Positions 1-64,000 of a DNA stretch of 64,000 bases are shown piece by piece (position 1 is the first letter of the stretch; the number at the start of each line of letters is the position of its first letter). The translations under genes and the position numbers were made by a program. The stretch lies in contig JAEUTZ010000010.1 of assembly GCA_016787725.1 (NCBI GenBank), forward strand, positions 1 to 64,000. The letters run 5' to 3'. Under the pieces are notes generated by a model, which saw only the letters and a list, made by a program, of their open reading frames with translations, was not told the DNA's origin and did no database searches. Source of the DNA: Cyclobacteriaceae bacterium. Lineage in GTDB: Bacteria; Bacteroidota; Bacteroidia; Cytophagales; Cyclobacteriaceae.

Positions 1-1
1 A

Positions 2-136
2 ACACAAAATCGTTCGCTCTGTACCAGCCTTGACTCGGCTGATTCAGACACCTACCTTAGCTTGGAAGTTGAACTGGAAAACCGGCAAGTACTACACATT
101 TTAAACAACGATTCTGTCCAACTTATAGGGGGTTAG
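2..136 (+). CDS. 3' end of an unidentified gene (partial)
   Basis: An open frame runs from the window edge to a TAG at 134-136 and gives about 44 residues ending in LNNDSVQLIGG. There is no start codon in the window, so it is the C-terminus of a gene that begins upstream. The tail has no recognisable domain. It converges on the LysR gene with about 40 bases between the two stops. The open frame is short, so it could also be chance. Confidence 0.35.
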   Translation, partial: TQNRSLCTSLDSADSDTYLSLEVELENRQVLHILNNDSVQLIGG

Positions 137-176
137 TACAAGGATAGAAACGTAATCCGTGGTCTGAAATAAACAA

Positions 177-1103
177 TCAGGCATAATCTTCGATCCATTT
201 AAACTTCTTTTCAATAATCGCATTCTTTTCCTTACGGATATAGTCAAGAAATGCTCCGGCAACAGGCGAAAAGGATTTATTCTTTAACCAGATCAACTGC
301 CAGGTGGATTGGATGGGTAGACCCTTTACGGGAATGATTTGTAAGTCACCGTTTATCAGCTCCGAACGGATCCCGATCAACGGCATAATGGAGCAACCCA
401 ATCCGGCCAACACGGCTTGTTTCACCGCTTCGTTGGACGTGAGCTCCAGCTTTTTGGTGACCTGAATGCGGTGTTGCTGAAAGTATTTTTCCAGCGTATG
501 CCGCGTGCCAGACCCGCTTTCGCGGAAGATGAGGGGCAAGCGTTCTATAATCTTTTTCTCGTAGGGATTTTTTTTAAAAGAAAGGTCCGTGTTATTGACC
601 AGAAAGAGTTTGTTCTGCATTAACTCCACCTTCTCCACCTTCAGCTTCTCCGGAAGCACCGACACCAATCCGAAATCCACCTCATTATTTTCCAGGCTTT
701 CGAGTACCTTCGATTTATTGGTCACATCCAACCGCAATTCCACATCGGCATGCGTCTGTAAAAAGCCGGACAGGAAGTAGGGGATTACATATTTGCCGGT
801 GGAGACGGACGAGATCTTCAAACGCCCGGATAATTGCCCGCGAAAGGAGGAGGTTTTATAATCAATGGCGTGCACTTCATTGAGAATCTTTTCGGCCGAG
901 CGCGCGATCTCCTTGCCAAAGTCGGTCACATAAAGTTTTCGGCCAACTACTTCGGTGAGTGGTATTTGAAACTGATCCTGAAAGTTTTTCAGTTGAATGG
1001 ATACTGCGGGCTGCGTGAGGTGCAGTTCTTCTGCCGCTTTCGTAACGCTTTGAAGTTCTGTGATTTTTAAGAAAACCTGTAACTGATGCAAGGTGTAGTT
1101 CAT
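177..1103 (-). CDS. LysR-family transcriptional regulator
   Basis: A 308-residue protein of the usual LysR length. The N-terminus (about residues 3-62) is the winged helix-turn-helix, with the family signature around SVTKAAEELHLTQPAVS and an amphipathic linker helix after it. Residues about 90-300 form the periplasmic-binding-like effector domain. The general look is closest to the CbbR/CmpR/CysB-like side of the family, but the ligand cannot be read from sequence. It is divergent from icd with 92 bases between the starts, the classic arrangement for a LysR protein controlling its neighbour. The AT-rich gap holds several TTAT...ATAA-type partial dyads. Because a bicarbonate permease lies a few genes further on, control of the whole 1.2-4.75 kb group is possible; this is inference. 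Confidence 0.93.
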   Translation of the reverse strand: MNYTLHQLQVFLKITELQSVTKAAEELHLTQPAVSIQLKNFQDQFQIPLTEVVGRKLYVTDFGKEIARSAEKILNEVHAIDYKTSSFRGQLSGRLKISSVSTGKYVIPYFLSGFLQTHADVELRLDVTNKSKVLESLENNEVDFGLVSVLPEKLKVEKVELMQNKLFLVNNTDLSFKKNPYEKKIIERLPLIFRESGSGTRHTLEKYFQQHRIQVTKKLELTSNEAVKQAVLAGLGCSIMPLIGIRSELINGDLQIIPVKGLPIQSTWQLIWLKNKSFSPVAGAFLDYIRKEKNAIIEKKFKWIEDYA

Positions 1104-1195
1104 AAATATAGTTTATGGTCTTTATTATAAAAATAAATAAAAATTGATGCATACAAACGCCCATTTTTGCGGCCGAAATAAAAACACATACCCCT

Positions 1196-2632
1196 ATGAC
1201 TAAAATTACAGTGGCAAAAGGAGATGGTATCGGTCCGGAAATTATGGCCGCCACGCTCGCCATCATTAAAGCTGCAGGCGCAAAAATTGAAATTGAGGAG
1301 ATTGAGGTCGGTGAGAAGGTTTACTTGGCTGGAAATACGTCCGGGATCGCGAAGGAATCATGGGACATTATCCGCAGAAACAAGGTATTCTTAAAAGCGC
1401 CCATTACCACACCGCAGGGCGGAGGCTATAAGAGCCTGAATGTAACCACGCGCAAGTTTCTGGGGTTGTATGCCAACGTGCGTCCCTGTGTGAGTCTGCA
1501 CCCGTTTGTAAAAACGAAACATCCGCAAATGGATCTTGTCATCATCCGGGAGAATGAAGAGGATTTATATGCCGGCATCGAACACCAGCAAACGGATGAA
1601 GTGGTTCAGTGTCTGAAACTCATCAGCCGACCGGGTTGCGAGAAGATAGTTCGTTATGCATTTGAATATGCGAAGCAGTATGGTCGAAAAAAAGTCACCT
1701 GCTTCACGAAAGACAATATCATGAAGCAAACCGATGGTTTATTCCACCAGGTGTTTGATGAAATTGGAGTAGAATATCCGGAAATAGAAAAGGAGCACTG
1801 GATTATTGATATAGGCGCAGCTAAAATGGCAGATACACCCGAAGCCTTTGATGTGATCGTAATGCCTAATTTATATGGCGATGTGCTTTCCGATGTGGCA
1901 GCCCAGATTGCAGGCTCTGTGGGATTGGCAGGTTCTGCCAACATTGGTGAAGAGTGTGCGATGTTTGAGGCAATCCATGGTTCGGCACCACGCAGAGCCG
2001 GACAGAACATGGCAAACCCTTCCGGTTTGTTGCAAGGCGCGATACTCATGCTGAACCACCTGGGCCAAACCGAAGTGGCTGAGAACGTACAGAACGCCTG
2101 GTTAAAGACAATCGAAGCCGGAATTCATACCTATGACATTTTTAAGGAGGGTGTTAGTCAGGTGAAAGTAGGCACGCAGGAATTTGCACAGGCTGTAATT
2201 GCCAACCTCAGCAAGAAGCCATCAACTTTAAAAGCTGTTTCTTATGCGAAGGGTGCAGCTTTGAAACTTCCTAAATACAAGCGCAAACCTGCCGCGAAGA
2301 AAGACCTTGTGGGTGTAGACCTCTTTGTTCATTGGTCGGGTACCAACCCGGATGAATTGGCAGCCAACGTGAAAGCGTTGGGTAATTCCGAAGTGCAGCT
2401 CACCATGATTACCAACCGCGGAATCAAGGTGTGGCCGGAAGGATTCCGGGAGACATTCTGTACTGACCACTGGCGCTGTCGCTTTAAACCGGTGGAAAAC
2501 AACACCATGAGTAAACAAGAGATCATTCGGTTGTTGAACAAAGCAATCGAAAATAAAATCGATACGATCAAAACGGAGAATCTATATGCATTCAACGACA
2601 AGCCTGCCTACTCGTTAGGACAGGGTCAATAA
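1196..2632 (+). CDS. icd: Isocitrate dehydrogenase (NADP-type, long form)
   Basis: Catalyses oxidative decarboxylation of isocitrate to 2-oxoglutarate in the TCA cycle. The 478 residues contain the isocitrate/isopropylmalate dehydrogenase fold: IRENEEDLYAG with the catalytic Tyr, a Lys in FTKDNIMK, the metal-binding Asp residues in NLYGDVLSDVAAQ, and the cofactor loop HGSAPRRAG. Basic residues after HGSAP, instead of an Asp, fit NADP preference. About 130 residues extend past the catalytic core, as in the Thermus-type enzyme. It starts at ATG 1196, divergent from the LysR gene, and is followed by two or three genes on the same strand with short gaps, so it probably heads an operon. A 3-isopropylmalate dehydrogenase role is unlikely given the length and the C-terminal extension. 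Confidence 0.95.
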   Translation: MTKITVAKGDGIGPEIMAATLAIIKAAGAKIEIEEIEVGEKVYLAGNTSGIAKESWDIIRRNKVFLKAPITTPQGGGYKSLNVTTRKFLGLYANVRPCVSLHPFVKTKHPQMDLVIIRENEEDLYAGIEHQQTDEVVQCLKLISRPGCEKIVRYAFEYAKQYGRKKVTCFTKDNIMKQTDGLFHQVFDEIGVEYPEIEKEHWIIDIGAAKMADTPEAFDVIVMPNLYGDVLSDVAAQIAGSVGLAGSANIGEECAMFEAIHGSAPRRAGQNMANPSGLLQGAILMLNHLGQTEVAENVQNAWLKTIEAGIHTYDIFKEGVSQVKVGTQEFAQAVIANLSKKPSTLKAVSYAKGAALKLPKYKRKPAAKKDLVGVDLFVHWSGTNPDELAANVKALGNSEVQLTMITNRGIKVWPEGFRETFCTDHWRCRFKPVENNTMSKQEIIRLLNKAIENKIDTIKTENLYAFNDKPAYSLGQGQ

Positions 2633-2648
2633 ATAAACCACTATTTCA

Positions 2649-2927
2649 ATGAAAAATTCACACACATTTAAGCTTGTAGACGGGAAGTTTTCGCCCTCCG
2701 ATGCGCGGAAAATCCTGATTGAACTGATTCAGAACAAAATCAACTTTCATACCCGCGAATTACATCGCATGGAAGAACACAGGGAAGGCAATGCCACGCG
2801 ATCAGAAAAGCGAATTACCCAGTTACGAAAGTCTTCGGAAGCATTGAAGAAAAAGTTGGTGCAGGCCGAGCAAAAAGGTATGCAATTAAAGGTAAAGGGT
2901 GTGATCGAAATTACTTTTCTGGAGTAG
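2649..2927 (+). CDS. Small conserved protein with a basic coiled-coil helix
   Basis: 92 residues beginning at ATG 2649, 16 bases after the icd stop and 6 bases before the next gene, so it is almost certainly co-transcribed with both. The middle (about residues 25-75) is a charged, helix-forming stretch rich in Lys, Glu and Arg; the ends look like short beta strands (FKLVDGKFS at the start, VKGVIEITFLE at the end). No signal peptide or membrane segment. I recall similar short proteins of unknown function in other bacteria that begin with a 'G-x-F-(S/T)-P-x-(D/A)-A' segment, but I cannot name a family or function. Confidence 0.8.
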   Translation: MKNSHTFKLVDGKFSPSDARKILIELIQNKINFHTRELHRMEEHREGNATRSEKRITQLRKSSEALKKKLVQAEQKGMQLKVKGVIEITFLE

Positions 2928-2933
2928 GATAAA

Positions 2934-3776
2934 ATGCATCCATTGTTTGTCGGAAGAACACTTGCCATTGCCACAAAGCATAAAAAGGAGTTGATTCTGG
3001 CCGATAAACTCGAGAATAGACTGGGTGTAAAATGTACGGTCCCAAAACAATTCGACACAGATGTCTTAGGAACTTTCACCGGTGAAATTGAACGTACACT
3101 TTCACCGGTGGAGGCCGCTCGACAAAAATGCAAAATGGCAATGCAAGAACTTGGCTGCGATCTTGCCATCGCAAGTGAAGGTTCTTTTGGGGCACATCCG
3201 GCCATTCCATTTTGCCAGGCAAATGAAGAACTACTTTTATTAATAGACACTCACAATCGTCTTGAATTAATAGCCAGCGAACTAAGTACCGAGACTAATT
3301 TTAACGGGACAGCCGTTATTAATTTGAAGCAGGTTTATGATTTCGCATTGGCTACAGAGTTCCCTTCTCATCGATTGATATTACGACCCTATCAGCATGC
3401 CCATTTTGGAATTGTAAAAGACATACACACCTGGCAATATCTCTGTAAAGTATTTACAAAGCTGATGCGGGAATATGGAAGTGCATATGTAGAAACCGAT
3501 TTGCGCGCCATGCACAACCCCACACGGAGAAGAGTAATTGCCCGTGCGTTGGATAAATTACTTACACTGATTGATAGCCAATGTCCGCAATGTGAAATGC
3601 CTGGATTTTCTGAAGAAAAAGTGAATCGTGGTTTACCCTGCCGGGATTGTGGCTTGCCTACACGTGCTGTACTTTCTGTAATCAAACTTTGCAAGCACTG
3701 TGGAAATGAAGAGATGATTTTGAATCCCTTGGGTGAATTTGAAAACCCCATGTATTGCGATCGCTGTAACCCCTAA
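2934..3776 (+). CDS. DUF6671-like protein with C-terminal zinc ribbon
   Basis: 280 residues, probably cytosolic. The N-terminal part carries family-like motifs GTFTGEIER, ASEGSFGAHP and ETDLRAMHNPTRR, which look like a catalytic or ligand-binding core. The C-terminal 65 residues hold four CxxC-type pairs (CPQC, CRDC, CKHC, CDRC), consistent with one or two zinc ribbons. I recognise the overall pattern as the DUF6671 family, whose function is unknown to me. It lies in the icd-sbtA group, 6 bases after the preceding small gene and 11 bases before sbtA, so these genes are probably expressed together. The clustering with a bicarbonate permease suggests a link to inorganic carbon or TCA supply, but that is inference from position only. 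Confidence 0.8.
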   Translation: MHPLFVGRTLAIATKHKKELILADKLENRLGVKCTVPKQFDTDVLGTFTGEIERTLSPVEAARQKCKMAMQELGCDLAIASEGSFGAHPAIPFCQANEELLLLIDTHNRLELIASELSTETNFNGTAVINLKQVYDFALATEFPSHRLILRPYQHAHFGIVKDIHTWQYLCKVFTKLMREYGSAYVETDLRAMHNPTRRRVIARALDKLLTLIDSQCPQCEMPGFSEEKVNRGLPCRDCGLPTRAVLSVIKLCKHCGNEEMILNPLGEFENPMYCDRCNP

Positions 3777-3787
3777 ATAAGTTAACG

Positions 3788-4750
3788 ATGAATGTTGATT
3801 TGCTAATTGATAATCTTACCAATCCGGCCCTGCTTTTCTTTGTCCTGGGTGTGTTGGCCGTTCGTTTGAAAAGTGACCTGGAAATTCCGGCCAATTCATC
3901 CAAATTCATTTCCCTGTATCTCTTGTTTTCGATTGGCTTCAAGGGAGGCCAGGAGTTGGCCCACAGTCAGTTTACACTGGAGATCATCTGGGCGGTAATA
4001 TTCGGCATTGCCGTGGCGAGCGTGATTCCGCTCTATACCTTTTTTATACTGAAACGGAGATTACGCGTAGCGGATGCCGGGGCCATCGCGGCTGCCTATG
4101 GCTCGGTAAGTGCCGTTACGTTTGTTACCGCAGTGTCCTTCCTCGAAATACAACAAATAACGTTTGACGGGCACATGGTAGCCGTGATGGCGCTGATGGA
4201 AGCACCGGCCATTGTTATCGGGGTGATGTTGATCCGATTTTACGGTGACCAGAGTGAAACGAAGCTGAAAGTGCACTCCATAATTTCACATTCCTTTACG
4301 AATGGAAGTGTTTTCATGATTGTGGGAAGCCTGATCATTGGCTTGCTGGCAAGTGAACAACAGGCCCAGGGAATAAAACCCTTCACCACCGATATCTTCA
4401 AAGGGTTCCTGGCCATCTTCCTCCTCGACATGGGCATTGTCAGCGGCCGGAGACTGGATGATTTCTTTCGGAGCGGCAAGTTTACAACTGCGTTTGCCAT
4501 CCTTATCCCGCTCATCAATGGTTGTGTAGTGGCGTGGTTGAGTGGCATGGTTACCGATGCGACCGGGAACCGTTTTATTTTTGCTGTGCTCGCAGCCAGT
4601 GCTTCCTACATTGCCGTTCCGGCAGCGATGAAGATTGCTGCTCCCAGTGCAAACCCGGGCTTGTTCCTGCCCATGGCCCTGGTTGTTACTTTTCCATTGA
4701 ATATCACCATTGGCTTACCCTTGTATTATTCAATTGTCTCCAACCTATAA
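3788..4750 (+). CDS. sbtA: SbtA-type sodium-dependent bicarbonate permease
   Basis: A 320-residue polytopic inner-membrane protein with about ten hydrophobic helices in two inverted halves. The start (LTNPALLFFVLGVLAVRLKSD) and the internal FSIGFKGGQEL and LLDMGIVSGRR segments are characteristic of the SbtA (DUF897) family, which imports bicarbonate with sodium in cyanobacteria. Many heterotrophs have homologues, where the substrate is less certain. It is the last gene in the icd group. Supply of bicarbonate for anaplerotic carboxylation fits the isocitrate dehydrogenase neighbour. No SbtB (PII-like) partner is adjacent, unlike many cyanobacterial loci. A hairpin at 4810-4833 could end the transcript. 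Confidence 0.9.
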   Translation: MNVDLLIDNLTNPALLFFVLGVLAVRLKSDLEIPANSSKFISLYLLFSIGFKGGQELAHSQFTLEIIWAVIFGIAVASVIPLYTFFILKRRLRVADAGAIAAAYGSVSAVTFVTAVSFLEIQQITFDGHMVAVMALMEAPAIVIGVMLIRFYGDQSETKLKVHSIISHSFTNGSVFMIVGSLIIGLLASEQQAQGIKPFTTDIFKGFLAIFLLDMGIVSGRRLDDFFRSGKFTTAFAILIPLINGCVVAWLSGMVTDATGNRFIFAVLAASASYIAVPAAMKIAAPSANPGLFLPMALVVTFPLNITIGLPLYYSIVSNL

Positions 4751-4757
4751 TACAAAC

Positions 4758-4769
4758 GCGTCATGACGC
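4758..4769. repeat. 12-base perfect palindrome after sbtA
   Basis: GCGTCATGACGC reads the same on both strands, 8 bases past the sbtA stop codon. It could be part of transcript-end structure or a protein site; alone it proves little. Confidence 0.3.
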
Positions 4770-4809
4770 AATGCGGTCAAGTAGTTTAACCGGTCAACCA
4801 GAAATAAAG

Positions 4810-4833
4810 TTGTCAGGTGGTACCGCCTGACAA
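4810..4833 (+). terminator. Hairpin downstream of sbtA
   Basis: TTGTCAGG and CCTGACAA pair around a GGTACC core, giving a roughly 10-base-pair stem with one G-U pair and a 4-base loop. No U-tract follows, so it may act as a transcript-stabilising hairpin instead of a classical terminator. Confidence 0.4.
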
Positions 4834-4854
4834 CAATGGAAATGAAGTAGTATA

Positions 4855-4937
4855 AACCGCAGGCACAAAGACGCCAAGGTTTTCAAAGAGCACGCTCAAC
4901 TGAGAATCTTTGCGAGCTAGCGCCTTTGCGGTGAAAA
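4855..4937. repeat. Imperfect inverted repeat of the CGCAAAG/CTTTGCGGT type
   Basis: The left arm (about 4856-4879, beginning ACCGCAGGCACAAAGACGCC) and the right arm (about 4907-4936, ending CGCCTTTGCGGTGAAA) are imperfect inverted copies. I recall dispersed intergenic sequences of this form in many Bacteroidota genomes. Only one copy is seen in this window, so its dispersed nature cannot be shown here. Confidence 0.4.
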
Positions 4938-5022
4938 GATATTCTTGCTGTTATCTCAATAGGTATCTTGATGACCGCGATTAATTATCAACCTGAGAGG
5001 CAAGGAGATATCTTCTATTCAA

Positions 5023-5553
5023 TCAAAACAGTTTTTCGTTAGGCGGGGTCACTTTGGCCAACCGCAGATACACCGTGGTTTGTCCCCGGTGGTGGGTCTG
5101 GTGCTCAAATAGTTTGGCATACACCATGCCCTTGCTCATTTCAAACTGATTAAATAGTTTAGTTTTTTCAAAAAGCTGAACGGGCGTCATCTTCTTCAGG
5201 CTGTTGATCACGAAATCGTAACTCGCCAGTACCAGATTCGTAACGTTCGCCTTTGATTTATCCGTGCTCTTTTCCGATTCACCGAAACCCACCGGGCTTT
5301 TCTCACCGGAGGCAGCCGCTGCAAAGCCGTAGTTGGCATCGGTCAGGTGCAGCATTTGTTCAGCAAACGAGCGCATCTCTGGTGTAGGTTTCAATGCATA
5401 ACCTGATTCCGGCATGGCATCCAGGTATTCTTTGGTGTAGGCTTTGGCACGTTCCCATTCTTTCACAATCTCATCGATGGATTGGGCTTGCACAACGGCC
5501 ACCAGGCAAACCAACATCAGTACCAGCGGGAATGTTAACTTTTTCATATTCAT
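5023..5553 (-). CDS. Exported DinB-like (four-helix, metal-binding) protein
   Basis: 176 residues. A signal peptide covers about residues 1-23 (lysines, a hydrophobic run, then VQAQ). The rest fits the DinB/YfiT four-helix bundle: a His in EQMLHLTD near residue 70 and the pair in HQTHHRGQ near residue 155 are the usual three-histidine metal site. DinB-like proteins include thiol-dependent transferases and many members without known function; an exported version is common in Bacteroidota. Two in-frame ATGs lie at 5553 and 5547; either could be the start. It stands alone, with 270 bases to sbtA on one side and over 450 bases of mostly non-coding DNA on the other. Confidence 0.85.
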   Translation of the reverse strand: MNMKKLTFPLVLMLVCLVAVVQAQSIDEIVKEWERAKAYTKEYLDAMPESGYALKPTPEMRSFAEQMLHLTDANYGFAAAASGEKSPVGFGESEKSTDKSKANVTNLVLASYDFVINSLKKMTPVQLFEKTKLFNQFEMSKGMVYAKLFEHQTHHRGQTTVYLRLAKVTPPNEKLF

Positions 5554-5675
5554 AGTTTAAGTTTGGTGAAACGAACCTTGTAACCCCCCAACGTCCATCC
5601 GGACTCGACCCTAGTGATTACGATTATTTTACAGAATATCTTATAAGCTATACCGCGCAGTTGCATGGAACTATT

Positions 5676-5831
5676 TTAACAACCAGTTTTTATAAATGTA
5701 TACAATTCCGGTATAAACTCTATCTTCAAAAGGGCATATTCCGTTGGGCTGCCGGTGGTTGCTTCCTGGAAAAGATGCTTGGCTTTAGCAATCGTAAATG
5801 CGTCCACTTGAGGCCTGGGTTGAACGAATTT
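5676..5831 (-). pseudogene. Possible gene remnant (C-terminal fragment)
   Basis: Reading leftward from 5831, 51 codons stay open after an upstream TGA and end at a TAA (5676-5678). The frame contains VDAFTIAKAKHLFQEATTG followed by SPTEYALLKIEFIPELY, which looks like real protein, but there is no ATG, GTG or TTG at a sensible place. It may be the decayed end of a gene. I cannot name a family. The rest of 5554-6009 shows nothing I can support. Confidence 0.2.
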
Positions 5832-6009
5832 TCAGGATAGCTAAAATAGACATATTTGTATTCTCATCTAACTACAATTAACTATTCGATCTTTACTCAT
5901 GCTCTGAGACATTTCGACCTGACAGACGACTTATAATTTGTTGGGGTAAAACTTCACAACTGTTGGGAGAGCGAATTTTGTTGTACCTTATTCCCTAAAC
6001 AACACCAAA

Positions 6010-6147
6010 ATGAAAACCGGTGTCCGGGTGGCCATTGTTATTTCCATCCTGGTCACGGTTATGGTCGCCATGTGGGTGATCAACAAGAATAAGAGAAGTG
6101 AATCTTCCGGGCTTCCCTGCTATCGGGTGTTTCGATCTGGCAGTTGA
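6010..6147 (+). CDS. Small single-pass membrane peptide (45 aa)
   Basis: ATG 6010 opens a 45-codon frame ending at TGA 6145-6147. Residues about 4-24 are a hydrophobic helix (VRVAIVISILVTVMVAMWVI) with lysines after it (NKNKR). The AT-rich leader ending ACACCAAA before the ATG resembles other starts here. It lies 11 bases before the YjbR-like gene and may be its leader. No family recognised. Confidence 0.4.
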   Translation: MKTGVRVAIVISILVTVMVAMWVINKNKRSESSGLPCYRVFRSGS

Positions 6148-6158
6148 TCATATAATTA

Positions 6159-6497
6159 ATGGTAACGCGTAAAACATTAATAGCATTGGCGCTTTCTTTT
6201 CCTGAAACCTCAGAAGCTCCGCATTTCGACAAGACTTCATTGCGGGTGCGTGGAAAAATCTTTGCCACCTACGATAAGAAAACCCACCGGGCTTGTGTGA
6301 AGCTATCGGAAGTGGATCAGGACGTTTTCTGGAAGGGTGCGAAATCAAGTATCTATCCGGTTGCCAATGCCTGGGGCAAACAGGGGTGGACCTGGATTGA
6401 GTTGGGTACTGTAAAGAAAGCCCAGTTTATCGATGTCATCACTACGGCCTATTGCACGGTAGCACCGAAAGCGTTAGCCAATCAGATTCGCCCCTGA
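6159..6497 (+). CDS. MmcQ/YjbR-family protein
   Basis: 112 residues, the usual length for the YjbR/MmcQ family. Matching features are LSFPETSEAPHFDKTSLRVRGKIF written in two parts (LSFPETSEAPHF, then DKTSLRVRGKIF), a central strand with KIFATYDKK, and the terminal IDVITTAYCTVAPK helix. The fold resembles the phage MotA/CyaY-like DNA-binding module, though biological roles are poorly known. It appears to begin a co-directional group with the SRPBCC protein (36-base gap, or 78 with the shorter start) and the M20 hydrolase. Confidence 0.85.
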   Translation: MVTRKTLIALALSFPETSEAPHFDKTSLRVRGKIFATYDKKTHRACVKLSEVDQDVFWKGAKSSIYPVANAWGKQGWTWIELGTVKKAQFIDVITTAYCTVAPKALANQIRP

Positions 6498-6575
6498 AAT
6501 AGATACGCATTTCAGAAGTTTAAGTACCTTGAAATGCCGTACCGATCAAATTGTCCGGCCACAAAAAACAAGCCC

Positions 6576-6992
6576 ATGCAAGGAACAAAAATTACGGTGA
6601 CAGCCACCGTGGCTGCAGCCCCAGCTAAGGTGTGGGAGCATTGGACACACCCTCAACACATCACGCAGTGGAACTTCGCTTCCCCGGATTGGCATTGCCC
6701 GGCAGCCGAAAACGAGGTGCGGCCGGGTGGCAAACTCAAATGGACCATGGCGGCACGCGATGGTTCCATGAGTTTTGACTTTGAAGGCGAATACCAGGAG
6801 ATCATTCCTATTAAGAAGATAACGTATGTCATAGCCGATGGACGCCAGGTAACGGTGGAGTTCGCTGCTGTAGGTGCACAGACAGAAGTAACAGAAACGT
6901 TCGAGGCGGAAGGAACGAACCCCGAAGAAATGCAACGGGCCGGCTGGCAGGCGATTTTGGATAATTTTAAAAAATATGTCGAGTCACGATAA
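6576..6992 (+). CDS. SRPBCC (AHSA1-like) ligand-binding protein
   Basis: About 138 residues from ATG 6576; an in-frame ATG at 6534 would add 14 residues (PYRSNCPATKNKP) that do not look like family sequence, so I prefer 6576. The fold signature is clear: KITVTATVAAAPAKVWEHWT at the first strand and helix, HITQWNFASPDWHCP, a central beta sheet ending in TYVIADGRQV, and a long C-terminal helix (QRAGWQAILDNFKKYVE). AHSA1-like SRPBCC domains bind hydrophobic ligands or assist Hsp90-type partners; the ligand here is unknown. Its stop TAA shares a base with the ATG of the following M20 hydrolase, so the two are translationally linked. Confidence 0.85.
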   Translation: MQGTKITVTATVAAAPAKVWEHWTHPQHITQWNFASPDWHCPAAENEVRPGGKLKWTMAARDGSMSFDFEGEYQEIIPIKKITYVIADGRQVTVEFAAVGAQTEVTETFEAEGTNPEEMQRAGWQAILDNFKKYVESR

Positions 6993-8311
6993 TGCAGCGA
7001 AGAACCTTCATTAAAAAATCAACAACCACCGCAGTAGGCCTTGGTTTGTTGGGCGCTGCGCACTGGCAAGGTAATCGTGTCAGCAACAAGCTGCGTGTAA
7101 ATGGTGTACGGATTGAAAGCCGCATCCAGGAGTTGGCGAAATACGGGCGGGACGAAACCGGGCACGGTTACCGGGTTGCCTATACGCAAGGGGATGTGGA
7201 AGGGCGCACCTGGTTTATGGAACTGATGAAAAAAGCAGGGCTGGAGGTAAGCATCGATACAGGCGGCAACATCCTGGGTAAACGGGCCGGGAAGAAGGTG
7301 GGTTTAAAACCGATTGCATTTGGATCGCACATTGACATGGTTCCCGATGGCGGCAACTACGATGGCACCCTGGGGTCACTCAGTGCGTTGGAGGTCATTG
7401 AAATCCTGAATGAAAACAAAATCACAACCCACCATCCGCTGGAAGTGATCATCTTCGCCAACGAAGAAGGTGGCCTGATTGGCAGCCGGGCCATGGCCGG
7501 TAACATGACAGCAGCCGGGTTACAACAGAAAAGTCAGAGTGGCCTGCTCATGGCCGAAGGAATAAAAAAGATTGGTGGCGATCCCGACCGCATCGGGGCG
7601 TGCATCCGCAAGCCGGGCGACTTTCATGCCTTTGTTGAATTGCACATTGAGCAGGGCGGAACTTTGGAGAAAGAAAATTTGCAGATAGGTGTGGTAGAAG
7701 GCATCGTGGGCATTGTCGATTGGGAGGTAACAGTGGAAGGTTTTGCAAATCATGCCGGTACAACGCCCATGAACTTACGACAAGATGCCTTGTTGGCGGC
7801 TTCGAAGTTGGTGGTGATGGTCAATGAAGTAATTAAAAGTTACCCGGGCGGACAGGTAGGCACCGTAGGGAAGATCAGTGCCTGGCCCGGAGCTTACAAC
7901 GTGGTGCCCGGGAAAGTGACGTTGGGTTTGGAGATTCGCGACTTGTCAGCCGACAAGATTGAGCAGTTGTTTGGTGAAATTGAAAAACGGGCCACCACTC
8001 TGGCTAGCGATACAAAGACGAAAATCCGGTTCGAGCGGCAAGCCAGTGCGGTGAAGCCGGCATTAACGGACAAGCGGTTGCAGCAACAGATTGATGCGGC
8101 CGCGAAGGCATTGGGGCTTACCACCAAATTAATGCCCAGCGGTGCCGGCCATGATACCCAACAGATGGCTTCGCTCGCACCGGTGGCCATGATTTTTGTT
8201 CCCAGCGTAGGCGGCATCAGTCACTCACCCAACGAGTATACCAAACCCGAAGACATGACCAATGGGGCAAATGTACTGCTTCAAACGATTCTCGCGATTG
8301 ATGCGGAGTGA
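6992..8311 (+). CDS. Tat-exported M20 family amidase (N-carbamoyl amino acid hydrolase/allantoate amidohydrolase type)
   Basis: 439 residues. The N-terminus has a twin-arginine motif (RRTFIKK) and a hydrophobic stretch, so folded export through Tat is expected. The zinc ligands of the dinuclear M20/AmaB family are visible: GSHIDMVPDGG with His and a bridging Asp, NEEGG with the catalytic and ligand Glu, HIEQGG, and a final His in ISHSPNEYT. A lid/dimerisation domain lies in the middle (about residues 230-345). Relatives hydrolyse N-carbamoyl amino acids, allantoate or ureidoglycine; the substrate cannot be assigned from sequence. The ATG overlaps the stop of the SRPBCC gene by one base. Confidence 0.9.
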   Translation: MQRRTFIKKSTTTAVGLGLLGAAHWQGNRVSNKLRVNGVRIESRIQELAKYGRDETGHGYRVAYTQGDVEGRTWFMELMKKAGLEVSIDTGGNILGKRAGKKVGLKPIAFGSHIDMVPDGGNYDGTLGSLSALEVIEILNENKITTHHPLEVIIFANEEGGLIGSRAMAGNMTAAGLQQKSQSGLLMAEGIKKIGGDPDRIGACIRKPGDFHAFVELHIEQGGTLEKENLQIGVVEGIVGIVDWEVTVEGFANHAGTTPMNLRQDALLAASKLVVMVNEVIKSYPGGQVGTVGKISAWPGAYNVVPGKVTLGLEIRDLSADKIEQLFGEIEKRATTLASDTKTKIRFERQASAVKPALTDKRLQQQIDAAAKALGLTTKLMPSGAGHDTQQMASLAPVAMIFVPSVGGISHSPNEYTKPEDMTNGANVLLQTILAIDAE

Positions 8312-8345
8312 CTCATGGAATTCCTGATCGAACGTAACAACCCGC

Positions 8346-9146
8346 ATGCAGTCCTGTAAATCCTGCGATACCCGATTTAATGGAAATTATTGTCCACAAT
8401 GTGGTCAAAAGGTTATTCACCGGTTTAACCTGACATACCTTTGGGGGATGTTCCACCAGGATGTTTTTGAACTGGATCGTGGACTGTGGCGCACGATGAA
8501 GGACTTACTGGTACGACCCGGCTACATGATTCGCGAGTACCTGAATGGAAAGACTAAACCCTACTTCAGTCCCCTGAAGTATTTGCTGGTGGCCACCGCC
8601 CTCTTCTACTTGTTGGTCTCCATAGCAAGTATGGTTGATGCTGGGGATACGCTTTCCGCTTTGGATTGGAAAAAAAAGTATTTCTACAATGATCATCCCT
8701 TGATTTCGCTGCAGACTATCCGTGACCTGGGCGGCATTTTCACTGACGTTGTCCTTGTATCAAGTCTTTCATTTTATTTTTTACTCTTGTTGCCCATCCT
8801 GGCACTCGCATTAAAGATATTCTTTAAGTCATTGAATTTCACAGAGCACCTGATTACGCTTACTTTTCTTTGGGGTCAGGTGTTTTTTGTATTGATCGTC
8901 TTGCTGGGGTTATTGACTTCATTTCTGGCAACCTTGGTTGGATATAATGAGGTCGCTTTTTTGACTTTGATGGGGGTATGTATTGGTGCTATGCTATTTT
9001 ATTTTGTATGGACCTATCGGCAGCTTTCAGGCGGTTCCTGGATAAGTACTTTGTTCCGCTTAGTAGGCGGTATCTACCTGGGATATTTTCTTTTCTTCAC
9101 CTTCAGCATTCTGATTTTCATTTCGCTAAAAGCGATGTTTGCCTAA
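8346..9146 (+). CDS. DUF3667 membrane protein with N-terminal zinc ribbon
   Basis: 266 residues. Residues about 4-21 form a CxxC...CxxC zinc ribbon (CKSCDTRFNGNYCPQCGQK). After it comes a conserved segment (FELDRGLWRTMKDLLVRPG) and then about five hydrophobic helices from residue 75 to the end. This is the DUF3667 pattern common in Bacteroidota; the function is unknown. It starts 34 bases after the M20 hydrolase and converges on the outer-membrane protein gene at 9162. Confidence 0.88.
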   Translation: MQSCKSCDTRFNGNYCPQCGQKVIHRFNLTYLWGMFHQDVFELDRGLWRTMKDLLVRPGYMIREYLNGKTKPYFSPLKYLLVATALFYLLVSIASMVDAGDTLSALDWKKKYFYNDHPLISLQTIRDLGGIFTDVVLVSSLSFYFLLLLPILALALKIFFKSLNFTEHLITLTFLWGQVFFVLIVLLGLLTSFLATLVGYNEVAFLTLMGVCIGAMLFYFVWTYRQLSGGSWISTLFRLVGGIYLGYFLFFTFSILIFISLKAMFA

Positions 9147-9161
9147 TCCGCAAGACACAAG

Positions 9162-10112
9162 TTATTTAAACTGAATCAACTTGGAGATGCTGGCGGAGAG
9201 GTAGCCGCTGTTGATCAAGTCGATCGTTTCGCCCGGCAGCGCCTGGGGAATGTTGTAGGTATAGCTGATCATGAACGTCCACCGGTTCATGGAAATGGAT
9301 ACCGGGGCTACAAAGGAATAATTCAACACGCCCCATTCGGTGTTGGTGACTTCATAATACAAGGGCAGTCCCCTGCGTAGTCGGTAGATGATGCCGAGAT
9401 AGGAGCGCGCGTAAGGTTCCAGCCTGGTGATTTGCTCGCTGCCAAACAACATAGTTGAATAGGGATAGAAGGCTATCCGGTCAATCTTACCCCAGCCGCG
9501 TTTTTCCAGGTTGATCATAACGGTAGGATTAATCCGGTGCGCCACCTTTTTGCCAAAGAATAACTGATAATCGAGTCGGAAAGTGAACCACTTGGCATTG
9601 AAAAAGTTGTAGATGCCCACGGTGTTGTCGTAGGCGATGTAGGTCTCATCATCGATGGCCGAGTAGAAGTAGCGGTTATATTCCGCCATCACCGACCACC
9701 ACGCAGTGGGGCTGTTCATATAACCGACCGTGCCTACAGTTAGATAATATTGGGGATCATACTCCTTACTCCAATAACCGGTAACATCGGTATAAAGTCC
9801 CGACTTGTGATAATAGCTCAGACCGGGGGCCATACCAAATTGATTGAACCCCAACGTGCGGCTGGCGGAAACCACATTGCTGTTGTATCCCAACCGGATG
9901 TTCAGTTGTGAATGCAGCTCGGGCTCAGGTAGATTGATCAGGCTGTCGATCAGCGAGAGAATGCTGGTCGAATCGCTTTGTGCCAGCAGCGAATCAAGCT
10001 CGGCAATGTAGGGATCGGAGTATAATAAAGCCGAATCAGTTTGCTGTGCCTTTGTTGAGAAGGAGCAAACTGATACGATGAGTAAGCCAACGATCGGTTT
10101 GGAGAAAGACAC
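9162..10112 (-). CDS. Outer-membrane beta-barrel protein of the ECF operon
   Basis: 316 residues beginning at a GTG (10112) two bases after the stop of the Spy-like gene. A signal peptide ends around STKAQQ (residue 22). After a short Ser/Leu/Asp-rich spacer, residues about 75-316 alternate aromatic and polar residues in repeated strand-length segments (LSYYHKSGLYTDVTGYW, WWSVMAEYNRYFY, FRLDYQLFFGKK), ending with a C-terminal phenylalanine two residues from the end (LIQFK). This is the look of a barrel of roughly 12-14 strands. No named family recognised. As last gene of an ECF sigma operon it may be regulated by, or sensed through, the envelope-stress circuit. Confidence 0.8.
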   Translation of the reverse strand: MSFSKPIVGLLIVSVCSFSTKAQQTDSALLYSDPYIAELDSLLAQSDSTSILSLIDSLINLPEPELHSQLNIRLGYNSNVVSASRTLGFNQFGMAPGLSYYHKSGLYTDVTGYWSKEYDPQYYLTVGTVGYMNSPTAWWSVMAEYNRYFYSAIDDETYIAYDNTVGIYNFFNAKWFTFRLDYQLFFGKKVAHRINPTVMINLEKRGWGKIDRIAFYPYSTMLFGSEQITRLEPYARSYLGIIYRLRRGLPLYYEVTNTEWGVLNYSFVAPVSISMNRWTFMISYTYNIPQALPGETIDLINSGYLSASISKLIQFK

Positions 10113-10114
10113 GG

Positions 10115-10630
10115 TTAGTTCCGTTGCTGTTCGCGCAGCCGTTGGTTCCGCTCCCGGATGGTTTCGTTGCGTTGTTGCATCATCCTTCGTTGTTGAATCT
10201 GTTCAAGAATGATGCGTTGAAAGTCACCTTCTGCTTTACGCAATGTGAGCATTTGCTGGGCGGTAATCACTTTAAGCAGCCGGTCGGAATACACTTTCTC
10301 AAGATCGAGTTCACGTTGTTTAAGATTGAGCCCCAGTTTCACCAGTTCTTCCTGTTGTGTGGGATCCGGATTTTCGGCATTGATTTGTTTACGGGCATCC
10401 ACAAATTCCTGCCGCAGGTCCCTGCGCTTGTCCGAGAATTCGCGGTACACCGGCCAAAACCGCTCGGCTTGTTCCGGAGTCAATCCGAGTTTATCGGAAA
10501 TATAGGCGATGCGCAGGTTCTTGATTTTCTCCTGCACTTGTGGATCCTGCAGAGTCGGTTCCGCAGTTGGATCCTGTGCCCACGCCCAACCACTCATCAG
10601 CCACATCGCGATCATCAATACCTTTTTCAT
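10115..10630 (-). CDS. Spy/CpxP-like periplasmic protein ('sensor of ECF sigma factor' type)
   Basis: 171 residues with a signal peptide (residues 1-18, cleaved near WAWAQ). The mature protein is almost all helix and has the LTPEQAERFWPVYREF motif of the Spy/CpxP-like periplasmic chaperones, followed by a long Arg/Gln-rich C-terminal helix (RERNQRLREQQ). In Bacteroidota such proteins are encoded next to ECF sigma factors and are thought to sense periplasmic state; that role is inferred here from the same gene order. Spacing to its neighbours is only a few bases. Confidence 0.85.
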   Translation of the reverse strand: MKKVLMIAMWLMSGWAWAQDPTAEPTLQDPQVQEKIKNLRIAYISDKLGLTPEQAERFWPVYREFSDKRRDLRQEFVDARKQINAENPDPTQQEELVKLGLNLKQRELDLEKVYSDRLLKVITAQQMLTLRKAEGDFQRIILEQIQQRRMMQQRNETIRERNQRLREQQRN

Positions 10631-10636
10631 AAGCTG

Positions 10637-11050
10637 TTAAAAGTTTTCAGTTTCAATAAATTCCTGCATTAGCAGGTCTAATTCTTCATCGGCTATATCA
10701 AAAGAGGAGTACACCTTTTCTTCCAGTTCTTCCAAATCCGTATCGCTCCAGGTAACCGATTCGGTTAACTCCTCCACATTCAAATCACTGTCTTCCAGGT
10801 ATGCAATAAGTTGCTCGGTTTGGATGCCCGCCAGCTGTTGCTCGATGCTTTGGTTGCTGCGGTTGACGAACCAGAACAGACCCACGGCTACCACCACCAA
10901 CGGTAAGGCAAACTTCACTACGGGCGACCAAAACCAGGGGGCTACCTCGGGCTTGGCAACCCGGGCCTGGATAACGCCCGGAAGCCGGTCGAAATACCCT
11001 TCGGGTACTTCAAAAATGTTCTTTTTAGGGATGTCTTCCAGCTTTTTCAT
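10637..11050 (-). CDS. Single-pass anti-sigma-like protein
   Basis: 137 residues. The cytosolic N-terminus contains IFEVPEGYFDRLPGVIQARV, a motif common in Bacteroidota proteins encoded behind ECF sigma factors. One membrane helix covers about residues 47-62 (VKFALPLVVVAVGLFWFV), and the outer part is strongly acidic (ELTESVTWSDTDLEELEE). It lies between the sigma factor and the Spy-like gene, 36 bases after the former. I infer that it holds the sigma factor at the membrane; no zinc-finger anti-sigma (ZAS) motif is present. Confidence 0.75.
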   Translation of the reverse strand: MKKLEDIPKKNIFEVPEGYFDRLPGVIQARVAKPEVAPWFWSPVVKFALPLVVVAVGLFWFVNRSNQSIEQQLAGIQTEQLIAYLEDSDLNVEELTESVTWSDTDLEELEEKVYSSFDIADEELDLLMQEFIETENF

Positions 11051-11086
11051 TTGGTGCTATGACTCTTGAAATTCACAAAAGTTTAA

Positions 11087-11632
11087 TCATTCGGTTAAAT
11101 AATCCTCTATTTTCTTAACAGCATGGTGAAAGCTGGCTTTCAGGGCCCCCACGCTGGTCTTGGTGATCTCCGAAATGTCCTCGTACGACAAGTCATCGAA
11201 GTATTTCATGTTGAATACAAGTCGCTGTTTATCAGGTAACTTAAGCAGGGCCTTTTGAAGCTTCTTTTGAATGTCCTCCCCGGAGATATCGGAAGCAGTA
11301 TCCAGCTTCGTTGAAAGTTCTTGGCCCACATCCTCGATGGGGAGAAAAAAGCGCCTGCGTTTCTTGTTTAAGAAGGTCAGGCATTCGTTGGTAGCAATGC
11401 GATAGATCCATGTAAAAATCTGGGAATCTTCCCGGAATTGGTCGATGGCCTTATGCACCTTAATAAAGACTTCCTGGGTAAGGTCATCAGCATCATCGTG
11501 GTCGATCACCATCTTGCGCACGTGCCAGTACACCCGTTGTTGGTAGGCCCGCACCAGCAGATTAAACCCATAGCTACGGGTTTCCGGGTTTCTGATTTTC
11601 AAGAGCAGGTCTTTGTCTTCCAAGGAAGCCAA
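11087..11632 (-). CDS. ECF (sigma-70 family) RNA polymerase sigma factor
   Basis: 181 residues. Region 2 (about 25-90) includes DDLTQEVFIKVHKAIDQF and FTWIYRIATNECLTFLNKKRRR; region 4 (about 125-178) has LPDKQRLVFNMKYFDDLSYEDIS and a helix-turn-helix. The only workable start is TTG at 11632, preceded by an in-frame TAA, or a TTG three codons later; no ATG is available before residue 41. It is the first gene of a four-gene operon (sigma, anti-sigma-like, Spy-like, barrel), typical of envelope-stress control in Bacteroidota. Confidence 0.93.
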   Translation of the reverse strand: MASLEDKDLLLKIRNPETRSYGFNLLVRAYQQRVYWHVRKMVIDHDDADDLTQEVFIKVHKAIDQFREDSQIFTWIYRIATNECLTFLNKKRRRFFLPIEDVGQELSTKLDTASDISGEDIQKKLQKALLKLPDKQRLVFNMKYFDDLSYEDISEITKTSVGALKASFHHAVKKIEDYLTE

Positions 11633-11671
11633 CGTTTAGCGTTTAGACCTTAAAGATACGAGAAGGTTTAG

Positions 11672-12742
11672 TCAGGTGATAGAATTAAGTACATCCACCA
11701 GGCGCTCAAAGGTTTCTTTGGAGTGCGTGGGAAAGTTGGCAAAGCGAAGCTGGGATTTCTTCCTATCACCATACCCATCGCCCGGATGCAAGCCATTATT
11801 GATCAGGTGCCGGGTAATGGATTCAGTATGAGACCCGGTCTCTGCAACAAGAACGGTCTTTGATTGATACGTTGGATCCGTTACGAAAGGGTTGACGAGG
11901 GGATGTGCCTTCAAGGCCTGATAAAGAATGGCGGCTTTGTATTCTGTTTCCTTTCGCAGGACCTGGATACCTCTGCGCTGAAAATCTTCAATCACCTTGC
12001 CCAGCAGGTAGATGGCCAACACATTGGGAGTCTCGGGCGTTTGATGCTTTTTTGCGTTGGCAAGCAACGTGGGTAAATTATGGTAGGTACCGATGGACAC
12101 GCCTTTTGAAAGCAGCGCTTCCGCTTTGGCAATGCACCGGTCGTTAACCACCCACACCCCCAGGCCGGCCGGCAACCCGAATCCTTTCTGTACGGAGAAA
12201 AATACCGAGTCAATCTTTGAATAATCAAATTGGGGATAGGGCAGCGAAGAAACCGCATCCACAACAATTAATGATTGCGGAAACTGATCGCGAAACTGAT
12301 GGAGAAGGGGAAGAGCCAAAGAAACACCGGTGCTGGTTTCATTGTGGGTGAGGGCAATTAACTCAGGGGTTGTTTCAACGCGGGGCAATTCACTGAATCC
12401 TTGTCCGGCAGCCGCTTCCACTCTGTGAGCAGTTTTATTCAATTGACCGGCTATCTCATAAAACCGTTTTGAAAAAGCACCGTTCACGAGATGCAGAGAG
12501 TAGTTTTCCACCAGATTTTGAATACAGCGCTCCCAGATTTCCGTAGCCGAGCCGGTAAAAAATACATGGAAGTCAGCGGGAATGTTGAGCAAGGATTTCA
12601 ATCCTTCCGTGGCGTGTCTGGAAATCTGCTCGAAGGCAGACGTGCGGTGAGACAGGGAAGGAACACCTTCTCGAAAGGCCTTCCGCATATGTCCTTCCAC
12701 CGTGAAATAAAGTTGGGAAGGACCCGGAGTAAAATTGATCAT
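11672..12742 (-). CDS. serC: Class V aminotransferase, probable phosphoserine aminotransferase
   Basis: About 356 residues from ATG 12742 (MINFTPGPSQLYF). A longer frame reaches 12787, but its extra 15 residues are not family-like. The PLP fold type I core is clear: NFTPGPS for substrate phosphate/amine binding, VDAVSSLPYP with the PLP-pyridine Asp, and the Schiff-base lysine in FFSVQKGFG. SerC converts 3-phosphohydroxypyruvate to phosphoserine. The assignment over other class V enzymes rests mainly on position: the SerB-SerA fusion lies just upstream on the same strand, so the two genes would give the complete three-step serine pathway. A dedicated promoter with a three-half-site dyad lies at 12789-12822. 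Confidence 0.85.
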   Translation of the reverse strand: MINFTPGPSQLYFTVEGHMRKAFREGVPSLSHRTSAFEQISRHATEGLKSLLNIPADFHVFFTGSATEIWERCIQNLVENYSLHLVNGAFSKRFYEIAGQLNKTAHRVEAAAGQGFSELPRVETTPELIALTHNETSTGVSLALPLLHQFRDQFPQSLIVVDAVSSLPYPQFDYSKIDSVFFSVQKGFGLPAGLGVWVVNDRCIAKAEALLSKGVSIGTYHNLPTLLANAKKHQTPETPNVLAIYLLGKVIEDFQRRGIQVLRKETEYKAAILYQALKAHPLVNPFVTDPTYQSKTVLVAETGSHTESITRHLINNGLHPGDGYGDRKKSQLRFANFPTHSKETFERLVDVLNSIT

Positions 12743-12788
12743 CATCAATGGAATTGCGGTGCAAGGTAGCCGGAATGGGGGTGTCATT

Positions 12789-12822
12789 CAAAAATATCAC
12801 CGGTGATTTTATCACCCACAAA
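12789..12822 (-). promoter_or_regulatory. Putative serC promoter overlapping a three-half-site dyad
   Basis: On the minus strand, TATTTTTG (12796-12789) matches the Bacteroidota -7 element TAnnTTTG, and a TTTG lies 22 bases upstream (12822-12819). Three half-sites ATCACC/GGTGAT sit inside the spacer: 12796-12801, 12802-12807 and 12811-12816. They form a 12-base perfect palindrome and a second inverted pair with a 3-base gap. A repressor bound there would block the promoter; no regulator is identified. Confidence 0.4.
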
Positions 12823-13154
12823 AGCGCATAAATCGATTTAATTTCAAACCGGTTTTCCACTACAAAAAAAATACAGAATAGTCAATGTTTATCTTTTCCT
12901 ATCTACTCAGCTACTTTACATCATAAAATCCACTTGGGTTTGGGACACGTTTGCTGAACCTAACATGTAAACAATACCGAGTGAAGTTCACGGACAAAAT
13001 CAGGCCTCATCCGACACGCTAAAACGTGTCGGCCTCGCCCGAAAAGCAGGTTAACAGTGGAAGGTTGCGGCCAAAGGACAACTCAAAACTTGTCTTTATT
13101 GAGGTTCAGAAACACCTCTCCAAATCCGGTGGGTTTTTGTTTTTATAGCCACAC
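12823..13154. other. Gap between the serA and serC genes
   Basis: This 332-base stretch has no supportable gene. It holds an 8-base-pair hairpin at 13011-13032 and, near 13118-13142, a short C/G-rich patch next to a T-run that might terminate serA weakly. I see nothing else in it. Confidence 0.5.
13011..13032. terminator. Perfect 8-bp hairpin between serA and serC
   Basis: CCGACACG (13011-13018) and CGTGTCGG (13025-13032) are perfect inverted copies around a 6-base loop. It could end or stabilise the serA transcript, but no clear U-tract follows on either strand. Confidence 0.35.
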
Positions 13155-15047
13155 TTAATACAACACCCTGAACTTGATGGTGTGTTCAATGGCGCGCAGC
13201 TCTTTAATCACATCTTTGTTGTATTCCTTATTGATGTCGGTAATCACGTAGCCAATGCTCTCGTTGGTCTTAAGGTATTGCCCCACAATGTTGATGCCGT
13301 GGGTGGCGAGAATCTGATTGATCTTTGCCAGAATCCCCGGTACGTTGCTGTGAATGTGAATCAGACGATGGGCGTTTTCCAAAATCGGCAACGACAGATT
13401 CGGGAAATTAACACTGTTGCTGGTACCGCCATTGTTGATGTAATCCAAAAACTTACCCGATACAAACTGAGCAATATTTTCCTGCGCTTCCAGGGTACTG
13501 CCTCCGATGTGTGGCGTTAATAAGGTGTTGGGCAACCCCCGCAATTCCGAAACAAATTCTTCCTCATTGCTTTTCGGTTCTTTTGGAAAAACATCCACAG
13601 CGCAGCCGGCTACTTTTCCAGACAGGATATTTTTCTTCAGCGCCTGAATGTCCACAATATGTCCGCGGCTCAGGTTCAGGAAAATGACACCTTTCTTCAT
13701 CAGGTCAAATTCACGGGCTCCAAACAAATTGGTGTTTTCCTTCCGTCCGTCTACGTGCAGCGATACAATATCGGATTGTTCGAGCAATTCTTTCATCGAC
13801 CGGCATTTGATGGCGTTCCCCAAGGCCAGCCGCTCTTCGCGATCGTAATAAAAAACTTTCATTCCCAGCGATTCGGCCAGCACCGAAAGCTGGGAGCCAA
13901 TGTTGCCATAGCCAACAATGCCCAACTTCTTTCCCCTAATCTCAAAACTGCCCTTGGCTGATTTATCCCATTTGCCTTCGTGCATCTTGTTCGATTTGTC
14001 AACGATATTTCGAATGAGCAGGATGATCTCACCGATCACCAGTTCCACAACGGACCGGGTATTACTGTAAGGCGCATTGAATACGGCAATGCCACGTTTG
14101 GTGGCGTCTTTCAAATCAATCTGGTTGGTGCCGATGCAAAAGGCACCAATGGTCATTAACCGGCTGGCGTTTTCAAGCACCTTGGCCGTCACCATGGTTT
14201 TTGACCGGATGCCGAGGACCGAAACGTTTTTTATTTTCTCACACAACTCATCCTCATCCAGTCCGGCCGGGTATACCTCAACATTGAAGCCTTCTGCTTT
14301 AAAGGCATCCACGGCATGGGGGTGCACATTCTCAAGCAGCAGCACGTTGATGCGGTTTTTTGGATAGGAGATGGCGGTATTCAACTTGTTCAAATATAAA
14401 AATTCATCCAGGCTGGGGGCAATGTGATCGGCCTTGTTCAATACTTTCTCGCGCTCAACGTTTTCCGTAAAGGCATAAAACTTATTGGCCAGGCCGGCAT
14501 GCTTGATTTCATAATCCGTATAGCCATCCCCGATAACGTATACATCGCCCGGCAAGTTCAGTTTCTTAAGTTGTTCCACCTTGCCGTTGTTCTGCGAAAG
14601 CGGATTGTCCTGATCAAAGCCTATTACGTTTCCCTGCGCATCAAAATGAAATCGGTTGGCGAGGATGTTTTCGGGTTTGATGCCAAATTCCGTAACGATC
14701 GGATCGATAAAGGCATGAAACCCATTGGAGATGATGTAGATATAATCAGCATAGGTCTGGAAGAACTCGCGATTGCGTTTAAAAGATTCGGATACCAATT
14801 CACGCAATACCGTTACCAGTTGTTCGAGGTGCCGCTTGTTGGGTGATAGGAGTGCAATTCTACGCTCCAGCGATTCCCGGAACGAGATCGAACCGTCCAT
14901 GCCCTGATTGGTGATGTGCACAATCTCCTGCTTGATCTTTTCCAGCTCGGGATGATCTTTCAGGGAGATGTCCGCCAGGGCATCAAAGGCCTCAACTTTG
15001 GTGAAAGTGCTATCGAAATCGATTACGAAATAGCGCGTTGGTTTCAT
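13155..15047 (-). CDS. serA: SerB-SerA fusion: phosphoserine phosphatase / D-3-phosphoglycerate dehydrogenase
   Basis: 630 residues in two enzymes. Residues about 1-225 are a HAD-family phosphoserine phosphatase: DFDSTFTKVEA holds the nucleophile Asp, IISNG is motif II and VIGDGYTDYEIK the metal-binding motif. Residues about 232-540 are phosphoglycerate dehydrogenase: GYGNIGSQLS binds NAD, and the catalytic trio appears in LNLSRGHI (Arg), VDVFPKEP (Glu) and LTPHIGGST (His). Residues about 555-630 are an ACT domain (HSNVPGILAKINQIL), expected to bind serine for feedback control. One polypeptide therefore carries the first and third steps of serine synthesis, with the middle step (SerC) next door. 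The phosphatase is fused upstream of the dehydrogenase, an arrangement I recall from related Cytophagales. Confidence 0.93.
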   Translation of the reverse strand: MKPTRYFVIDFDSTFTKVEAFDALADISLKDHPELEKIKQEIVHITNQGMDGSISFRESLERRIALLSPNKRHLEQLVTVLRELVSESFKRNREFFQTYADYIYIISNGFHAFIDPIVTEFGIKPENILANRFHFDAQGNVIGFDQDNPLSQNNGKVEQLKKLNLPGDVYVIGDGYTDYEIKHAGLANKFYAFTENVEREKVLNKADHIAPSLDEFLYLNKLNTAISYPKNRINVLLLENVHPHAVDAFKAEGFNVEVYPAGLDEDELCEKIKNVSVLGIRSKTMVTAKVLENASRLMTIGAFCIGTNQIDLKDATKRGIAVFNAPYSNTRSVVELVIGEIILLIRNIVDKSNKMHEGKWDKSAKGSFEIRGKKLGIVGYGNIGSQLSVLAESLGMKVFYYDREERLALGNAIKCRSMKELLEQSDIVSLHVDGRKENTNLFGAREFDLMKKGVIFLNLSRGHIVDIQALKKNILSGKVAGCAVDVFPKEPKSNEEEFVSELRGLPNTLLTPHIGGSTLEAQENIAQFVSGKFLDYINNGGTSNSVNFPNLSLPILENAHRLIHIHSNVPGILAKINQILATHGINIVGQYLKTNESIGYVITDINKEYNKDVIKELRAIEHTIKFRVLY

Positions 15048-15190
15048 GTTGCGTTCAGGGCAAACTCAAAAGTAAAACTAAAAGTCCACAGTGCGATAGG
15101 GAATGGAAACAATCCCGGAAAAAGCAAAGGGAACGATTGTTAGGAGCCCTCCATGAGATCCCGACACCAGATCAATACCGAATGAATGAA

Positions 15191-15640
15191 CTAGACCAGG
15201 ACTAACTTCATTACCTGGGCGGTGGAAGGGCACATGTGTGTGAATTCGCTGGATGATTTGATGACATCGGGTACCTGATCGCGCTGGACTTCAGTAAACC
15301 CTAACTTCTGAAAGAAATAGAAGGCGGTCTCTGTGAGCAAGTAGATTTCCTGAATACCGGTTTGGCGGGCTTGCTGTAAGAGATCGTTTACAATCTGCTT
15401 TCCCAACTGTTGTCCCCTCAATTCCGGACTCACCGCCAAGGAGCGCAACAAGGCATTGGATCCGTAAAGTTCCAACCCTCCGGTACCCATCAAGGCATCA
15501 TCGGCATTGTAATAGGTGAGGAGTATACTGTTATCAAGATGCAGGTCATCAGCCGGAAGCTGATTGACCTGCAAAAAATCTTTCATGGCGTTTAATTCCT
15601 TCGCGCTGCTAACCCGTTGTTGCACGATAAATTGTTTCAT
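15191..15640 (-). CDS. arsN2: ArsN2-type GNAT acetyltransferase
   Basis: About 149 residues from ATG 15640 (MKQFIVQQRVSS); the longer frame to 15673 adds 11 unlikely residues. The GNAT acetyl-CoA loop is seen in LAVSPELRGQQLGKQIVNDLL. The C-terminal pattern RDQVPDVIKSSSEFTHMCPS is what I recognise from ArsN2 proteins, which are found in arsenic operons and are thought to acetylate organoarsenical or related compounds. It is the third gene of the arsR-arsM-arsN2 operon, 56 bases after arsM. Substrate is inferred from family and context. Confidence 0.8.
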   Translation of the reverse strand: MKQFIVQQRVSSAKELNAMKDFLQVNQLPADDLHLDNSILLTYYNADDALMGTGGLELYGSNALLRSLAVSPELRGQQLGKQIVNDLLQQARQTGIQEIYLLTETAFYFFQKLGFTEVQRDQVPDVIKSSSEFTHMCPSTAQVMKLVLV

Positions 15641-15696
15641 GCTGCAAAGGTTATAAGGTTCATAGACATGCAAAAGCCCTCACGATTATAAAATGA

Positions 15697-16572
15697 TTAG
15701 CAACAAGACGAGCCTTCGCCACAGCAGGCAGCTTTGGCCGCTGCGCTGGCGGGCTTTGGGGCCAGGGGTTTTTCTCCATAAACCGTGATGCTGAAAATCC
15801 CCAGTGAGCCTGCCTGTACCTGCGCCAATTCTTGTTCGTTGAGATAGGTTGACAGAATCTCATGTGGCAGTGTGATCTTTTTGTTCTTTTGAACTTCTAC
15901 GTGCGTAAACCCCGCTGCTTTAATCACGTCCAGGTATTCGTCTTTTTGAATGGCACCGGAGATACAACCGGCATACATCTCGGCACTCTTGCGAAGACCT
16001 TCGGGTAGTTCACCCACCAGAACAATATCGGAAATGCTGAAGTGACCTCCGGGTTTCAAAACACGAAACGTCTCGGTAAAAGCTTTTTGTTTATTGGGTA
16101 CCAGATTCATGACGCAGTTGCTCACCACCACATCGGCTACATTGGCACTCAGGGGCAATTGCTCAATATCTCCATGGCGGAATTCCACATTGTTGAAGCC
16201 CATTTTCTCAGCATTGAGCCGGGCTTTTTCAATCATCTTTTCGGTCATATCAACACCAATTACCTTCCCCGTAGCACCGGTAACCGCACGGGCGATGAAG
16301 GCATCATTGCCGGCACCCGAGCCCAGGTCTACCACCACATCTCCGGCTTTGATATGCGCATATTCGGTGGGCAGGCCGCACCCTAATCCTAAATCGGCAT
16401 CGGCCACATACCCGGCCAGCTTGGAATAATTTTCAGCCATGAGGGCCTCGTCAATAGTGGCACACCCGCATCCGATGCCACAGCAACTGGTTTCATTTTG
16501 TTCTTTGCTCTGCGAAGCGATCTCTCCGTACTTCTCTTTTACGAGCTGTTTCAATTCATTTGTCGTTGTCAT
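15697..16572 (-). CDS. arsM: Arsenite S-adenosylmethionine methyltransferase
   Basis: 291 residues. ArsM methylates As(III) to methylated arsenicals using S-adenosylmethionine. The SAM-binding core is VVDLGSGAGNDAF. The three cysteines known to bind As(III) in ArsM are present: GCGLPTEYA, SNCVMNLVP and AGCISGA. Extra cysteines occur at the N-terminus (CCGIGCGC) and in an Ala/Pro-rich tail ending CCGEGSSCC, which may help bind or pass on arsenite. It lies 52 bases after arsR, and an operator-like near-palindrome (16591-16606) sits 19 bases before its ATG, so it may be regulated from both the arsR promoter and an internal site. Confidence 0.95.
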   Translation of the reverse strand: MTTTNELKQLVKEKYGEIASQSKEQNETSCCGIGCGCATIDEALMAENYSKLAGYVADADLGLGCGLPTEYAHIKAGDVVVDLGSGAGNDAFIARAVTGATGKVIGVDMTEKMIEKARLNAEKMGFNNVEFRHGDIEQLPLSANVADVVVSNCVMNLVPNKQKAFTETFRVLKPGGHFSISDIVLVGELPEGLRKSAEMYAGCISGAIQKDEYLDVIKAAGFTHVEVQKNKKITLPHEILSTYLNEQELAQVQAGSLGIFSITVYGEKPLAPKPASAAAKAACCGEGSSCC

Positions 16573-16590
16573 ACCAATGGATTATTAATT

Positions 16591-16606
16591 ATCGTAATAT
16601 TGCGAT
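16591..16606. promoter_or_regulatory. ArsR operator-like site between arsR and arsM
   Basis: ATCGTAATATTGCGAT differs by one base from the perfect palindrome upstream of arsR (16958-16973). Two near-identical 16-base sites in one operon support a specific ArsR binding sequence. Confidence 0.65.
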
Positions 16607-16624
16607 TATACAAGTCAAATTTTT

Positions 16625-16948
16625 TTAACAGCAGCTTTCCTGAACTTCATTCAGAAGATCGCCCAGGAGTTTGCGCGCCTTTAACAAAGCTTTGGGTTCA
16701 ATGCAATAACAAACAGAGGGCCCTTCGATGGACCCTTTAATAAGGCCGGCTTTCTTTAATTCTTTCAGGTGTTGGGATACGGTGGATTGGGAAAGCGGCA
16801 ACTCCTGCACGATATCACCGCACATGCACACTTTCTGTTCGGACAGATACTGCAGAATGGCAATCCGGGCCGGATGTGCCAAGGCCTTAGCGATCGCAGC
16901 CACTTCGTTTTGTGATTTGGTGAATTCTTCTGTTTTCGAGAGTCCCAT
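16625..16948 (-). CDS. arsR: ArsR-family metalloregulatory repressor
   Basis: 107 residues with the ArsR/SmtB winged helix: ALAHPARIAILQYLSEQ, then the recognition region LPLSQSTVSQHLKELKKAG. The Cys pair in KVCMCGDIV lies in the alpha3 position where ELCVCDL binds As(III) in classical ArsR proteins, and two more cysteines end the protein (ESCC). It should repress its own operon and release DNA on arsenite binding. A perfect 16-base palindrome lies 10 bases upstream of the ATG and fits autorepression. It leads the operon arsR-arsM-arsN2. Confidence 0.93.
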   Translation of the reverse strand: MGLSKTEEFTKSQNEVAAIAKALAHPARIAILQYLSEQKVCMCGDIVQELPLSQSTVSQHLKELKKAGLIKGSIEGPSVCYCIEPKALLKARKLLGDLLNEVQESCC

Positions 16949-16957
16949 AGTGCTATA

Positions 16958-16973
16958 ATCGTAATATTACGAT
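16958..16973. promoter_or_regulatory. ArsR operator (perfect palindrome)
   Basis: ATCGTAATATTACGAT is perfectly self-complementary and lies 10 bases upstream of the arsR start, where a repressor would block transcription. A copy with one mismatch lies between arsR and arsM. Confidence 0.7.
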
Positions 16974-17132
16974 AAATGTTTCAGATCTTCCAAAAATATT
17001 TTTTATGGGAAGGGGAAGCGGATCAGGAGCAGTATTTTATAACCTATTGGAATCGTGTTATTTACGTTGAGACCTTGTATTTGAACTACCGAATAATAGC
17101 AGGAACTTTGTCAGGATTTAATAACACTGGTT

Positions 17133-18176
17133 ATGATTGCTGTGAAAGGATATGCTGCTCCCAATGCGAAAGCGCCCCTGGCGCCCTTTACTTTTTCGCG
17201 CAGAACGGTAGGAAAAAAAGATGTACGCATTGAGATCTTGTATTGCGGAGTGTGTCATTCCGACATTCATCAGGTGCGCGATGAATGGGGTGGTTCGATT
17301 TACCCCATGGTGCCGGGTCATGAAATTGTAGGCCGGATTTCGCACGTAGGGGAAGCGGTAAAGAATTTTACGGTGGGTGATCTGGCCGGAGTTGGTTGTT
17401 TCGTGGATTCCTGTCGCACCTGTCCAAGTTGCCGCGCAGGCAATGAACAGTACTGCGAGCAGGGCATGGCCGGCACCTACAACAGTTATGAAATGGATAA
17501 GAAGACACCTACGTATGGGGGTTATTCCAATTGCATTGTTGTGGATGAGAGTTATGTGCTGCATGTTTCGGAGCGACTGCCCTTGCAGGCAGTGGCACCT
17601 TTGCTGTGTGCGGGAATCACCACGTATTCACCATTACGTCATTGGAAGGTTGGAGCCGGACAAAAAGTAGGTATTGTCGGGTTGGGCGGGCTCGGCCATA
17701 TGGCCGTCAAACTTGCCGCTTCCTTTGGTGCCGAGGTTACCGTGCTCAGTTCGTCCGCCTCCAAAGAAGCCGATGCCAAACGATTAGGGGCTCATCACTT
17801 TGTGAATACAAGCGATGAAAAGGCGGCTTCCCGCATGCGCAACCAGTTCGATTTTATTCTGGACACCGTCTCAGCCAACCATGATTTGAATCACTACCTG
17901 GGGATGTTGAAAGTGGACAGTACCATGGTACTGGTGGGTGCACCACCGGATGCCGTGCCGGTAGAAGCCTTTAGTTTAATTCCCAAGCGGAAAACCCTGG
18001 CGGGTTCCATGATTGGGGGGATCCGTGAAACCCAGGAAATGCTGGACTATTGTGCATCGAATAACATTGTATCCGATATTGAGCTCATCCGCATCAAAGA
18101 CATTGAACAAGCGTATGGGCGCATGATCCGGGGCGATGTGCGTTACCGCTTTGTCATTGACATGGCAACGCTATAA
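17133..18176 (+). CDS. Zinc-dependent alcohol/aldehyde dehydrogenase (YahK/cinnamyl-alcohol type)
   Basis: 347 residues of the medium-chain dehydrogenase family. Catalytic zinc ligands are Cys in CGVCHSD, His in PGHEIVG and a later Cys (LLCAGITTY). The structural zinc loop is CRTCPSCRAGNEQYC. The Rossmann motif is GLGGLGHMAVK, and the following SSSASKEADAKRLGA region suggests NADP preference. Close relatives (YahK, CAD) reduce a wide range of aldehydes. It is divergent from arsR with 184 bases between starts and transcribed alone; its link to arsenic resistance is not supported by any visible shared operator. Confidence 0.92.
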   Translation: MIAVKGYAAPNAKAPLAPFTFSRRTVGKKDVRIEILYCGVCHSDIHQVRDEWGGSIYPMVPGHEIVGRISHVGEAVKNFTVGDLAGVGCFVDSCRTCPSCRAGNEQYCEQGMAGTYNSYEMDKKTPTYGGYSNCIVVDESYVLHVSERLPLQAVAPLLCAGITTYSPLRHWKVGAGQKVGIVGLGGLGHMAVKLAASFGAEVTVLSSSASKEADAKRLGAHHFVNTSDEKAASRMRNQFDFILDTVSANHDLNHYLGMLKVDSTMVLVGAPPDAVPVEAFSLIPKRKTLAGSMIGGIRETQEMLDYCASNNIVSDIELIRIKDIEQAYGRMIRGDVRYRFVIDMATL

Positions 18177-18211
18177 AGCGTGATTCAATTCTCGGATTGG
18201 GTGAGTCGGAT

Positions 18212-18670
18212 TTATTTTCGGCTTAACCGCCTCAACCAGACGGAGAGTAGAATGATTGCAATTCCCACCGCGCTCGTTTTAATAAATGAATAGCGAAGGG
18301 CCGGCAACGCTTCCAGCAGAATAACCTCATCGTTGTTCACCAATAAGCCAACACGATCGCCAACCTGGTGATGAAAGGAATTGAAATCCCTGATGGTATC
18401 ACGTTTCGTGACCTGCTTTTGGTTCACCATATAACGGAGGGTTATTACTTGATGGTCGGAGGAAGGAAGATCAGCGATCTCCAGGATCACGCCCGTTGTT
18501 TTGAATTTGTCCTCATCGGGAAAGGTGTTAAACAACAACCCAATGCCAATCAGGAACACAAAAATTCCAAGCAAGGCTACCAATTTACTTCCGATATGAA
18601 GTGTTTTGGCAGAGAGGGTACTACCGGTTCCGGATTCAGGACTGAAAAAGAGCAGGAATCGTTCGAGCAT
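18212..18670 (-). CDS. DUF3592-like two-helix membrane protein
   Basis: 152 residues with a membrane helix near residues 28-48 (LVALLGIFVFLIGIGLLF) and another near the C-terminus (AVGIAIILLSVWL). Between them is a beta-rich domain (TTGVILEIADL, ITLRYMVNQKQV, VGDRVGLLVNND) matching the general DUF3592 layout. Function unknown. It starts 11 bases after the stop of the transketolase C-terminal gene on the same strand, so the two are probably co-transcribed. Confidence 0.75.
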   Translation of the reverse strand: MLERFLLFFSPESGTGSTLSAKTLHIGSKLVALLGIFVFLIGIGLLFNTFPDEDKFKTTGVILEIADLPSSDHQVITLRYMVNQKQVTKRDTIRDFNSFHHQVGDRVGLLVNNDEVILLEALPALRYSFIKTSAVGIAIILLSVWLRRLSRK

Positions 18671-18681
18671 GAACAGAATCC

Positions 18682-19638
18682 TTATTTCCTACGGGCCATT
18701 ACGCGCTCGGCAGCAGCCACAATGTTTTCAGGACTGAGTCCGTACTTCTTTAATAGTTGAGTGGGTGTACCGCTTTCTCCAAACGAATCGTTCACGGCAA
18801 CAAGCTCCAGCGGGGCAGGGCGGAAGCGGCCAAGTACCTGGGCAATACTATCTCCTAAGCCGCCATTCATTTGATGTTCCTCGCAAGATACAGCGCATCC
18901 TGTCTTTTCAACGGACGCCAGGATCGCCTCGACATCCAGCGGTTTGATGGTATGGATATTAATGACTTCGGTAGAAATTCCTTTGGCAGCCAAGTGGGCT
19001 TCGGCTTCTATGGCCTGCCACACCATATGGCCTGTGGCAAAAATGGAAACCTGCGTACCTTCAATCAGCCGATCTGCTTTGCCGATGGTAAAGGGTCGTT
19101 CCGGGGCCATAAAGATGGGCCAACTGGGCCGGCCAAACCGGAGATACGCAGGTCCTTCATGGTGGCCCAATGCGAGGGTAGCCGCTTTCGTTTGATTATA
19201 GTCGCACGGTACAATCACGGTCATGCCCGGCAACATTTTCATCATCCCAATATCTTCCAGAATCTGATGTGTAGCACCATCTTCACCCAGGGTCAATCCT
19301 GCATGCGAGGCACAGATCTTAACATTTTTACCGGAGTAAGCAATCGATTGACGGATTTGATCGTAAACCCGGCCCGTTGAGAAGTTGGCGAACGTTCCGG
19401 TAAACGGAATTTTGCCACCGATGGTCATGCCCGCTGCCAGCCCCATCATATTGGCCTCGGCAATCCCTACCTGAAAGAACCGATCCGGAAAATCTTTCTT
19501 GAAGGCATCCATCTTGAGGGAGCCGGTCAGGTCGGCACACAACGCCACCACGTTGGGGTTTGCTTTGCCCAGTTCGTGAAGGCCGGCTCCAAAGCCTGAT
19601 CGGGTATCTTTCTTTTCCGTGAAGGAGTACTTGGTCAT
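18682..19638 (-). CDS. Transketolase, C-terminal subunit
   Basis: 318 residues covering the pyrimidine-binding and C-terminal domains of transketolase: ALCADLTGS at the start of the domain, VGIAEANMMGLAAGM with the catalytic Glu that activates thiamine diphosphate, and the regulatory-type C-terminal domain (VINIHTIKPLD, SCEEHQMNGGLGD). The diphosphate-binding half is missing here and is encoded separately at 56121-56969. Split transketolases are known in many bacteria and archaea, usually as adjacent genes; here they are about 36 kb apart. A DXP-synthase-like alternative is less likely given the length and motifs. Confidence 0.9.
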   Translation of the reverse strand: MTKYSFTEKKDTRSGFGAGLHELGKANPNVVALCADLTGSLKMDAFKKDFPDRFFQVGIAEANMMGLAAGMTIGGKIPFTGTFANFSTGRVYDQIRQSIAYSGKNVKICASHAGLTLGEDGATHQILEDIGMMKMLPGMTVIVPCDYNQTKAATLALGHHEGPAYLRFGRPSWPIFMAPERPFTIGKADRLIEGTQVSIFATGHMVWQAIEAEAHLAAKGISTEVINIHTIKPLDVEAILASVEKTGCAVSCEEHQMNGGLGDSIAQVLGRFRPAPLELVAVNDSFGESGTPTQLLKKYGLSPENIVAAAERVMARRK

Positions 19639-19769
19639 GATCGCAAGGATTAGGACGCAAGTTTATACATAATGGGGCGAACTTCCGATGGCTGTTAAGG
19701 TTTTGTTAAAGCTATGATAAAGGCAAACGCCAGATGCCGGCATCCGTATTCATTCCCAAAAGTTCGCCT

Positions 19770-19850
19770 ATGTCGAAATCCGATCGCAAGTTGTTTATTT
19801 GGTTTCTCGTACTACTTGCCTTATCGATCCTGCCCTGGTTTTTAGGTTGA
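19770..19850 (+). CDS. Tiny membrane peptide (26 aa)
   Basis: ATG 19770 to TGA 19848-19850 encodes a lysine/arginine start (MSKSDRK) and one hydrophobic helix (LFIWFLVLLALSILPWFLG). It lies between the starts of two leftward genes in an otherwise empty gap. It has the character of small membrane proteins, but could be chance. Confidence 0.3.
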   Translation: MSKSDRKLFIWFLVLLALSILPWFLG

Positions 19851-19880
19851 TGCATCTACTGCAAAAAGAGCCCGAAAATT

Positions 19881-22079
19881 CTATTCTTTCATTCGCTTCA
19901 GCCCCTGCACCTTCAACTCAGCCCGCCTGTTTTTGGAGTGTTCTTCTTCCGGACAAATTACCCCATCGCTGCACCGGTTCAGGATTAACTCTTCGCCAAA
20001 CCCAACGGCTTCAATCCTGCTTTTCGCAATTCCCTGGTTAACGAAGTAATTCATCGTGGCATTGGCTCGCAGTTGTGAAATCCGCTTGTTGACCTCGTTT
20101 GTTCCCCGCGAATCGGCATGGGCTCCAATGTGAAGGGTCGACTTCGGGTTGCGTTTTAATGTGCGAACTACCTTAATCATCTTGCTCATCGATTCCGCAC
20201 TGATGGTGGATTTGGCATAATCAAAATAGACTTCTTCCTTTTCGATATACACTTCCTCCAATACGAGATCATTTAGCAAGTCGCCTTCAAACAAGTCTTT
20301 TGAATCCAAATGAAATCCGACCGGAATGAAGCCCGGTTTATGCGCCATGATTTCATATTTCCGGTGCGGCCGGATCAGGAAATTATATTGACCGGTAGAA
20401 TCAACCACGACCGAATCCACCGTGTTGTTGCTCAGGTTTCGTAAGGTAACCGTAGCATCCGCCAGCAGGTTTTGAGTTTCATTATTATAGATTTTCCCCT
20501 TGGCAAATAGTTTATATCGCCAGAGGGGTAACAGGATGCTGTCGATGACAATGGTTTTATCGCGGGTGGAAATCTCCAGGTCTTCCAGGGTTTCAAAACC
20601 ATCTTTCTCACCGCGGATCCTGAAGTCCTGATCATACGGGAGGGTAAGTAAAAAATTTCCATTTTGGTCGGTACGCACCGAATCCACCAAGGTACCCTTA
20701 TTATCGTAGACTGAAATTTTTGTACCGGGCAATCGCTGTTGTTCAGTGCTTAGTTCGCGCACTTCGCCTCGTAAAGAATATAAACTGGAGATGAATACAA
20801 AAATATCATCAAGGCCATGGCCACCAGGCCGGTTGGAAGACAAATATCCCATGCGTTCGGTGGAATCCAGCACAATGGCAAAGTCATCATAGGTTGAATT
20901 GAGCGGTGCCATAAAGTTTTTAACCTGCGTAAAGCTGAAATCTTTCCGGATGTGACTTACCAGAATATCCAGCCCTCCCAAACTTCCGTGTCCGTTGCTG
21001 GAGAAATATAAGGTGGTGTCATTGGATAAGTAAGGGAAGAGTTCGTCTCCCGGAGTATTAACGGTGGTTCCGGCATTGATTGGTTTTTGCCAGGCTCCGT
21101 TTTCAAATTTAGAATAGTACAGGTCCGTACCACCGATTCCCTGACTCATGGTGGAGGCAAAGAAGAGCAGCGTGCCGTCCTTGGAGATGGTTGGATGAGA
21201 GGTTGAGTAATGATCCCCATTATAAGCAAACGGCTGAATATGGTCCAGTCTGCCTTCGGCAACATCAGCAAAAAACAATTGCAGGTGTACCTTTCCACTT
21301 TCATCTTTCAAGGCCCGGTTGCCTTTCAGGTTGCTTCTGGTAAAAACTACTTTTTTATGGTCATTATAAAATACAAGAGGTCCATCGTGGAATTTAGTAA
21401 AGAAAGAACTGGTTTGATACAATTCGGGTTGACCATAGTCACCCAGTTCTTGTAATTCAACATAGTAGAGATTGAGCAGCGTCTCATGGTCCTTATGCGC
21501 GTTGGCCGGATTGTGATGGATTAATGCCTTGTGCGGACGCGAAGAAGAAAAGACGAAGCCATGCTTATGATAGGAGAGACCGAAGTCAGATTCTTCACTA
21601 TTAAAAGGAACATTGGATACGGCAAAGCGAATGGAGTCATTGTTATAGCGGTTGAGAAAATCAAAGAAGGCAATTTTTTCTTTTGCCCGTGTATCCTCAG
21701 GTCTTAGCTTTTGATACGTCTCCATCCAGGTTTTGGCTTCCGGATAACGATGGTTCATCGCCAATGCCTCGACATAGAGATAAAGGGTTTCGGGCTTGAC
21801 ATCCGGTTCGGTAACGAGGGAAGAAAGCCAAACCTCTGCGTGTTGGGGATCGGCCAGCTTTAAATAGCATTCGGCCGTGCGGGTTCTCGCATGAATGTTT
21901 TTTGGATCCTTTTCAGCAACATGTAAATACAGATGCAGGGCATTGCGGTAGGCCAGGTGCTCATAGAAGTGATCGGCTTTGTTGACGGTGGATTTAAATA
22001 AGGTGGAAACGTTGGTACTTTGCCCGTACCCCACCTGAAAGATGCCAATCCATACGATGATTAAAAGTACCCGACTCAT
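19881..22079 (-). CDS. PorE-like OmpA-family protein (TPR, beta-propeller, CRD, OmpA)
   Basis: 732 residues with a signal peptide (about 1-19). Domains in order: TPR-like helices (about 25-150, with ARTRTAECYLKLADPQHAEV), PD40/WD40-like propeller blades (about 170-430, with SSSRPHKA, FFASTMSQGIGGTDLYYSKF, SSNGHGSLGGLDI), a carboxypeptidase-regulatory-like beta domain (about 440-600), and a C-terminal OmpA peptidoglycan-binding domain (HIGAHADSRGTNEVNKRIS). This order is that of PorE, a component that anchors the type IX secretion machinery to peptidoglycan. It is the last gene of a three-gene operon, 3 bases after the PorP/SprF-like gene, so it probably serves the surface protein encoded upstream. 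Confidence 0.9.
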   Translation of the reverse strand: MSRVLLIIVWIGIFQVGYGQSTNVSTLFKSTVNKADHFYEHLAYRNALHLYLHVAEKDPKNIHARTRTAECYLKLADPQHAEVWLSSLVTEPDVKPETLYLYVEALAMNHRYPEAKTWMETYQKLRPEDTRAKEKIAFFDFLNRYNNDSIRFAVSNVPFNSEESDFGLSYHKHGFVFSSSRPHKALIHHNPANAHKDHETLLNLYYVELQELGDYGQPELYQTSSFFTKFHDGPLVFYNDHKKVVFTRSNLKGNRALKDESGKVHLQLFFADVAEGRLDHIQPFAYNGDHYSTSHPTISKDGTLLFFASTMSQGIGGTDLYYSKFENGAWQKPINAGTTVNTPGDELFPYLSNDTTLYFSSNGHGSLGGLDILVSHIRKDFSFTQVKNFMAPLNSTYDDFAIVLDSTERMGYLSSNRPGGHGLDDIFVFISSLYSLRGEVRELSTEQQRLPGTKISVYDNKGTLVDSVRTDQNGNFLLTLPYDQDFRIRGEKDGFETLEDLEISTRDKTIVIDSILLPLWRYKLFAKGKIYNNETQNLLADATVTLRNLSNNTVDSVVVDSTGQYNFLIRPHRKYEIMAHKPGFIPVGFHLDSKDLFEGDLLNDLVLEEVYIEKEEVYFDYAKSTISAESMSKMIKVVRTLKRNPKSTLHIGAHADSRGTNEVNKRISQLRANATMNYFVNQGIAKSRIEAVGFGEELILNRCSDGVICPEEEHSKNRRAELKVQGLKRMKE

Positions 22080-22082
22080 ACC

Positions 22083-23018
22083 TTAAAAGTATCGGGGAGT
22101 AATAACCCCTTTCTTGTGGAATTTGAACCGGTAATTCAACATGGCCTCATGCGAACCAAGTTCTACTACCCGAATAGGTCCAGCGGTGATGGTATAGGAA
22201 TAACCAAACTGCAACTGGTCGGTAATCTGAATCTGGGTCATCGCCACTACCTGTTGCGAAGATTTATACGAAGCACCCACCCACACTACCTCGTCAATCA
22301 AAAGATTGGCATTGATGTCAAACTCGATGGGTTGACCGTCAATGAACTGCATCAGGAAGTTAGGCTTGAGTTTCAACATGCGATTTATCTCAAATACGTA
22401 ACCCCCGTTTAAGATAAAGGGCTTGTTTTGATAGACTGTTTCAAAATCCGGCCCCCGGTCAAACACATTATTGATTAAATGCGGTGCCGAAAGACCGAGG
22501 TAGGCATGCTTGCTGGAATAATAAATACCCGCCCCAATGTTTGGGCGGCTGGCCCGGATGTCTCCGCTAAAAGCAGGATCGGGCGAAAGGTTCGGATTCA
22601 AATTGCTATAGACATCAAGACTGGAATATTCAGCGGAATACAGGCTCAGGCCACCTTGTATACCAAACGACAGGAACCCTTCTGATCCCACACTTACAGG
22701 TATCCGATAAGCGTAGATCGCATTGATCCCCGACTGACTAAAGATGCTGATCTTGTCATGAACCACCAGGAACCCGAGCGACATGCGCTTGTTCGCAATG
22801 GGGGAATGCGCAGAAAAAGTCTGTGTGGTGGGCGCACCCGGCATCCCCACATTTTGGAACCGGGCGAGCGCAGTGGCACTTAATGACTGATGACTTCCGG
22901 CATAGGCCGGATTAATGGCCAGCGTATTGAACATGTATTGTGAATACGTAGCCACTTGTTGAGCGCGTACGGAAACCGCAACCATCAGAAGCACCAGCAC
23001 GAACGGCAGCTTCTTCAT
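22083..23018 (-). CDS. PorP/SprF-family outer-membrane protein
   Basis: 311 residues with a signal peptide ending at VRAQQ. The start of the mature protein, YSQYMFNTLAINPAYAGS, is the defining PorP/SprF motif, followed by a beta-barrel rich in aromatic-polar alternation (GFLVVHDKISIFSQSG, AGIYYSSKHAYLGLS, LQFGYSYTI). PorP/SprF proteins are known to be needed for secretion or surface attachment of particular type IX substrates with type B C-terminal domains. The gene starts one base after the stop of the 1809-residue type B substrate, which strongly suggests that this is its dedicated partner. Confidence 0.95.
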   Translation of the reverse strand: MKKLPFVLVLLMVAVSVRAQQVATYSQYMFNTLAINPAYAGSHQSLSATALARFQNVGMPGAPTTQTFSAHSPIANKRMSLGFLVVHDKISIFSQSGINAIYAYRIPVSVGSEGFLSFGIQGGLSLYSAEYSSLDVYSNLNPNLSPDPAFSGDIRASRPNIGAGIYYSSKHAYLGLSAPHLINNVFDRGPDFETVYQNKPFILNGGYVFEINRMLKLKPNFLMQFIDGQPIEFDINANLLIDEVVWVGASYKSSQQVVAMTQIQITDQLQFGYSYTITAGPIRVVELGSHEAMLNYRFKFHKKGVITPRYF

Positions 23019-23019
23019 C

Positions 23020-26000
23020 TCAATTGCGTTTAAGAATTATATAGCCATTGAATAGCCTGCGGCCTTCGTCATCTTCGGTCAGGTCGATGTAGATTGTATA
23101 GAAGTACGTTCCATCGGGCAAATTGCCGTTCATCAGTCCATGGTTGGCCTGGCCGGTCCAGTAATTGCGTTCGTTACTGTAGTTGGTGGTTTCATAAACC
23201 AGGTTGTTGTATCGATCAAAAATCCTGACTTCATTTTCGGGATCTTGTTCGATGCCATTGATACGCCAATAGTCATTCAATCCATCGCCATTGGGCGACA
23301 CGGCCTGGAAGACCCGGAATTTGGCAGGGCCCACCTCAATGCGAACGGAGGCTGAATCCATCAACCCACCCGAATCCTGAATCCAATATTGTATGGAGTC
23401 AATTCCCTGAAATTCGAATTGCGGAGTGTAGTTGATCTGGTTATTTTCAATGGTGGCGCGGCCTTTAAATGTTCGGATGCGAATCAGTTGCAGACGATCA
23501 CTGGAATCGCGTTGTTGATACATGCCATAAAACTCAAGATACGGATCGGCAATTACCAGATCATTGGAGAGCACATCAATCAGGGTGGCAGCATCGCCTG
23601 CTACACTGGCCTGATCCGGGATGGCTACCGGAGGATCATTAACCGGAAGAATAGTTATCGTTGCCGTAGCAACACCACAAAGTCTATCGGTATCACAAGC
23701 CCTCAGTTGCCACGTGGAAATCCCATTATAATTTATTGCCGGAGTAAACAAGAAGCAAAAGTTTAGGTCAGGGTCGGAGACCATCTCGCCACCACCGCTT
23801 AGGTTGACCGGTGCTTCGTACGTGATCAGATCACCGTCCACATCGAGTACCTGTACGCATACTTGCAACACAGAATCTTCCTTGACAATTAATTCAAGTC
23901 CATCTATAACCGGTGCATCATTAACCGGTAACACGGTGAAAACCACCTTGGCGACATTGGAAAACAACTCCCCATCATGAGCGCGATACGTAAGACTATC
24001 CTTGCCAAAATAGTTTTCGGCTGGTGTATATGTAAAGTCGGGTCCGGTGCCGGTGATGGTTCCATTTACCGGAGCGTCAATCATGCTAAACGTAAACGTA
24101 TCGCTGTCAATATCGCTGGTCGTAAGTGTAATTGTTTCCGGAGTATCTTCAAGAACGTCCACGGCCTGATCGGTAACCGTAGGCGGATCGTTCTCAGGAG
24201 TAACAATGATGATAATGGAAATTGCAGTACAGAGTGTAGCATCGCAAATGGAAAGGTTCCAGGTGGCGGGCCCGTGATAGTTTGGATTGGGTTCAAAGGT
24301 GAAACAGAACTTATTATCGATCCCGGAAGGTTGCAAAGTTAGCGTACCGGAGGGACCTACGGGATCAAACGGGCCGATCTGGGTAATATCACCATCGATG
24401 TCAACTGCCTCAAAGCAGAATGGTAGGGCCGTATCTTCCGGAGTGGTGTAGGTTAATTCATTTTGCGGAAGACCATTGAGTAAAACAAATGGCGGATCAT
24501 TAATGGGCAATACGTTAATGGTGACCCTGGCCACATTGCAGAGATCCGGATTATTCGGGTCACATATCGTTACCAGAGCGATTTCCTGACCATTGAATTG
24601 AGGAGTCGGGATAAAGGTGAAGCACAAAGCTCCTGTATTGTCAGGAACAATCGTACCATTCCCATTGACAAGCGAAATGTCGGAAATGATGGCCGGGTCA
24701 TTTTCTGCATCGGAAACAAGAATGCATACCAGCACACTTTCGTCTTCATTAACCGAAATCACCACATCTTGTGGAATGGGTGCATCGTTTACCGGAAGTA
24801 CCTCAAACGTAAGTGTGGCCTGGTTTGATAACGCTCCCTCGTTGTCTTTTACCGTGTACACCAGGGTTGAAGTACCAAAGAAATTGGGGGCTGGTGTATA
24901 AGTAACCTGACCCTGTGCACTTACAGTATACGTACCCTGCCCCGGTATCGTAAATGATTTATCCTCTGCCGGAGTACTTGGGTCCAGATCGACACTGGAT
25001 AATGAAACTGTGCCATCCGGGTCACTGTCGTTGGCAGTCAGGATCACTACATGGGGTTGATCTTCATTCGTGGTCGCTTGATCGTTACTAGCCAGTGGCG
25101 GATCATTGATAGACAGCACTGTAATGGATACGCCCGCGATATTCGAATTTACACTTCCGTCATTTACCTGGAAGGTGAAGTTGTCGAGGCCATTAAAGTT
25201 TAACTGCGGCTGATAGGTTAACCCTGGTGGTGTACCGGTTAACGTTCCATGGGCCGGAGGGGTAACAAGGGTATAAGTCAGATTATCCAGATCAATGTCA
25301 TTGCCAACAAGTGTTATCGCTAGTTCGGTATCTTCATTAACCGTGTACGAATTTGCCAATGCGGTAGGCGCATCGTTGACAGGGTTAATGATCAAAGAAA
25401 CCGTAGCGGTATTGGAGTTACTGACACCATCATTGACAGAAAAGGTAAACGAATCGGATCCTGAATAATTGGAGGCCGGACTAAAGGTTACCACACTGCC
25501 GGTGCCTGATAGTGTACCGTTTACCGGTTGACTAACAATGGTGTACGTAAGCGGGGCTCCTTCTGGATCCGCAGCCGTTAATGCGATGGATTTAGGAGTA
25601 TCTTCATCCACCGATACATTTTGATCGGTTGCAATTGGAGGATCATTAACCGAATTGTCAAGACTTAATGTCACCGTGGCACTGTTAGAATTAACGGTTC
25701 CATCATTTACCTGAAAGGTAAACTGATCCGTACCCACAAAGCCCAGGTTCGGAGTATAGGTGATGTTGGGAGCTACACCGGTCAGGTTTCCATTCGTGGG
25801 TTGAGTGAGTATGGTAAAGTTCAGAGGATCATTATCTAAATCAATGGCGGTGAGGGAAATGGCCCGGGGTGCGTTCAATTGATAATCCAACGTTTGATCC
25901 AGGGCGATAGGGGCATCATTTTTTCCCAGAACCATGATGGAAACAGTTCCCGTGTTGGAATCAGCAGTGCCGTCATTGGCTTTGAAAGTAAAACTATCAG

Positions 26001-28449
26001 AACCGGAATAATTTAAATTGGGTGTATAGGTTATGGCTGGAAATACTCCGGAGATCGCTCCATTTGCCGGGGCGGATACCAGCAGATAAGTAAGTGCATC
26101 CCCATCGGGATCTGTGCCGGTCAGGAGGATACCAAGCGCGGTATCTTCATCGGTAGTTAGAATTTGATCATTTACAATGGGGACATCATTCACGGGATTA
26201 ATCGTAATAAAGATCGTAGCCACGTTTGAATTAGCCGTACCATCGGATACAAGAAAGGTGAAACTGTCTGAACCCTGGTAGTTTGAGTTCGGGGTATAGG
26301 TGAGGTTGGGAGCGGTTCCAGTCACAACTCCCTGGGCTGGTGCCGATTGAACCGAATAGGTCAATGCATTATTCTCAACATCGGTGGCGGACAATGTGAT
26401 CGGCAACGGAGTATCTTCATTAGTCGTAAGACTTTGATTTTCGGCAATCGGTGCATCGTTGACTGGCGTAATGGCTATACTAATCGTAGCCACATTGGAA
26501 TTGGCTAAGCCATCGTTAACCTGGAATGTAAAGGAATCGTTACCGTTGTAGTTCAGATGGGGGATGTAGGTCCAATTTCTTCCGGTTCCGGATAATGTTC
26601 CATTAACCGGAGTGCTCACAATGGAGTACAATAAAGTATTCAAGTCAACATCCGTTGCCGATAGGGTAATTGGCAGCGATCCGTCTTCCGGCACGGACAA
26701 CGATTGATTATTTGCTACCGGAGCATCATTCACCCCGGTTACATTAATCAGAATTGTGCCCGTTGATGACAGGGACACGTCTTGTACCGTGAAGGTAAAT
26801 GAATCAGACCCATTGTAATTTAAATCAGGAGTATAGATTAAATTGGGTTCAATACCACTTACAGTTCCATGGCTCGGTTGAGTGGCGATAGCGAATGTCA
26901 AGACATCGCCATCTACATCGCTGCCCGATAAGATTATAGTTTTAGCGACATCCTCAGTAACTTCAATTTGCTGATTGCCGGCAACCGGAGCATCATTGAC
27001 TGGTTGCATGGTTAACGAGATTGTTCCGGCCGGGTCTGCTGTATAAATCCCATCACTTACCTGGAAAGTGAAATTATCTGGACCAAAGTAATTTGGATTG
27101 GGTGTGTAGGTAATGGTTGGAGGTGTTCCCGATAAGGTTCCATGCGTAGGAGGGTTGACAATTGTATATGCGATTATGTCACCGTCCGGATCAGTGCCGG
27201 TTAACACGATCGCCAGCGGAGTATCTTCCGTTACAATGAGATTCTGACTATCAGCCACGGGCCTTTCATTCGGCTGGACAACGGTTACAGAAGCGCTGGC
27301 GGAATTATCTCCATCTGCCCCGCAAGGCACACTGTTTTCATCAAGTTGGGCTTTCGCCACAACGCGGTCGAATGATTCGAGAGGATTGCTTAATGCAACA
27401 ATCCAGATTCCGTTCGAATTTGCAAACGTAGTTTTCTGCTCCCGAGGCGTTGTATCCCAGATAGGACTTGTGTCTGTACCACCGATGCGTGAATAGATCT
27501 CAACCGCAATAAATACGTTGGGTTCTGCCGTTCCGGAAATTCCGGGTTGTCCAGCCCGCACGGGGGTATCAATGGTGGGCGCATCCACCAAAGCATTAGA
27601 AAATCCGGGACATGTTTCACAAAGGTCAAGGACAGGAGTAGGGCACTGGTTGGAAACCAGGTTTTGGAAAGCACAAGAAACGCAATCCGCGTATTCCGGA
27701 TCATTGTTATCGACTCCGGAAACGTCCGAAATTTTGCCCGCCATGGCACAGGTTGCTGAGACATTGGATACAGCAGCATACCGCAACCCGGTGGTGGCGG
27801 CAATCCCAAATTGAGCTGCGATTTGACCAAAAGGCACAAAGAAATCGTAGAAGTAATCAGGATCTCCACAGGTTACTTCATCGGCTATGGCAATCTGGAA
27901 ATGGGTACTAAATGGATAGGTTAGGAGGGGTGTTGGGCAACTGTCAATTCCATCGATGTTATAAACTAATACACCCTTGTTGACATTCTTAATTAACGTG
28001 ATGTCTATCTCAAATCCTGGATTCTCTTCAGTTGAATTGGGATCGTTCACACCAAACAACCCATCGGTATCCAGCAGAATCGTCCAGGCCTCCACGCTGG
28101 GGTTATTATCGCCCACTCGGAAACGGAAAATCAGATTATTGTTGTTATCACGGACAGCATAGACGGAATATCCTTTATTATCAGGTGTCAGATCCGTAAT
28201 GCCGCAATTTTTACCAATATTATCCCCGGTAACATCGCCCTCCAATTTGGGGATTCCAAACATGAAGATTTCAAACTCATCAACATAGTAACCATCAAAG
28301 CCAAAACCCTGATTGGTCTTGGAAACGAACCCATCCCCATTGGGGTCTAAAACGGGTGAGGCTGGCTTGATTATTTTGCCACGGTCCGACTGGCTAAGAC
28401 CAATCAGGGGTAAAAAGACTATAAATAAGAGGATCCGGTATGGATTCAC
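23020..28449 (-). CDS. Giant surface protein with 14 cadherin/Ig-like repeats and type B T9SS sorting domain
   Basis: 1809 residues from a GTG start (28449) directly preceded by an in-frame TAA. A signal peptide covers residues 1-19. Residues about 20-390 form a beta-rich N-terminal domain with eight or more cysteines. From about 394 to 1700 there are 14 repeats of 85-100 residues, most beginning NDAP or NDPP and containing EDT..., GTLSG and YTPN-NY-G-DSFTF motifs, the cadherin-like/VCBS tandem type. The last 100 residues are the gliding-motility/type B sorting domain (VSPNGDGLNDYW, RIFDRYNNLVYE, LPDGTYFYTIY, GYIILKRN). It should be exported by type IX secretion and act as an adhesin or gliding-type surface fibre. 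Acidic loops suggest calcium binding. First gene of the operon with PorP/SprF-like and PorE-like genes. Confidence 0.95.
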   Translation of the reverse strand: MNPYRILLFIVFLPLIGLSQSDRGKIIKPASPVLDPNGDGFVSKTNQGFGFDGYYVDEFEIFMFGIPKLEGDVTGDNIGKNCGITDLTPDNKGYSVYAVRDNNNNLIFRFRVGDNNPSVEAWTILLDTDGLFGVNDPNSTEENPGFEIDITLIKNVNKGVLVYNIDGIDSCPTPLLTYPFSTHFQIAIADEVTCGDPDYFYDFFVPFGQIAAQFGIAATTGLRYAAVSNVSATCAMAGKISDVSGVDNNDPEYADCVSCAFQNLVSNQCPTPVLDLCETCPGFSNALVDAPTIDTPVRAGQPGISGTAEPNVFIAVEIYSRIGGTDTSPIWDTTPREQKTTFANSNGIWIVALSNPLESFDRVVAKAQLDENSVPCGADGDNSASASVTVVQPNERPVADSQNLIVTEDTPLAIVLTGTDPDGDIIAYTIVNPPTHGTLSGTPPTITYTPNPNYFGPDNFTFQVSDGIYTADPAGTISLTMQPVNDAPVAGNQQIEVTEDVAKTIILSGSDVDGDVLTFAIATQPSHGTVSGIEPNLIYTPDLNYNGSDSFTFTVQDVSLSSTGTILINVTGVNDAPVANNQSLSVPEDGSLPITLSATDVDLNTLLYSIVSTPVNGTLSGTGRNWTYIPHLNYNGNDSFTFQVNDGLANSNVATISIAITPVNDAPIAENQSLTTNEDTPLPITLSATDVENNALTYSVQSAPAQGVVTGTAPNLTYTPNSNYQGSDSFTFLVSDGTANSNVATIFITINPVNDVPIVNDQILTTDEDTALGILLTGTDPDGDALTYLLVSAPANGAISGVFPAITYTPNLNYSGSDSFTFKANDGTADSNTGTVSIMVLGKNDAPIALDQTLDYQLNAPRAISLTAIDLDNDPLNFTILTQPTNGNLTGVAPNITYTPNLGFVGTDQFTFQVNDGTVNSNSATVTLSLDNSVNDPPIATDQNVSVDEDTPKSIALTAADPEGAPLTYTIVSQPVNGTLSGTGSVVTFSPASNYSGSDSFTFSVNDGVSNSNTATVSLIINPVNDAPTALANSYTVNEDTELAITLVGNDIDLDNLTYTLVTPPAHGTLTGTPPGLTYQPQLNFNGLDNFTFQVNDGSVNSNIAGVSITVLSINDPPLASNDQATTNEDQPHVVILTANDSDPDGTVSLSSVDLDPSTPAEDKSFTIPGQGTYTVSAQGQVTYTPAPNFFGTSTLVYTVKDNEGALSNQATLTFEVLPVNDAPIPQDVVISVNEDESVLVCILVSDAENDPAIISDISLVNGNGTIVPDNTGALCFTFIPTPQFNGQEIALVTICDPNNPDLCNVARVTINVLPINDPPFVLLNGLPQNELTYTTPEDTALPFCFEAVDIDGDITQIGPFDPVGPSGTLTLQPSGIDNKFCFTFEPNPNYHGPATWNLSICDATLCTAISIIIIVTPENDPPTVTDQAVDVLEDTPETITLTTSDIDSDTFTFSMIDAPVNGTITGTGPDFTYTPAENYFGKDSLTYRAHDGELFSNVAKVVFTVLPVNDAPVIDGLELIVKEDSVLQVCVQVLDVDGDLITYEAPVNLSGGGEMVSDPDLNFCFLFTPAINYNGISTWQLRACDTDRLCGVATATITILPVNDPPVAIPDQASVAGDAATLIDVLSNDLVIADPYLEFYGMYQQRDSSDRLQLIRIRTFKGRATIENNQINYTPQFEFQGIDSIQYWIQDSGGLMDSASVRIEVGPAKFRVFQAVSPNGDGLNDYWRINGIEQDPENEVRIFDRYNNLVYETTNYSNERNYWTGQANHGLMNGNLPDGTYFYTIYIDLTEDDEGRRLFNGYIILKRN

Positions 28450-28823
28450 GGGTTAAAAGGAGGCTATTGTTTGGGGATCAACCATTTAGCTCTGAACTCC
28501 CGGGGAATTTCACTGGTGTTTATTTAAGTTAATATCGTAATGTAACCCTTAATCTGTTGAGAATCAACAAATGAGCAGAGGTTGGTTCAATAATTAAGAC
28601 TATCGGCTTTGTAGTGTGAACTTAATTTGGGAAGGCTTTTTCTGGAAAAGATCATAAAAATTTGTGGTGCTGAGAGCATTTTTAATGTGATAAGAATCAT
28701 AGGGATTTCAAGGTCATTCTTAAAACTATATGCCTTTAATTGTCGTTGTAAAATTGTAATCAAGGATGGTGATTGCACATTCTGAAAACATCAGAATGGT
28801 AAATAAATTTAAACCATACCAAT
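28450..28823. other. Divergent intergenic region
   Basis: This 374-base AT-rich gap separates the starts of the giant surface protein (leftward) and the YtxH gene (rightward) and must contain both promoters. I could not assign a confident TAnnTTTG promoter. The only structure seen is the inverted repeat at 28778-28798. No gene is supported. Confidence 0.5.
28778..28798. promoter_or_regulatory. Inverted repeat upstream of the YtxH gene
   Basis: CATTCTGA and TCAGAATG are perfect inverted copies with a 5-base spacer, ending 25 bases before the ATG at 28824. The position suits an operator or a leader hairpin; no regulator is known. Confidence 0.35.
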
Positions 28824-29075
28824 ATGAACACTGCAGGTAAAGTAATGGTAGGTGTACTGGCAGGAGCAGCCGTTGGATTATTGACAGGAATCCTGATTGC
28901 TCCCGACAGCGGAAAAAAAACCCGTGAAAAGTTAATGGGTAAGACCAACGACCTGAAAAACAAGGTTACGGATTCCATTGACGGGGCGAAGAAGGCGTAT
29001 AACAAAAAAGTGGAAGCCTTTGCCGGAGAGGGCAAGTCAAGCATTGACTATCTAAAAGATACCTTGAAGGTATAA
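28824..29075 (+). CDS. YtxH-domain small membrane-associated protein
   Basis: 83 residues. Residues about 5-27 are a glycine-rich hydrophobic helix (VMVGVLAGAAVGLLTGILIAP), followed by a Lys-rich amphipathic helix (KKTREKLMGKTNDLKNKV). This is the YtxH/gas-vesicle GvpP-like layout, often linked to general stress in Bacteroidota and Firmicutes; the molecular role is unknown. It is a single-gene unit: an inverted repeat precedes it and a strong terminator follows 22 bases after the stop. Confidence 0.88.
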   Translation: MNTAGKVMVGVLAGAAVGLLTGILIAPDSGKKTREKLMGKTNDLKNKVTDSIDGAKKAYNKKVEAFAGEGKSSIDYLKDTLKV

Positions 29076-29096
29076 GTCTTCTAAAGCGTGTAAAAG

Positions 29097-29130
29097 AAAA
29101 AATCCACCGTTATGAGACGGTGGATTTTTT
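29097..29130 (+). terminator. Strong bidirectional intrinsic terminator
   Basis: A perfect 14-base-pair stem (29097-29110 with 29117-29130) with core TCCACCGT/ACGGTGGA, a 6-base loop and flanking A and T runs. It ends the YtxH gene and would also work for the leftward amidohydrolase gene that stops at 29160. Confidence 0.92.
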
Positions 29131-29159
29131 ATTATGTTGAACAAGTACTTACCTAAGAA

Positions 29160-30464
29160 TTATTTGATGTGTCCGTATTTACGTGAGTACCGCTCATACA
29201 ATTCCTGTTGAATACCCGGCAGGATTACCTGCTTGCCGGAAATAAAGGCATGGGATAGAATATTGGTCCGGTAATCCAGTGCATCGCCTTCCGATACAAA
29301 AAGAGTCGCATCCTTCCCAACCTCCAGGGTTCCAACGCGGCTGTCAACCCCTAATGCTTTGGCCGTATTTGAGGTAATGGCTTTTAAGGCTTCTTCTTTA
29401 TCCATACCATAGGCAACTGCGGTGCCCGCAAAAAAGGCCAGGTTCCGGCTTCCGTGCAGGGCATCGTCATTGCTCAGGCAAACGGTAACACCGGCCTGCG
29501 TTAACAGATGGGGTAGCTTGAAGGGCAGATCAACGTCATCATCAATGCGGGCAGGAAGGCTGTGCGTAGAGGGAAGGATAACCGGTATTTTATTTTCTTT
29601 GAGGAAATCGGCTACCCATAAAGCCCCCAGTCCACCGACTACAACGATACGCTTAACTCCGCTGCGTTGTGCGAAACGAACGGACTCTACAATTTCTTTC
29701 GGGTTATTAACGTGAAGAAAGAGTACTTTTTTTCCGTCAAACAGACCTTGCATCGCTTCCAGCTTGAGATTCGTTTCTTTTGAAGTCTGCTTTCCATACG
29801 AAACGGATTCTGCGAAAAACATTTCCAACTCATTGACCTGTTTTTCATAATCACGGTTCGGAGATTCGGCAAAAGAGAACGTGTTGAAATCAAACTGCCG
29901 TCTGTTTTGGGGTGGCCAGTTCAAGTGAATGCCGATGTCAACGGTATGGGCCGCATCTTCCCAGTTCCAGCCTTCCATCTCTACCAGCGAAGAAGATCCG
30001 GAAATGGTGCCTCCGCTGGGCGTGGTTTCCGCCAGCAATACCCCATTGAAGCGGTAGGTTGGAATGTATTCAGAGTCGGTATTGTAGGAAATGATGGACC
30101 GCACATTCGGGTTCATTTCACCCCGTTCAGCATAGTCGTTCATTGCCCGTACAGCGCTCACTTCCTGCAAACCCACCTGAGAATTAGGGAGGATGAAGCC
30201 CGGGTAAACATGCTTGCCATCAATTCGGATTACTTCATAACCCGATAAATCAACCCGGACAACCGTGGCATCGGCCACTATGGTTAGTTTCCCCTTATCA
30301 AAGGCAATCAATGCGTTTTTGATTACCTGGCCATTCCCTAAGTGGGCAACGCCACCGGTTAAGGCGATGGGTTTAGCTTGGGCCTTTGCCGGAACCGGAG
30401 TTTGTGCTGCTGCGATTGAGGCAATCACCGCAGCGAAGAAAATGAGGGATATGATCTTTTTCAT
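29160..30464 (-). CDS. Secreted amidohydrolase-family protein lacking the HxH metal motif
   Basis: 434 residues with a signal peptide (about 1-20). The fold of imidazolonepropionase-like amidohydrolases is visible: a beta-sandwich start (GKHVYPGFILP), a barrel with a His in FLHVNNPKE, SNDDALHGS with an Asp late in the barrel, and a closing GTLEVGKDATLFV segment. The first metal motif, normally D-x-H-x-H after PGFI, is replaced by PNSQVGLQEV, so two ligands are gone. It may have a mononuclear site, or be non-catalytic. It follows the 1003-residue two-domain relative with a 12-base gap and is probably co-transcribed with it. Confidence 0.85.
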   Translation of the reverse strand: MKKIISLIFFAAVIASIAAAQTPVPAKAQAKPIALTGGVAHLGNGQVIKNALIAFDKGKLTIVADATVVRVDLSGYEVIRIDGKHVYPGFILPNSQVGLQEVSAVRAMNDYAERGEMNPNVRSIISYNTDSEYIPTYRFNGVLLAETTPSGGTISGSSSLVEMEGWNWEDAAHTVDIGIHLNWPPQNRRQFDFNTFSFAESPNRDYEKQVNELEMFFAESVSYGKQTSKETNLKLEAMQGLFDGKKVLFLHVNNPKEIVESVRFAQRSGVKRIVVVGGLGALWVADFLKENKIPVILPSTHSLPARIDDDVDLPFKLPHLLTQAGVTVCLSNDDALHGSRNLAFFAGTAVAYGMDKEEALKAITSNTAKALGVDSRVGTLEVGKDATLFVSEGDALDYRTNILSHAFISGKQVILPGIQQELYERYSRKYGHIK

Positions 30465-30476
30465 AATTCTTTTCGA

Positions 30477-33400
30477 TTAGTCTTCCAATGTTTCAACACC
30501 CAATACATCATCGCAATGAAACTCAGCCTGGCTTCTTACGTCTGCCCGTTGCGTAGGCATTCCTGATTTCTTGGCGCCCTTCAACTTCTGAATAAGTCGT
30601 GCCCGTTCTGTTTCCAGTTCCTTATTGTTTTGCTGATCTTTTTCGATGTCGAAATACACTTTTCCATCAATAATAGTCTTCTCCGCTTTGGCGTAGACGG
30701 AAAGCGGATGGTCTGTCCACAAAACAACATCGGCCGATTTGCCTACCTTAAGGCTGCCCATCTGGTTGTCCAGGTGCAACATTCTGGCGGGGTTCAATGT
30801 TACCATCTTCCAGGCGTCTTCTTCCGAGAGACCGGCATATTTCACCGACTTAGCGGCTTCCTGATTCAACCGCCTACCCATTTCTGCATCATCCGAGTTG
30901 ATCGCAGTTACCACGCCTTCGCGGTGCATGATGGCTGCGTTGTAGGGTATAGCATATCGTACTTCCCATTTATAATTCCACCAGTCGGCAAATGTTGAAG
31001 CAGCCACGCCATGGGCTTTCATTTTATCGGCCACTTTATATCCTTCCAGGATGTGGGTAAATGTATTTACCCGGAAGTTGAAACGTTCTGCCACTTTCAT
31101 GAGCATGTTAATTTCGGATTGCACATACGAGTGGCAGGAAATGAATCGCTTCTTGTTTAGGATTTCCAACATAGCTTCATCAGCCAGATCCCTTCTTGGT
31201 TTAACCACCAGGGCTTTGTCTTTGGCGGGAAGATTATTGTAAGCATTCCAGCGTTTTTCGTATTCGCGGGCATTGGTGAAAGCATCGACAAATACCTGTT
31301 CAACACCCATGCGGGTTTGCGGGAAGCGAATGGAACTTGCATTGCTGGTTCGTTTCACATTCTCACCCAAAGCAAACTTGATAAAACCATCGGCACCCTG
31401 AATCTTGTAATTCTCAGGCGACTCGCCCCAACGAAGCTTTATCAACGCTGACTGACCACCAATCGGGTTCGCGGATCCGTGCAATACCTGCACAGCAACA
31501 ACACCCCCGGCCAACGCCCGGTACACATTGATATTTTCAGCATCCAGGTTATCACCAATGCGGACCATACCCGAGTTGGAGGCAACGTCATTGATGCTGG
31601 CCGCACCAATGTGCGAGTGCTCGTCAATAATTCCAGCAGTGAGGTGCTTACCGGTAGCGTCCACTGTTTTAGCACCCGGTTCAGATAGATTCTTACCGAT
31701 CCTGGCAATCTTACCGTCTTTCAACAATACATCGGTATTTTGCAGGATGCCCTCGGCTTCGTTGGTCCAAACGGTGGCGTTCTTGATAAGGATTGTCTCA
31801 ACGACCGGTAGGGACGGATATCCATGGCCGGTAAATGGATAAATTACTTTTCCAACGTCAACTTTTTTGTCGCCTGCTGGTTTGTTATTGGATTTAGCAG
31901 CATCACCCGTACGGGTTGTGCTCCAGTTAATCCAGGTACCATCCACCAACTGGCCCCTTCCTTTCCAACCGGCTCCTTCGCTCCAGCCACTCAACCGGAT
32001 ACTCCCGGTCTCTTTTGGAATTTTGAAACTAAGGGTAATCAGATCATTGCCAAAGGTAGATGTAACATCAACGGAAGTAGAGTCATTCACTTTTACTTTT
32101 GCTTTATGACTTCCTGGTTCTCCACTAATCTCCAAGCTGTAATTCTGACTATTCAGCGAAAGATTATAGTTGCCACTAAAATCTTTGGTATCCAGAGGTT
32201 TGATCGCATACTGCTGGCCCTGGATCCAATTTTGATGCAGTATGGTTTTCTCATCGAATAGTTTTCCGGAGGTAATGATGAAGTTCGCCAAGAGTCCTTT
32301 CTTCAGGGAGCCGACCTGATCATCCACTTTTAAGAGTTGAGCCGGGGTGGTAGTAAGCGCCTTGAGTGCAGCAGTTTCTGTCAATCCATGTTCAATGGCT
32401 TTGCGGATGTTGGCCAGGAAATCACTTTTCTTGGCAAGTCCACTCGTAGTGATGGCGAAGTTAATTCCATTTTTTTCCAACACACCCAGGTTGGTGGGGG
32501 CCAGTTCCCAATGCTTCATATCGGCCAGTGAAGTGCGCTGCGCATCGAACGGATCTTCCACATCGTAGGCTTCCGGAAAAGTTACCGGAATGATAAAACT
32601 CGCTTTAGTGGCTTTGATGTCATGGATGCGTTTGTATTCATCGCCTGCACCTTTAAGGATGTACTGAACGCCAAACTCGTCACCCACTTTATCGGCTCGC
32701 AGCGAGTTCATCCAACTGGTGGCAGCAAAAATCTGGGGCAACCGTTGATTCTGTATCCAGGCTTCGAGCGATTGATCTGCGAAGGGTCGGGGGTTTTGAC
32801 TTCCAAACCATTCGGCATCGAGGTAGGTTTGGCGCAAAACGGCAATAAAGCCCATGAGTGAAGACGGATAGTTCTGCGTTGACGATCCTTTTTCCAGCGA
32901 GTAGTGTGCTGCTACGCGTTGACGGATCAGGGCCGTGTTGTCATTCTTCTCACTCAAGGAGACAAATGCAGAGGTACCCCGCGCCAACCCATCGGGCTTG
33001 GAGGTAAGCACCGCGCCAAAACCCAGTTTGCGAAGTTCGTCAGCCGTCTTGGCATTTACTGAGAATTCATCTGCGGCATTGTAGTGTGACCGGATGGCCT
33101 GGTTTGCATTGTAGGCACCTTTTGTTTTGGATTCCACTTGTTCAACCCCCCCAAAACCACCACCGCGGGCCCGCTCCACTTCGGGTAAACCATAGTCAGT
33201 AAACATATCGATGAGGGCGGGATAAATGTATTTCCCCTTCAGATCGATGATCGTATATCCGGTGGGGATCGTTATATTGGCTCCTACCTGATCAACCCGA
33301 TTTCCTTTAATCAATAAGGTTGCATTTTGAAGGGTAGTTTGTGGATCTGCCACGATGGTTGCATTGGTAAAGGCAAATAATCCTGCCCGATTATCTTTGA

Positions 33401-33488
33401 CATCATTCCGGGGAAAGGTTTCCTGCGCCCAGGTGCTTCCTCCCAAAAGAATCAAAGCAAGAATAAGAATGACCCTGCTGTTCTTCAT
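30477..33488 (-). CDS. Tandem two-domain amidohydrolase, N-domain degenerate
   Basis: 1003 residues with a signal peptide (about 1-21). The N-terminal amidohydrolase copy (about 25-450) has GKYIYPALIDMFTDYG where the HxH motif should be, so it lacks the first metal site. A linker beta domain (about 450-560) follows. The C-terminal copy (about 575-990) keeps it: GIIDEHSHIGAAS near residue 625, then CHSY, FTHILEG and INSDDAEMG with the late Asp near 866. The closing VGKSADVVLWTDHPLS is typical. The intact domain is probably a periplasmic metal hydrolase; the substrate is unknown. It is transcribed ahead of the degenerate single-domain relative. Confidence 0.9.
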   Translation of the reverse strand: MKNSRVILILALILLGGSTWAQETFPRNDVKDNRAGLFAFTNATIVADPQTTLQNATLLIKGNRVDQVGANITIPTGYTIIDLKGKYIYPALIDMFTDYGLPEVERARGGGFGGVEQVESKTKGAYNANQAIRSHYNAADEFSVNAKTADELRKLGFGAVLTSKPDGLARGTSAFVSLSEKNDNTALIRQRVAAHYSLEKGSSTQNYPSSLMGFIAVLRQTYLDAEWFGSQNPRPFADQSLEAWIQNQRLPQIFAATSWMNSLRADKVGDEFGVQYILKGAGDEYKRIHDIKATKASFIIPVTFPEAYDVEDPFDAQRTSLADMKHWELAPTNLGVLEKNGINFAITTSGLAKKSDFLANIRKAIEHGLTETAALKALTTTPAQLLKVDDQVGSLKKGLLANFIITSGKLFDEKTILHQNWIQGQQYAIKPLDTKDFSGNYNLSLNSQNYSLEISGEPGSHKAKVKVNDSTSVDVTSTFGNDLITLSFKIPKETGSIRLSGWSEGAGWKGRGQLVDGTWINWSTTRTGDAAKSNNKPAGDKKVDVGKVIYPFTGHGYPSLPVVETILIKNATVWTNEAEGILQNTDVLLKDGKIARIGKNLSEPGAKTVDATGKHLTAGIIDEHSHIGAASINDVASNSGMVRIGDNLDAENINVYRALAGGVVAVQVLHGSANPIGGQSALIKLRWGESPENYKIQGADGFIKFALGENVKRTSNASSIRFPQTRMGVEQVFVDAFTNAREYEKRWNAYNNLPAKDKALVVKPRRDLADEAMLEILNKKRFISCHSYVQSEINMLMKVAERFNFRVNTFTHILEGYKVADKMKAHGVAASTFADWWNYKWEVRYAIPYNAAIMHREGVVTAINSDDAEMGRRLNQEAAKSVKYAGLSEEDAWKMVTLNPARMLHLDNQMGSLKVGKSADVVLWTDHPLSVYAKAEKTIIDGKVYFDIEKDQQNNKELETERARLIQKLKGAKKSGMPTQRADVRSQAEFHCDDVLGVETLED

Positions 33489-33699
33489 AGGTAATTAGGT
33501 TACTGATACGTGATGTTCAATTAAGATTGATCGTGGAAAAGTATAAAAAAATGATGGTGCTACAGCGAATTAGTGATGTACGGTTATTAGATGGTTTTAT
33601 TAAATTTTAGAGAGCGTTGACTCTATAATTATTGGATATCCGTTGATTAATCAGTAAACTTTCGAGAATTTATTCTAACCCTTACCCTGGATTGTACAC

Positions 33700-35400
33700 G
33701 TGACTGAAGGTCAATCGAATATTGAATCCCTGATCAATCATGGCCGCTATTTTGAAGCCCGATCAAAAGCGGAGGAAGGTCTTCGGAATTCTGACGAGCT
33801 ACGCTTGAAGCAACTTTTTGCGTTGGCTACTTCCAAGTCTGGAAATCCCAAGGTAGCGCTTGATTACTTGTCCGGTTTATACGCCTCCAATCCGGATGAC
33901 CCCGAGACCGCGGGTATCCTGGGTGGGATCTACAAGGAGTTGTTTAAAAAGCATCAGGATTCCAGGTATGCAATCCTTTCGAGAGATACCTATCTAAAGA
34001 ACTTTACGGCCACTAAAAATTACTATACCGGAATCAATGCCGCCACCATGTCGGCCATTGCAGGCAAAGCGGTACAAGGCCGTGAAATTGCGGCAACAGT
34101 TATTTCCTTGATAGAGAGTCAGGCCAACTCGTTATGGGAGATGGCTACCCTCGGTGAAGCTTACTTGTTGACAAAGAACCGCGATCGCTCAGTAGAGTAT
34201 TACATTAAAGCCCGCCAATTGGCAGGAACCGATTGGGGCAAGGTCTTGAGTATCCATAATCAATTGTGGTTACTCAATCATTATATGCCGGTGCCTAAGG
34301 AGGTTCAGCGCATCTTTTCACCTCCGGTGGTGGTAGCCTTTGCCGGTCATATGATTGACGCCCCAGGCCGGCCAACACCACGCTTTCCGACTGCTATTGA
34401 AAGCCGGGTTAAGGATGCTATTCGTGGAGCGATACGGACGCTGAATGCAAGCATCGGATATTGTTCGCTGGCCAGCGGGGGTGATATCTTGTTTGCCGAG
34501 GCCATGACCGAAGAGGGGGGCGAGGTACACGTGCTGATGCCCTTTTCAAAAGCTGATTTTATCGACACCAGTCTTTCGTTTGCAGGGCAATCGTGGATAG
34601 ACCGTTTCGAGGCTTTGCAAACAAAATATCCCAACACCTTTATTTCGTATGATCGCTATGGAGGTAATGATGACCTGTTTTCATTGCTTGGGAAAGTCAT
34701 CTTTGGTTCTGCGATATTAAGAAGTCAAACCTACCATCAGGAGCCTTTTCTCTTAACCGTTTTGTCGGAATACGACTTGAAGCGGAGGGAAGGAGGAACG
34801 CGTGATACGCTGCAACTCTGGCCCTTTCCGCAGCGTCATACGAACATCAACCCGGACATCATGCTCACGCCAGGTCAGCCCGGCAATGCCGAATTGCCTA
34901 CACTAGGTTATGAACGAACGCTCATTCCAAACCGACCTGTATTGTATACCGCTTGCCTTGAGTTGAGTGCTGTGTTGCCGATGGATCGTGAGCGTATTGA
35001 GAAGTTGATCAAATCAATGGCGGGTGAGGAACAGCTTTCCTTAAAGATTTTTGAATCACGTGCCGAATCAATCGTTTTTGGCCTGGAGACGGAGATCGGA
35101 TTGATGGATATTGTTCGTGCCGTCTGGAATAGTACCTCCACCTTTAAACCCGAGAAGCCCCTTCGAATTGGATTGCATGCAGCTCCGATTTATGTCAACG
35201 CAACGGACGATGATCATAATCTGGCTGCCCTGTATTCGATCAGTGAGTTCACTCCCAAAGGAAGTATTTGTGCAAGCATTGGCTTTGCGGCCGTGCTGGC
35301 ATTATATCCAAAGAAATTTCAATTGGATTACGTTGGGATCATCCAACTTAAGGACCATCCAGACAGTACTGATTTATACCAGATCACTTTTAAACAATAA
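33700..35400 (+). CDS. TRAFs-binding (TPR-S) / SLOG-like / degenerate nucleotide-cyclase protein
   Basis: 566 residues from GTG 33700 (an in-frame TAA lies 24 bases upstream and no ATG is near). Residues about 1-200 are TPR-like helices ending in a segment (YYTGINAATMSAIAGKAV, LWEMATLGEAYLL) that I recognise as the TRAFs-binding/TPR-S domain, known from ASK kinases and bacterial conflict systems. Residues about 210-365 look like a SLOG/Rossmann nucleotide-binding domain (VVVAFAGHMID, YCSLASGGDILFAEAM, VHVLMPFSKADF). Residues about 405-566 are a class III cyclase homology domain without the two metal Asp residues (YTACLELSAVLP, LRIGLHAAPIYVNA, IIQLKDHPDSTDLYQI), so probably a sensor. No signal peptide; cytosolic. 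It converges on the phosphoesterase gene (4-base gap). Confidence 0.8.
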   Translation: MTEGQSNIESLINHGRYFEARSKAEEGLRNSDELRLKQLFALATSKSGNPKVALDYLSGLYASNPDDPETAGILGGIYKELFKKHQDSRYAILSRDTYLKNFTATKNYYTGINAATMSAIAGKAVQGREIAATVISLIESQANSLWEMATLGEAYLLTKNRDRSVEYYIKARQLAGTDWGKVLSIHNQLWLLNHYMPVPKEVQRIFSPPVVVAFAGHMIDAPGRPTPRFPTAIESRVKDAIRGAIRTLNASIGYCSLASGGDILFAEAMTEEGGEVHVLMPFSKADFIDTSLSFAGQSWIDRFEALQTKYPNTFISYDRYGGNDDLFSLLGKVIFGSAILRSQTYHQEPFLLTVLSEYDLKRREGGTRDTLQLWPFPQRHTNINPDIMLTPGQPGNAELPTLGYERTLIPNRPVLYTACLELSAVLPMDRERIEKLIKSMAGEEQLSLKIFESRAESIVFGLETEIGLMDIVRAVWNSTSTFKPEKPLRIGLHAAPIYVNATDDDHNLAALYSISEFTPKGSICASIGFAAVLALYPKKFQLDYVGIIQLKDHPDSTDLYQITFKQ

Positions 35401-35404
35401 GACC

Positions 35405-36829
35405 TTACTTGGTGATGGTAATGTTATCTAAAACATTTCCCTTACCATCCATTTGCTTCAACACCAATTTTTTGCCCGCTGTTTCTATTAAGGTAAATGA
35501 GTGAATGTCTGAAATCAATTTAGTAGTAAAAGGTACCCAGTTTTCCGCTGTACCCTGCACCCATAGTTCAGGTTTTCCACTTAAAGTCGGATCGTATAAA
35601 CCTGCCCCACCCGCGCCTGTAACGATGTAAATGATTCCTTTGGGTATGGTGTTGGTCATGCCATCGTATGATTCGTCTAAAGTAAACTTACCATCTACGC
35701 GACCTTCCTCGGAGATCATATAGCGGGCGCCACTTTCATCCCGTTTGGGTTGGAATGTTAACGGGCGAGTGCGCTGATAATTGTGAACGTGCCCCGTCAA
35801 CACCATATCGACTTCCAGTTCCTCCAGCACGGGCGCAAGTAGTCGCATGATTTGATCGTTGTAATGTGCTTTGCTGGAATTAAATCCCGGTTGATGGTAC
35901 GTAACAATTTTCCAATCGGCTTTGCTGTTTTGCAAATCCTGCGCGAGCCATTGTACCAAAACCGGATCCAATGGATTTGCATAGCTGTTGGCGTCCAGGC
36001 AGGCGATGTGTACATTTCCATGGTCGAATGAATAGTTTGACATTTTGGGATAACGGGGTTTGGTATTGGAAACAAAATTCTTGATGAGCGTTTCATCACC
36101 CGATGGTTTTACGACAAATTCACTGGATGGACCATTTAGCGGCTGATCGCTGTAATAGAAATAGGCAAGTCCATCGGGATATTTCTCGAACTTGGCTCCA
36201 TAAATATCATGGTTCCCCAAGATCATGTAAAAAGGGATCGACTTCATTAACGGTGCCCCCTTTTGCGGACTAATTTCATCGGAAGTATACGCTGGAAAAA
36301 AGTTTTTGCGGTATTCATTTTCCAAACCATAAGAATAGACATTGTCGCCCGTAATGAGTACAAACTGTGGCTTTTGTTGATAGACCTGGTAAGCAATTTC
36401 AGCCTGTTGGAGGGAACCGGTACCACAATCGCCAAACACCACAAATCTGGTTTCATTCTTTTTTGTTCGTGTGGTAAAGGTTCCGTTCGCAAGCGGGGCT
36501 CCATTTAGCAATACCCGGTAGGTGTATTCTGCATCAAATTTTAGACCCGTCAAACTGGCACGATACAGCAATGTGGTTTTATTTTTCAATTTCAATGCAT
36601 TCTGCGTGATCTTTCCACTGGCCAATTTGGACCCCGGTGTTTTGAGTGCAAATTCAACCTGATATTTTCCGGGAATACTATCCGTTTGCCAAAGCAACAC
36701 TTTTGATTCCCTGGCAAGCGTGGGGGCATTGCCAGGCTGCAGGTAAGGTGGCACTAACAACGTCTGACCAAGACTTGTTTGAATTGTTAAACAAAACAAG
36801 ACTAATTTTAGAGACAAAAGATGCTTCAT
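35405..36829 (-). CDS. Secreted metallophosphoesterase (purple acid phosphatase-like)
   Basis: 474 residues with a signal peptide (about 1-21). Residues about 25-125 form a fibronectin/purple-acid-phosphatase N-domain (TTLLYRASLTGLKFDAEYTYRVLL in two parts). The catalytic core has every metallophosphoesterase motif: GDCGTG, GDNVYSYG, GNHDIYG, TYHQPGF and GHVHNYQRT. It should hydrolyse phosphate esters in the periplasm or outside the cell. It is divergent from the TIR-HD gene with only 73 bases between starts, and converges on the SLOG-like gene. A role in the signalling island would need a cytosolic location, which the signal peptide argues against. Confidence 0.92.
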   Translation of the reverse strand: MKHLLSLKLVLFCLTIQTSLGQTLLVPPYLQPGNAPTLARESKVLLWQTDSIPGKYQVEFALKTPGSKLASGKITQNALKLKNKTTLLYRASLTGLKFDAEYTYRVLLNGAPLANGTFTTRTKKNETRFVVFGDCGTGSLQQAEIAYQVYQQKPQFVLITGDNVYSYGLENEYRKNFFPAYTSDEISPQKGAPLMKSIPFYMILGNHDIYGAKFEKYPDGLAYFYYSDQPLNGPSSEFVVKPSGDETLIKNFVSNTKPRYPKMSNYSFDHGNVHIACLDANSYANPLDPVLVQWLAQDLQNSKADWKIVTYHQPGFNSSKAHYNDQIMRLLAPVLEELEVDMVLTGHVHNYQRTRPLTFQPKRDESGARYMISEEGRVDGKFTLDESYDGMTNTIPKGIIYIVTGAGGAGLYDPTLSGKPELWVQGTAENWVPFTTKLISDIHSFTLIETAGKKLVLKQMDGKGNVLDNITITK

Positions 36830-36902
36830 TCCTTCATGAATTTATTCCAAAACCGGCCCGACTTCGTTGCCAGGAGCAACACAAATTACTACATTTGAAA
36901 AT

Positions 36903-39572
36903 ATGCCTTCTGTTGTTCCTGGATACGAATATGATATTTTTATTTCATACCGACATAAAGATAACCGGGGCACTGCAGGAGGCGTCAATAGCTCCGGGTT
37001 TCAGGCGGCCAATGGGTGGGTAACGGAGTTTGTAAGTGATCTCAGCAAGGAGTTGGAGAGCACTTTCAAAGAAGATATCTCTATTTACTTTGATTCCAAT
37101 CCGGACGATGGACTGCTGGAGACACATCATGTTGATAAAAGCCTGGAGGGAAAACTGAAGTCGGTCATCTTCATTCCTATTCTCTCCCAAATCTATTGTG
37201 ATCCACGATGTTATGCCTGGCAAAATGAATTCTGCGCATTCAACCGACTTGCCCAAACAGAACCGATAGGCAGGGACATTAAGCTCCGTAATGGAAATGT
37301 TGCCAGCCGGATTCTGCCAGTGATCATCCACCAACTCGATCACGATGATTTGAATCTGCTTGAGACTGAACTGAATTCCAAACTTCGCTCGATTGAATTT
37401 ATTTTCCGGTCTCCAGGCGTTAATAGACCGCTTCGCCCGGATGATTTACGGCAAGATAATGCAAGCAATCTGTTTTACCGGGATCAGATCAATAAGGTGG
37501 CAAATGCGATTAAGGAAATTATCCAGGCAATTAAAAATCCAGGCAGGTCTACGGACATGTATGATGCGATCGAGGCGGTAGACACGGATGCCCAGGCAGA
37601 AGCTAAAGTACAAACCGATAAGACGGTGCTGGCCAATTCGCTGGCGGTGCTCCCTTTCGTAAGCCTATCACACGATCCCAATCAGGAATACTTTGCAGAT
37701 GGCATCACCGAGAATATATTGATCCAGTTGGCTGGGAGTTCGAAACTCCGGGTGATCTCGCGCACTTCAGTGATGCGCTACAAAAAGACTACAAAATCAG
37801 CCCCCGAAATTGCGGCCGAACTCGCAGTCAAGTACATCCTGGAGGGGAGCGCACAGGCCCATGGCAACAAAGTGAGAATCAACGTTCAATTGATTGATGC
37901 TGTCAACGACCGCCCGATTTGGTCGAAAGTTTTCGTAGAGAGCATGGATGACATCTTTGAAATTCAAAACAGTGTTGCCGAAATAGTGGCCAAGGAGTTA
38001 CACACCTCCATCCAGGGTGGTTCTCTTGAACGGAAGAAGGAGCCGACAAAGAACCTGGAGGCCTACGATCTTTTCCTGAAGGGAAGACATGCTTTTAATC
38101 AATGGAGTGTGGATGGATATCGCACCGCTTCCGAATTCTTTAAACAAGCCATTGCCAAGGATCCCGAATTTCAGGAAGCTTATTCCTATTTGGCGAGTTC
38201 GTATTCGGCTCGCATGTCCTGGAATGGAGACCTTTCACCCGAAGAGGCCAAAATTCATATCGAAAAGTATTTGCAGGAAGCCTGGCAACGAGGTCCTACC
38301 GATAACGACTATTTGACAAAAGCCTTTGTTGAATTTTTCATCAATAAGAATTTTACTGCCTCCGAACAATATTTGGTACAGGCATTGGAACGGGGACCCA
38401 ACAATGCAAATGTGATGTACACGTATAGTTATCTCCTGAATGCACAAGGCCGGCATGATGAGGCATTGCTCATGGTAAGCAAGGCAAAGGCGATTGATCC
38501 ATTAACCGTGGCGTATTTCAATTATCAAATCATCAGTTTGTATTTGTTAAGCAGGCGGGAGGAAGCGCTACAGACTGTACAGGAAGCACTTCAATTGTAT
38601 CCTACGGTGCTTCGGTTATATGATTTTCTGGGCAGAATTTATGTTACCCTGGAGCGTTACCAGGATGCGGAAGAAGCGTTGGTATCGGGGTTGCGGATTT
38701 CCAAAATCAGACCACCCTCCATGTTGGCTTATTTGTTCCGGGCATATCTTGGCTTGAAGCAAGAGAACAAAGCCAAGGAGCTTCTTCATGAATTACTGAC
38801 CCGAAGTGAAGCCCGGGAAAAGGGGGTAAATATTTACCTGGTACATGCCTTTCATTCGATGAATGATAGTGCGTCTGCAAAACGATTCCTGTTAAAAGCA
38901 CATCAAACCAATGATATTGATCTTATCTGGTGGTCGGTGGATCCACTTTTATCGGAGTTGCGAAAGACAATTGACAATCAACGGAATCGAATCCCGGATT
39001 ATTCAGGTGCCGAAAGACACATCACCGAGTTGGTAGAAAACACGATGCCCAACCTTTCTTATCACAATAAGCAGCATGTGTATGATGTCCTGGCGGCAGC
39101 GGTACACATCGCGGAGCAGGAAAAGATTGACGGAAAAGATCTGCAACTTCTTCGGTTGGCTGCCTTATTTCATGATATTGGCTTTATTCATTCTGCAAAG
39201 AATCATGAGCAACGCGGGGCGGACATGGCCCGGGAAATCTTGCCCGGCTATGGATTACCGGAAGAAGACATTGATACCATCAGCAAAATGATTTTAGCTA
39301 CCCGGATACCCCAATCGCCCGCTACGCAACTGGAAAGGATTCTTTGTGATGCCGATTTGGATTATCTGGGCAGAGAAGACTTTTATGAAATTGGAAGCCG
39401 GTTGTTGGATGAATTGAAATCACAGGGTGTGGTTGAAACCGAGCGTGAGTGGAATCTTGTTCAAAAAACATTTCTGGAATCGCACCGATTTCATACTGCC
39501 TACAGCCGGGAACATCGTGAAAAGAAGAAGCAAGATCATGTGCAGGAGATCATTGCTAAATTTAAGCGCTAA
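36903..39572 (+). CDS. TIR - TolB - TPR - HD multidomain signalling protein
   Basis: 889 residues from ATG 36903 (MPSVVPGYEYDIFISYRH); a TTG 12 codons earlier is possible but the second TIR gene also starts MPS. Residues about 9-215: TIR domain with the box-1 YDIFISYRH and a candidate catalytic Glu in CYAWQNEFCAF. About 245-370: TolB-N/FlgO-like domain (LAVLPFVSLS, YFADGITENILI, YILEGSAQ), the same as the one fused to class III cyclases in alphaproteobacteria. About 390-700: TPRs. About 725-889: HD domain with His in YHNKQH, LFHDIGF and CDADLDYLG; this HD type occurs fused to PycTM effectors. No membrane segment. TIR domains can cleave NAD or make signalling nucleotides; HD domains hydrolyse phosphodiesters. 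Both activities in one chain is striking. Confidence 0.9.
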   Translation: MPSVVPGYEYDIFISYRHKDNRGTAGGVNSSGFQAANGWVTEFVSDLSKELESTFKEDISIYFDSNPDDGLLETHHVDKSLEGKLKSVIFIPILSQIYCDPRCYAWQNEFCAFNRLAQTEPIGRDIKLRNGNVASRILPVIIHQLDHDDLNLLETELNSKLRSIEFIFRSPGVNRPLRPDDLRQDNASNLFYRDQINKVANAIKEIIQAIKNPGRSTDMYDAIEAVDTDAQAEAKVQTDKTVLANSLAVLPFVSLSHDPNQEYFADGITENILIQLAGSSKLRVISRTSVMRYKKTTKSAPEIAAELAVKYILEGSAQAHGNKVRINVQLIDAVNDRPIWSKVFVESMDDIFEIQNSVAEIVAKELHTSIQGGSLERKKEPTKNLEAYDLFLKGRHAFNQWSVDGYRTASEFFKQAIAKDPEFQEAYSYLASSYSARMSWNGDLSPEEAKIHIEKYLQEAWQRGPTDNDYLTKAFVEFFINKNFTASEQYLVQALERGPNNANVMYTYSYLLNAQGRHDEALLMVSKAKAIDPLTVAYFNYQIISLYLLSRREEALQTVQEALQLYPTVLRLYDFLGRIYVTLERYQDAEEALVSGLRISKIRPPSMLAYLFRAYLGLKQENKAKELLHELLTRSEAREKGVNIYLVHAFHSMNDSASAKRFLLKAHQTNDIDLIWWSVDPLLSELRKTIDNQRNRIPDYSGAERHITELVENTMPNLSYHNKQHVYDVLAAAVHIAEQEKIDGKDLQLLRLAALFHDIGFIHSAKNHEQRGADMAREILPGYGLPEEDIDTISKMILATRIPQSPATQLERILCDADLDYLGREDFYEIGSRLLDELKSQGVVETEREWNLVQKTFLESHRFHTAYSREHREKKKQDHVQEIIAKFKR

Positions 39573-39601
39573 TCAACCCTTTGGAACTACAAACATTTGA
39601 A

Positions 39602-41560
39602 TTAAGCCGTTTGTAAAACCGGTTTATGAATTTCACTTTCCACAAAATACATATCCACTTCACCAATGTTCTTGGCTGAAATCTTACCCCGGTAGATGCA
39701 TTGATAATATTCGCTGATAAGGTGATAAGTGGTAGCGGAGATGTTGACTTTGCCGGGCTCTCCATTCGATTCCATGCGACTTGCTATATTGACGGTATCC
39801 CCCCAGATGTCATAGGCGTATTTCTTTTTACCCACCACACCCGCCACCACAGGACCGGTATGAATTCCAATCCGCAATTCCCAACCCGGTAATCCTGAAT
39901 TGGTTTTTTCGCGCTGTCGCTTTTCCATATACGCTTGCATAGCCAGGGCAGCTTTCACGGCATCCAGGGGATGAGAGTCGTTGGTGGTAGGAATGCCCCC
40001 CGCACACATGTAGGCATCGCCAATGGTTTTAATTTTCTCGAGGTTGTACTTGCTCATGATTTCATCAAATGCCATGAAGTACTCATTCAGCTCGGCTACT
40101 AATTGAATGGGTGTTAGCTTCCCTGCGATTGATGAAAATCCCTTAAAGTCGGTAAAGAGAACAGTTACATTGTCGTAAAACCGGGTCTTCGCATATCCAT
40201 TTGATTCCAGCTCACGGGCCGTTTCTTCGGGTAAAATGTTCAGCAACAACTCCTGGGATCGATCGCGTTCGTTCTTGATTATTTTATTTGTTTTCCGAAC
40301 ATACTGGTAGCGATTATAGAATCCGGCAACTACCAGGATCAATAGAAATCCGGTTATCACAGCTGCATAGTTCAAAATTTTCTGCCGTTGTATGGTGGCA
40401 TCCTTCAATGCCTGATCCGCTGTTAACAAACTGATTTCGGCTTCTTTTTTGCCCAAATCGGAATTGAATTGTGATTGCTGAATTTTCTTATCGTTGTCAA
40501 CATTGTAAAGGGTATCCTTAATGCTACTATATAATGTATCATAGGCATAAGCTTTCTTAAAATTGCCGATTTTGGCATAGGCCCGGGCTAATCCATCATA
40601 GGCATCTTTAAGCGGAACCCGGGCACCAATTTCCGAAGCGAGATCTTCTGCCTGCTGATAGAAGGGTATGGCAATCGAATAGTTCTTCATTTTCTTATGC
40701 GTGGTAGCAATGCCAATCAGGCTTTGGGCCATTTCTAATTTGGCATCTTGAGCTTTTGCAATTTCCAACGCTTTATTTTGGTAGGCCAATGCTTGCTTAA
40801 AATCACCCTGATCTGCATAAATTTCACCAAGCAGGTTAAGTGGAAAGCATGCGTCCACTGTACCCCGATAGATTTCCAATGATTCATCGAGATACAAAAT
40901 GGCGGAATCATACCGTTGCTTCTTTTTATAGATCTCCCCGATGTTCATGGCAACGATACCTTCACCGTCTTCATAGTTAATACTGCGGAAAATGGGCCGT
41001 GCCATTGAGTAATACTCGAGGGCTTTGTTCTGCGTGTCAGGGTTGTTCGCGTAAATGTTTCCGATGCCGTTCATGGCCGTTCCGATGCGCAACGAGTCTT
41101 TCAATTCTTCGGAAATTTTAAGCGAGCGCAGGAAAAAGTCGATCGCTACGGCATCTTTTCCACCGCCATTAAAGTAGGCAGACCCCAGACTACTTAATAT
41201 ATTGGCAACGCCTACCTGATAGCCAATGGAATCGAAGAGTGTAAGTGATCGCTCAAACTGGCTAATGGCCTCCGGGTAATCGGCTTTGTAAAAATATCCA
41301 AAGCCAATGGCTTTGTAGGAGTAGGCTTCTCCTTTTATGAAAGCCAGTTGATGGGCGAGTTGTTGACTTTGTTGAGCATACCGGATCGCCTGATCCGGGT
41401 CTTTAGCCAGGTACTCCGAACTAAGTTTTATGAGTTTATTAACTTTCAGGCTATCATCTGGTTGGCCGGCAATCTCCAGTCGGAGTTGTTCAATTTCCGC
41501 ACTTTGTGAGTAGCTGGACCAGGACAACAGGAGAAAGAAAAGAATGAAAACGCGATCCAC
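39602..41560 (-). CDS. Class III adenylate cyclase with TPR sensor and one membrane helix
   Basis: 652 residues from GTG 41560. A signal peptide or N-terminal anchor (about 1-18) precedes TPR repeats (about 30-350), a helix, one membrane span (about 392-412, ILNYAAVITGFLLILVVAGFY) and a cytosolic class III cyclase domain (about 460-640). Catalytic residues look complete: metal Asp in LFTDFKGFS and KTIGDAYM, the Lys/Asp adenine-selecting pair in IKTIGD and YDIWGD, and the transition-state Asn/Arg in NIASRM. I therefore predict cAMP. The TPR part would lie outside the inner membrane, so it may sense envelope ligands. Transcribed leftward, tail-to-tail with the TIR-HD gene (29-base gap). Confidence 0.92.
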   Translation of the reverse strand: MDRVFILFFLLLSWSSYSQSAEIEQLRLEIAGQPDDSLKVNKLIKLSSEYLAKDPDQAIRYAQQSQQLAHQLAFIKGEAYSYKAIGFGYFYKADYPEAISQFERSLTLFDSIGYQVGVANILSSLGSAYFNGGGKDAVAIDFFLRSLKISEELKDSLRIGTAMNGIGNIYANNPDTQNKALEYYSMARPIFRSINYEDGEGIVAMNIGEIYKKKQRYDSAILYLDESLEIYRGTVDACFPLNLLGEIYADQGDFKQALAYQNKALEIAKAQDAKLEMAQSLIGIATTHKKMKNYSIAIPFYQQAEDLASEIGARVPLKDAYDGLARAYAKIGNFKKAYAYDTLYSSIKDTLYNVDNDKKIQQSQFNSDLGKKEAEISLLTADQALKDATIQRQKILNYAAVITGFLLILVVAGFYNRYQYVRKTNKIIKNERDRSQELLLNILPEETARELESNGYAKTRFYDNVTVLFTDFKGFSSIAGKLTPIQLVAELNEYFMAFDEIMSKYNLEKIKTIGDAYMCAGGIPTTNDSHPLDAVKAALAMQAYMEKRQREKTNSGLPGWELRIGIHTGPVVAGVVGKKKYAYDIWGDTVNIASRMESNGEPGKVNISATTYHLISEYYQCIYRGKISAKNIGEVDMYFVESEIHKPVLQTA

Positions 41561-41626
41561 TTGAAAGTCAATAACACGACAAGGTACAAATCATTTCAGG
41601 AATTCTGAACAGGGATTGATGGAAAC

Positions 41627-41653
41627 AAAAAGCGGGAATAACTTCCCGCTTTT
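41627..41653 (-). terminator. Intrinsic terminator after the giant subtilase gene
   Basis: AAAAGCGGGAA and TTCCCGCTTTT form an 11-base-pair stem with a 4-base loop. On the minus strand the second arm is followed by further T residues. It lies 20 bases past the stop at 41673 and separates that gene from the cyclase. Confidence 0.88.
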
Positions 41654-41672
41654 CTGCTTTAAGGATACAAAA

Positions 41673-44600
41673 TTATTCCTTATAAATTTTCAGCGTTTGT
41701 ATTCCTGTAGATTGGGTAACTTTGATCAGGTAGAGTCCCCGCTCGAATTCCGTAAAATCAATTTCCACCACACCGGGTTGCCACCTTGCATGCACCGGGT
41801 AGGAGCGCCCGATCCGGTCAACGATCATTAGCTGGGTAGAAGTGAGTTTCTCAGAAATTCCGGAAATGGTTACCCGATCGGTGACGGGGTTGGGAAAAGC
41901 AATTACTTCCAACACATTTTCCGGTTCAATAGGAGCATCGCTCTGAGTAAGGTAGTATGTTGATTCACCTTCTCGCACGGAAGTACCCGAACGATTCGCT
42001 CCCGGCTTGATGGCAATTTGTTGCGCTACCCAGAAGTCTCGTTTCGTTGCAATTGCGATCTTATTGCCTGTTTCCCCAGCCTCAGCTTGCGTATTAATTG
42101 CCATCATATTCGAAGTAAGCCCTTGCTGATGGTTGGGGCTGTCATAAACTTCCGTATACCCTGCAGGAGGTGTCCAGGTCGCATCGGTTTTATTCGTAAA
42201 GAATGCCATCACCAATGCATTGCAATGAGTGGTTGTTATTGTGGGTGCAATGGCATTGTAATCCTTATTACCAGTTGCTCCATTGTGAGCGTCAATAGGA
42301 TTATTTGGGTCGGCACCTGTTACCCTGGAAATACCCATTGACCATTTCGGGCTATTGGAGAGATTAAAAGTATAAGATCCGGGTTCATTATTTTCCGCGA
42401 TTTTATAGTAGGTGGCGAGGCCAACCTGATTGCCCTGATTATCAGCCCGAATGAAATTCCAGCCGGAAGGCGGAGTAATCTGGGTGCCGGTACCTTTTTC
42501 AAAAGTCAATCCAACGATCAACAAATCACCAACTTCCGTACCAACAGGCTTAAATACCGTGGGTATACTGGAACCACCGCCCAGAGCTACCTCATGACCG
42601 GCAATAATTGCAGGTGTCGGGCAAACAATGGTAATGGTAGTCGTGCTGAAAGATGGGAAATAATTGCTGTTGCCTGCATAGTTGGCCGTAACTTCATAGT
42701 TGCCGATTTCGACAGGAGCTGATCCGCCTGAATAAGTATAGGTTACAGAAGGGCTTAACACATCCGTTTCTCCCCCTACACCATAGGCAAAACCGGTAGC
42801 CTCTTTGGGATTGCCATCGTAATCAAAGGTTCCGCCTGTAAGACTTACGGTAGAGTTAGCCTTGGTAATGGTGAACTGTGCCGTGTTGTAAGTAACAACA
42901 TAATTGTCTAATACGCTGGCCGGATTTAATAGAGCACTAATCATGTAGGGTGATCCGATTACATTTTCGCCTGTTGTGCGCGAATACAATGCAACTATAC
43001 CATCAGATTGCAGAAATCCTGAGAGAGTTCCGGTAAGTGTCGGATCATCGCTTCCGTAGATTTTAGTTTTATTATTTGGTGTAACGCTGGCCACTCGCTT
43101 GCCGATCGTAAAAGTAGCCGTGTTATAGGTAATCGAATAGTTCGTCAAGGCCCCGACCGGACTTAATGCAGCGCTGATCGTGTACAGACCACCTGCTTGT
43201 TCACCTGAAGTTCTTGAATAGGTTGCAGTTATTCCATCAGCTTCCAGGAAGCCTGTGAGAATACCTTGCAGAGCTACATCAGCATCTCCATACGTCTTGC
43301 CAGCAGGATTTGGAGTTACGGAAGCTACTTTGGTATTTACGGAAAGTCCACCCTGGGTTCCGGTTTCAATCCGGTAGTTCGAGGGTGTTATCAGATTCAC
43401 CGTAGGAACAACGTGATAAGATCCAACCGGGATTAACCCTGTGCTTTCAAAGGTCGCTTCCGCTTTTAAGAGTGAATAGTCGATCGATTGAACTACGTTG
43501 GCGGCAGTTTCCGCCACGGTCACCTTCGCTGGATTCCCCGTTTCAAAGAATTCCGTAGTGTAGGCAAATCCTTCGAAAGTGGAAGTGTACTCCGGAGTTG
43601 GATCGCCATAGATGATTTCATTCGGAGTAGCGGCCGTAGACACCGTTAAAGCGGCCGGAGTAATTTCCAGCGTACCGGCTTCATATGAAACAATAAAGTT
43701 GTTCGATAAAAATGTACCCGGAACAATGATATGCGGAGCTCCTGGTCCGGTAACATGGGTTCCACTTACCAGATTGATGGAGTAAAACTCAAGAATATAA
43801 TCCTCTTCATTGTCGATATCTGCCCCGAAATCGTAATACTCTGTGCCGTTCGATTCCACTTCTTCAGCCGGTTCTAAATCCTTCTCCCCAAAGAGAATTA
43901 ACATATTATCCAATTCAGGGGCATCGGCTTCCGGGCCTTCTGTACCATTGATTAGGGTGCGACCATTGATGAGCGTGCGACCATTGATTAACGTACGACC
44001 ATTGATTAATGTGCGACCGTTAATCAGAGTACGACCATTGATCAGGGTTCGACCGTTGATCAGGGTCCGGCCGTTAATCAGGGTTCTGCCGTTCAACTCC
44101 GGATTAACCAGAGTCTGGTTCAATTCATCGGTTGGTGTGGCTTTATAATTTTCAAAAGAACTCATGGGCACATCGAATACCGAGTTGATCAGGGTTCTCC
44201 CGTTAATCAAGGTACGACCATTGATGAGGGTACGACCATTAATCAAAGTCCGGCCACTGACCATGAAACTCAGGTTGTCTGCATCTGAATTAATCAGCGT
44301 TCTGCCGTTAAACTGTTGTGTGTCGAAGATGGCCAATGGCAGGGCATCATCACTGGCGGATTTGGCGCGTTCCAGGTCCTGACGGTAGGCATTTTCAATG
44401 GCCGCCTTCAATCCAGGAACATCTGTAATTTCAGATTCATCTGCTTCTTCAAAGTTGATTTCATAATCGAGTGCATCACTGATGGATTGACCGTATTCCA
44501 ATTGTAAATTGACGGGCTTGAGGGTGATTGGCAAAGCCTCCACCGTAACGGAACCAGCCCCATAGGGGCCATACGTATTATCAATACCATTGTATACCAG

Positions 44601-47600
44601 GGTTCCATTCGATTGGATAACGCCAACATAATCATAGAGTTCGCGGAAAATAATATTGGTTTCCGAATGAACCGGGATGATATCGTAATCACCAACCGGT
44701 GCAAGGTCGCCACCGGAAGTAGTAATGGAACTTGCGAACGCAAGAGGAACTAACGGTCCGGTTGCAGATCCCAGGGTTAATCCAACTTGCTCCAGGGTTA
44801 AACTAGCGGGTTGCCAGGTTTGATTGCCGGATTCATCATCAGCTAATGTTAATACGGTTGCACCATAGGGGAGTGCTGCTTGACCATACTTTTTAGTTAT
44901 ATCATTTGCCTGGATCGCCACAATTTGCTTTGGAATATTAAGGATCGGAACAGATTCCGAGTCACCACCGTCCCCGGCATTGGTCATGGCAATATTTTTT
45001 ACCTGGACAGGGGGATTTCCTTCAAACGGGGGAATGGTTACTTCGAGGTTGGTGGTTTCTTCATTGTAGAATACATCCTCCTCGTTCAATTCATTTCCAC
45101 GGAGGAATACTTTTGAGTCGTAATAAAAGTTTGTCCCCTCAATAATCAATGTGAATTCTTCAACACCAACATTGGCGCCATCCGGAAGCAACAGCCGGGT
45201 TATTTTTGGTTTGGGTGTGGCGAGGGTAAGCAAGGCCGCATCGCCACGCACCAATCCGTAGCCGGAATTGATATCAAAACCTTCACCATGTAAATCCTGC
45301 GCGGTGGTTTGCATCACCTTCCGAATGTCATCCGGAGAACTTCCGATAAATTCTGTATCCCAACTGGCACCATCTTTATGAGTAGGGGCTGTACCCGCGT
45401 AATATTTTGTACGGGCTTGCATAATCAAAGCTGCCAATCCAGCAGCATGTGGAGCCGCGGCCGATGTACCAAAGAAATTGAACTTACCATCACCTTCGAT
45501 GTCCGTACCATTCAGAAACACCGAAGTGTTTACTCCATTGGGAGCAACAAAGTCGGGTTTGGTTCTGATTTCAGAATCGGTTTCAGTGCCACCACGGGAG
45601 GAAAATGTTGCCACCGTGTTGGGTTCCGTGTTTGCCGGTACCGGAGTATAGTTAAACGTTGAGGTATTGCTATACAAAATAGCACCCACCGTCATGGCTC
45701 CGGTAGCGTTGGCTTGTCCAACGATGGTGGAGCTCCCAGTAAAGTACTCATTCACCACCAGCTTGTCGCCACGGAAAATCACATACTTGAAATTGATATC
45801 GGAACTGCCATGGGCCCTCACGATCATGATATCGGTATGGATGGTGGTATTGGCCGGAACTGAAAAGGATAGAATTTCGATTGGATCACCACCGGTATTA
45901 TTCCGGTTGAATCCAAAGAGTTCCGCCCCCTGAAAGTTCACCAGGTAGATGTCGAGATCATTGGCTGAGCCGGACAGAATTTCACCGAACGAACCGATCG
46001 AGTACACAGGATCATCCCATTGTAATACAATCGTATACGTGGTGGGTTCTGCACCAGGGCCAAGGGTTATGTTCTGGAGGATGTCTCCACTTCCAAAGTT
46101 ATGGGCTTGCTGACCGGGTAAATTTGCAGGGGCATTTAGAGGACTAAAATCAGAAGTGTACGATTTGCTGCCAAAGTTTCCGGCTGCAGTGAAATACGAA
46201 ACTCCATCTTCACTTACATCATTAACGGCCTTTGCAATTCGACCATCGGTATAAAAAGGCTCGGTGATATAAGTAATGTCATCGACAATGATATCGCAGT
46301 CATTTTCAGGTAGCTTCAAGTCCCGGATTCCCTTGGCAAAGTCCCCAGCAGTAATAAAACCGGTCCGGAAATATAACTCGGCCCCAGGGGCGACATCATG
46401 AATAATTTGCAGCATCGCGCGGCCTTCATCCGTTCCCTGGCCGTAGCGGGAGGGGAGATCCTTAACCAGGTTGACTTCATTCAAATAACCAGAGGGATTT
46501 AACGCCCCGGGCAAATCTCCATCCTTAATATCCAGCGTGGCCGGGTTGTTGGGCAATGTATTATAACTGTCTGATAACACACCAATCTTTATACCGGTAC
46601 CATCCAGGTCATATCCTAACCGAACCAGATTCGATCGCATGACTTCATCACCTTGTGAGGCAATGGCACTTCGCACCGGAGGAATAGCGGGCCGTACATA
46701 ATTGATGTATTCATCATAGGTATTCAGCACATCCAGATTTTCAACGGGAACAAATCCGGTAATTATCAACGAGCCTGCCAATTCGCTAATGTCATCATCA
46801 GTTTCAAAACCAAGCGTATTCAAGATTGCTTGCAGGTCTGAAAGTTGAGCGCTTGTTAATTCGGAGAGTACAATTATTTCTACCAGAACCCTGTTGTCGC
46901 TAATGAAGAATAATTCGTTGGTATTAACTGCCCCGCCTTGCTGTACGATCGTGTAGAGCATGGTCAATTCGGATCCGATCAGATCATTTACTTTACCAGC
47001 CAGGGGTGCACAAACCCCGAATTGCTGGCGCGCGTTCACGGTAATTGTAAAGGTGGTGGTACTGGTGCATCCGGAGGCACTGACTGCGGTAACCGTGATT
47101 TGATCGCCATGTTCGGCAGTAAAGGATGAAGGTAATTGAACCTCACCCTGTTGCCGACTCGTGAACGAAAGGGTATTGCCTTCAGCGGAAGCATAGAGCG
47201 TTAAATCAATAAGAGTGGTATTTCCGCCAAGCTCCGTGCTGCAAACTTCTTCATTGTTGATCGAAATAACCGGAGTTGGATTTACTGTCACGGTAACATC
47301 ATCTGTAGCAGGGCATCCGTTGGTCCCTACTACAGTAACTGAATAGGTAGTGGTAGTTATTGGGGCAACAGAAATTGATTCGGTTGTTTCTCCGGTACTC
47401 CAGGAGTAAGTATAGGGACCCGTACCAGCTGAAACTACTGCTGTGAGTGTGGCTCCACTTACTTCGGCACAAACATTCACATCCGCGCCAGCGCTAACCG
47501 TAGGCGGTGTCGTGTTCAGATTCACCAAGACAACATCGGTTGCGCTGCAAGCTCCTGAGGCGACCGTCAGTGTATATGTTCCTGCGGCATTAACGGTAGG

Positions 47601-48842
47601 GGTTGCGGTATTCGCACCCGATACAATGCTTCCTCCGTTGCTGGCTACCCAGCTATAGGTTACCCCAGGCGTGGTGGACGAACCATTGAGCTGTATTGTG
47701 GTGGCTACACAACTAATCGTCTTATCGGCCCCCGCATTTGCATTTGGTGTTGTGCAAGTTTGAAAAGGAGCAAAGACTACAGTAACACCACTTTGAATAT
47801 TAACCTGCGTGCCACTCCAAAGGGCACCGGTGATGTCTGAACTTCCGGTTCCAGAGCCAACGTTAATAGCGGCATAAGGTGCCCATACTGTACCCAACCA
47901 TTTTGATTTAGAACCGGTAGACCCATTGGCAATATCGAATGCATATTTTGTACTACCCAGGCCAGTTCCATGTACTTCAGTAAAAATGCGATTGGCGCTA
48001 CCGCCATTGATCAAGTTTACACTCAGCTTTCCAAGCCTGACATTGTCATGAACATAAAGCTGAATGGTGCCGGTTGGATTATTTTCGAAGTCGAAGACGA
48101 AGGTATTGTTGTTCTTATTATCAATCAGGTGCAGTACATAGACACCGGTACCTTTAAATGTGAGGGTTTGGTTGCCCGAAAGTTTAATGTCATCATACGC
48201 CCCCGGAGTAATGGTGCGGGTAGTGGTAATATCCGCCATTTGTGGATAGGCAGGAAATGAAGTTATAGGCGGGAGCGTAGGAAATTGAGGGAGCGTTGGT
48301 GTTCCGGTAATTCTACCTCCACTGGGGACAGGTCCTGAATATGTGGTTCCTGCAGGATGGGTGATGGTGCCTGTCACGCTTCCACCACCAATTACAATTC
48401 TTCCGTTAACATCAATATTTCCATTCATAGTGGCATTAGACCCAACGGAAAGAATAGTTCCAGAAACTGCAGGGGTGTTCGAAGCCGCAATAGTACCAAC
48501 CACACTATTGCTGTTGGCCAGAACGATCGTTCCCTTACTAAAGATGTTACTACTGAAAGAAGCCGTGCCTGTAGTTTTAACAAGTTTTAAACTGCCCACA
48601 GACCCTCCCGTAATCTGAGAGGAACTTCCGATCTGCACAGCATATCCCGGTGAGCTGCAAGAAGCTGTTCCAGGTCCTCCCGCACCTGAAAACAGAACAA
48701 AATCAGACATCTGAAGCTGCTGCCCTGGTTGAGACCGGACTATACCCGGCAGGACGGAAAGCATAAAGATGAATGCTAAAACCTGCCTATTGTGAAGCGT
48801 ACGGCCTAAACCACCTGAAGCTTCAACGCTAATTTTTTCCAT
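41673..48842 (-). CDS. Giant T9SS surface subtilase with 13 GRTLIN hexapeptides and MBG domains
   Basis: 2389 residues. The N-terminus is long and basic before the hydrophobic core (LAFIFMLSVLPGIVRS). Then a repetitive beta-rich domain (about 45-365), PKD/Ig-like domains (about 365-600) and a subtilase domain (about 735-1180) with Asp in IGVLSDSYN and Ser in FFGTSAAAPHAAG. The usual HGTHVAG histidine motif is absent; EGRAMLQIIHDVAPGA stands in its place. Next come MBG-type beta domains; one is interrupted at about 1513-1632 by thirteen perfect GRTLIN hexads. More MBG repeats follow (about 1690-2010), another beta domain, and a type A T9SS tail (about 2307-2389: FPNPVTDRVTIS, RGLYLIKV, TLKIYKE). 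It should be secreted and attached to the cell surface. Confidence 0.92.
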   Translation of the reverse strand: MEKISVEASGGLGRTLHNRQVLAFIFMLSVLPGIVRSQPGQQLQMSDFVLFSGAGGPGTASCSSPGYAVQIGSSSQITGGSVGSLKLVKTTGTASFSSNIFSKGTIVLANSNSVVGTIAASNTPAVSGTILSVGSNATMNGNIDVNGRIVIGGGSVTGTITHPAGTTYSGPVPSGGRITGTPTLPQFPTLPPITSFPAYPQMADITTTRTITPGAYDDIKLSGNQTLTFKGTGVYVLHLIDNKNNNTFVFDFENNPTGTIQLYVHDNVRLGKLSVNLINGGSANRIFTEVHGTGLGSTKYAFDIANGSTGSKSKWLGTVWAPYAAINVGSGTGSSDITGALWSGTQVNIQSGVTVVFAPFQTCTTPNANAGADKTISCVATTIQLNGSSTTPGVTYSWVASNGGSIVSGANTATPTVNAAGTYTLTVASGACSATDVVLVNLNTTPPTVSAGADVNVCAEVSGATLTAVVSAGTGPYTYSWSTGETTESISVAPITTTTYSVTVVGTNGCPATDDVTVTVNPTPVISINNEEVCSTELGGNTTLIDLTLYASAEGNTLSFTSRQQGEVQLPSSFTAEHGDQITVTAVSASGCTSTTTFTITVNARQQFGVCAPLAGKVNDLIGSELTMLYTIVQQGGAVNTNELFFISDNRVLVEIIVLSELTSAQLSDLQAILNTLGFETDDDISELAGSLIITGFVPVENLDVLNTYDEYINYVRPAIPPVRSAIASQGDEVMRSNLVRLGYDLDGTGIKIGVLSDSYNTLPNNPATLDIKDGDLPGALNPSGYLNEVNLVKDLPSRYGQGTDEGRAMLQIIHDVAPGAELYFRTGFITAGDFAKGIRDLKLPENDCDIIVDDITYITEPFYTDGRIAKAVNDVSEDGVSYFTAAGNFGSKSYTSDFSPLNAPANLPGQQAHNFGSGDILQNITLGPGAEPTTYTIVLQWDDPVYSIGSFGEILSGSANDLDIYLVNFQGAELFGFNRNNTGGDPIEILSFSVPANTTIHTDIMIVRAHGSSDINFKYVIFRGDKLVVNEYFTGSSTIVGQANATGAMTVGAILYSNTSTFNYTPVPANTEPNTVATFSSRGGTETDSEIRTKPDFVAPNGVNTSVFLNGTDIEGDGKFNFFGTSAAAPHAAGLAALIMQARTKYYAGTAPTHKDGASWDTEFIGSSPDDIRKVMQTTAQDLHGEGFDINSGYGLVRGDAALLTLATPKPKITRLLLPDGANVGVEEFTLIIEGTNFYYDSKVFLRGNELNEEDVFYNEETTNLEVTIPPFEGNPPVQVKNIAMTNAGDGGDSESVPILNIPKQIVAIQANDITKKYGQAALPYGATVLTLADDESGNQTWQPASLTLEQVGLTLGSATGPLVPLAFASSITTSGGDLAPVGDYDIIPVHSETNIIFRELYDYVGVIQSNGTLVYNGIDNTYGPYGAGSVTVEALPITLKPVNLQLEYGQSISDALDYEINFEEADESEITDVPGLKAAIENAYRQDLERAKSASDDALPLAIFDTQQFNGRTLINSDADNLSFMVSGRTLINGRTLINGRTLINGRTLINSVFDVPMSSFENYKATPTDELNQTLVNPELNGRTLINGRTLINGRTLINGRTLINGRTLINGRTLINGRTLINGRTLINGTEGPEADAPELDNMLILFGEKDLEPAEEVESNGTEYYDFGADIDNEEDYILEFYSINLVSGTHVTGPGAPHIIVPGTFLSNNFIVSYEAGTLEITPAALTVSTAATPNEIIYGDPTPEYTSTFEGFAYTTEFFETGNPAKVTVAETAANVVQSIDYSLLKAEATFESTGLIPVGSYHVVPTVNLITPSNYRIETGTQGGLSVNTKVASVTPNPAGKTYGDADVALQGILTGFLEADGITATYSRTSGEQAGGLYTISAALSPVGALTNYSITYNTATFTIGKRVASVTPNNKTKIYGSDDPTLTGTLSGFLQSDGIVALYSRTTGENVIGSPYMISALLNPASVLDNYVVTYNTAQFTITKANSTVSLTGGTFDYDGNPKEATGFAYGVGGETDVLSPSVTYTYSGGSAPVEIGNYEVTANYAGNSNYFPSFSTTTITIVCPTPAIIAGHEVALGGGSSIPTVFKPVGTEVGDLLIVGLTFEKGTGTQITPPSGWNFIRADNQGNQVGLATYYKIAENNEPGSYTFNLSNSPKWSMGISRVTGADPNNPIDAHNGATGNKDYNAIAPTITTTHCNALVMAFFTNKTDATWTPPAGYTEVYDSPNHQQGLTSNMMAINTQAEAGETGNKIAIATKRDFWVAQQIAIKPGANRSGTSVREGESTYYLTQSDAPIEPENVLEVIAFPNPVTDRVTISGISEKLTSTQLMIVDRIGRSYPVHARWQPGVVEIDFTEFERGLYLIKVTQSTGIQTLKIYKE
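43947..44090 (-). repeat. Eight tandem 18-base units encoding GRTLIN
   Basis: Eight adjacent in-frame 18-base units, residues about 1585-1632 of the giant subtilase. All eight encode GRTLIN exactly, yet all eight differ in DNA: Arg is CGC, CGT, CGA, CGG or AGA, and Leu is CTA, CTC, CTG or TTA. The protein, not the DNA, is being conserved. Confidence 0.97.
44184..44255 (-). repeat. Four tandem 18-base units encoding GRTLIN
   Basis: Residues about 1530-1553 of the same protein, preceded by a Ser. All four units differ in DNA and are identical in protein. A 31-residue spacer (1554-1584) separates them from the eight-unit block. Confidence 0.96.
44289..44306 (-). repeat. Single isolated GRTLIN unit
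   Basis: Residues about 1513-1518, in the context QQFNGRTLINSDAD. It brings the total to 13 units and shows the motif can stand alone. Confidence 0.93.
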
Positions 48843-49106
48843 GGAAATGTGGGGTGTTTCTTGTTGGGTGTGAGGCGAATAGGATGTTAATAATAGGGTT
48901 CAGTATGGTAAAGTAACCTGATTTCTATGTAAGATAGGGGTAATAAATCAATTAAACATGAAAGAATACGTGAGTAAGTCTTCTCTATTCAACCTATAGA
49001 GTAGATTATTTCAATACGCGTGAAAAACACTTCCTTAAATTCTTAGACTGGTCATGAATTATTTAAGGGGTTAGCAGATGGGAGCAAAATTTCTCTGGTT
49101 TTGAAA

Positions 49107-49670
49107 TCACAACATGATAAATAGTAGGAAAATCAACACGCTGAAGCTAAATCCAAACATAAAGACTTGGTAGGCATAGCTTAATAATCGGTATTTACGC
49201 GTTAGGATGAGCCCCTGGTTGTAGATGTCGATGGTCATGTTTTCATGAATGTCGGTCCGGGATTGCAAGAGTATGTTCATTTTCTCCAGGTACTCCTTTT
49301 GACTAAAACGGGCGATCACTCCAAAGAAAAGCAAGCTTGATTTTTCCTCTTTGTCTGGAATCCGCGAAGCGGAAATGACCTTGGGACGGGCCGCCTGAAT
49401 GGCGAACATAGCCGAGATCAGGCACGAGAGCACGATCAATGCGATGGGAACGATGATGTTGGATTTGTAAAGATCCAATTGATTGGCGACTGCTCCATAG
49501 CCGGTAATGGCAATGATGGAGGAAATGATCATGGCATTGATGCTAATGACGATGTTTGCCTTGTTATCGGCAATTTGGATCAGGTTGTTTTGATTCCGGT
49601 ACGTTACCCGGAAGAGCGTTTCGGTTTCCCGTCCACTTTTCTTTTTCTTGGGTGGCTTTTCAGGTTCCAT
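49107..49670 (-). CDS. Pycsar-type membrane effector (PycTM/DUF5706-like)
   Basis: 188 residues from ATG 49670; a TTG at 49700 would add 10 residues. After a Lys/Pro-rich start comes TLFRVTYRNQNNLIQIADNK, the signature I associate with PycTM, then a hydrophobic helix pair (ANIVISINAMIISSIIAI; NIIVPIALIVLSCLISAMFA), a soluble central part (FGVIARFSQKEYLEKM), and a C-terminal span (VFMFGFSFSVLIFLLFIM). In Pycsar phage defence a pyrimidine cyclase makes cCMP or cUMP, which opens PycTM to damage the membrane. No cyclase is adjacent; the nearest is at 39602-41560 and looks adenine-specific. It is divergent from the 358-residue gene (101 bases between starts), followed by the TIR gene. Confidence 0.87.
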   Translation of the reverse strand: MEPEKPPKKKKSGRETETLFRVTYRNQNNLIQIADNKANIVISINAMIISSIIAITGYGAVANQLDLYKSNIIVPIALIVLSCLISAMFAIQAARPKVISASRIPDKEEKSSLLFFGVIARFSQKEYLEKMNILLQSRTDIHENMTIDIYNQGLILTRKYRLLSYAYQVFMFGFSFSVLIFLLFIML

Positions 49671-49771
49671 GCAAGGTTGAATATTTTCGAATGTACTCAA
49701 ATAATTGGTAGAGCGGATGGACGCTAAATATTCTGAAGGGTTTTAGTATCTTTAAGTAGCTCCATTCCAAA

Positions 49772-50848
49772 ATGCCACGCTCGCACACAGCATCGATCAA
49801 TCAGTTTATCTTGCTCCTCGTTTTTGCAGGAATTCAATCCTACACTTGCCGGGCCCAAAAACTTTTTGAAAGAGATTCCCCTCTCAAAATTCAATTGAGC
49901 GGACAAGTCGAGGTGCTGTTGCAAGATCGGGGCGAGGATACCCAATATCATGAGATCCAACTTACCTATACCGATTCCAGTGTAAGCAACCAACCGGTCT
50001 CGATTCCCATACAAGTCCGGGTACGCGGGAATTTCAGGCGCTTAAAAAGTAATTGTGATTTTCCGCCACTCTTGTTGAATTTTTCCGGCACGACAACCAA
50101 AGGAACGCTGTTCGAAAGTCAGAATAAGGTCAAGTTGGTGATGCCTTGTCAGGGCGATAAATATGTAGTCCGTGAGTATTTGACCTATCAGCTCTACAAC
50201 CGGCTTACCCCAAAGAGTTTTAAAGCGCGATTAGTATCTGTTGAATTACAAGATCCAAACCTGAAACCAAAGCGGGCTGCATTCTTTTATGGTATCTTAT
50301 TGGAAGAAGAGGAGCAAGTAGCGGAGCGAAATGGCATGATCATGCTTGAACGACAATTGGTGCGTCCGGAACAAACCCAAAAGGAAGACTTTCTGACCAT
50401 GGCTGTTTTTGAATACCTGATCGGGAACACGGATTGGTCGGTGCAGTATCGCCAAAATGTGAAGCTGATCGCAAAAGATACATTGTCCATTCCCATTACG
50501 GTACCCTACGATTTTGACCATGCCGGCATCGTTTCTGCACCCTACGCGCTGCCGGCCTTCGAGCTGGGATTGAATTCAACCCGGGAAAGAAGATACCGGG
50601 GATATTGTATTCAGGATATGAAACAATTTGAACCTGTTGTCGCTAAATTTAATGAGGCCCGGGACGATTTTTATCGGATTTATTCCGAATGTCCTTACCT
50701 GGAATTAGGATATGTAAAGACCACGTTAAAGTATTTGGACGACTTCTATAAAACGATTAACGATCCGAAACGGATAAAATACCAATTTCAATACCCTTGC
50801 GATCCAAGCGGAACAGGTAATGTGGTGATCAAAGGGTTGAAGCAGTAG
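49772..50848 (+). CDS. Unknown secreted protein encoded with the TIR gene
   Basis: 358 residues with a signal peptide (about 1-28, ending CRAQ). No certain family. Visible motifs are VRVRGNFRRLKSNCDFPP near residue 75, NKVKLVMPCQGDKYVVREYL, EYLIGNTDWSVQYRQNVKL and VPYDFDHAGIV near residue 250. The last two faintly recall the HipA/CotH class of secretory kinases, where Asp residues of this kind hold the catalytic and metal positions; I would not assign that without structural comparison. It starts 101 bases from the divergent PycTM gene and is followed after 36 bases by the second TIR gene, so those two are probably one transcript. Confidence 0.75.
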   Translation: MPRSHTASINQFILLLVFAGIQSYTCRAQKLFERDSPLKIQLSGQVEVLLQDRGEDTQYHEIQLTYTDSSVSNQPVSIPIQVRVRGNFRRLKSNCDFPPLLLNFSGTTTKGTLFESQNKVKLVMPCQGDKYVVREYLTYQLYNRLTPKSFKARLVSVELQDPNLKPKRAAFFYGILLEEEEQVAERNGMIMLERQLVRPEQTQKEDFLTMAVFEYLIGNTDWSVQYRQNVKLIAKDTLSIPITVPYDFDHAGIVSAPYALPAFELGLNSTRERRYRGYCIQDMKQFEPVVAKFNEARDDFYRIYSECPYLELGYVKTTLKYLDDFYKTINDPKRIKYQFQYPCDPSGTGNVVIKGLKQ

Positions 50849-50884
50849 ACCAATAATTAACCTGCATTTTGATTAACTTTGATT

Positions 50885-53473
50885 ATGCCCTCCTTGTTGC
50901 CAGGATACGAATACGACATTTTCATATCGTACCGCCACAACGACAATCGATCCGGGTGGGTAACTGATTTTGTTAACCACCTAAAAGAGGAGTTAGCGGC
51001 CACCATCAAGGAGCCTGTCTCGGTGTATTATGATTCCAATCCGCATGACGGTCTGTTGGAGATTCATCATGTAGATAAAAGCCTGGAGGGTAAATTGCGA
51101 TGCTTCATTTTCATTCCCATCATTTCCCACACGTACTGCGATACCAAGAGCTTTGCCTGGAACAATGAGTTTCTAGCTTTTTGCAAATTGGCGAAGCAAG
51201 ATGCCCTGGGGCTCCATGTGAAATTACCGAATCGCAATGTTACCAGCCGAATTCTACCGGTTCAGATTCACGACCTTGATCCGAGTGATCAATTACTTTT
51301 TGAGCGAGAAGCGGAAAGTCCATTGCGCGCAATCGAATTTATATTCCGTTCACCCGGGGTGAACCGACCCTTGACGCCTCAGGATACCCGACTGGATAAT
51401 ACAAATCGAACTTTTTACCGCGATCAAATCAATAAGATCGCGAATGCGATTAATCACCTATTCCTGGCCGTGAACCAGCAACCGAAAGCTGAAATTAAAG
51501 TGGAGTTACAGCAAACCTTAGATTCAGATCCGAAACCAGAAGGAATCTCGTGGTTATGGAGTGAAGTGAGGCGGAGAAATGTTGGGCGGGCTGCGCTTAC
51601 CTATACCATTGTGGCATTGGTGCTCCATCAGTTTCTAATATTTATAGCGCCATTCATTAAGTTGGAGTCCCGGTTTGTTGAGTTGGTTGCCTGGATGTTG
51701 CTAGGTGGATTTCCGCTCGCCACCTTGTTTGCTTGGTTTTATGAGGTCAGTCCACATGGTTTGATCCGCACAAATTCTCCTCAAGCCACCGAAAATCCAT
51801 TTCCGCCAGAACGAAAAAAACCATTTACTGGAAGGCCTCTCATTCTGCTTTTAATAATCGTCATGATCAGTCAGTTTGTTTATCTCAATTATTTGAAGGA
51901 CACGGGTATTATTCCAACGGTGGATGAGGAGGGAAACAGAGTAATTTCAATCGCGGTTATACCGTTTGAGAATCGGGGTGGAGATCAATATTTCGCAGCA
52001 GGAATCACAGAAGATATAATCAATCGATTAATTATTATCAAACAATTTCGGGTCACCAATAAAAGGCGTACTCAGGAATTTGCCGGAAGTCTTCTTCCCA
52101 TTGAAGATATTGCCAAACGTTTAAATGTCGCGTTGATCCTGACGGGGAGCATCGCACAGCAGGGTGATAAAATTGCAGTGCGCGCCCAACTCATTGATCA
52201 GGATGACACGTACCTGTGGGGGAATACGTTTCAGCATACTTCACAGGACATTATGGCCGTTCAGTCGGAGATTGCGCAACGGATTGCTGATCAATTGAAG
52301 ATCCAACTCAGTGAGAGTGAGAAACGTCAATTACACAAGAAAGCAACCACAAATCCTACCGCGTATGATTTATACTTGCGTGGTCGCAGTTTGTACTATG
52401 AATATCAAAGCAAGTCGAATGATTCTGCGGTGGTACTTTTTAAACAAGCCATTGATCTTGATCCTAATTATGCCCGGGCCTGGGCAGGGTTGAGTGATGC
52501 TTATGCCCAGCGGTATGGTCGGTTTGTGCAAGCGTATTTTTGGACGGATTCAAGTTTAGTGGCTGGAAAGCGTGCTATTGAGTTAGATTCAAATCTTTCC
52601 GAGGCGTACAAGGCCTTAGCCACCGCGTATGATTACCGTGAGGACTATGAAAGTGGTCATCCATTATTGTTAAAGGCGGTGGCATTGGATCCAACGGATG
52701 ATCGGGCAGTTGGAAATTTGGGTACGAATTATTTACTCCGGGGGGATTTACCCACCGCCTTACGGTGGCAAAAGAAGTCGGCCGGGCTGAATCCCACTAA
52801 TTGGATTCCGTACCAATTAATTGGTTGGATCTATCGATTACTGGGCGATTTGGAGAATGCGGAAGCATGGTTTAAGAAATCCCTGGCTGCAGATAAAGGA
52901 TCCACCCGATACGATACCTATGAACTTTTAGCGTATACGCTGGTATCGCTTGACCGGAATCAGGAAGCGTTGGATCTGATACCGAAGGTACTTGAAATCG
53001 GGAATGATACGCGTGTGTTTGAAACAGCGGGCCTGATTGCACACTTTGCCGGAGACCGGGTAAATGCCAAGAAGTATTTTCAACAAGCTATTGAAACCAA
53101 CACTATGTATCGGGAGGACCATTACACAGCCAGTCCGATCGGCTTGGGTCAGCTCTTGCTCGAAGAAGGCGATCGGGTAGAAGCAGAGGTCTACTTAAAC
53201 CATGCCCTGGAAAATAATTTATTTGAGGTAAACAATGGTTCAAAAAGCTTTGAACCTCCATTTTACCTGGCGGCCATCTATGCAATTAAAGGCAATCGTA
53301 CTAAATCATTGGAATGGTTGCACCGGGCTATTGAGATGCATTGGGTTGATTATGCTAAATTTTATTATGGACCTTACTTTCGACTGTACAAAAGTGATCC
53401 CGAGTTTTTATCACTCATCAACAAAGTGAAAGAAAATGTCCAATCCATGCGGAAATCTATATCAGAGAATTAA
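50885..53473 (+). CDS. TIR - membrane - TolB - TPR protein
   Basis: 863 residues from ATG 50885 (MPSLLPGYEYDIFISYRH); a TTG at 50879 is possible. Residues about 7-205: TIR domain, closely similar to the 36903 gene, with candidate catalytic Glu in SFAWNNEFLAF. Three hydrophobic helices lie at about 240-262, 270-290 and 318-338. About 360-480: TolB-N/FlgO-like domain (AVIPFENRG, YFAAGITEDII, ILTGSIAQQG, TYLWGNTFQ). About 490-840: ten or so TPRs. It lacks the HD domain of its relative, and the TIR would be cytosolic with TPRs on the outer side or, with another topology, the same side. The layout equals the CHD-TM-TolB-TPR cyclases of alphaproteobacteria with TIR in place of the cyclase. Confidence 0.9.
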   Translation: MPSLLPGYEYDIFISYRHNDNRSGWVTDFVNHLKEELAATIKEPVSVYYDSNPHDGLLEIHHVDKSLEGKLRCFIFIPIISHTYCDTKSFAWNNEFLAFCKLAKQDALGLHVKLPNRNVTSRILPVQIHDLDPSDQLLFEREAESPLRAIEFIFRSPGVNRPLTPQDTRLDNTNRTFYRDQINKIANAINHLFLAVNQQPKAEIKVELQQTLDSDPKPEGISWLWSEVRRRNVGRAALTYTIVALVLHQFLIFIAPFIKLESRFVELVAWMLLGGFPLATLFAWFYEVSPHGLIRTNSPQATENPFPPERKKPFTGRPLILLLIIVMISQFVYLNYLKDTGIIPTVDEEGNRVISIAVIPFENRGGDQYFAAGITEDIINRLIIIKQFRVTNKRRTQEFAGSLLPIEDIAKRLNVALILTGSIAQQGDKIAVRAQLIDQDDTYLWGNTFQHTSQDIMAVQSEIAQRIADQLKIQLSESEKRQLHKKATTNPTAYDLYLRGRSLYYEYQSKSNDSAVVLFKQAIDLDPNYARAWAGLSDAYAQRYGRFVQAYFWTDSSLVAGKRAIELDSNLSEAYKALATAYDYREDYESGHPLLLKAVALDPTDDRAVGNLGTNYLLRGDLPTALRWQKKSAGLNPTNWIPYQLIGWIYRLLGDLENAEAWFKKSLAADKGSTRYDTYELLAYTLVSLDRNQEALDLIPKVLEIGNDTRVFETAGLIAHFAGDRVNAKKYFQQAIETNTMYREDHYTASPIGLGQLLLEEGDRVEAEVYLNHALENNLFEVNNGSKSFEPPFYLAAIYAIKGNRTKSLEWLHRAIEMHWVDYAKFYYGPYFRLYKSDPEFLSLINKVKENVQSMRKSISEN

Positions 53474-53484
53474 TAGAGTTAATT

Positions 53485-54816
53485 CTACTTGGTTCCCATC
53501 GGATAGTCTGTAATTGTAGATGAACCGGGTAAGCCACAACCCACCATTTTTCCCTTCACCGGTAATTTTCCTGTCGAATGGATCACTCCAGAAATAACTG
53601 CAGTTGCCATGGAGGTTCCTGATACGACCATATACGTCCATTTTGCTGCTGTGGCGTCATAAAGAAACGTTGAGATAACATCTGTGCCTACCGCAACGTA
53701 GTCTACAGAAGAGCCGTAATTTGAATATAGCGAACAATTTAACGTACAATTAACCGCGGCAACAGTAACCAATCCATTTTCATCAAGGCAACCGGGCAGG
53801 GATTTATTTGAATCATCCATGTTATTACCAGCGGCCATTACGACAAATCGTTGCTGACCCAACTCAGTGAGTATTTCCGGTAACCCTGGAATCTCCTTTT
53901 TGCAATCCGTAATTGGATAATCACCAAGGCTTAGGTTAATGACATCACCTATTTTCGAATTTTCACCGATGTAATCCAATGCGGCAAGAATATGAGACCA
54001 ATATCCCCACCCATCCCGGTCTAATACTTTAATGGGGACAAGTCTTGCCCCCATGGATACGCCTGAACAGATCTTGATATTACCAGTCCAGGTAAATTTC
54101 TTCAGGCCGGCAATACCTGCTATCAAAGTGCCATGGCCGTTATCATCATTGGCATCAGCTGTTGGAGGAAATATTGTGAAATTTTTTCCAAGAGCAAGAT
54201 CTACATTCAAGTACGGATGATCCTTGGCAATACCCGTATCAACAATCCAGATGGCGTTCGGATCAGTTTCGCCATTCGAAGCACCACCTGCTTTATCAAT
54301 GGCACAGCTTTGCCAGCAATTACCTTTTTTGCGCATACCCCAATCCTCTTCACCATTTTCCCCTTGATGAATTGGCCGACCCTGATGAATCGGTCTGCCC
54401 TGGTGGATGGGTCGACCTTGTATCTGAACATCTTTTTCTACAGACTTTACGGCTTCATCCATTCTTAAGGAATCGGCTTTACTTTCCGTAAGGTCAGTGT
54501 CGAAGGCCACAATAGCATCGACATATATTTTTTCATCGGGTACCTGATTTTCAAGGTGATACTTTTCCAACAATTCTTTTACTCTTTCTTTTGATTGAAT
54601 TCTGGCATTTGCTTTAGCCTTTTCATCCGCCTTCAATAAGGTGGGGTCGTTTAATAATGGTTTTAAATAACTATTCTTTAGGATAATGATATAATGGGCA
54701 TTGGGTTGGAGCAAACCTTGAGATTGAGATGATGAAGATGAATCTGTATTTGTTTGTGTACACGAAATTGCGATCAAAGCAATTCCTGTCCACGCAAGGG
54801 ATAGGCTGTGGCGCAT
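53485..54816 (-). CDS. Subtilase lipoprotein with three GRPIHQ hexapeptides before the catalytic domain
   Basis: 443 residues. A lipoprotein-type signal ends in ALIAISC (Cys near residue 19), followed by a Ser/Gln-rich linker. About residues 35-130 resemble an inhibitor I9 propeptide (HYIIILKNS; YVDAIVAFDTDLTE). Residues about 134-151 are three perfect GRPIHQ hexads, then a short acidic spacer and the S8 domain with an intact triad: Asp in WIVDTGIA, His in DNGHGTLIAG, Ser in VVSGTSMATAV, plus AAGNN for the oxyanion Asn. Several cysteine pairs suggest disulfides. The repeats sit at the propeptide/catalytic boundary, where maturation cleavage occurs. Tail-to-tail with the TIR gene (11-base gap). 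Confidence 0.92.
   Translation of the reverse strand: MRHSLSLAWTGIALIAISCTQTNTDSSSSSQSQGLLQPNAHYIIILKNSYLKPLLNDPTLLKADEKAKANARIQSKERVKELLEKYHLENQVPDEKIYVDAIVAFDTDLTESKADSLRMDEAVKSVEKDVQIQGRPIHQGRPIHQGRPIHQGENGEEDWGMRKKGNCWQSCAIDKAGGASNGETDPNAIWIVDTGIAKDHPYLNVDLALGKNFTIFPPTADANDDNGHGTLIAGIAGLKKFTWTGNIKICSGVSMGARLVPIKVLDRDGWGYWSHILAALDYIGENSKIGDVINLSLGDYPITDCKKEIPGLPEILTELGQQRFVVMAAGNNMDDSNKSLPGCLDENGLVTVAAVNCTLNCSLYSNYGSSVDYVAVGTDVISTFLYDATAAKWTYMVVSGTSMATAVISGVIHSTGKLPVKGKMVGCGLPGSSTITDYPMGTK
54364..54417 (-). repeat. Three tandem 18-base units encoding GRPIHQ
   Basis: Residues about 134-151 of the subtilase lipoprotein. Units are GGTCGGCCAATTCATCAA, GGCAGACCGATTCATCAG and GGTCGACCCATCCACCAG: identical protein, different codons in every unit. 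Confidence 0.96.
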
Positions 54817-54882
54817 AGCGGTGGCTTTTTGGGTAAATGAATATAGGAGAATTACACTAAAATTCCTAGGAGGGTAAGGTTA

Positions 54883-56100
54883 TCAGACTATCCTCCGCAG
54901 TTCCTCCAACACAAAATCCACTTCTTCCCGGGTATTGTAAATCGAAATCCCCAACCGGGTAACACCTCCGCGTTCCAACAAGCCCAACACTTCAATTGCA
55001 TGGATGGCATAGAAGTGCCCATCCCACGCGCAAATGTTTTTGGAAGCCAGGTGTTGACAGACTTGCGTTGGCGTTTTCCCTTCTCGTGTAAAAGAAAGGG
55101 TAGGAGTTCGTTGTTTGGAAGAAAAATCTTGTCCGATCACCCTTATCCCGGGGATTTTATTCAACCCATCATAAAGTCGAGCTGCCAATAGAAATTCATG
55201 GACACTGATTTTTTGATATGCACTCACCAGTTGATCACGCAAAGTCGATCCTTCGCCAAGGCTGGCAATAAATTCAACGGCCGCAGCTACCCCCGCAATG
55301 GCAGCATGATTTAAAGTGCCGGTTTCTATACTCTCAGGAGCTGTTTGACCGGCCGTACGAAGCCGGTCGGTAGGCAGCCGATCGAGCAGCCCGGGTTTAC
55401 TATAGAGAATTCCTACGTGGGGACCGTAGAATTTATAGGCAGAGCACAAAAGGAAATCGCAGCCAATATCCTGAACATCGATCGTGAAATGGGGCGCGTA
55501 GTGGACTGCATCCAGCAGCAACCAGGCATTTACTTTATAGGTGAGCTCCCGAATCAATTTGAAATTATTCACCGTGCCGATGCTGTTGGCCGACATACCC
55601 ATGCAAACCAACTTTGTATTTTCATTGATCTTGTTGGCAAAGTCGTCATAATCTAGAACTCCGGTGGGCAAAAGATTAACTTCCCGAACCTTCACGCCAA
55701 CCTCCCGCAACGACAGCCACGGTCCACGGTTGGCTTCATGGTCCAGTTGGGTGATCAATACTTCATCTCCAGGTTTTAAAATGCGGGCCATGGCCCGTGC
55801 CAGAGAAAAGTTCAGTGTGGTCATGTTTTGACCAATGGAAATACAGTCCTCACTTTCGGCTCCTAGTAACGCGGCCATGCAGGAACGCATGTGGTGAATG
55901 ACCCGATCCGTTTCGTTGGTGGTAATAAATGTACCATGCGAATTGGCATTGGAGTTTTTATAGTAGTATGTAATCGCATCGATTACCCTTTGTGGCACTT
56001 GCGTACCAGCGGGGCCATCGAAGTACACCAGGGGTTGGTTGTTGTGTGTACGAAGCAGGGAAGGAAAATGGTTGCGAACAGCATTCAGATCAAAGGTCAT
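54883..56100 (-). CDS. Class V aminotransferase, cysteine desulfurase-like (VC1184 subfamily)
   Basis: 405 residues. The start RNHFPSLLR...YFDGPAGTQVP with N-N-A-N-S-H-G-T-F is typical of the cysteine desulfurase-like VC1184 subfamily. PLP residues: His in ITQLDHEANRG, Asp/His in LLLDAVHYAPH, and the Schiff-base Lys in CSAYKFYGPH. No clear catalytic-Cys loop of SufS/IscS is seen; the only candidate is ICAWDGH near residue 365. So sulfur transfer is unproven and another PLP reaction is possible. The gene starts 20 bases after the transketolase N-terminal gene on the same strand. Confidence 0.87.
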   Translation of the reverse strand: MTFDLNAVRNHFPSLLRTHNNQPLVYFDGPAGTQVPQRVIDAITYYYKNSNANSHGTFITTNETDRVIHHMRSCMAALLGAESEDCISIGQNMTTLNFSLARAMARILKPGDEVLITQLDHEANRGPWLSLREVGVKVREVNLLPTGVLDYDDFANKINENTKLVCMGMSANSIGTVNNFKLIRELTYKVNAWLLLDAVHYAPHFTIDVQDIGCDFLLCSAYKFYGPHVGILYSKPGLLDRLPTDRLRTAGQTAPESIETGTLNHAAIAGVAAAVEFIASLGEGSTLRDQLVSAYQKISVHEFLLAARLYDGLNKIPGIRVIGQDFSSKQRTPTLSFTREGKTPTQVCQHLASKNICAWDGHFYAIHAIEVLGLLERGGVTRLGISIYNTREEVDFVLEELRRIV

Positions 56101-56120
56101 CTCACAGAGTAGTTTTGAAT

Positions 56121-56969
56121 CTAATAATCTCCCACCGTCTCTTCCAGCTGTGCCAGGGCCTTCTTCAGTTCCTCATCATTAGGCGCTACGCCATGCCACT
56201 TGTGTGAGCCCATCATGTAATCTACCCCAAAACCCATTTCGGTCCGCATCAGGTTCATCACCGGTTTGCCTTTTCCGGTCAGGGATTTAGCTTTTTCAAG
56301 AGCAGACACAACTTCTTCTATCTTGTTACCATTGAATTCTTCCACGTGCCAACCGAAAGATTCCCACTTGGCTTTCAGGTTCATCAGCGATACAATCTTA
56401 TCCACCGGACCATCAATCTGCTGACCATTGTAATCAATCGTGGCAATCAGGTTGTCAATCTTGTTGTGAGCTCCATACATAGCGGCTTCCCACACCTGGC
56501 CTTCCTGTTGTTCACCATCACCCATCAACACATAAACAAGGGATTGATCCTGATTTAGTTTTTTGGTTTGAGCCGCACCAATGGCCACCGACAATCCTTG
56601 TCCCAATGAGCCTGAAGCGATGCGCACACCCGGTAAATGTTCATGGGTAGCCGGATGCCCTTGAAGCCGGGTATTCAAAAACCGGAACGTAGCTAGTTCC
56701 TTGGTATCAAAGTACCCGGAGCGGGCCAGCGTGGCATACCACACCGGTGAAATATGACCGTTGGAAAGAAAGAACAAATCTTCGCCCCGTCCATCCATGT
56801 TAAATTTCGGATTGTGATTGAGGATATGAAAATAGAGGGCCACAAAAAAATCAGTACATCCCAACGATCCACCCGGATGGCCGCTCTGGCAGGCATGCAC
56901 CATGCGCACAATGTCTCTGCGAATTTGACTGGATAACTTCTTTAGTTTAACGAAATCAGGTTGGGCCAT
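56121..56969 (-). CDS. Transketolase, N-terminal (diphosphate-binding) subunit
   Basis: 282 residues covering only the first transketolase domain: HACQSGHPGGSLG near residue 27, the second His in GHPATHEHLPG, and the thiamine diphosphate motif GDGEQQEGQVWEA ending in ATIDYNGQ. The protein stops where the pyrimidine domain of a full transketolase would begin. The other half is at 18682-19638 on the same strand but 36 kb away. The two should form a heterotetramer acting in the pentose phosphate pathway. Downstream is the class V aminotransferase-like gene. Confidence 0.93.
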   Translation of the reverse strand: MAQPDFVKLKKLSSQIRRDIVRMVHACQSGHPGGSLGCTDFFVALYFHILNHNPKFNMDGRGEDLFFLSNGHISPVWYATLARSGYFDTKELATFRFLNTRLQGHPATHEHLPGVRIASGSLGQGLSVAIGAAQTKKLNQDQSLVYVLMGDGEQQEGQVWEAAMYGAHNKIDNLIATIDYNGQQIDGPVDKIVSLMNLKAKWESFGWHVEEFNGNKIEEVVSALEKAKSLTGKGKPVMNLMRTEMGFGVDYMMGSHKWHGVAPNDEELKKALAQLEETVGDY

Positions 56970-57128
56970 AATCGGGCATGGTTATGGCGCGAAGATAAGG
57001 TTAATGGGAGAAATTAAGCTAGTGGTGTGAGCAATCGGGATAGATTTATTCAGAAGGAAAGCAGGTCACAAAACACTTTATGGACTTATTTTTCAGGGAA
57101 CCTGAATTATCCAACCGACTCAGCATAC

Positions 57129-57704
57129 CTACTTTTTCTTCTTTGTGATCTTTGTCTTAACCCGCTTCACTGCTTTTCTGGCAATTATTTTCACGGTCTT
57201 TTTAGCAGGGGACTTTTTTTCTGACTTATCTGCAGATTTTGCTGGGGCGTGTAATCCGCCCAAAATCTGAGCAGCATGATTTTTTGTGTCAACTTTTTCA
57301 ATTACTTCCTGAATCTTCCCATGCTCATCGATAATAAACGTGACCCGGGCCGTGCCCATGTATTTTCTTCCATACATCGATTTCTCCACCCAGGTTCCAA
57401 ACTTGGCATGGACAGATTTGTCCACATCCGCCAGCAAGCGGAAGGGGAGCTTTTCCTTTTCAATAAACTTCCGGTGCGATTTTTCATCGTCTGAACTGAT
57501 GCCCATTACTTCATAGCCGGCTTTTTTAAGGGCTTTATAATTATCTCGTAAACTGCAGGCTTCGGCCGTACACCCGGGAGTCATATCCTTGGGATAGAAA
57601 TAAAGGACCACTTTCTTGCCTTTGAAATCCGAAAGCTTTATTTCGTTGCCATCCTGATCGGTGGTCTTGAAATCCGGTGCGGATGAACCCACTGCTAGTG
57701 CCAT
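57129..57704 (-). CDS. bcp: Thiol peroxidase (Bcp/PrxQ) with lysine-rich tail
   Basis: 191 residues. The peroxiredoxin-Q core (1-150) has FYPKDMTPGCTAEACSLRD with the peroxidatic Cys in PGCT and the resolving Cys five residues later, and a conserved Arg in TARVTFIID. It reduces hydroperoxides using thioredoxin. Unlike the usual protein of about 150 residues, it has a 40-residue tail rich in Lys and Arg (KKSPAKKTVKII, KRVKTKITKKKK). The tail could bind nucleic acid or an acidic surface. The gene follows the M23 peptidase with a 2-base gap. Confidence 0.93.
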   Translation of the reverse strand: MALAVGSSAPDFKTTDQDGNEIKLSDFKGKKVVLYFYPKDMTPGCTAEACSLRDNYKALKKAGYEVMGISSDDEKSHRKFIEKEKLPFRLLADVDKSVHAKFGTWVEKSMYGRKYMGTARVTFIIDEHGKIQEVIEKVDTKNHAAQILGGLHAPAKSADKSEKKSPAKKTVKIIARKAVKRVKTKITKKKK

Positions 57705-57706
57705 GG

Positions 57707-59635
57707 TTATATTTTTTGTTTGAAGATACGTTCGTTACCGGCATAATCTACAACCTTCAGCTCGAAGTCTCCTGTTAAGGGCTTGGTTCCTTCCAGCTTT
57801 TCAGATTTCAGAATGCCCGACTTGTAATCATAAACCATTAACAGCCAATCACCATTTATGTTTGCTTCGAAATAGGCAATGCCAGAAAGATTGTCCTTGA
57901 TTTTGAACCGGGCCGCGGCTGTGGAGAGTCCGATTTTTGTGATCGTTGGCGGCACGGTATCCCGCATAAGGGTATACGTTCCAAACTCCCGGGTGCTGAA
58001 TTGAATCCAACTGTTTTTCCATTCGCTGGGAACATAGGCAAAGCCCCGTCCTTCCTTGCGGTATAACCCCAGGTCGCGTGATTGAAAATATTCAAATTTT
58101 GGTTTCAGGGTAACGGAAATGTTTTTGTACAGGGGCGTAGTTCGTTGGCCGATTGAAAAGTATTCTTGCTGATTCAGGGTGTCATACACGATGCTGAGAA
58201 AGGTGGTATCATACAGTGCCTGCCGGGGAAATTCAATATCGACCAAATCGCTGTAGTATTTATATTCTGCATTGGAAGGAATCTGATCGTGAAAATCAAA
58301 CGGAACAGTGCCCTGACAGGTTTGGATCGAATCCGGTAATTGGCTAAGCAGGTTGATCAGATAAACGGATTGATTGCCACCCGCATAGGTAGGTTGCAAG
58401 GCAACTGGTTTCTTTCTGCTCCAAACTACAATTTCAGGCGACCCTTCCATACACGATTTGACAGAAAGGCGCAGTGTGTTTTCAATGATTTCTGCTTCAA
58501 ACGGTTTACCACTGACGGGCAGAAGGGTTGTTTCCGCTACCACGGGAGTCGGCCTCAATGTAAAATGAACATTGCTGCTGTTCCCGTTGTAATCCTTCAA
58601 TTGAATTCTGACTGTGCTTTCTTTTTCCCTGACAAGGATGCCTTTCTTTTTTGGCACACCGGGAAAATAGTTCAGGTGATTTCCATCATCGATGTAGAGT
58701 TTATTAAACCGGTTTCCCCGTAATTCCAGGACTTTGTAATCCATTAACGACAGAATTTGCCGGGTATCTCCAAAGTTCACTTTGTCGATGGTTTGTGTAA
58801 ACACGTGCTGGCTATCCACCAGCATATCGATGTAATTAATGCCATAGCGATACGAGCTGTTCTCCATCTTGTCATGCGCCAATACTTCCACACCGATGTG
58901 GCCATAGGCCAGGATGGGGTGGGGCAAAGCATACGAATTCCCATTCCGTACAACAGAAAATTCGAATCGTCCGAATTGATCGTTGATGCGCGATTGCTCA
59001 TCGAGGGTTTTCAGCGCGATTTTAAATACCACCGGGGCGAGGTTGTCTTTCACTTCTGCAAACTCATAGATCAATGGGTTAATGGCTTCATTGGATTCGT
59101 TACGTACTTCGAAATGTAAATGCGGTCCACCCGATCCACCGGTATTCCCCGATAACCCGATCAACTCACCTTTGCTTACGGGAAACTCGTTCGGCTTAAA
59201 TTCAAGGTCAATTTCAGATACTTTACGGGCATATCGTTCCTTGCGAATATATTCGCCCGCGGCTCCTTTAAATTGTTCGAGATGGGCATACACGGTAGTG
59301 TTACCATCCGGGTGGGTTATGTAAAGCACGTTTCCATACCCTCCGGTAGTTGCCGAAGCACGGGACACATAACCATCTTCGGCTGATACCACCGGTACAC
59401 CAATACCCGGGGTGTCAATATCCAATCCTGCATGAAAGTGGGTATTCCGCAGTTCCCCCATGGTGCCTGTAATAACGGCTGTGTTACCCGGTTTGATGGG
59501 AAATAAATAATTGCTGCGAGCCACCGGGCTGGGCAGTATAATTTTATCCGGACTAAATTGTGCTACGGCACTGCTGCAACTTAGAAAAAGATAAAAAAAT
59601 GTTTCACTTAACCTCAAATTCCAACAACTTCTCAT
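57707..59635 (-). CDS. Exported M23 family peptidase
   Basis: About 642 residues from ATG 59635 (MRSCWNLRLSETFF); an upstream in-frame ATG at 59665 adds 10 residues without a clean signal peptide. The signal peptide ends near SAVAQ. Residues about 40-200 carry the M23 lysostaphin-like core: HFHAGLDIDTP (His and Asp zinc ligands) and GGPHLHFEVRN. The remaining 430 residues are beta-rich with no domain I can name. Such proteins cut peptidoglycan cross-links or act as inactive regulators; the zinc ligands here look complete. Its start overlaps the end of the FAH-family gene by 32 bases, so they are translationally coupled. Confidence 0.9.
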   Translation of the reverse strand: MRSCWNLRLSETFFYLFLSCSSAVAQFSPDKIILPSPVARSNYLFPIKPGNTAVITGTMGELRNTHFHAGLDIDTPGIGVPVVSAEDGYVSRASATTGGYGNVLYITHPDGNTTVYAHLEQFKGAAGEYIRKERYARKVSEIDLEFKPNEFPVSKGELIGLSGNTGGSGGPHLHFEVRNESNEAINPLIYEFAEVKDNLAPVVFKIALKTLDEQSRINDQFGRFEFSVVRNGNSYALPHPILAYGHIGVEVLAHDKMENSSYRYGINYIDMLVDSQHVFTQTIDKVNFGDTRQILSLMDYKVLELRGNRFNKLYIDDGNHLNYFPGVPKKKGILVREKESTVRIQLKDYNGNSSNVHFTLRPTPVVAETTLLPVSGKPFEAEIIENTLRLSVKSCMEGSPEIVVWSRKKPVALQPTYAGGNQSVYLINLLSQLPDSIQTCQGTVPFDFHDQIPSNAEYKYYSDLVDIEFPRQALYDTTFLSIVYDTLNQQEYFSIGQRTTPLYKNISVTLKPKFEYFQSRDLGLYRKEGRGFAYVPSEWKNSWIQFSTREFGTYTLMRDTVPPTITKIGLSTAAARFKIKDNLSGIAYFEANINGDWLLMVYDYKSGILKSEKLEGTKPLTGDFELKVVDYAGNERIFKQKI

Positions 59636-60218
59636 GTTCAATGTAAGCGGATAGTTTATTTCCAATCGTCACAGGTCCAACACCCTTTGGCGTGCCGGTA
59701 AAAATCAAATCACCGGTGCGCAACGTAAAAAATTTTGATAAATAGTGGATGATGTAATCAAACGGAAAAAGTAAAAGACTGGTACTGCCTTGTTGTTTCA
59801 GTACACCGTTTACTTCCAGTTTAAAATTAATGTTCTTCAGATCTTTAAATTCGCTAACCGGAATGAATTTATCAGAGATCGGGGCCGAGCCGTTGAACCC
59901 TTTGGCAATATCCCAGGGTAACCCTTTTTCCTTTAGCTTGGACTGAATGTCACGGGCGGTAAAATCAATCCCGATGCCAATGGCATCATAATATTTGTGT
60001 GCAAACTTCTCTTCGATGTTTTTTCCTTCTTTACAAATTCGAAGCACCAATTCAACTTCATGGTGAACATCTTTGGAAAAATCCGGGTAGTAAAAAGGAC
60101 CGTTGTTCCGAATGAGGGCGGTATCCGGCTTGGTAAAAATAACCGGCTCATCGGGCCGTTCGTTGTTCAGCTCTTGAATGTGCTCGGCATAGTTTCTTCC
60201 AATCGCAAAAATCCGCAT
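59604..60218 (-). CDS. Fumarylacetoacetate hydrolase-family protein
   Basis: 204 residues from ATG 60218 (MRIFAIGRNYAEHI); the frame extends to 60254 but the added 12 residues are not family-like. Motifs: IGRNYAEH, FTKPDTALI, the metal triad HHEVELVL with Glu residues, IGIDFTARDIQ, and TGDLIFTGTPKGVGP. The family cleaves or decarboxylates beta-diketone acids; many short members such as this act as oxaloacetate decarboxylases or tautomerases. Substrate not assignable. Divergent from the M48 lipoprotein gene. Confidence 0.93.
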   Translation of the reverse strand: MRIFAIGRNYAEHIQELNNERPDEPVIFTKPDTALIRNNGPFYYPDFSKDVHHEVELVLRICKEGKNIEEKFAHKYYDAIGIGIDFTARDIQSKLKEKGLPWDIAKGFNGSAPISDKFIPVSEFKDLKNINFKLEVNGVLKQQGSTSLLLFPFDYIIHYLSKFFTLRTGDLIFTGTPKGVGPVTIGNKLSAYIEHEKLLEFEVK

Positions 60219-60337
60219 ACTTCGTTCAGGCTTTTGTGCAAATTTAGACAACAATCTTGTCTGAAAGTCTCAAATTCATCGGTTATTTTGATTTTTTACC
60301 TACAAGGAACTTACATTTGTCATCTAAACACAACACC

Positions 60338-61135
60338 ATGATTCGTAAAATCGCAAGCTTCACCATTCTGCTCACTGCCCTTTATGCCTGTGCCACAGTA
60401 CCGGTAACAGGGCGGAAACAATTGAGTCTTGTGTCAAGTGCCGAGATCAATCAGATGGCAGCCCAGCAATATCAAGAAGTGATCAAGAAAGGTCCATTGT
60501 CAACCAATCTGGAACAAACCCAACAAATCAAGACCATTGGAGTGCGCATTCAAAAAGCAGTGGAACAATACATGGCCGATAAGGGAATGAGTGATCAACT
60601 CGCAGGGTTTAATTGGGAGTTCAACCTGATTCAGGATGATAAGACGGTGAATGCCTGGTGTATGCCTGGTGGCAAGGTAGCTTTCTATACCGCCATTCTG
60701 CCCATCTGCAAAGATGAACTGGGGATTGCCGTGGTGATGGGGCATGAAGTTGCTCATGCCATTGCCAACCACGGCCGGGAGCGGATGAGCCAGGGACTCA
60801 TGGCCGAGTTTGGATTAAGTACCATCGGTGCCGCCATGGGTCAGAATCCAACGGCTACCCAGCAGATATTTATGCAAGCGGTGGGTATGGGCACCAACGT
60901 GGGTATGCTCAAATTTTCGCGAAGCCACGAATCGGAAGCCGATCACATGGGATTGATCTTTATGGCGATGGCCGGGTATGACCCCTCATCAGCTCCCAAA
61001 TTTTGGGAGCGCATGGCTACCTTGAGCGGAGGGCAGCAACCACCGGAGTTTCTTTCAACACACCCTTCACACGAAACCCGGATTAAGGATTTAGAGGGTT
61101 GGATTCCCGAGGCCATGACGTATTATAAAAAGTAA
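60338..61135 (+). CDS. M48 family metalloprotease lipoprotein (BepA/LoiP-like)
   Basis: 265 residues from ATG 60338 (MIRKIASFTILLTALYACATVP). An in-frame ATG at 60257 would add 27 residues ahead of a clear lipoprotein signal with lipobox LYAC, so 60338 is preferred. Motifs: VPVTGRKQLSLVS, NAWCMPGGKVAFYT, the zinc site HEVAHAIANHG, the third ligand Glu in SRSHESEADHMG, and THPSHETRIKDL. It should act at the outer membrane on misfolded proteins or assembly intermediates. Single gene, divergent from the FAH-family gene. Confidence 0.93.
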   Translation: MIRKIASFTILLTALYACATVPVTGRKQLSLVSSAEINQMAAQQYQEVIKKGPLSTNLEQTQQIKTIGVRIQKAVEQYMADKGMSDQLAGFNWEFNLIQDDKTVNAWCMPGGKVAFYTAILPICKDELGIAVVMGHEVAHAIANHGRERMSQGLMAEFGLSTIGAAMGQNPTATQQIFMQAVGMGTNVGMLKFSRSHESEADHMGLIFMAMAGYDPSSAPKFWERMATLSGGQQPPEFLSTHPSHETRIKDLEGWIPEAMTYYKK

Positions 61136-61194
61136 GCGAAGGCGGTATTGTTTACACAACCATTCACCCGTTGTGAGCGTTAATAGAACGTTGC

Positions 61195-61983
61195 ATGGTT
61201 GACGCCTATAACTTCTTAGCCTCCTGGCAGCTCTTTCCCGAAAAGGGAACGTATGAGTTTGGCAATCGGCCGAAGTCGGGAATATACCGAATCGAATTAG
61301 GGGGCACCGGCAAACAACTTGCGATCAGCATGAATTGGGTCTCACTTGAAGACCAGGCCTTTGCTTCACAATACACGATCACTCCGGATGGCGAGAACTA
61401 CGATTTCGATAATCATGAGATAGGCGATTCAATCCGCAGTACCTTTCTCAACGCACTGTCTTTTCAAACAGCCTTTACTCGGCATAATAAGCCAACGTTA
61501 GAGGTTGTGCACGAGATCACACCCAAAGGGTATTTGCGTGTTGTGCATCATCATTATAATGAACAAGGCGAAAAATTTACGAACGAAGAAATTTATCACA
61601 AGCAACTCAGTGTGTTGCCTTATTCGGCTTCGGTATCGGGGGCCGTCATTAAACCCAACGAGGCCGGGGTGATCCGCCATCAGGCATTGTCGGCCATGGA
61701 AGATCAAACCAACATGCAGTTAACACAGATCCGCCAGCAGATCGAGTTGCTCGCCATTCAGGCCAAAGAAATCCAAAAGCGCAAGGAACTCTCCATGATC
61801 ATCTACGATGCGCAGATTGGGTTTGTACCGGTCATTGGCCAGACGTATTACCTCTACGAGAAGGAGGATGGAACCCACCTCGTTTCATTGATTGGCCCGA
61901 AGGAATGGGGCCGAAGCAAACCGTACAAAAATTTTGTGGCGGCCGTAAAATTGTTGGCCGATCATACTTGGAAGGAAATGTAG
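61195..61983 (+). CDS. DUF2452 protein with an added N-terminal beta domain
   Basis: 262 residues. The C-terminal part (about 140-262) matches DUF2452: VIKPNEAGVIRHQALSAMED, IRQQIELLAIQAKEIQKRK, IGFVPVIGQTYYLYEKEDG and GPKEWGRSKPY. The N-terminal part (about 1-135) looks like a small beta-barrel (GTYEFGNRPKSGIYRIELG; LEVVHEITPKGYLRVVHHHY). Many DUF2452 proteins have only the C-terminal domain. No signal peptide. Function unknown; it stands alone between the M48 gene and cysE. Confidence 0.85.
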   Translation: MVDAYNFLASWQLFPEKGTYEFGNRPKSGIYRIELGGTGKQLAISMNWVSLEDQAFASQYTITPDGENYDFDNHEIGDSIRSTFLNALSFQTAFTRHNKPTLEVVHEITPKGYLRVVHHHYNEQGEKFTNEEIYHKQLSVLPYSASVSGAVIKPNEAGVIRHQALSAMEDQTNMQLTQIRQQIELLAIQAKEIQKRKELSMIIYDAQIGFVPVIGQTYYLYEKEDGTHLVSLIGPKEWGRSKPYKNFVAAVKLLADHTWKEM

Positions 61984-62094
61984 TGTTGTTAACGGATCGT
62001 TAAAATAAGACTGTCAATTCGTGGTTCTGAAAACATAGGCCGCAGGGAACCGTTAACAGGTGAACCTATTGCAGTCTTTTTAGCTTATTACATT

Positions 62095-62910
62095 ATGGAC
62101 AAAGCATTTATTCGCCAACTTTACCTTAGTCACCAGCAATGCCCTACCTGTCCGGCTCCGGCTGAAGTGGCTCAATTCTTCACCGACTTATTGGGCGCCT
62201 TGTTTGCAGACTTTACCCAGTTGGCGCACTTAAGTGAAAAGGAATTGGAGGAATTGCTTCTAAACTTGCAGTCAGAATTGGAGCGAATTCTTCGTCACAA
62301 TCCAACACCCGGTGGAACGAATCCGACCCTGGTGGCAGAGAAGTTTTTTCAGTCACTGCCCGGCCTGTTCAACGCCCTGCAACAGGATGTCACCTCCATG
62401 TACGAAGGCGATCCGGCTGCCAAAAGTCGCAATGAAGTGATTCGTACTTATCCGGGCTTTTATGCAATTGCTGCCTACCGCCTGGCGCATGCGTTGCATC
62501 AACTGGGCGTACAGGGCATTCCGCGCATCATCACCGAACATGCCCATAGTAAAACCGGGATTGATATTCATCCGGCAGCACGCATTGGTACTCATTTCTG
62601 TATTGATCATGGAACCGGCATCGTCATCGGAGAAACGGCTGTGATTGGTAATCATGTAAAGATATATCAGGGCGTAACCTTAGGGGCGCTTAGCGTGAAT
62701 AAAGCAGACGCGGAAAAGCAACGCCATCCAACCATCGAGGATCATGTTGTTATCTATTCCGGGGCTACCATCCTGGGGGGTGAAACAGTAATCGGCCATG
62801 ATAGTATTATTGGCGGCAATGTGTGGATAACGAAAAGTCTGGCGCCCCATTCGAAAGTATATTATCAGGCCGAAGCGGGCAGTCCCGAAACCCTCCTGAT
62901 TAAAAATTGA
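62095..62910 (+). CDS. cysE: Serine O-acetyltransferase
   Basis: 271 residues, close to the long (EpsC-like) form. An N-terminal helical domain (about 1-150) precedes a left-handed beta-helix of hexapeptide repeats: DIHPAARIGTHFCIDHGTG, VIGETAVIGNHVKIYQGVT, then IIGGNVWIT. The catalytic His/Asp lie in the DHGTG region. It makes O-acetylserine, the acceptor for sulfide. It is followed after 3 bases by cysM, which consumes its product, and the serine precursor is supplied by serA/serC in this window. The short terminal tail (ETLLIKN) may bind the partner synthase. Confidence 0.95.
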   Translation: MDKAFIRQLYLSHQQCPTCPAPAEVAQFFTDLLGALFADFTQLAHLSEKELEELLLNLQSELERILRHNPTPGGTNPTLVAEKFFQSLPGLFNALQQDVTSMYEGDPAAKSRNEVIRTYPGFYAIAAYRLAHALHQLGVQGIPRIITEHAHSKTGIDIHPAARIGTHFCIDHGTGIVIGETAVIGNHVKIYQGVTLGALSVNKADAEKQRHPTIEDHVVIYSGATILGGETVIGHDSIIGGNVWITKSLAPHSKVYYQAEAGSPETLLIKN

Positions 62911-62913
62911 CCT

Positions 62914-63792
62914 ATGAAGCTGGCAGATTTGATTGGCAATACCCCCCTTGTAGAATTACAGCACATTCCGGTTAATAAGAAGGTAACGATTTTTGGGAAG
63001 CTGGAAGGAAATAACCCGGGTGGGAGTGTGAAAGACCGTGCGGCCTTCGGCATGATTAAAGGTGCGTTGGATCGGGGCCAAATCAAACGGGGTGATCAAT
63101 TGATTGAAGCCACCAGTGGGAATACCGGAATAGCGCTGGCCATGATAGCCCGCATTATGGGTTTGAACATGACCTTGGTGATGCCGGATAACTCCACACG
63201 TGAGCGGGTGTTGGCCATGGAAGCGTATGGCGCGCGGGTCATTTTAACACCCGCTGCCAAAACGATCGAATATTCCCGTGAATTAGCAGAGGCTATGGCA
63301 AGCCAGGAAGGATATTTTATTTTAAATCAGTTTGCCAATGCTGACAATTACGGCATGCATTATAAAACTACCGGACCCGAAATTTGGCGGGATACACAAG
63401 GAAGCTTAACGCACTTTGTTTCTGCCATGGGCACCACCGGAACGATCATTGGGGTATCCCGTTTTCTGAAAGAAAAGAATAAATCGATTCAAATAGTAGG
63501 TACACAACCCGTAGAAGGTTCCAGCATTCCGGGCATCCGCAGATGGTCACCTGAATTTTTGCCAAAGATTTTTGAGCCGCATCGGGTGGATCGCATAGTG
63601 GATGTGAGTGAAGCCGAAGCGCGGCAAATGACTCAACGGTTGGCGAAGGAAGAAGGGATTTTAGCAGGCATGAGCAGTGGGGGCGCGTTACAGGCAGCCC
63701 TTACGATTGCCAATGAGATTGAAACCGGGGTAATCGTTTTTATCATCTGCGACCGGGGCGATCGCTACCTGAGTTCAGATTTGTTTGGCTAG
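62914..63792 (+). CDS. cysM: O-acetylserine sulfhydrylase (cysteine synthase B)
   Basis: 292 residues of PLP fold type II. The Schiff-base Lys is in NPGGSVKDRAA, the substrate loop is EATSGNTGIALA, and the phosphate-binding GTTGT is present. The segment IPGIRRWSPEFLPKIF is typical of CysM over CysK, which suggests it may also accept thiosulfate or other sulfur donors. It is in an operon with cysE (3-base gap). Converges on the cysN end 15 bases downstream. Confidence 0.95.
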   Translation: MKLADLIGNTPLVELQHIPVNKKVTIFGKLEGNNPGGSVKDRAAFGMIKGALDRGQIKRGDQLIEATSGNTGIALAMIARIMGLNMTLVMPDNSTRERVLAMEAYGARVILTPAAKTIEYSRELAEAMASQEGYFILNQFANADNYGMHYKTTGPEIWRDTQGSLTHFVSAMGTTGTIIGVSRFLKEKNKSIQIVGTQPVEGSSIPGIRRWSPEFLPKIFEPHRVDRIVDVSEAEARQMTQRLAKEEGILAGMSSGGALQAALTIANEIETGVIVFIICDRGDRYLSSDLFG

Positions 63793-63807
63793 GGTAATCC
63801 CAACGTA

Positions 63808-64000
63808 TTAACTTACAAATCCCACGGCTACCGTGTTGTTGGAGTATTCATCAATCAGGATGAAAGATCCATTGCTGGGATTGTTGTCGTACGCATCTGC
63901 CGGAATGGATTTAGCGGTTTTGATTTTAACCCGTGCAATTTCATTCATTTTGATGGTGGTTGCTGATACCTGCTCCAGCGTGGAAGGAATCTTGATAAAA
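63808..64000 (-). CDS. cysN: Sulfate adenylyltransferase large subunit, C-terminus (partial)
   Basis: The frame runs leftward from the window edge to TAA at 63808-63810, giving 63 residues. The pattern MNEIARVKIKTAKSI, then NPSNGSFILIDEYSNNTVAVG, is the C-terminal beta domain of CysN, the GTPase subunit of ATP sulfurylase. It activates sulfate for reduction to the sulfide used by CysM. The start lies beyond the window. Confidence 0.88.
   Translation of the reverse strand, partial: FIKIPSTLEQVSATTIKMNEIARVKIKTAKSIPADAYDNNPSNGSFILIDEYSNNTVAVGFVS

Follow-up and report, generated by a model that had tools for sequence, protein, structure and literature searches.

The receptors of RRNPPA quorum-sensing systems have a TPR domain, the repeats of the yeast alpha-factor have processing spacers, and subtilases autoprocess after their propeptide. 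We know of no described input for TPR sensor proteins. A report on the RRNPPA group describes tandem pheromone propeptides, in 1 to 4 copies, that are cut by extracellular proteases (PMC11343458), and another describes MFalpha1, the yeast alpha-factor gene, as carrying identical peptide repeats with differing synonymous codons (PMC5850478). A residue rule for the hexapeptide repeats of the left-handed beta-helix (LbH; PF00132) is quoted in PMC12081914, and repeats that are kept between species yet vary inside proteins are a general theme treated in PMC5120217.

In this study, we analysed a subtilase gene with thirteen GRTLIN hexapeptides that lies in a stretch of 64,000 nucleotides, hereafter the window, from a Cyclobacteriaceae bacterium. 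Searches of open-licence PMC papers found no paper on this repeat and no described subtilase whose array is uniform and specific to its lineage. Together with the database searches, they agree with the original prediction, made from the DNA alone, which had placed the repeat in no named family.

Results

Array gene and domain structure

The features of the array gene were located as follows.

41673..48842, minus strand: T9SS-type subtilase carrying the array, 2389 aa (Pfam and TIGR profile matches)
41679..41897, minus strand: T9SS C-terminal sorting domain, residues 2316-2388 (TIGR04183)
43635..44534, minus strand: array domain, an MBG-like domain split by a long unit-bearing insert (three alignments; the extent is our reading)
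43947..44090, minus strand: block B, eight GRTLIN units, residues 1585-1632 (exact match; tandem array also found by TRF)
44103..44120, minus strand: degenerate unit NQTLVN, residues 1575-1580 (sequence)
44184..44255, minus strand: block A, four GRTLIN units, residues 1530-1553 (exact match)
44289..44306, minus strand: first GRTLIN unit, residues 1513-1518 (exact match)
45363..46682, minus strand: protease core that tracks the array type, residues about 721-1160 (sliding identity, partial Mantel test)

A direct count gave thirteen exact GRTLIN units arranged as 1 + 4 + 8 in this giant subtilase, with 13/13 DNA copies distinct, as had been predicted. Within the blocks the units are contiguous, without intervening spacers that hold processing sites. 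Pfam matches were Peptidase_S8 (8.1e-15), MBG_2 (9.5e-17), and Por_Secre_tail (8.9e-7). The Peptidase_S8 profile scored 55.3 bits against a cut-off of 21.8, which places the protein among the S8 subtilases, and the C-terminus scored 30.1 bits on TIGR04183 (cut-off 23, 3.5e-7), which marks it as T9SS cargo. Among 26 array-domain members, nine matched MBG_2 weakly (best 1.9e-4) and the window member did not match; the C-flank of the array matched MBG arrays of other genomes. On these comparisons, the N- and C-flanks look like two halves of one MBG domain. The predicted subtilase with an MBG-like domain around the array is supported by the Pfam and flank profile matches.

Codon diversity of the units

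The original prediction had stressed the contrast between identical protein and different DNA. The contrast is real, but its DNA half is unremarkable: 1000 codon redraws with the gene's own usage gave 12.9 distinct copies of the 13, and hence the different DNA copies of GRTLIN are ordinary synonymous saturation and nothing special. The mean pairwise difference between units in the window was 4.50 nt, against 4.69±0.25 nt from the codon-usage redraws. Neighbouring units in the window were somewhat more similar than in random order (3.67 vs 4.51 nt, P 0.026 uncorrected), and this likeness is possibly a trace of old local duplication.

The codon-redraw test took in 24 of the 41 arrays, namely those in which one unit occurs five times or more, and in most of them codon choice resembled a random draw. 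All copies were distinct in 18 arrays and exact DNA duplicates occurred in the other six. Copies were closer in DNA than codon usage predicts (P<0.01) in three of the 24 (L005, L038, and L054). Only for the window (P 0.026) and L064 (P 0.004) were adjacent units closer than in random order at P<0.05. In these outliers, weak signs of earlier duplication remain. As the cause of the uniformity, recent slippage or gene conversion is unsupported, given the random-looking codons in most arrays. Selection for codon diversity is likewise unsupported, since distinct counts were at or below expectation; L025, the sole array more codon-diverse than expected (one-sided P about 0.03), is an outlier at chance frequency among 24.

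Selection on the units

The window and three other species (G027, G030, and G431) each carry 13 GRTLIN units in an identical 1 + 4 + 8 layout. In each of the six pairs among them, 0/78 unit residues differed and flank pN was 0.05-0.27. The pS was high in both the units (0.78-1.01) and the flanks (0.66-0.84); the non-zero unit pN in this comparison arises because some synonymous Leu or Arg codons are linked by paths of several steps. Across the four species, pairing units by position brought them no closer than shuffling did (P 0.17-0.96), which silent saturation would predict. In the close pair L012/L054, pS was 0.34 in the units and 0.32 in the flanks (54 codons of exact GRTLIN in L012). Because these values are nearly equal, the units in this pair changed by point mutation at the flank's silent rate, without sign of unit turnover; the same near-equality gives recent slippage or gene conversion no support.

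What lies beyond chance is therefore the uniform protein sequence of the units across species, not the variety of their DNA. Saturation plus purifying selection solves the paradox of identical protein and different DNA. Strong purifying selection on the units, as predicted, is supported within the window lineage, where thirteen units stayed unchanged and the flanks were altered. An alternative is that the unit has no function of its own and each array is an old expansion under general constraint. The three arrays that are more alike in DNA than predicted, the six with exact duplicates, and the likeness of adjacent units in the window and L064 would fit such a history. Against it stand zero unit residue changes in four species at near-saturated silent distance, over which the flanks changed, and we consider it extremely improbable.

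Distribution and unit types among relatives

The genome itself was counted in each survey of relatives. Among 58 relatives searched, six matched, one spuriously. The order survey (391 genomes) gave 21 matches, 15 near full length and six weak; the genus survey (63 genomes) gave eight, one of them partial; and the family survey (391 genomes) gave 70, many over the MBG flank only. In the genus to which G390 belongs, Algoriphagus according to contig names, 15 of 72 genomes matched at E <= 1e-40. Class-wide, a domain match at E <= 1e-8 was found in 18 of 395 sampled genomes, belonging to 15 of 196 genera. The 26 named loci are from Cyclobacteriaceae (Algoriphagus, Aquiflexum, Cognataquiflexum, Mariniradius, and MAGs) and one Chitinophagaceae MAG.

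By eye, the matches in G036 (L006) and G131 (L028) were considered spurious; L028 was excluded from the array counts, and L006 yielded no array. At about 1336-2175 of L006 (G036:C65, minus-strand count), some nine TCSPEM-like units follow one another in tandem in an ORF that looks transposase-like by eye. L199, in which the inspected stretch held no array, was left out of the counts. Viral contigs and phages were searched and held no relative of the array. The plasmid search gave two Staphylococcus epidermidis matches; the one designated H2 was taken as a chance match to repetitive DNA, because the matching frame is full of stops and out of the annotated-gene frame.

The units are lineage-specific: GRTLIN, GRNIIN, GKALYN, AKTLFN, GRAFVN, IKRLAN, and GKRAVN occur in different lineages, as do SRALVN or SRAIVN with an inserted Y or R and the mixed form GK[AP][FY][LI]N. 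Class-wide, further forms were ARALVN, GRPLVN, GKAIVN, GKGLVN, GKRSVN, AKVVTN, PRVITN, and GIPLVN, the seven-residue units GSRGIAN and GGRALAN, and one eight-residue form; in some of these relatives copies of RGTALVN are dispersed and not tandem. Within a lineage, the two-block anatomy hardly changes. Eight near-uniform unit types in all were seen on a tree of 41 arrays built from the flanks only. In it, GRTLIN is common to three branches of a 31-row clade, with degenerate arrays nested inside, and the remaining types lie on branches of their own, some of them placed with long branches.

The Algoriphagus-type clade is degenerate, with several different units per protein. Arg stood at position 2 in 172 of 176 block-B units from 22 Algoriphagus-type arrays. 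The final Asn cannot be counted in this set, because the units were extracted by it and the count would be circular, and alignments were used instead: in a 19-row alignment it never varies at eight block-B positions, and in a 26-row alignment it never varies at seven of these and hardly does at the eighth. Exceptions to the conserved Asn are L211 (G957:C7), whose GRVVTS array is uniform and ends in Ser, and L207 (G958:C99), with the eight-residue unit.

The original prediction had held that no residue of the hexad is dispensable, and had named relatives that lack the repeats, or whose residues vary freely, as evidence against this. Relatives without repeats did not appear in the genus: at E <= 1e-30, seven of 62 genomes have the array subtilase, all seven carry the array, and no subtilase without one was found at that threshold. 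Freely varying residues are present in one clade, the Algoriphagus-type one, at positions 1, 3, 4, and 5. As a general statement the claim also fails because other lineages have different units.

Paralogues carry different units in G957 (PRVITN and GRVVTS) and in G958 (GKGLVN, QKGLVN, and another unit), and like units in four other genomes (G738, G906, G1042, and G1079). An organism-wide unit identity is contradicted by the unlike paralogues in two of these six genomes.

TPR receptor and other neighbouring genes

The following genes adjoin the array gene.

39602..41560, minus strand: downstream partner, 652 aa, with an N-terminal hydrophobic stretch, TPR, a TM stretch, and Guanylate_cyc (Pfam, synteny, co-occurrence)
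49772..50848, plus strand: CotH-like gene upstream, 358 aa (CotH 0.002, weak, below cut-off)

The downstream partner matched Guanylate_cyc (6.2e-55) and TPR_12 (6.3e-33) and has two hydrophobic stretches; in one Algoriphagus and the Chitinophagaceae MAG, Pfam shows a histidine-kinase output in the TPR receptor. Thirty-nine loci were examined, including L097, which was missed by the motif of our script and seen otherwise. L138, a duplicate of L073, was dropped, and five loci end within 1 kb. Of the 33 loci that extend 1 kb or more downstream of the array gene, 30 have as their next co-directional gene one that encodes a TPR transmembrane cyclase or histidine kinase, as identified by BLAST, by alignment or, for L140, by the printed ends. 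The three loci without an adjoining TPR gene are Aquiflexum lacus L075, G508 of the same genus, and Mariniradius L094. With a query from L095, a full-length receptor relative of 61-63% identity was found elsewhere in each of these genomes. The next full-length relatives were 41-43% identical in L075 and G508; in Mariniradius, the other receptor matches listed cover the kinase part only.

Class-wide, 14 array loci were fetched from 13 of the 17 other genomes, and the array gene had an S8 match in 14/14. In the 12 loci with room downstream, the TPR-cyclase gene lies downstream in nine and upstream in one; two have no TPR gene in the stretch fetched. In the genus, 6 of 62 genomes, all among the seven that carry the array, have a receptor orthologue at 56-100% identity, with the 56% line set by us; the match in G431, a fragment, is 58% identical. 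The remaining one of the seven, G030, is a MAG (78% complete) in which the contig stops at the array gene. Other receptor hits in the genus, at 36-47% identity, were counted as paralogues, and 10 of the 62 genomes had some hit. These surroundings point to what appears to be a conserved protease-array-receptor system.

Clusters of histidine-kinase genes were observed at G405:C55:34-109 kb, G508:C1:1.52-1.60 Mb, G245:C26 and C38, and, in the genome of the window, G000:C2:83.8-90.7 kb. Two Aquiflexum-type genomes each had about 20 histidine-kinase matches in clusters of related genes, and the array gene of G344 is itself surrounded by several related histidine-kinase genes.

The CotH-like gene also neighbours the array gene in the four other loci compared from the genus, and lies about 6 kb from it in Algoriphagus marinus L076. 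Phosphorylation of the units by a CotH kinase was set aside, as GKALYN has neither Ser nor Thr. A PycTM-type protein (Pycsar effector family, 1.2e-25) is encoded just upstream of the array gene (49107-49700, minus strand); its gene was not seen in the four same-genus loci compared. Two large proteins with a similar YDIFISYRH start, at 36867-39572 (plus strand) and 50879-53473 (plus strand), flank the system.

Unit type and the protease core

An S8 domain was found by BLAST in 19/19 array genes tested, a set that shares nine with the class-wide 14. For L131, Pfam lists no Peptidase_S8, and BLAST aligns its gene to the S8 core of the window over 479 residues at 49%. We compared gene ends with the middle, which comprises the propeptide-like region, the protease, and the array. 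Between the window and G020 (SRALVN), 543/800 end residues (0.68) and 544/1234 middle residues (0.44) were identical. The corresponding values were 547/788 and 1003/1362 for G027, which also carries GRTLIN, and 463/790 and 620/1275 for G034 (GKALYN). This mosaic suggests that in G020 the protease and the array were exchanged or diverged together.

Unit similarity was then compared with domain identities by partial Mantel tests. For these, we chose by hand the commonest unit form to represent each system and trimmed dispersed and seven-residue units to six positions. With receptor TPR and cyclase controlled, unit similarity correlated with S8 identity (partial r 0.58, 0/2000 permutations, n=19; r 0.42, P 0.027 in the 13-row set). 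The correlation with the receptor TPR domain was 0.16 given cyclase and S8 (P 0.06, n=19; 0.27, P 0.037, n=13) and 0.11 given S8 alone (P 0.14; 0.22, P 0.06 with 13 rows). TPR identity to the window was 0.66 for G020 (SRALVN) and 0.68 for G027 (GRTLIN). The unit type appears to track the protease domain more than the receptor; linkage in one gene may confound the S8-unit correlation. The signal of receptor-unit coevolution was strong with only the cyclase controlled (r 0.47) and weak once S8 was controlled.

Between same-unit species, identity along the gene was highest over the units together with the inter-block loop (0.96 for window-G027, 0.90 for G020-G422); between the window and G020 it was lowest in the stretch just before the units (0.12). 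This profile would suit arrays that pair with each other on neighbouring molecules or cells, so that all units must match, as would identity inside a protein combined with sharp difference between close relatives. Self-pairing of this kind sits poorly with the differing units of the G957 and G958 paralogues, even though paralogue units are alike in four other genomes, and appears very improbable.

A second subtilase with a short repeat

A further subtilase gene in the window also carries a short repeat.

53485-54816, minus strand: small S8 subtilase (S8 6.1e-26; I9 21.0 bits, just under cut-off)
about 54365-54417, minus strand: GRPIHQ x3 repeats of the small subtilase, between the propeptide-like part and the catalytic domain

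The three GRPIHQ copies have three different DNA sequences. A homologue of the small subtilase was found in 24 of 296 family genomes, and 23 loci, including that of the window, were readable. Two or three exact or near copies of an own peptide lie at this place in 16 of the 23, in some loci separated by a few residues; seven have no copies. The peptides vary across lineages (GQPIQQ, GRPIQQ, DEPIMM, RNPIHQ, GRPRMQ, and others), their DNA differences are mostly silent, and the unit ends in Gln in 15 of the 16 repeat-bearing loci. The unit sequences of the small and the large subtilase do not match each other. By analogy with other subtilases, the natural reading of the small-subtilase repeats would be repeated cleavage or inhibitory sites, and this lends weight to a like idea for the large array.

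One form of that idea is autoinhibition without any peptide signal, in which pseudo-substrate units would restrain the protease in cis until the stalk is bound or cut. It accords with the tracking of S8 by unit type, with the joint difference of protease and array in the G020 mosaic, and with the position of the small subtilases' repeats. Thirteen copies exceed what inhibition needs and the TPR receptor gene is left unexplained, which makes autoinhibition by itself distinctly unlikely.

Fold of the units

The original prediction had proposed that the units roughly fit the hexad rule of a left-handed beta-helix. We built an LbH hexad profile from 116 hexads of ten LbH proteins of the same genome. 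On it, 337 hexads of the family averaged 0.50 bits, against 6.58 bits for LbH hexads, and scored no better than their reordered residues (P 0.28); the single units INARTM and INARTI scored 3.8-4.0 bits. The family units do not follow the rule [LIV]-[GAED]-x2-[STAV]-x. The fixed LbH period of six, three units per turn, is broken by the seven- and eight-residue units of some relatives, and single-unit indels occur among the relatives. Covariation over three units was not significant (P 0.10-0.24), and DNA periodicity at lag 3 was slight (combined z -2.74 over 40 related, non-independent arrays); both tests were weak and a three-unit turn was rejected. At E up to 10, LbH_EIF2B matched 6 and Hexapep 4 of 26 members; the window member had no LbH-type profile match. 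One Algoriphagus array had weak NeuD/GlmU-type matches below cut-off, and a PDB profile search with the array gave a chance hit only. A left-handed beta-helix is thus not supported for the units, as the profile score, the variable unit length, and the single-unit indels all run against it. A solenoid of another kind is possible from the sequences.

Such a structural rod would be a beta-solenoid or a stack of beta-arcs with an Asn ladder at the bends, in which identical residues stack best. It would account for the invariant or nearly invariant final Asn of block-B units (19 and 26 members) and the alternation of small, charged, and hydrophobic positions, and the slight three-unit periodicity and the LbH_EIF2B, Hexapep, and NeuD/GlmU-type matches lean the same way. 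The low LbH score, the non-significant three-unit covariation, units of seven and eight residues, single-unit indels, and the inserted Y in SRALVN arrays are at odds with it, and it leaves the linkage to the protease and the receptor unexplained. A rod is, in our estimation, rather doubtful.

Discussion

The evidence from these sequences points to ligand or protease recognition, which the original prediction had offered as its second option. We give a probability of roughly 0.4 to the reading that the array consists of recognition-peptide repeats that are cut or bound by their own protease and read by the TPR receptor. In this reading, an exported subtilase would bear on its stalk a single short linear recognition sequence, repeated in tandem as the units. 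All of them would have to fit one and the same partner site, and this would force them to be identical. The site would most likely be the active-site cleft of the protease in cis, where the units would be cleaved or bound. A periplasmic TPR domain may then read the short peptides that are set free or exposed in this way, and this reading may switch the cyclase or kinase. The variation of unit length between lineages (six, seven, or eight residues) is as a linear motif allows.

In its fullest form, this would be a two-gene peptide signalling system of Bacteroidia, in which the protease excises its own lineage-specific peptides and a TPR transmembrane cyclase or kinase reads them. We hold the full system to be unlikely. 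Several observations count against both forms: the units follow one another without spacers or known processing sites; the arrangement in two blocks varies little within lineages, unlike that of typical peptide precursors; the Algoriphagus-type clade has several units per protein, and RGTALVN copies are dispersed; GRVVTS has no final Asn; and two class-wide loci with room downstream have no TPR gene in the stretch fetched. The weak tracking of unit type by the TPR domain, with S8 and cyclase controlled, also seems to speak against them, as does the sorting domain, which suggests delivery to the cell surface, whereas the TPR domain is probably periplasmic.

If recognition by protease and receptor is correct, the locus would represent a widespread, unnamed protease-peptide-receptor pair (18/395 genomes and 15/196 genera of the class). 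It would also hold a built-in record of specificity, with the recognition sequence written many times per protein, lineage by lineage, and would provide a testable prediction of the input of TPR sensor proteins. Even without signalling, the array is a clear natural case of repeats that are uniform in protein, nearly saturated at silent sites, and different wholesale between lineages.

Among known systems, the array shares with RRNPPA quorum sensing (Phr/Rap and kin) the repeated short peptides in an exported precursor, an extracellular protease as putative processing enzyme, and the adjoining gene for a receptor with a TPR domain. There, the propeptide has a dedicated short gene, whereas here the precursor is itself a protease, a 2389-aa protein with 13 copies. 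The RRNPPA receptor is cytoplasmic, whereas the receptor here is a predicted transmembrane cyclase or kinase. Like MFalpha1, the array consists of identical peptide repeats in different synonymous codons, the pattern of a multi-copy precursor; unlike MFalpha1, in which repeat number varies between strains, it has no spacers and its number is near-constant within lineages. It resembles LbH hexapeptide repeats (PF00132) in its period of six in most lineages, its small/hydrophobic pattern, and an Asn at a possible bend, but it departs from the residue rule, its period is not fixed at six, and the window protein has no match. The flanks resemble the two halves of MBG_2 (PF18676), to which the array adds a long unit-bearing insert between them. 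With S8 subtilases that have an I9 propeptide, the array protein shares the S8 domain, and its small neighbour shares S8 together with a sub-cut-off I9.
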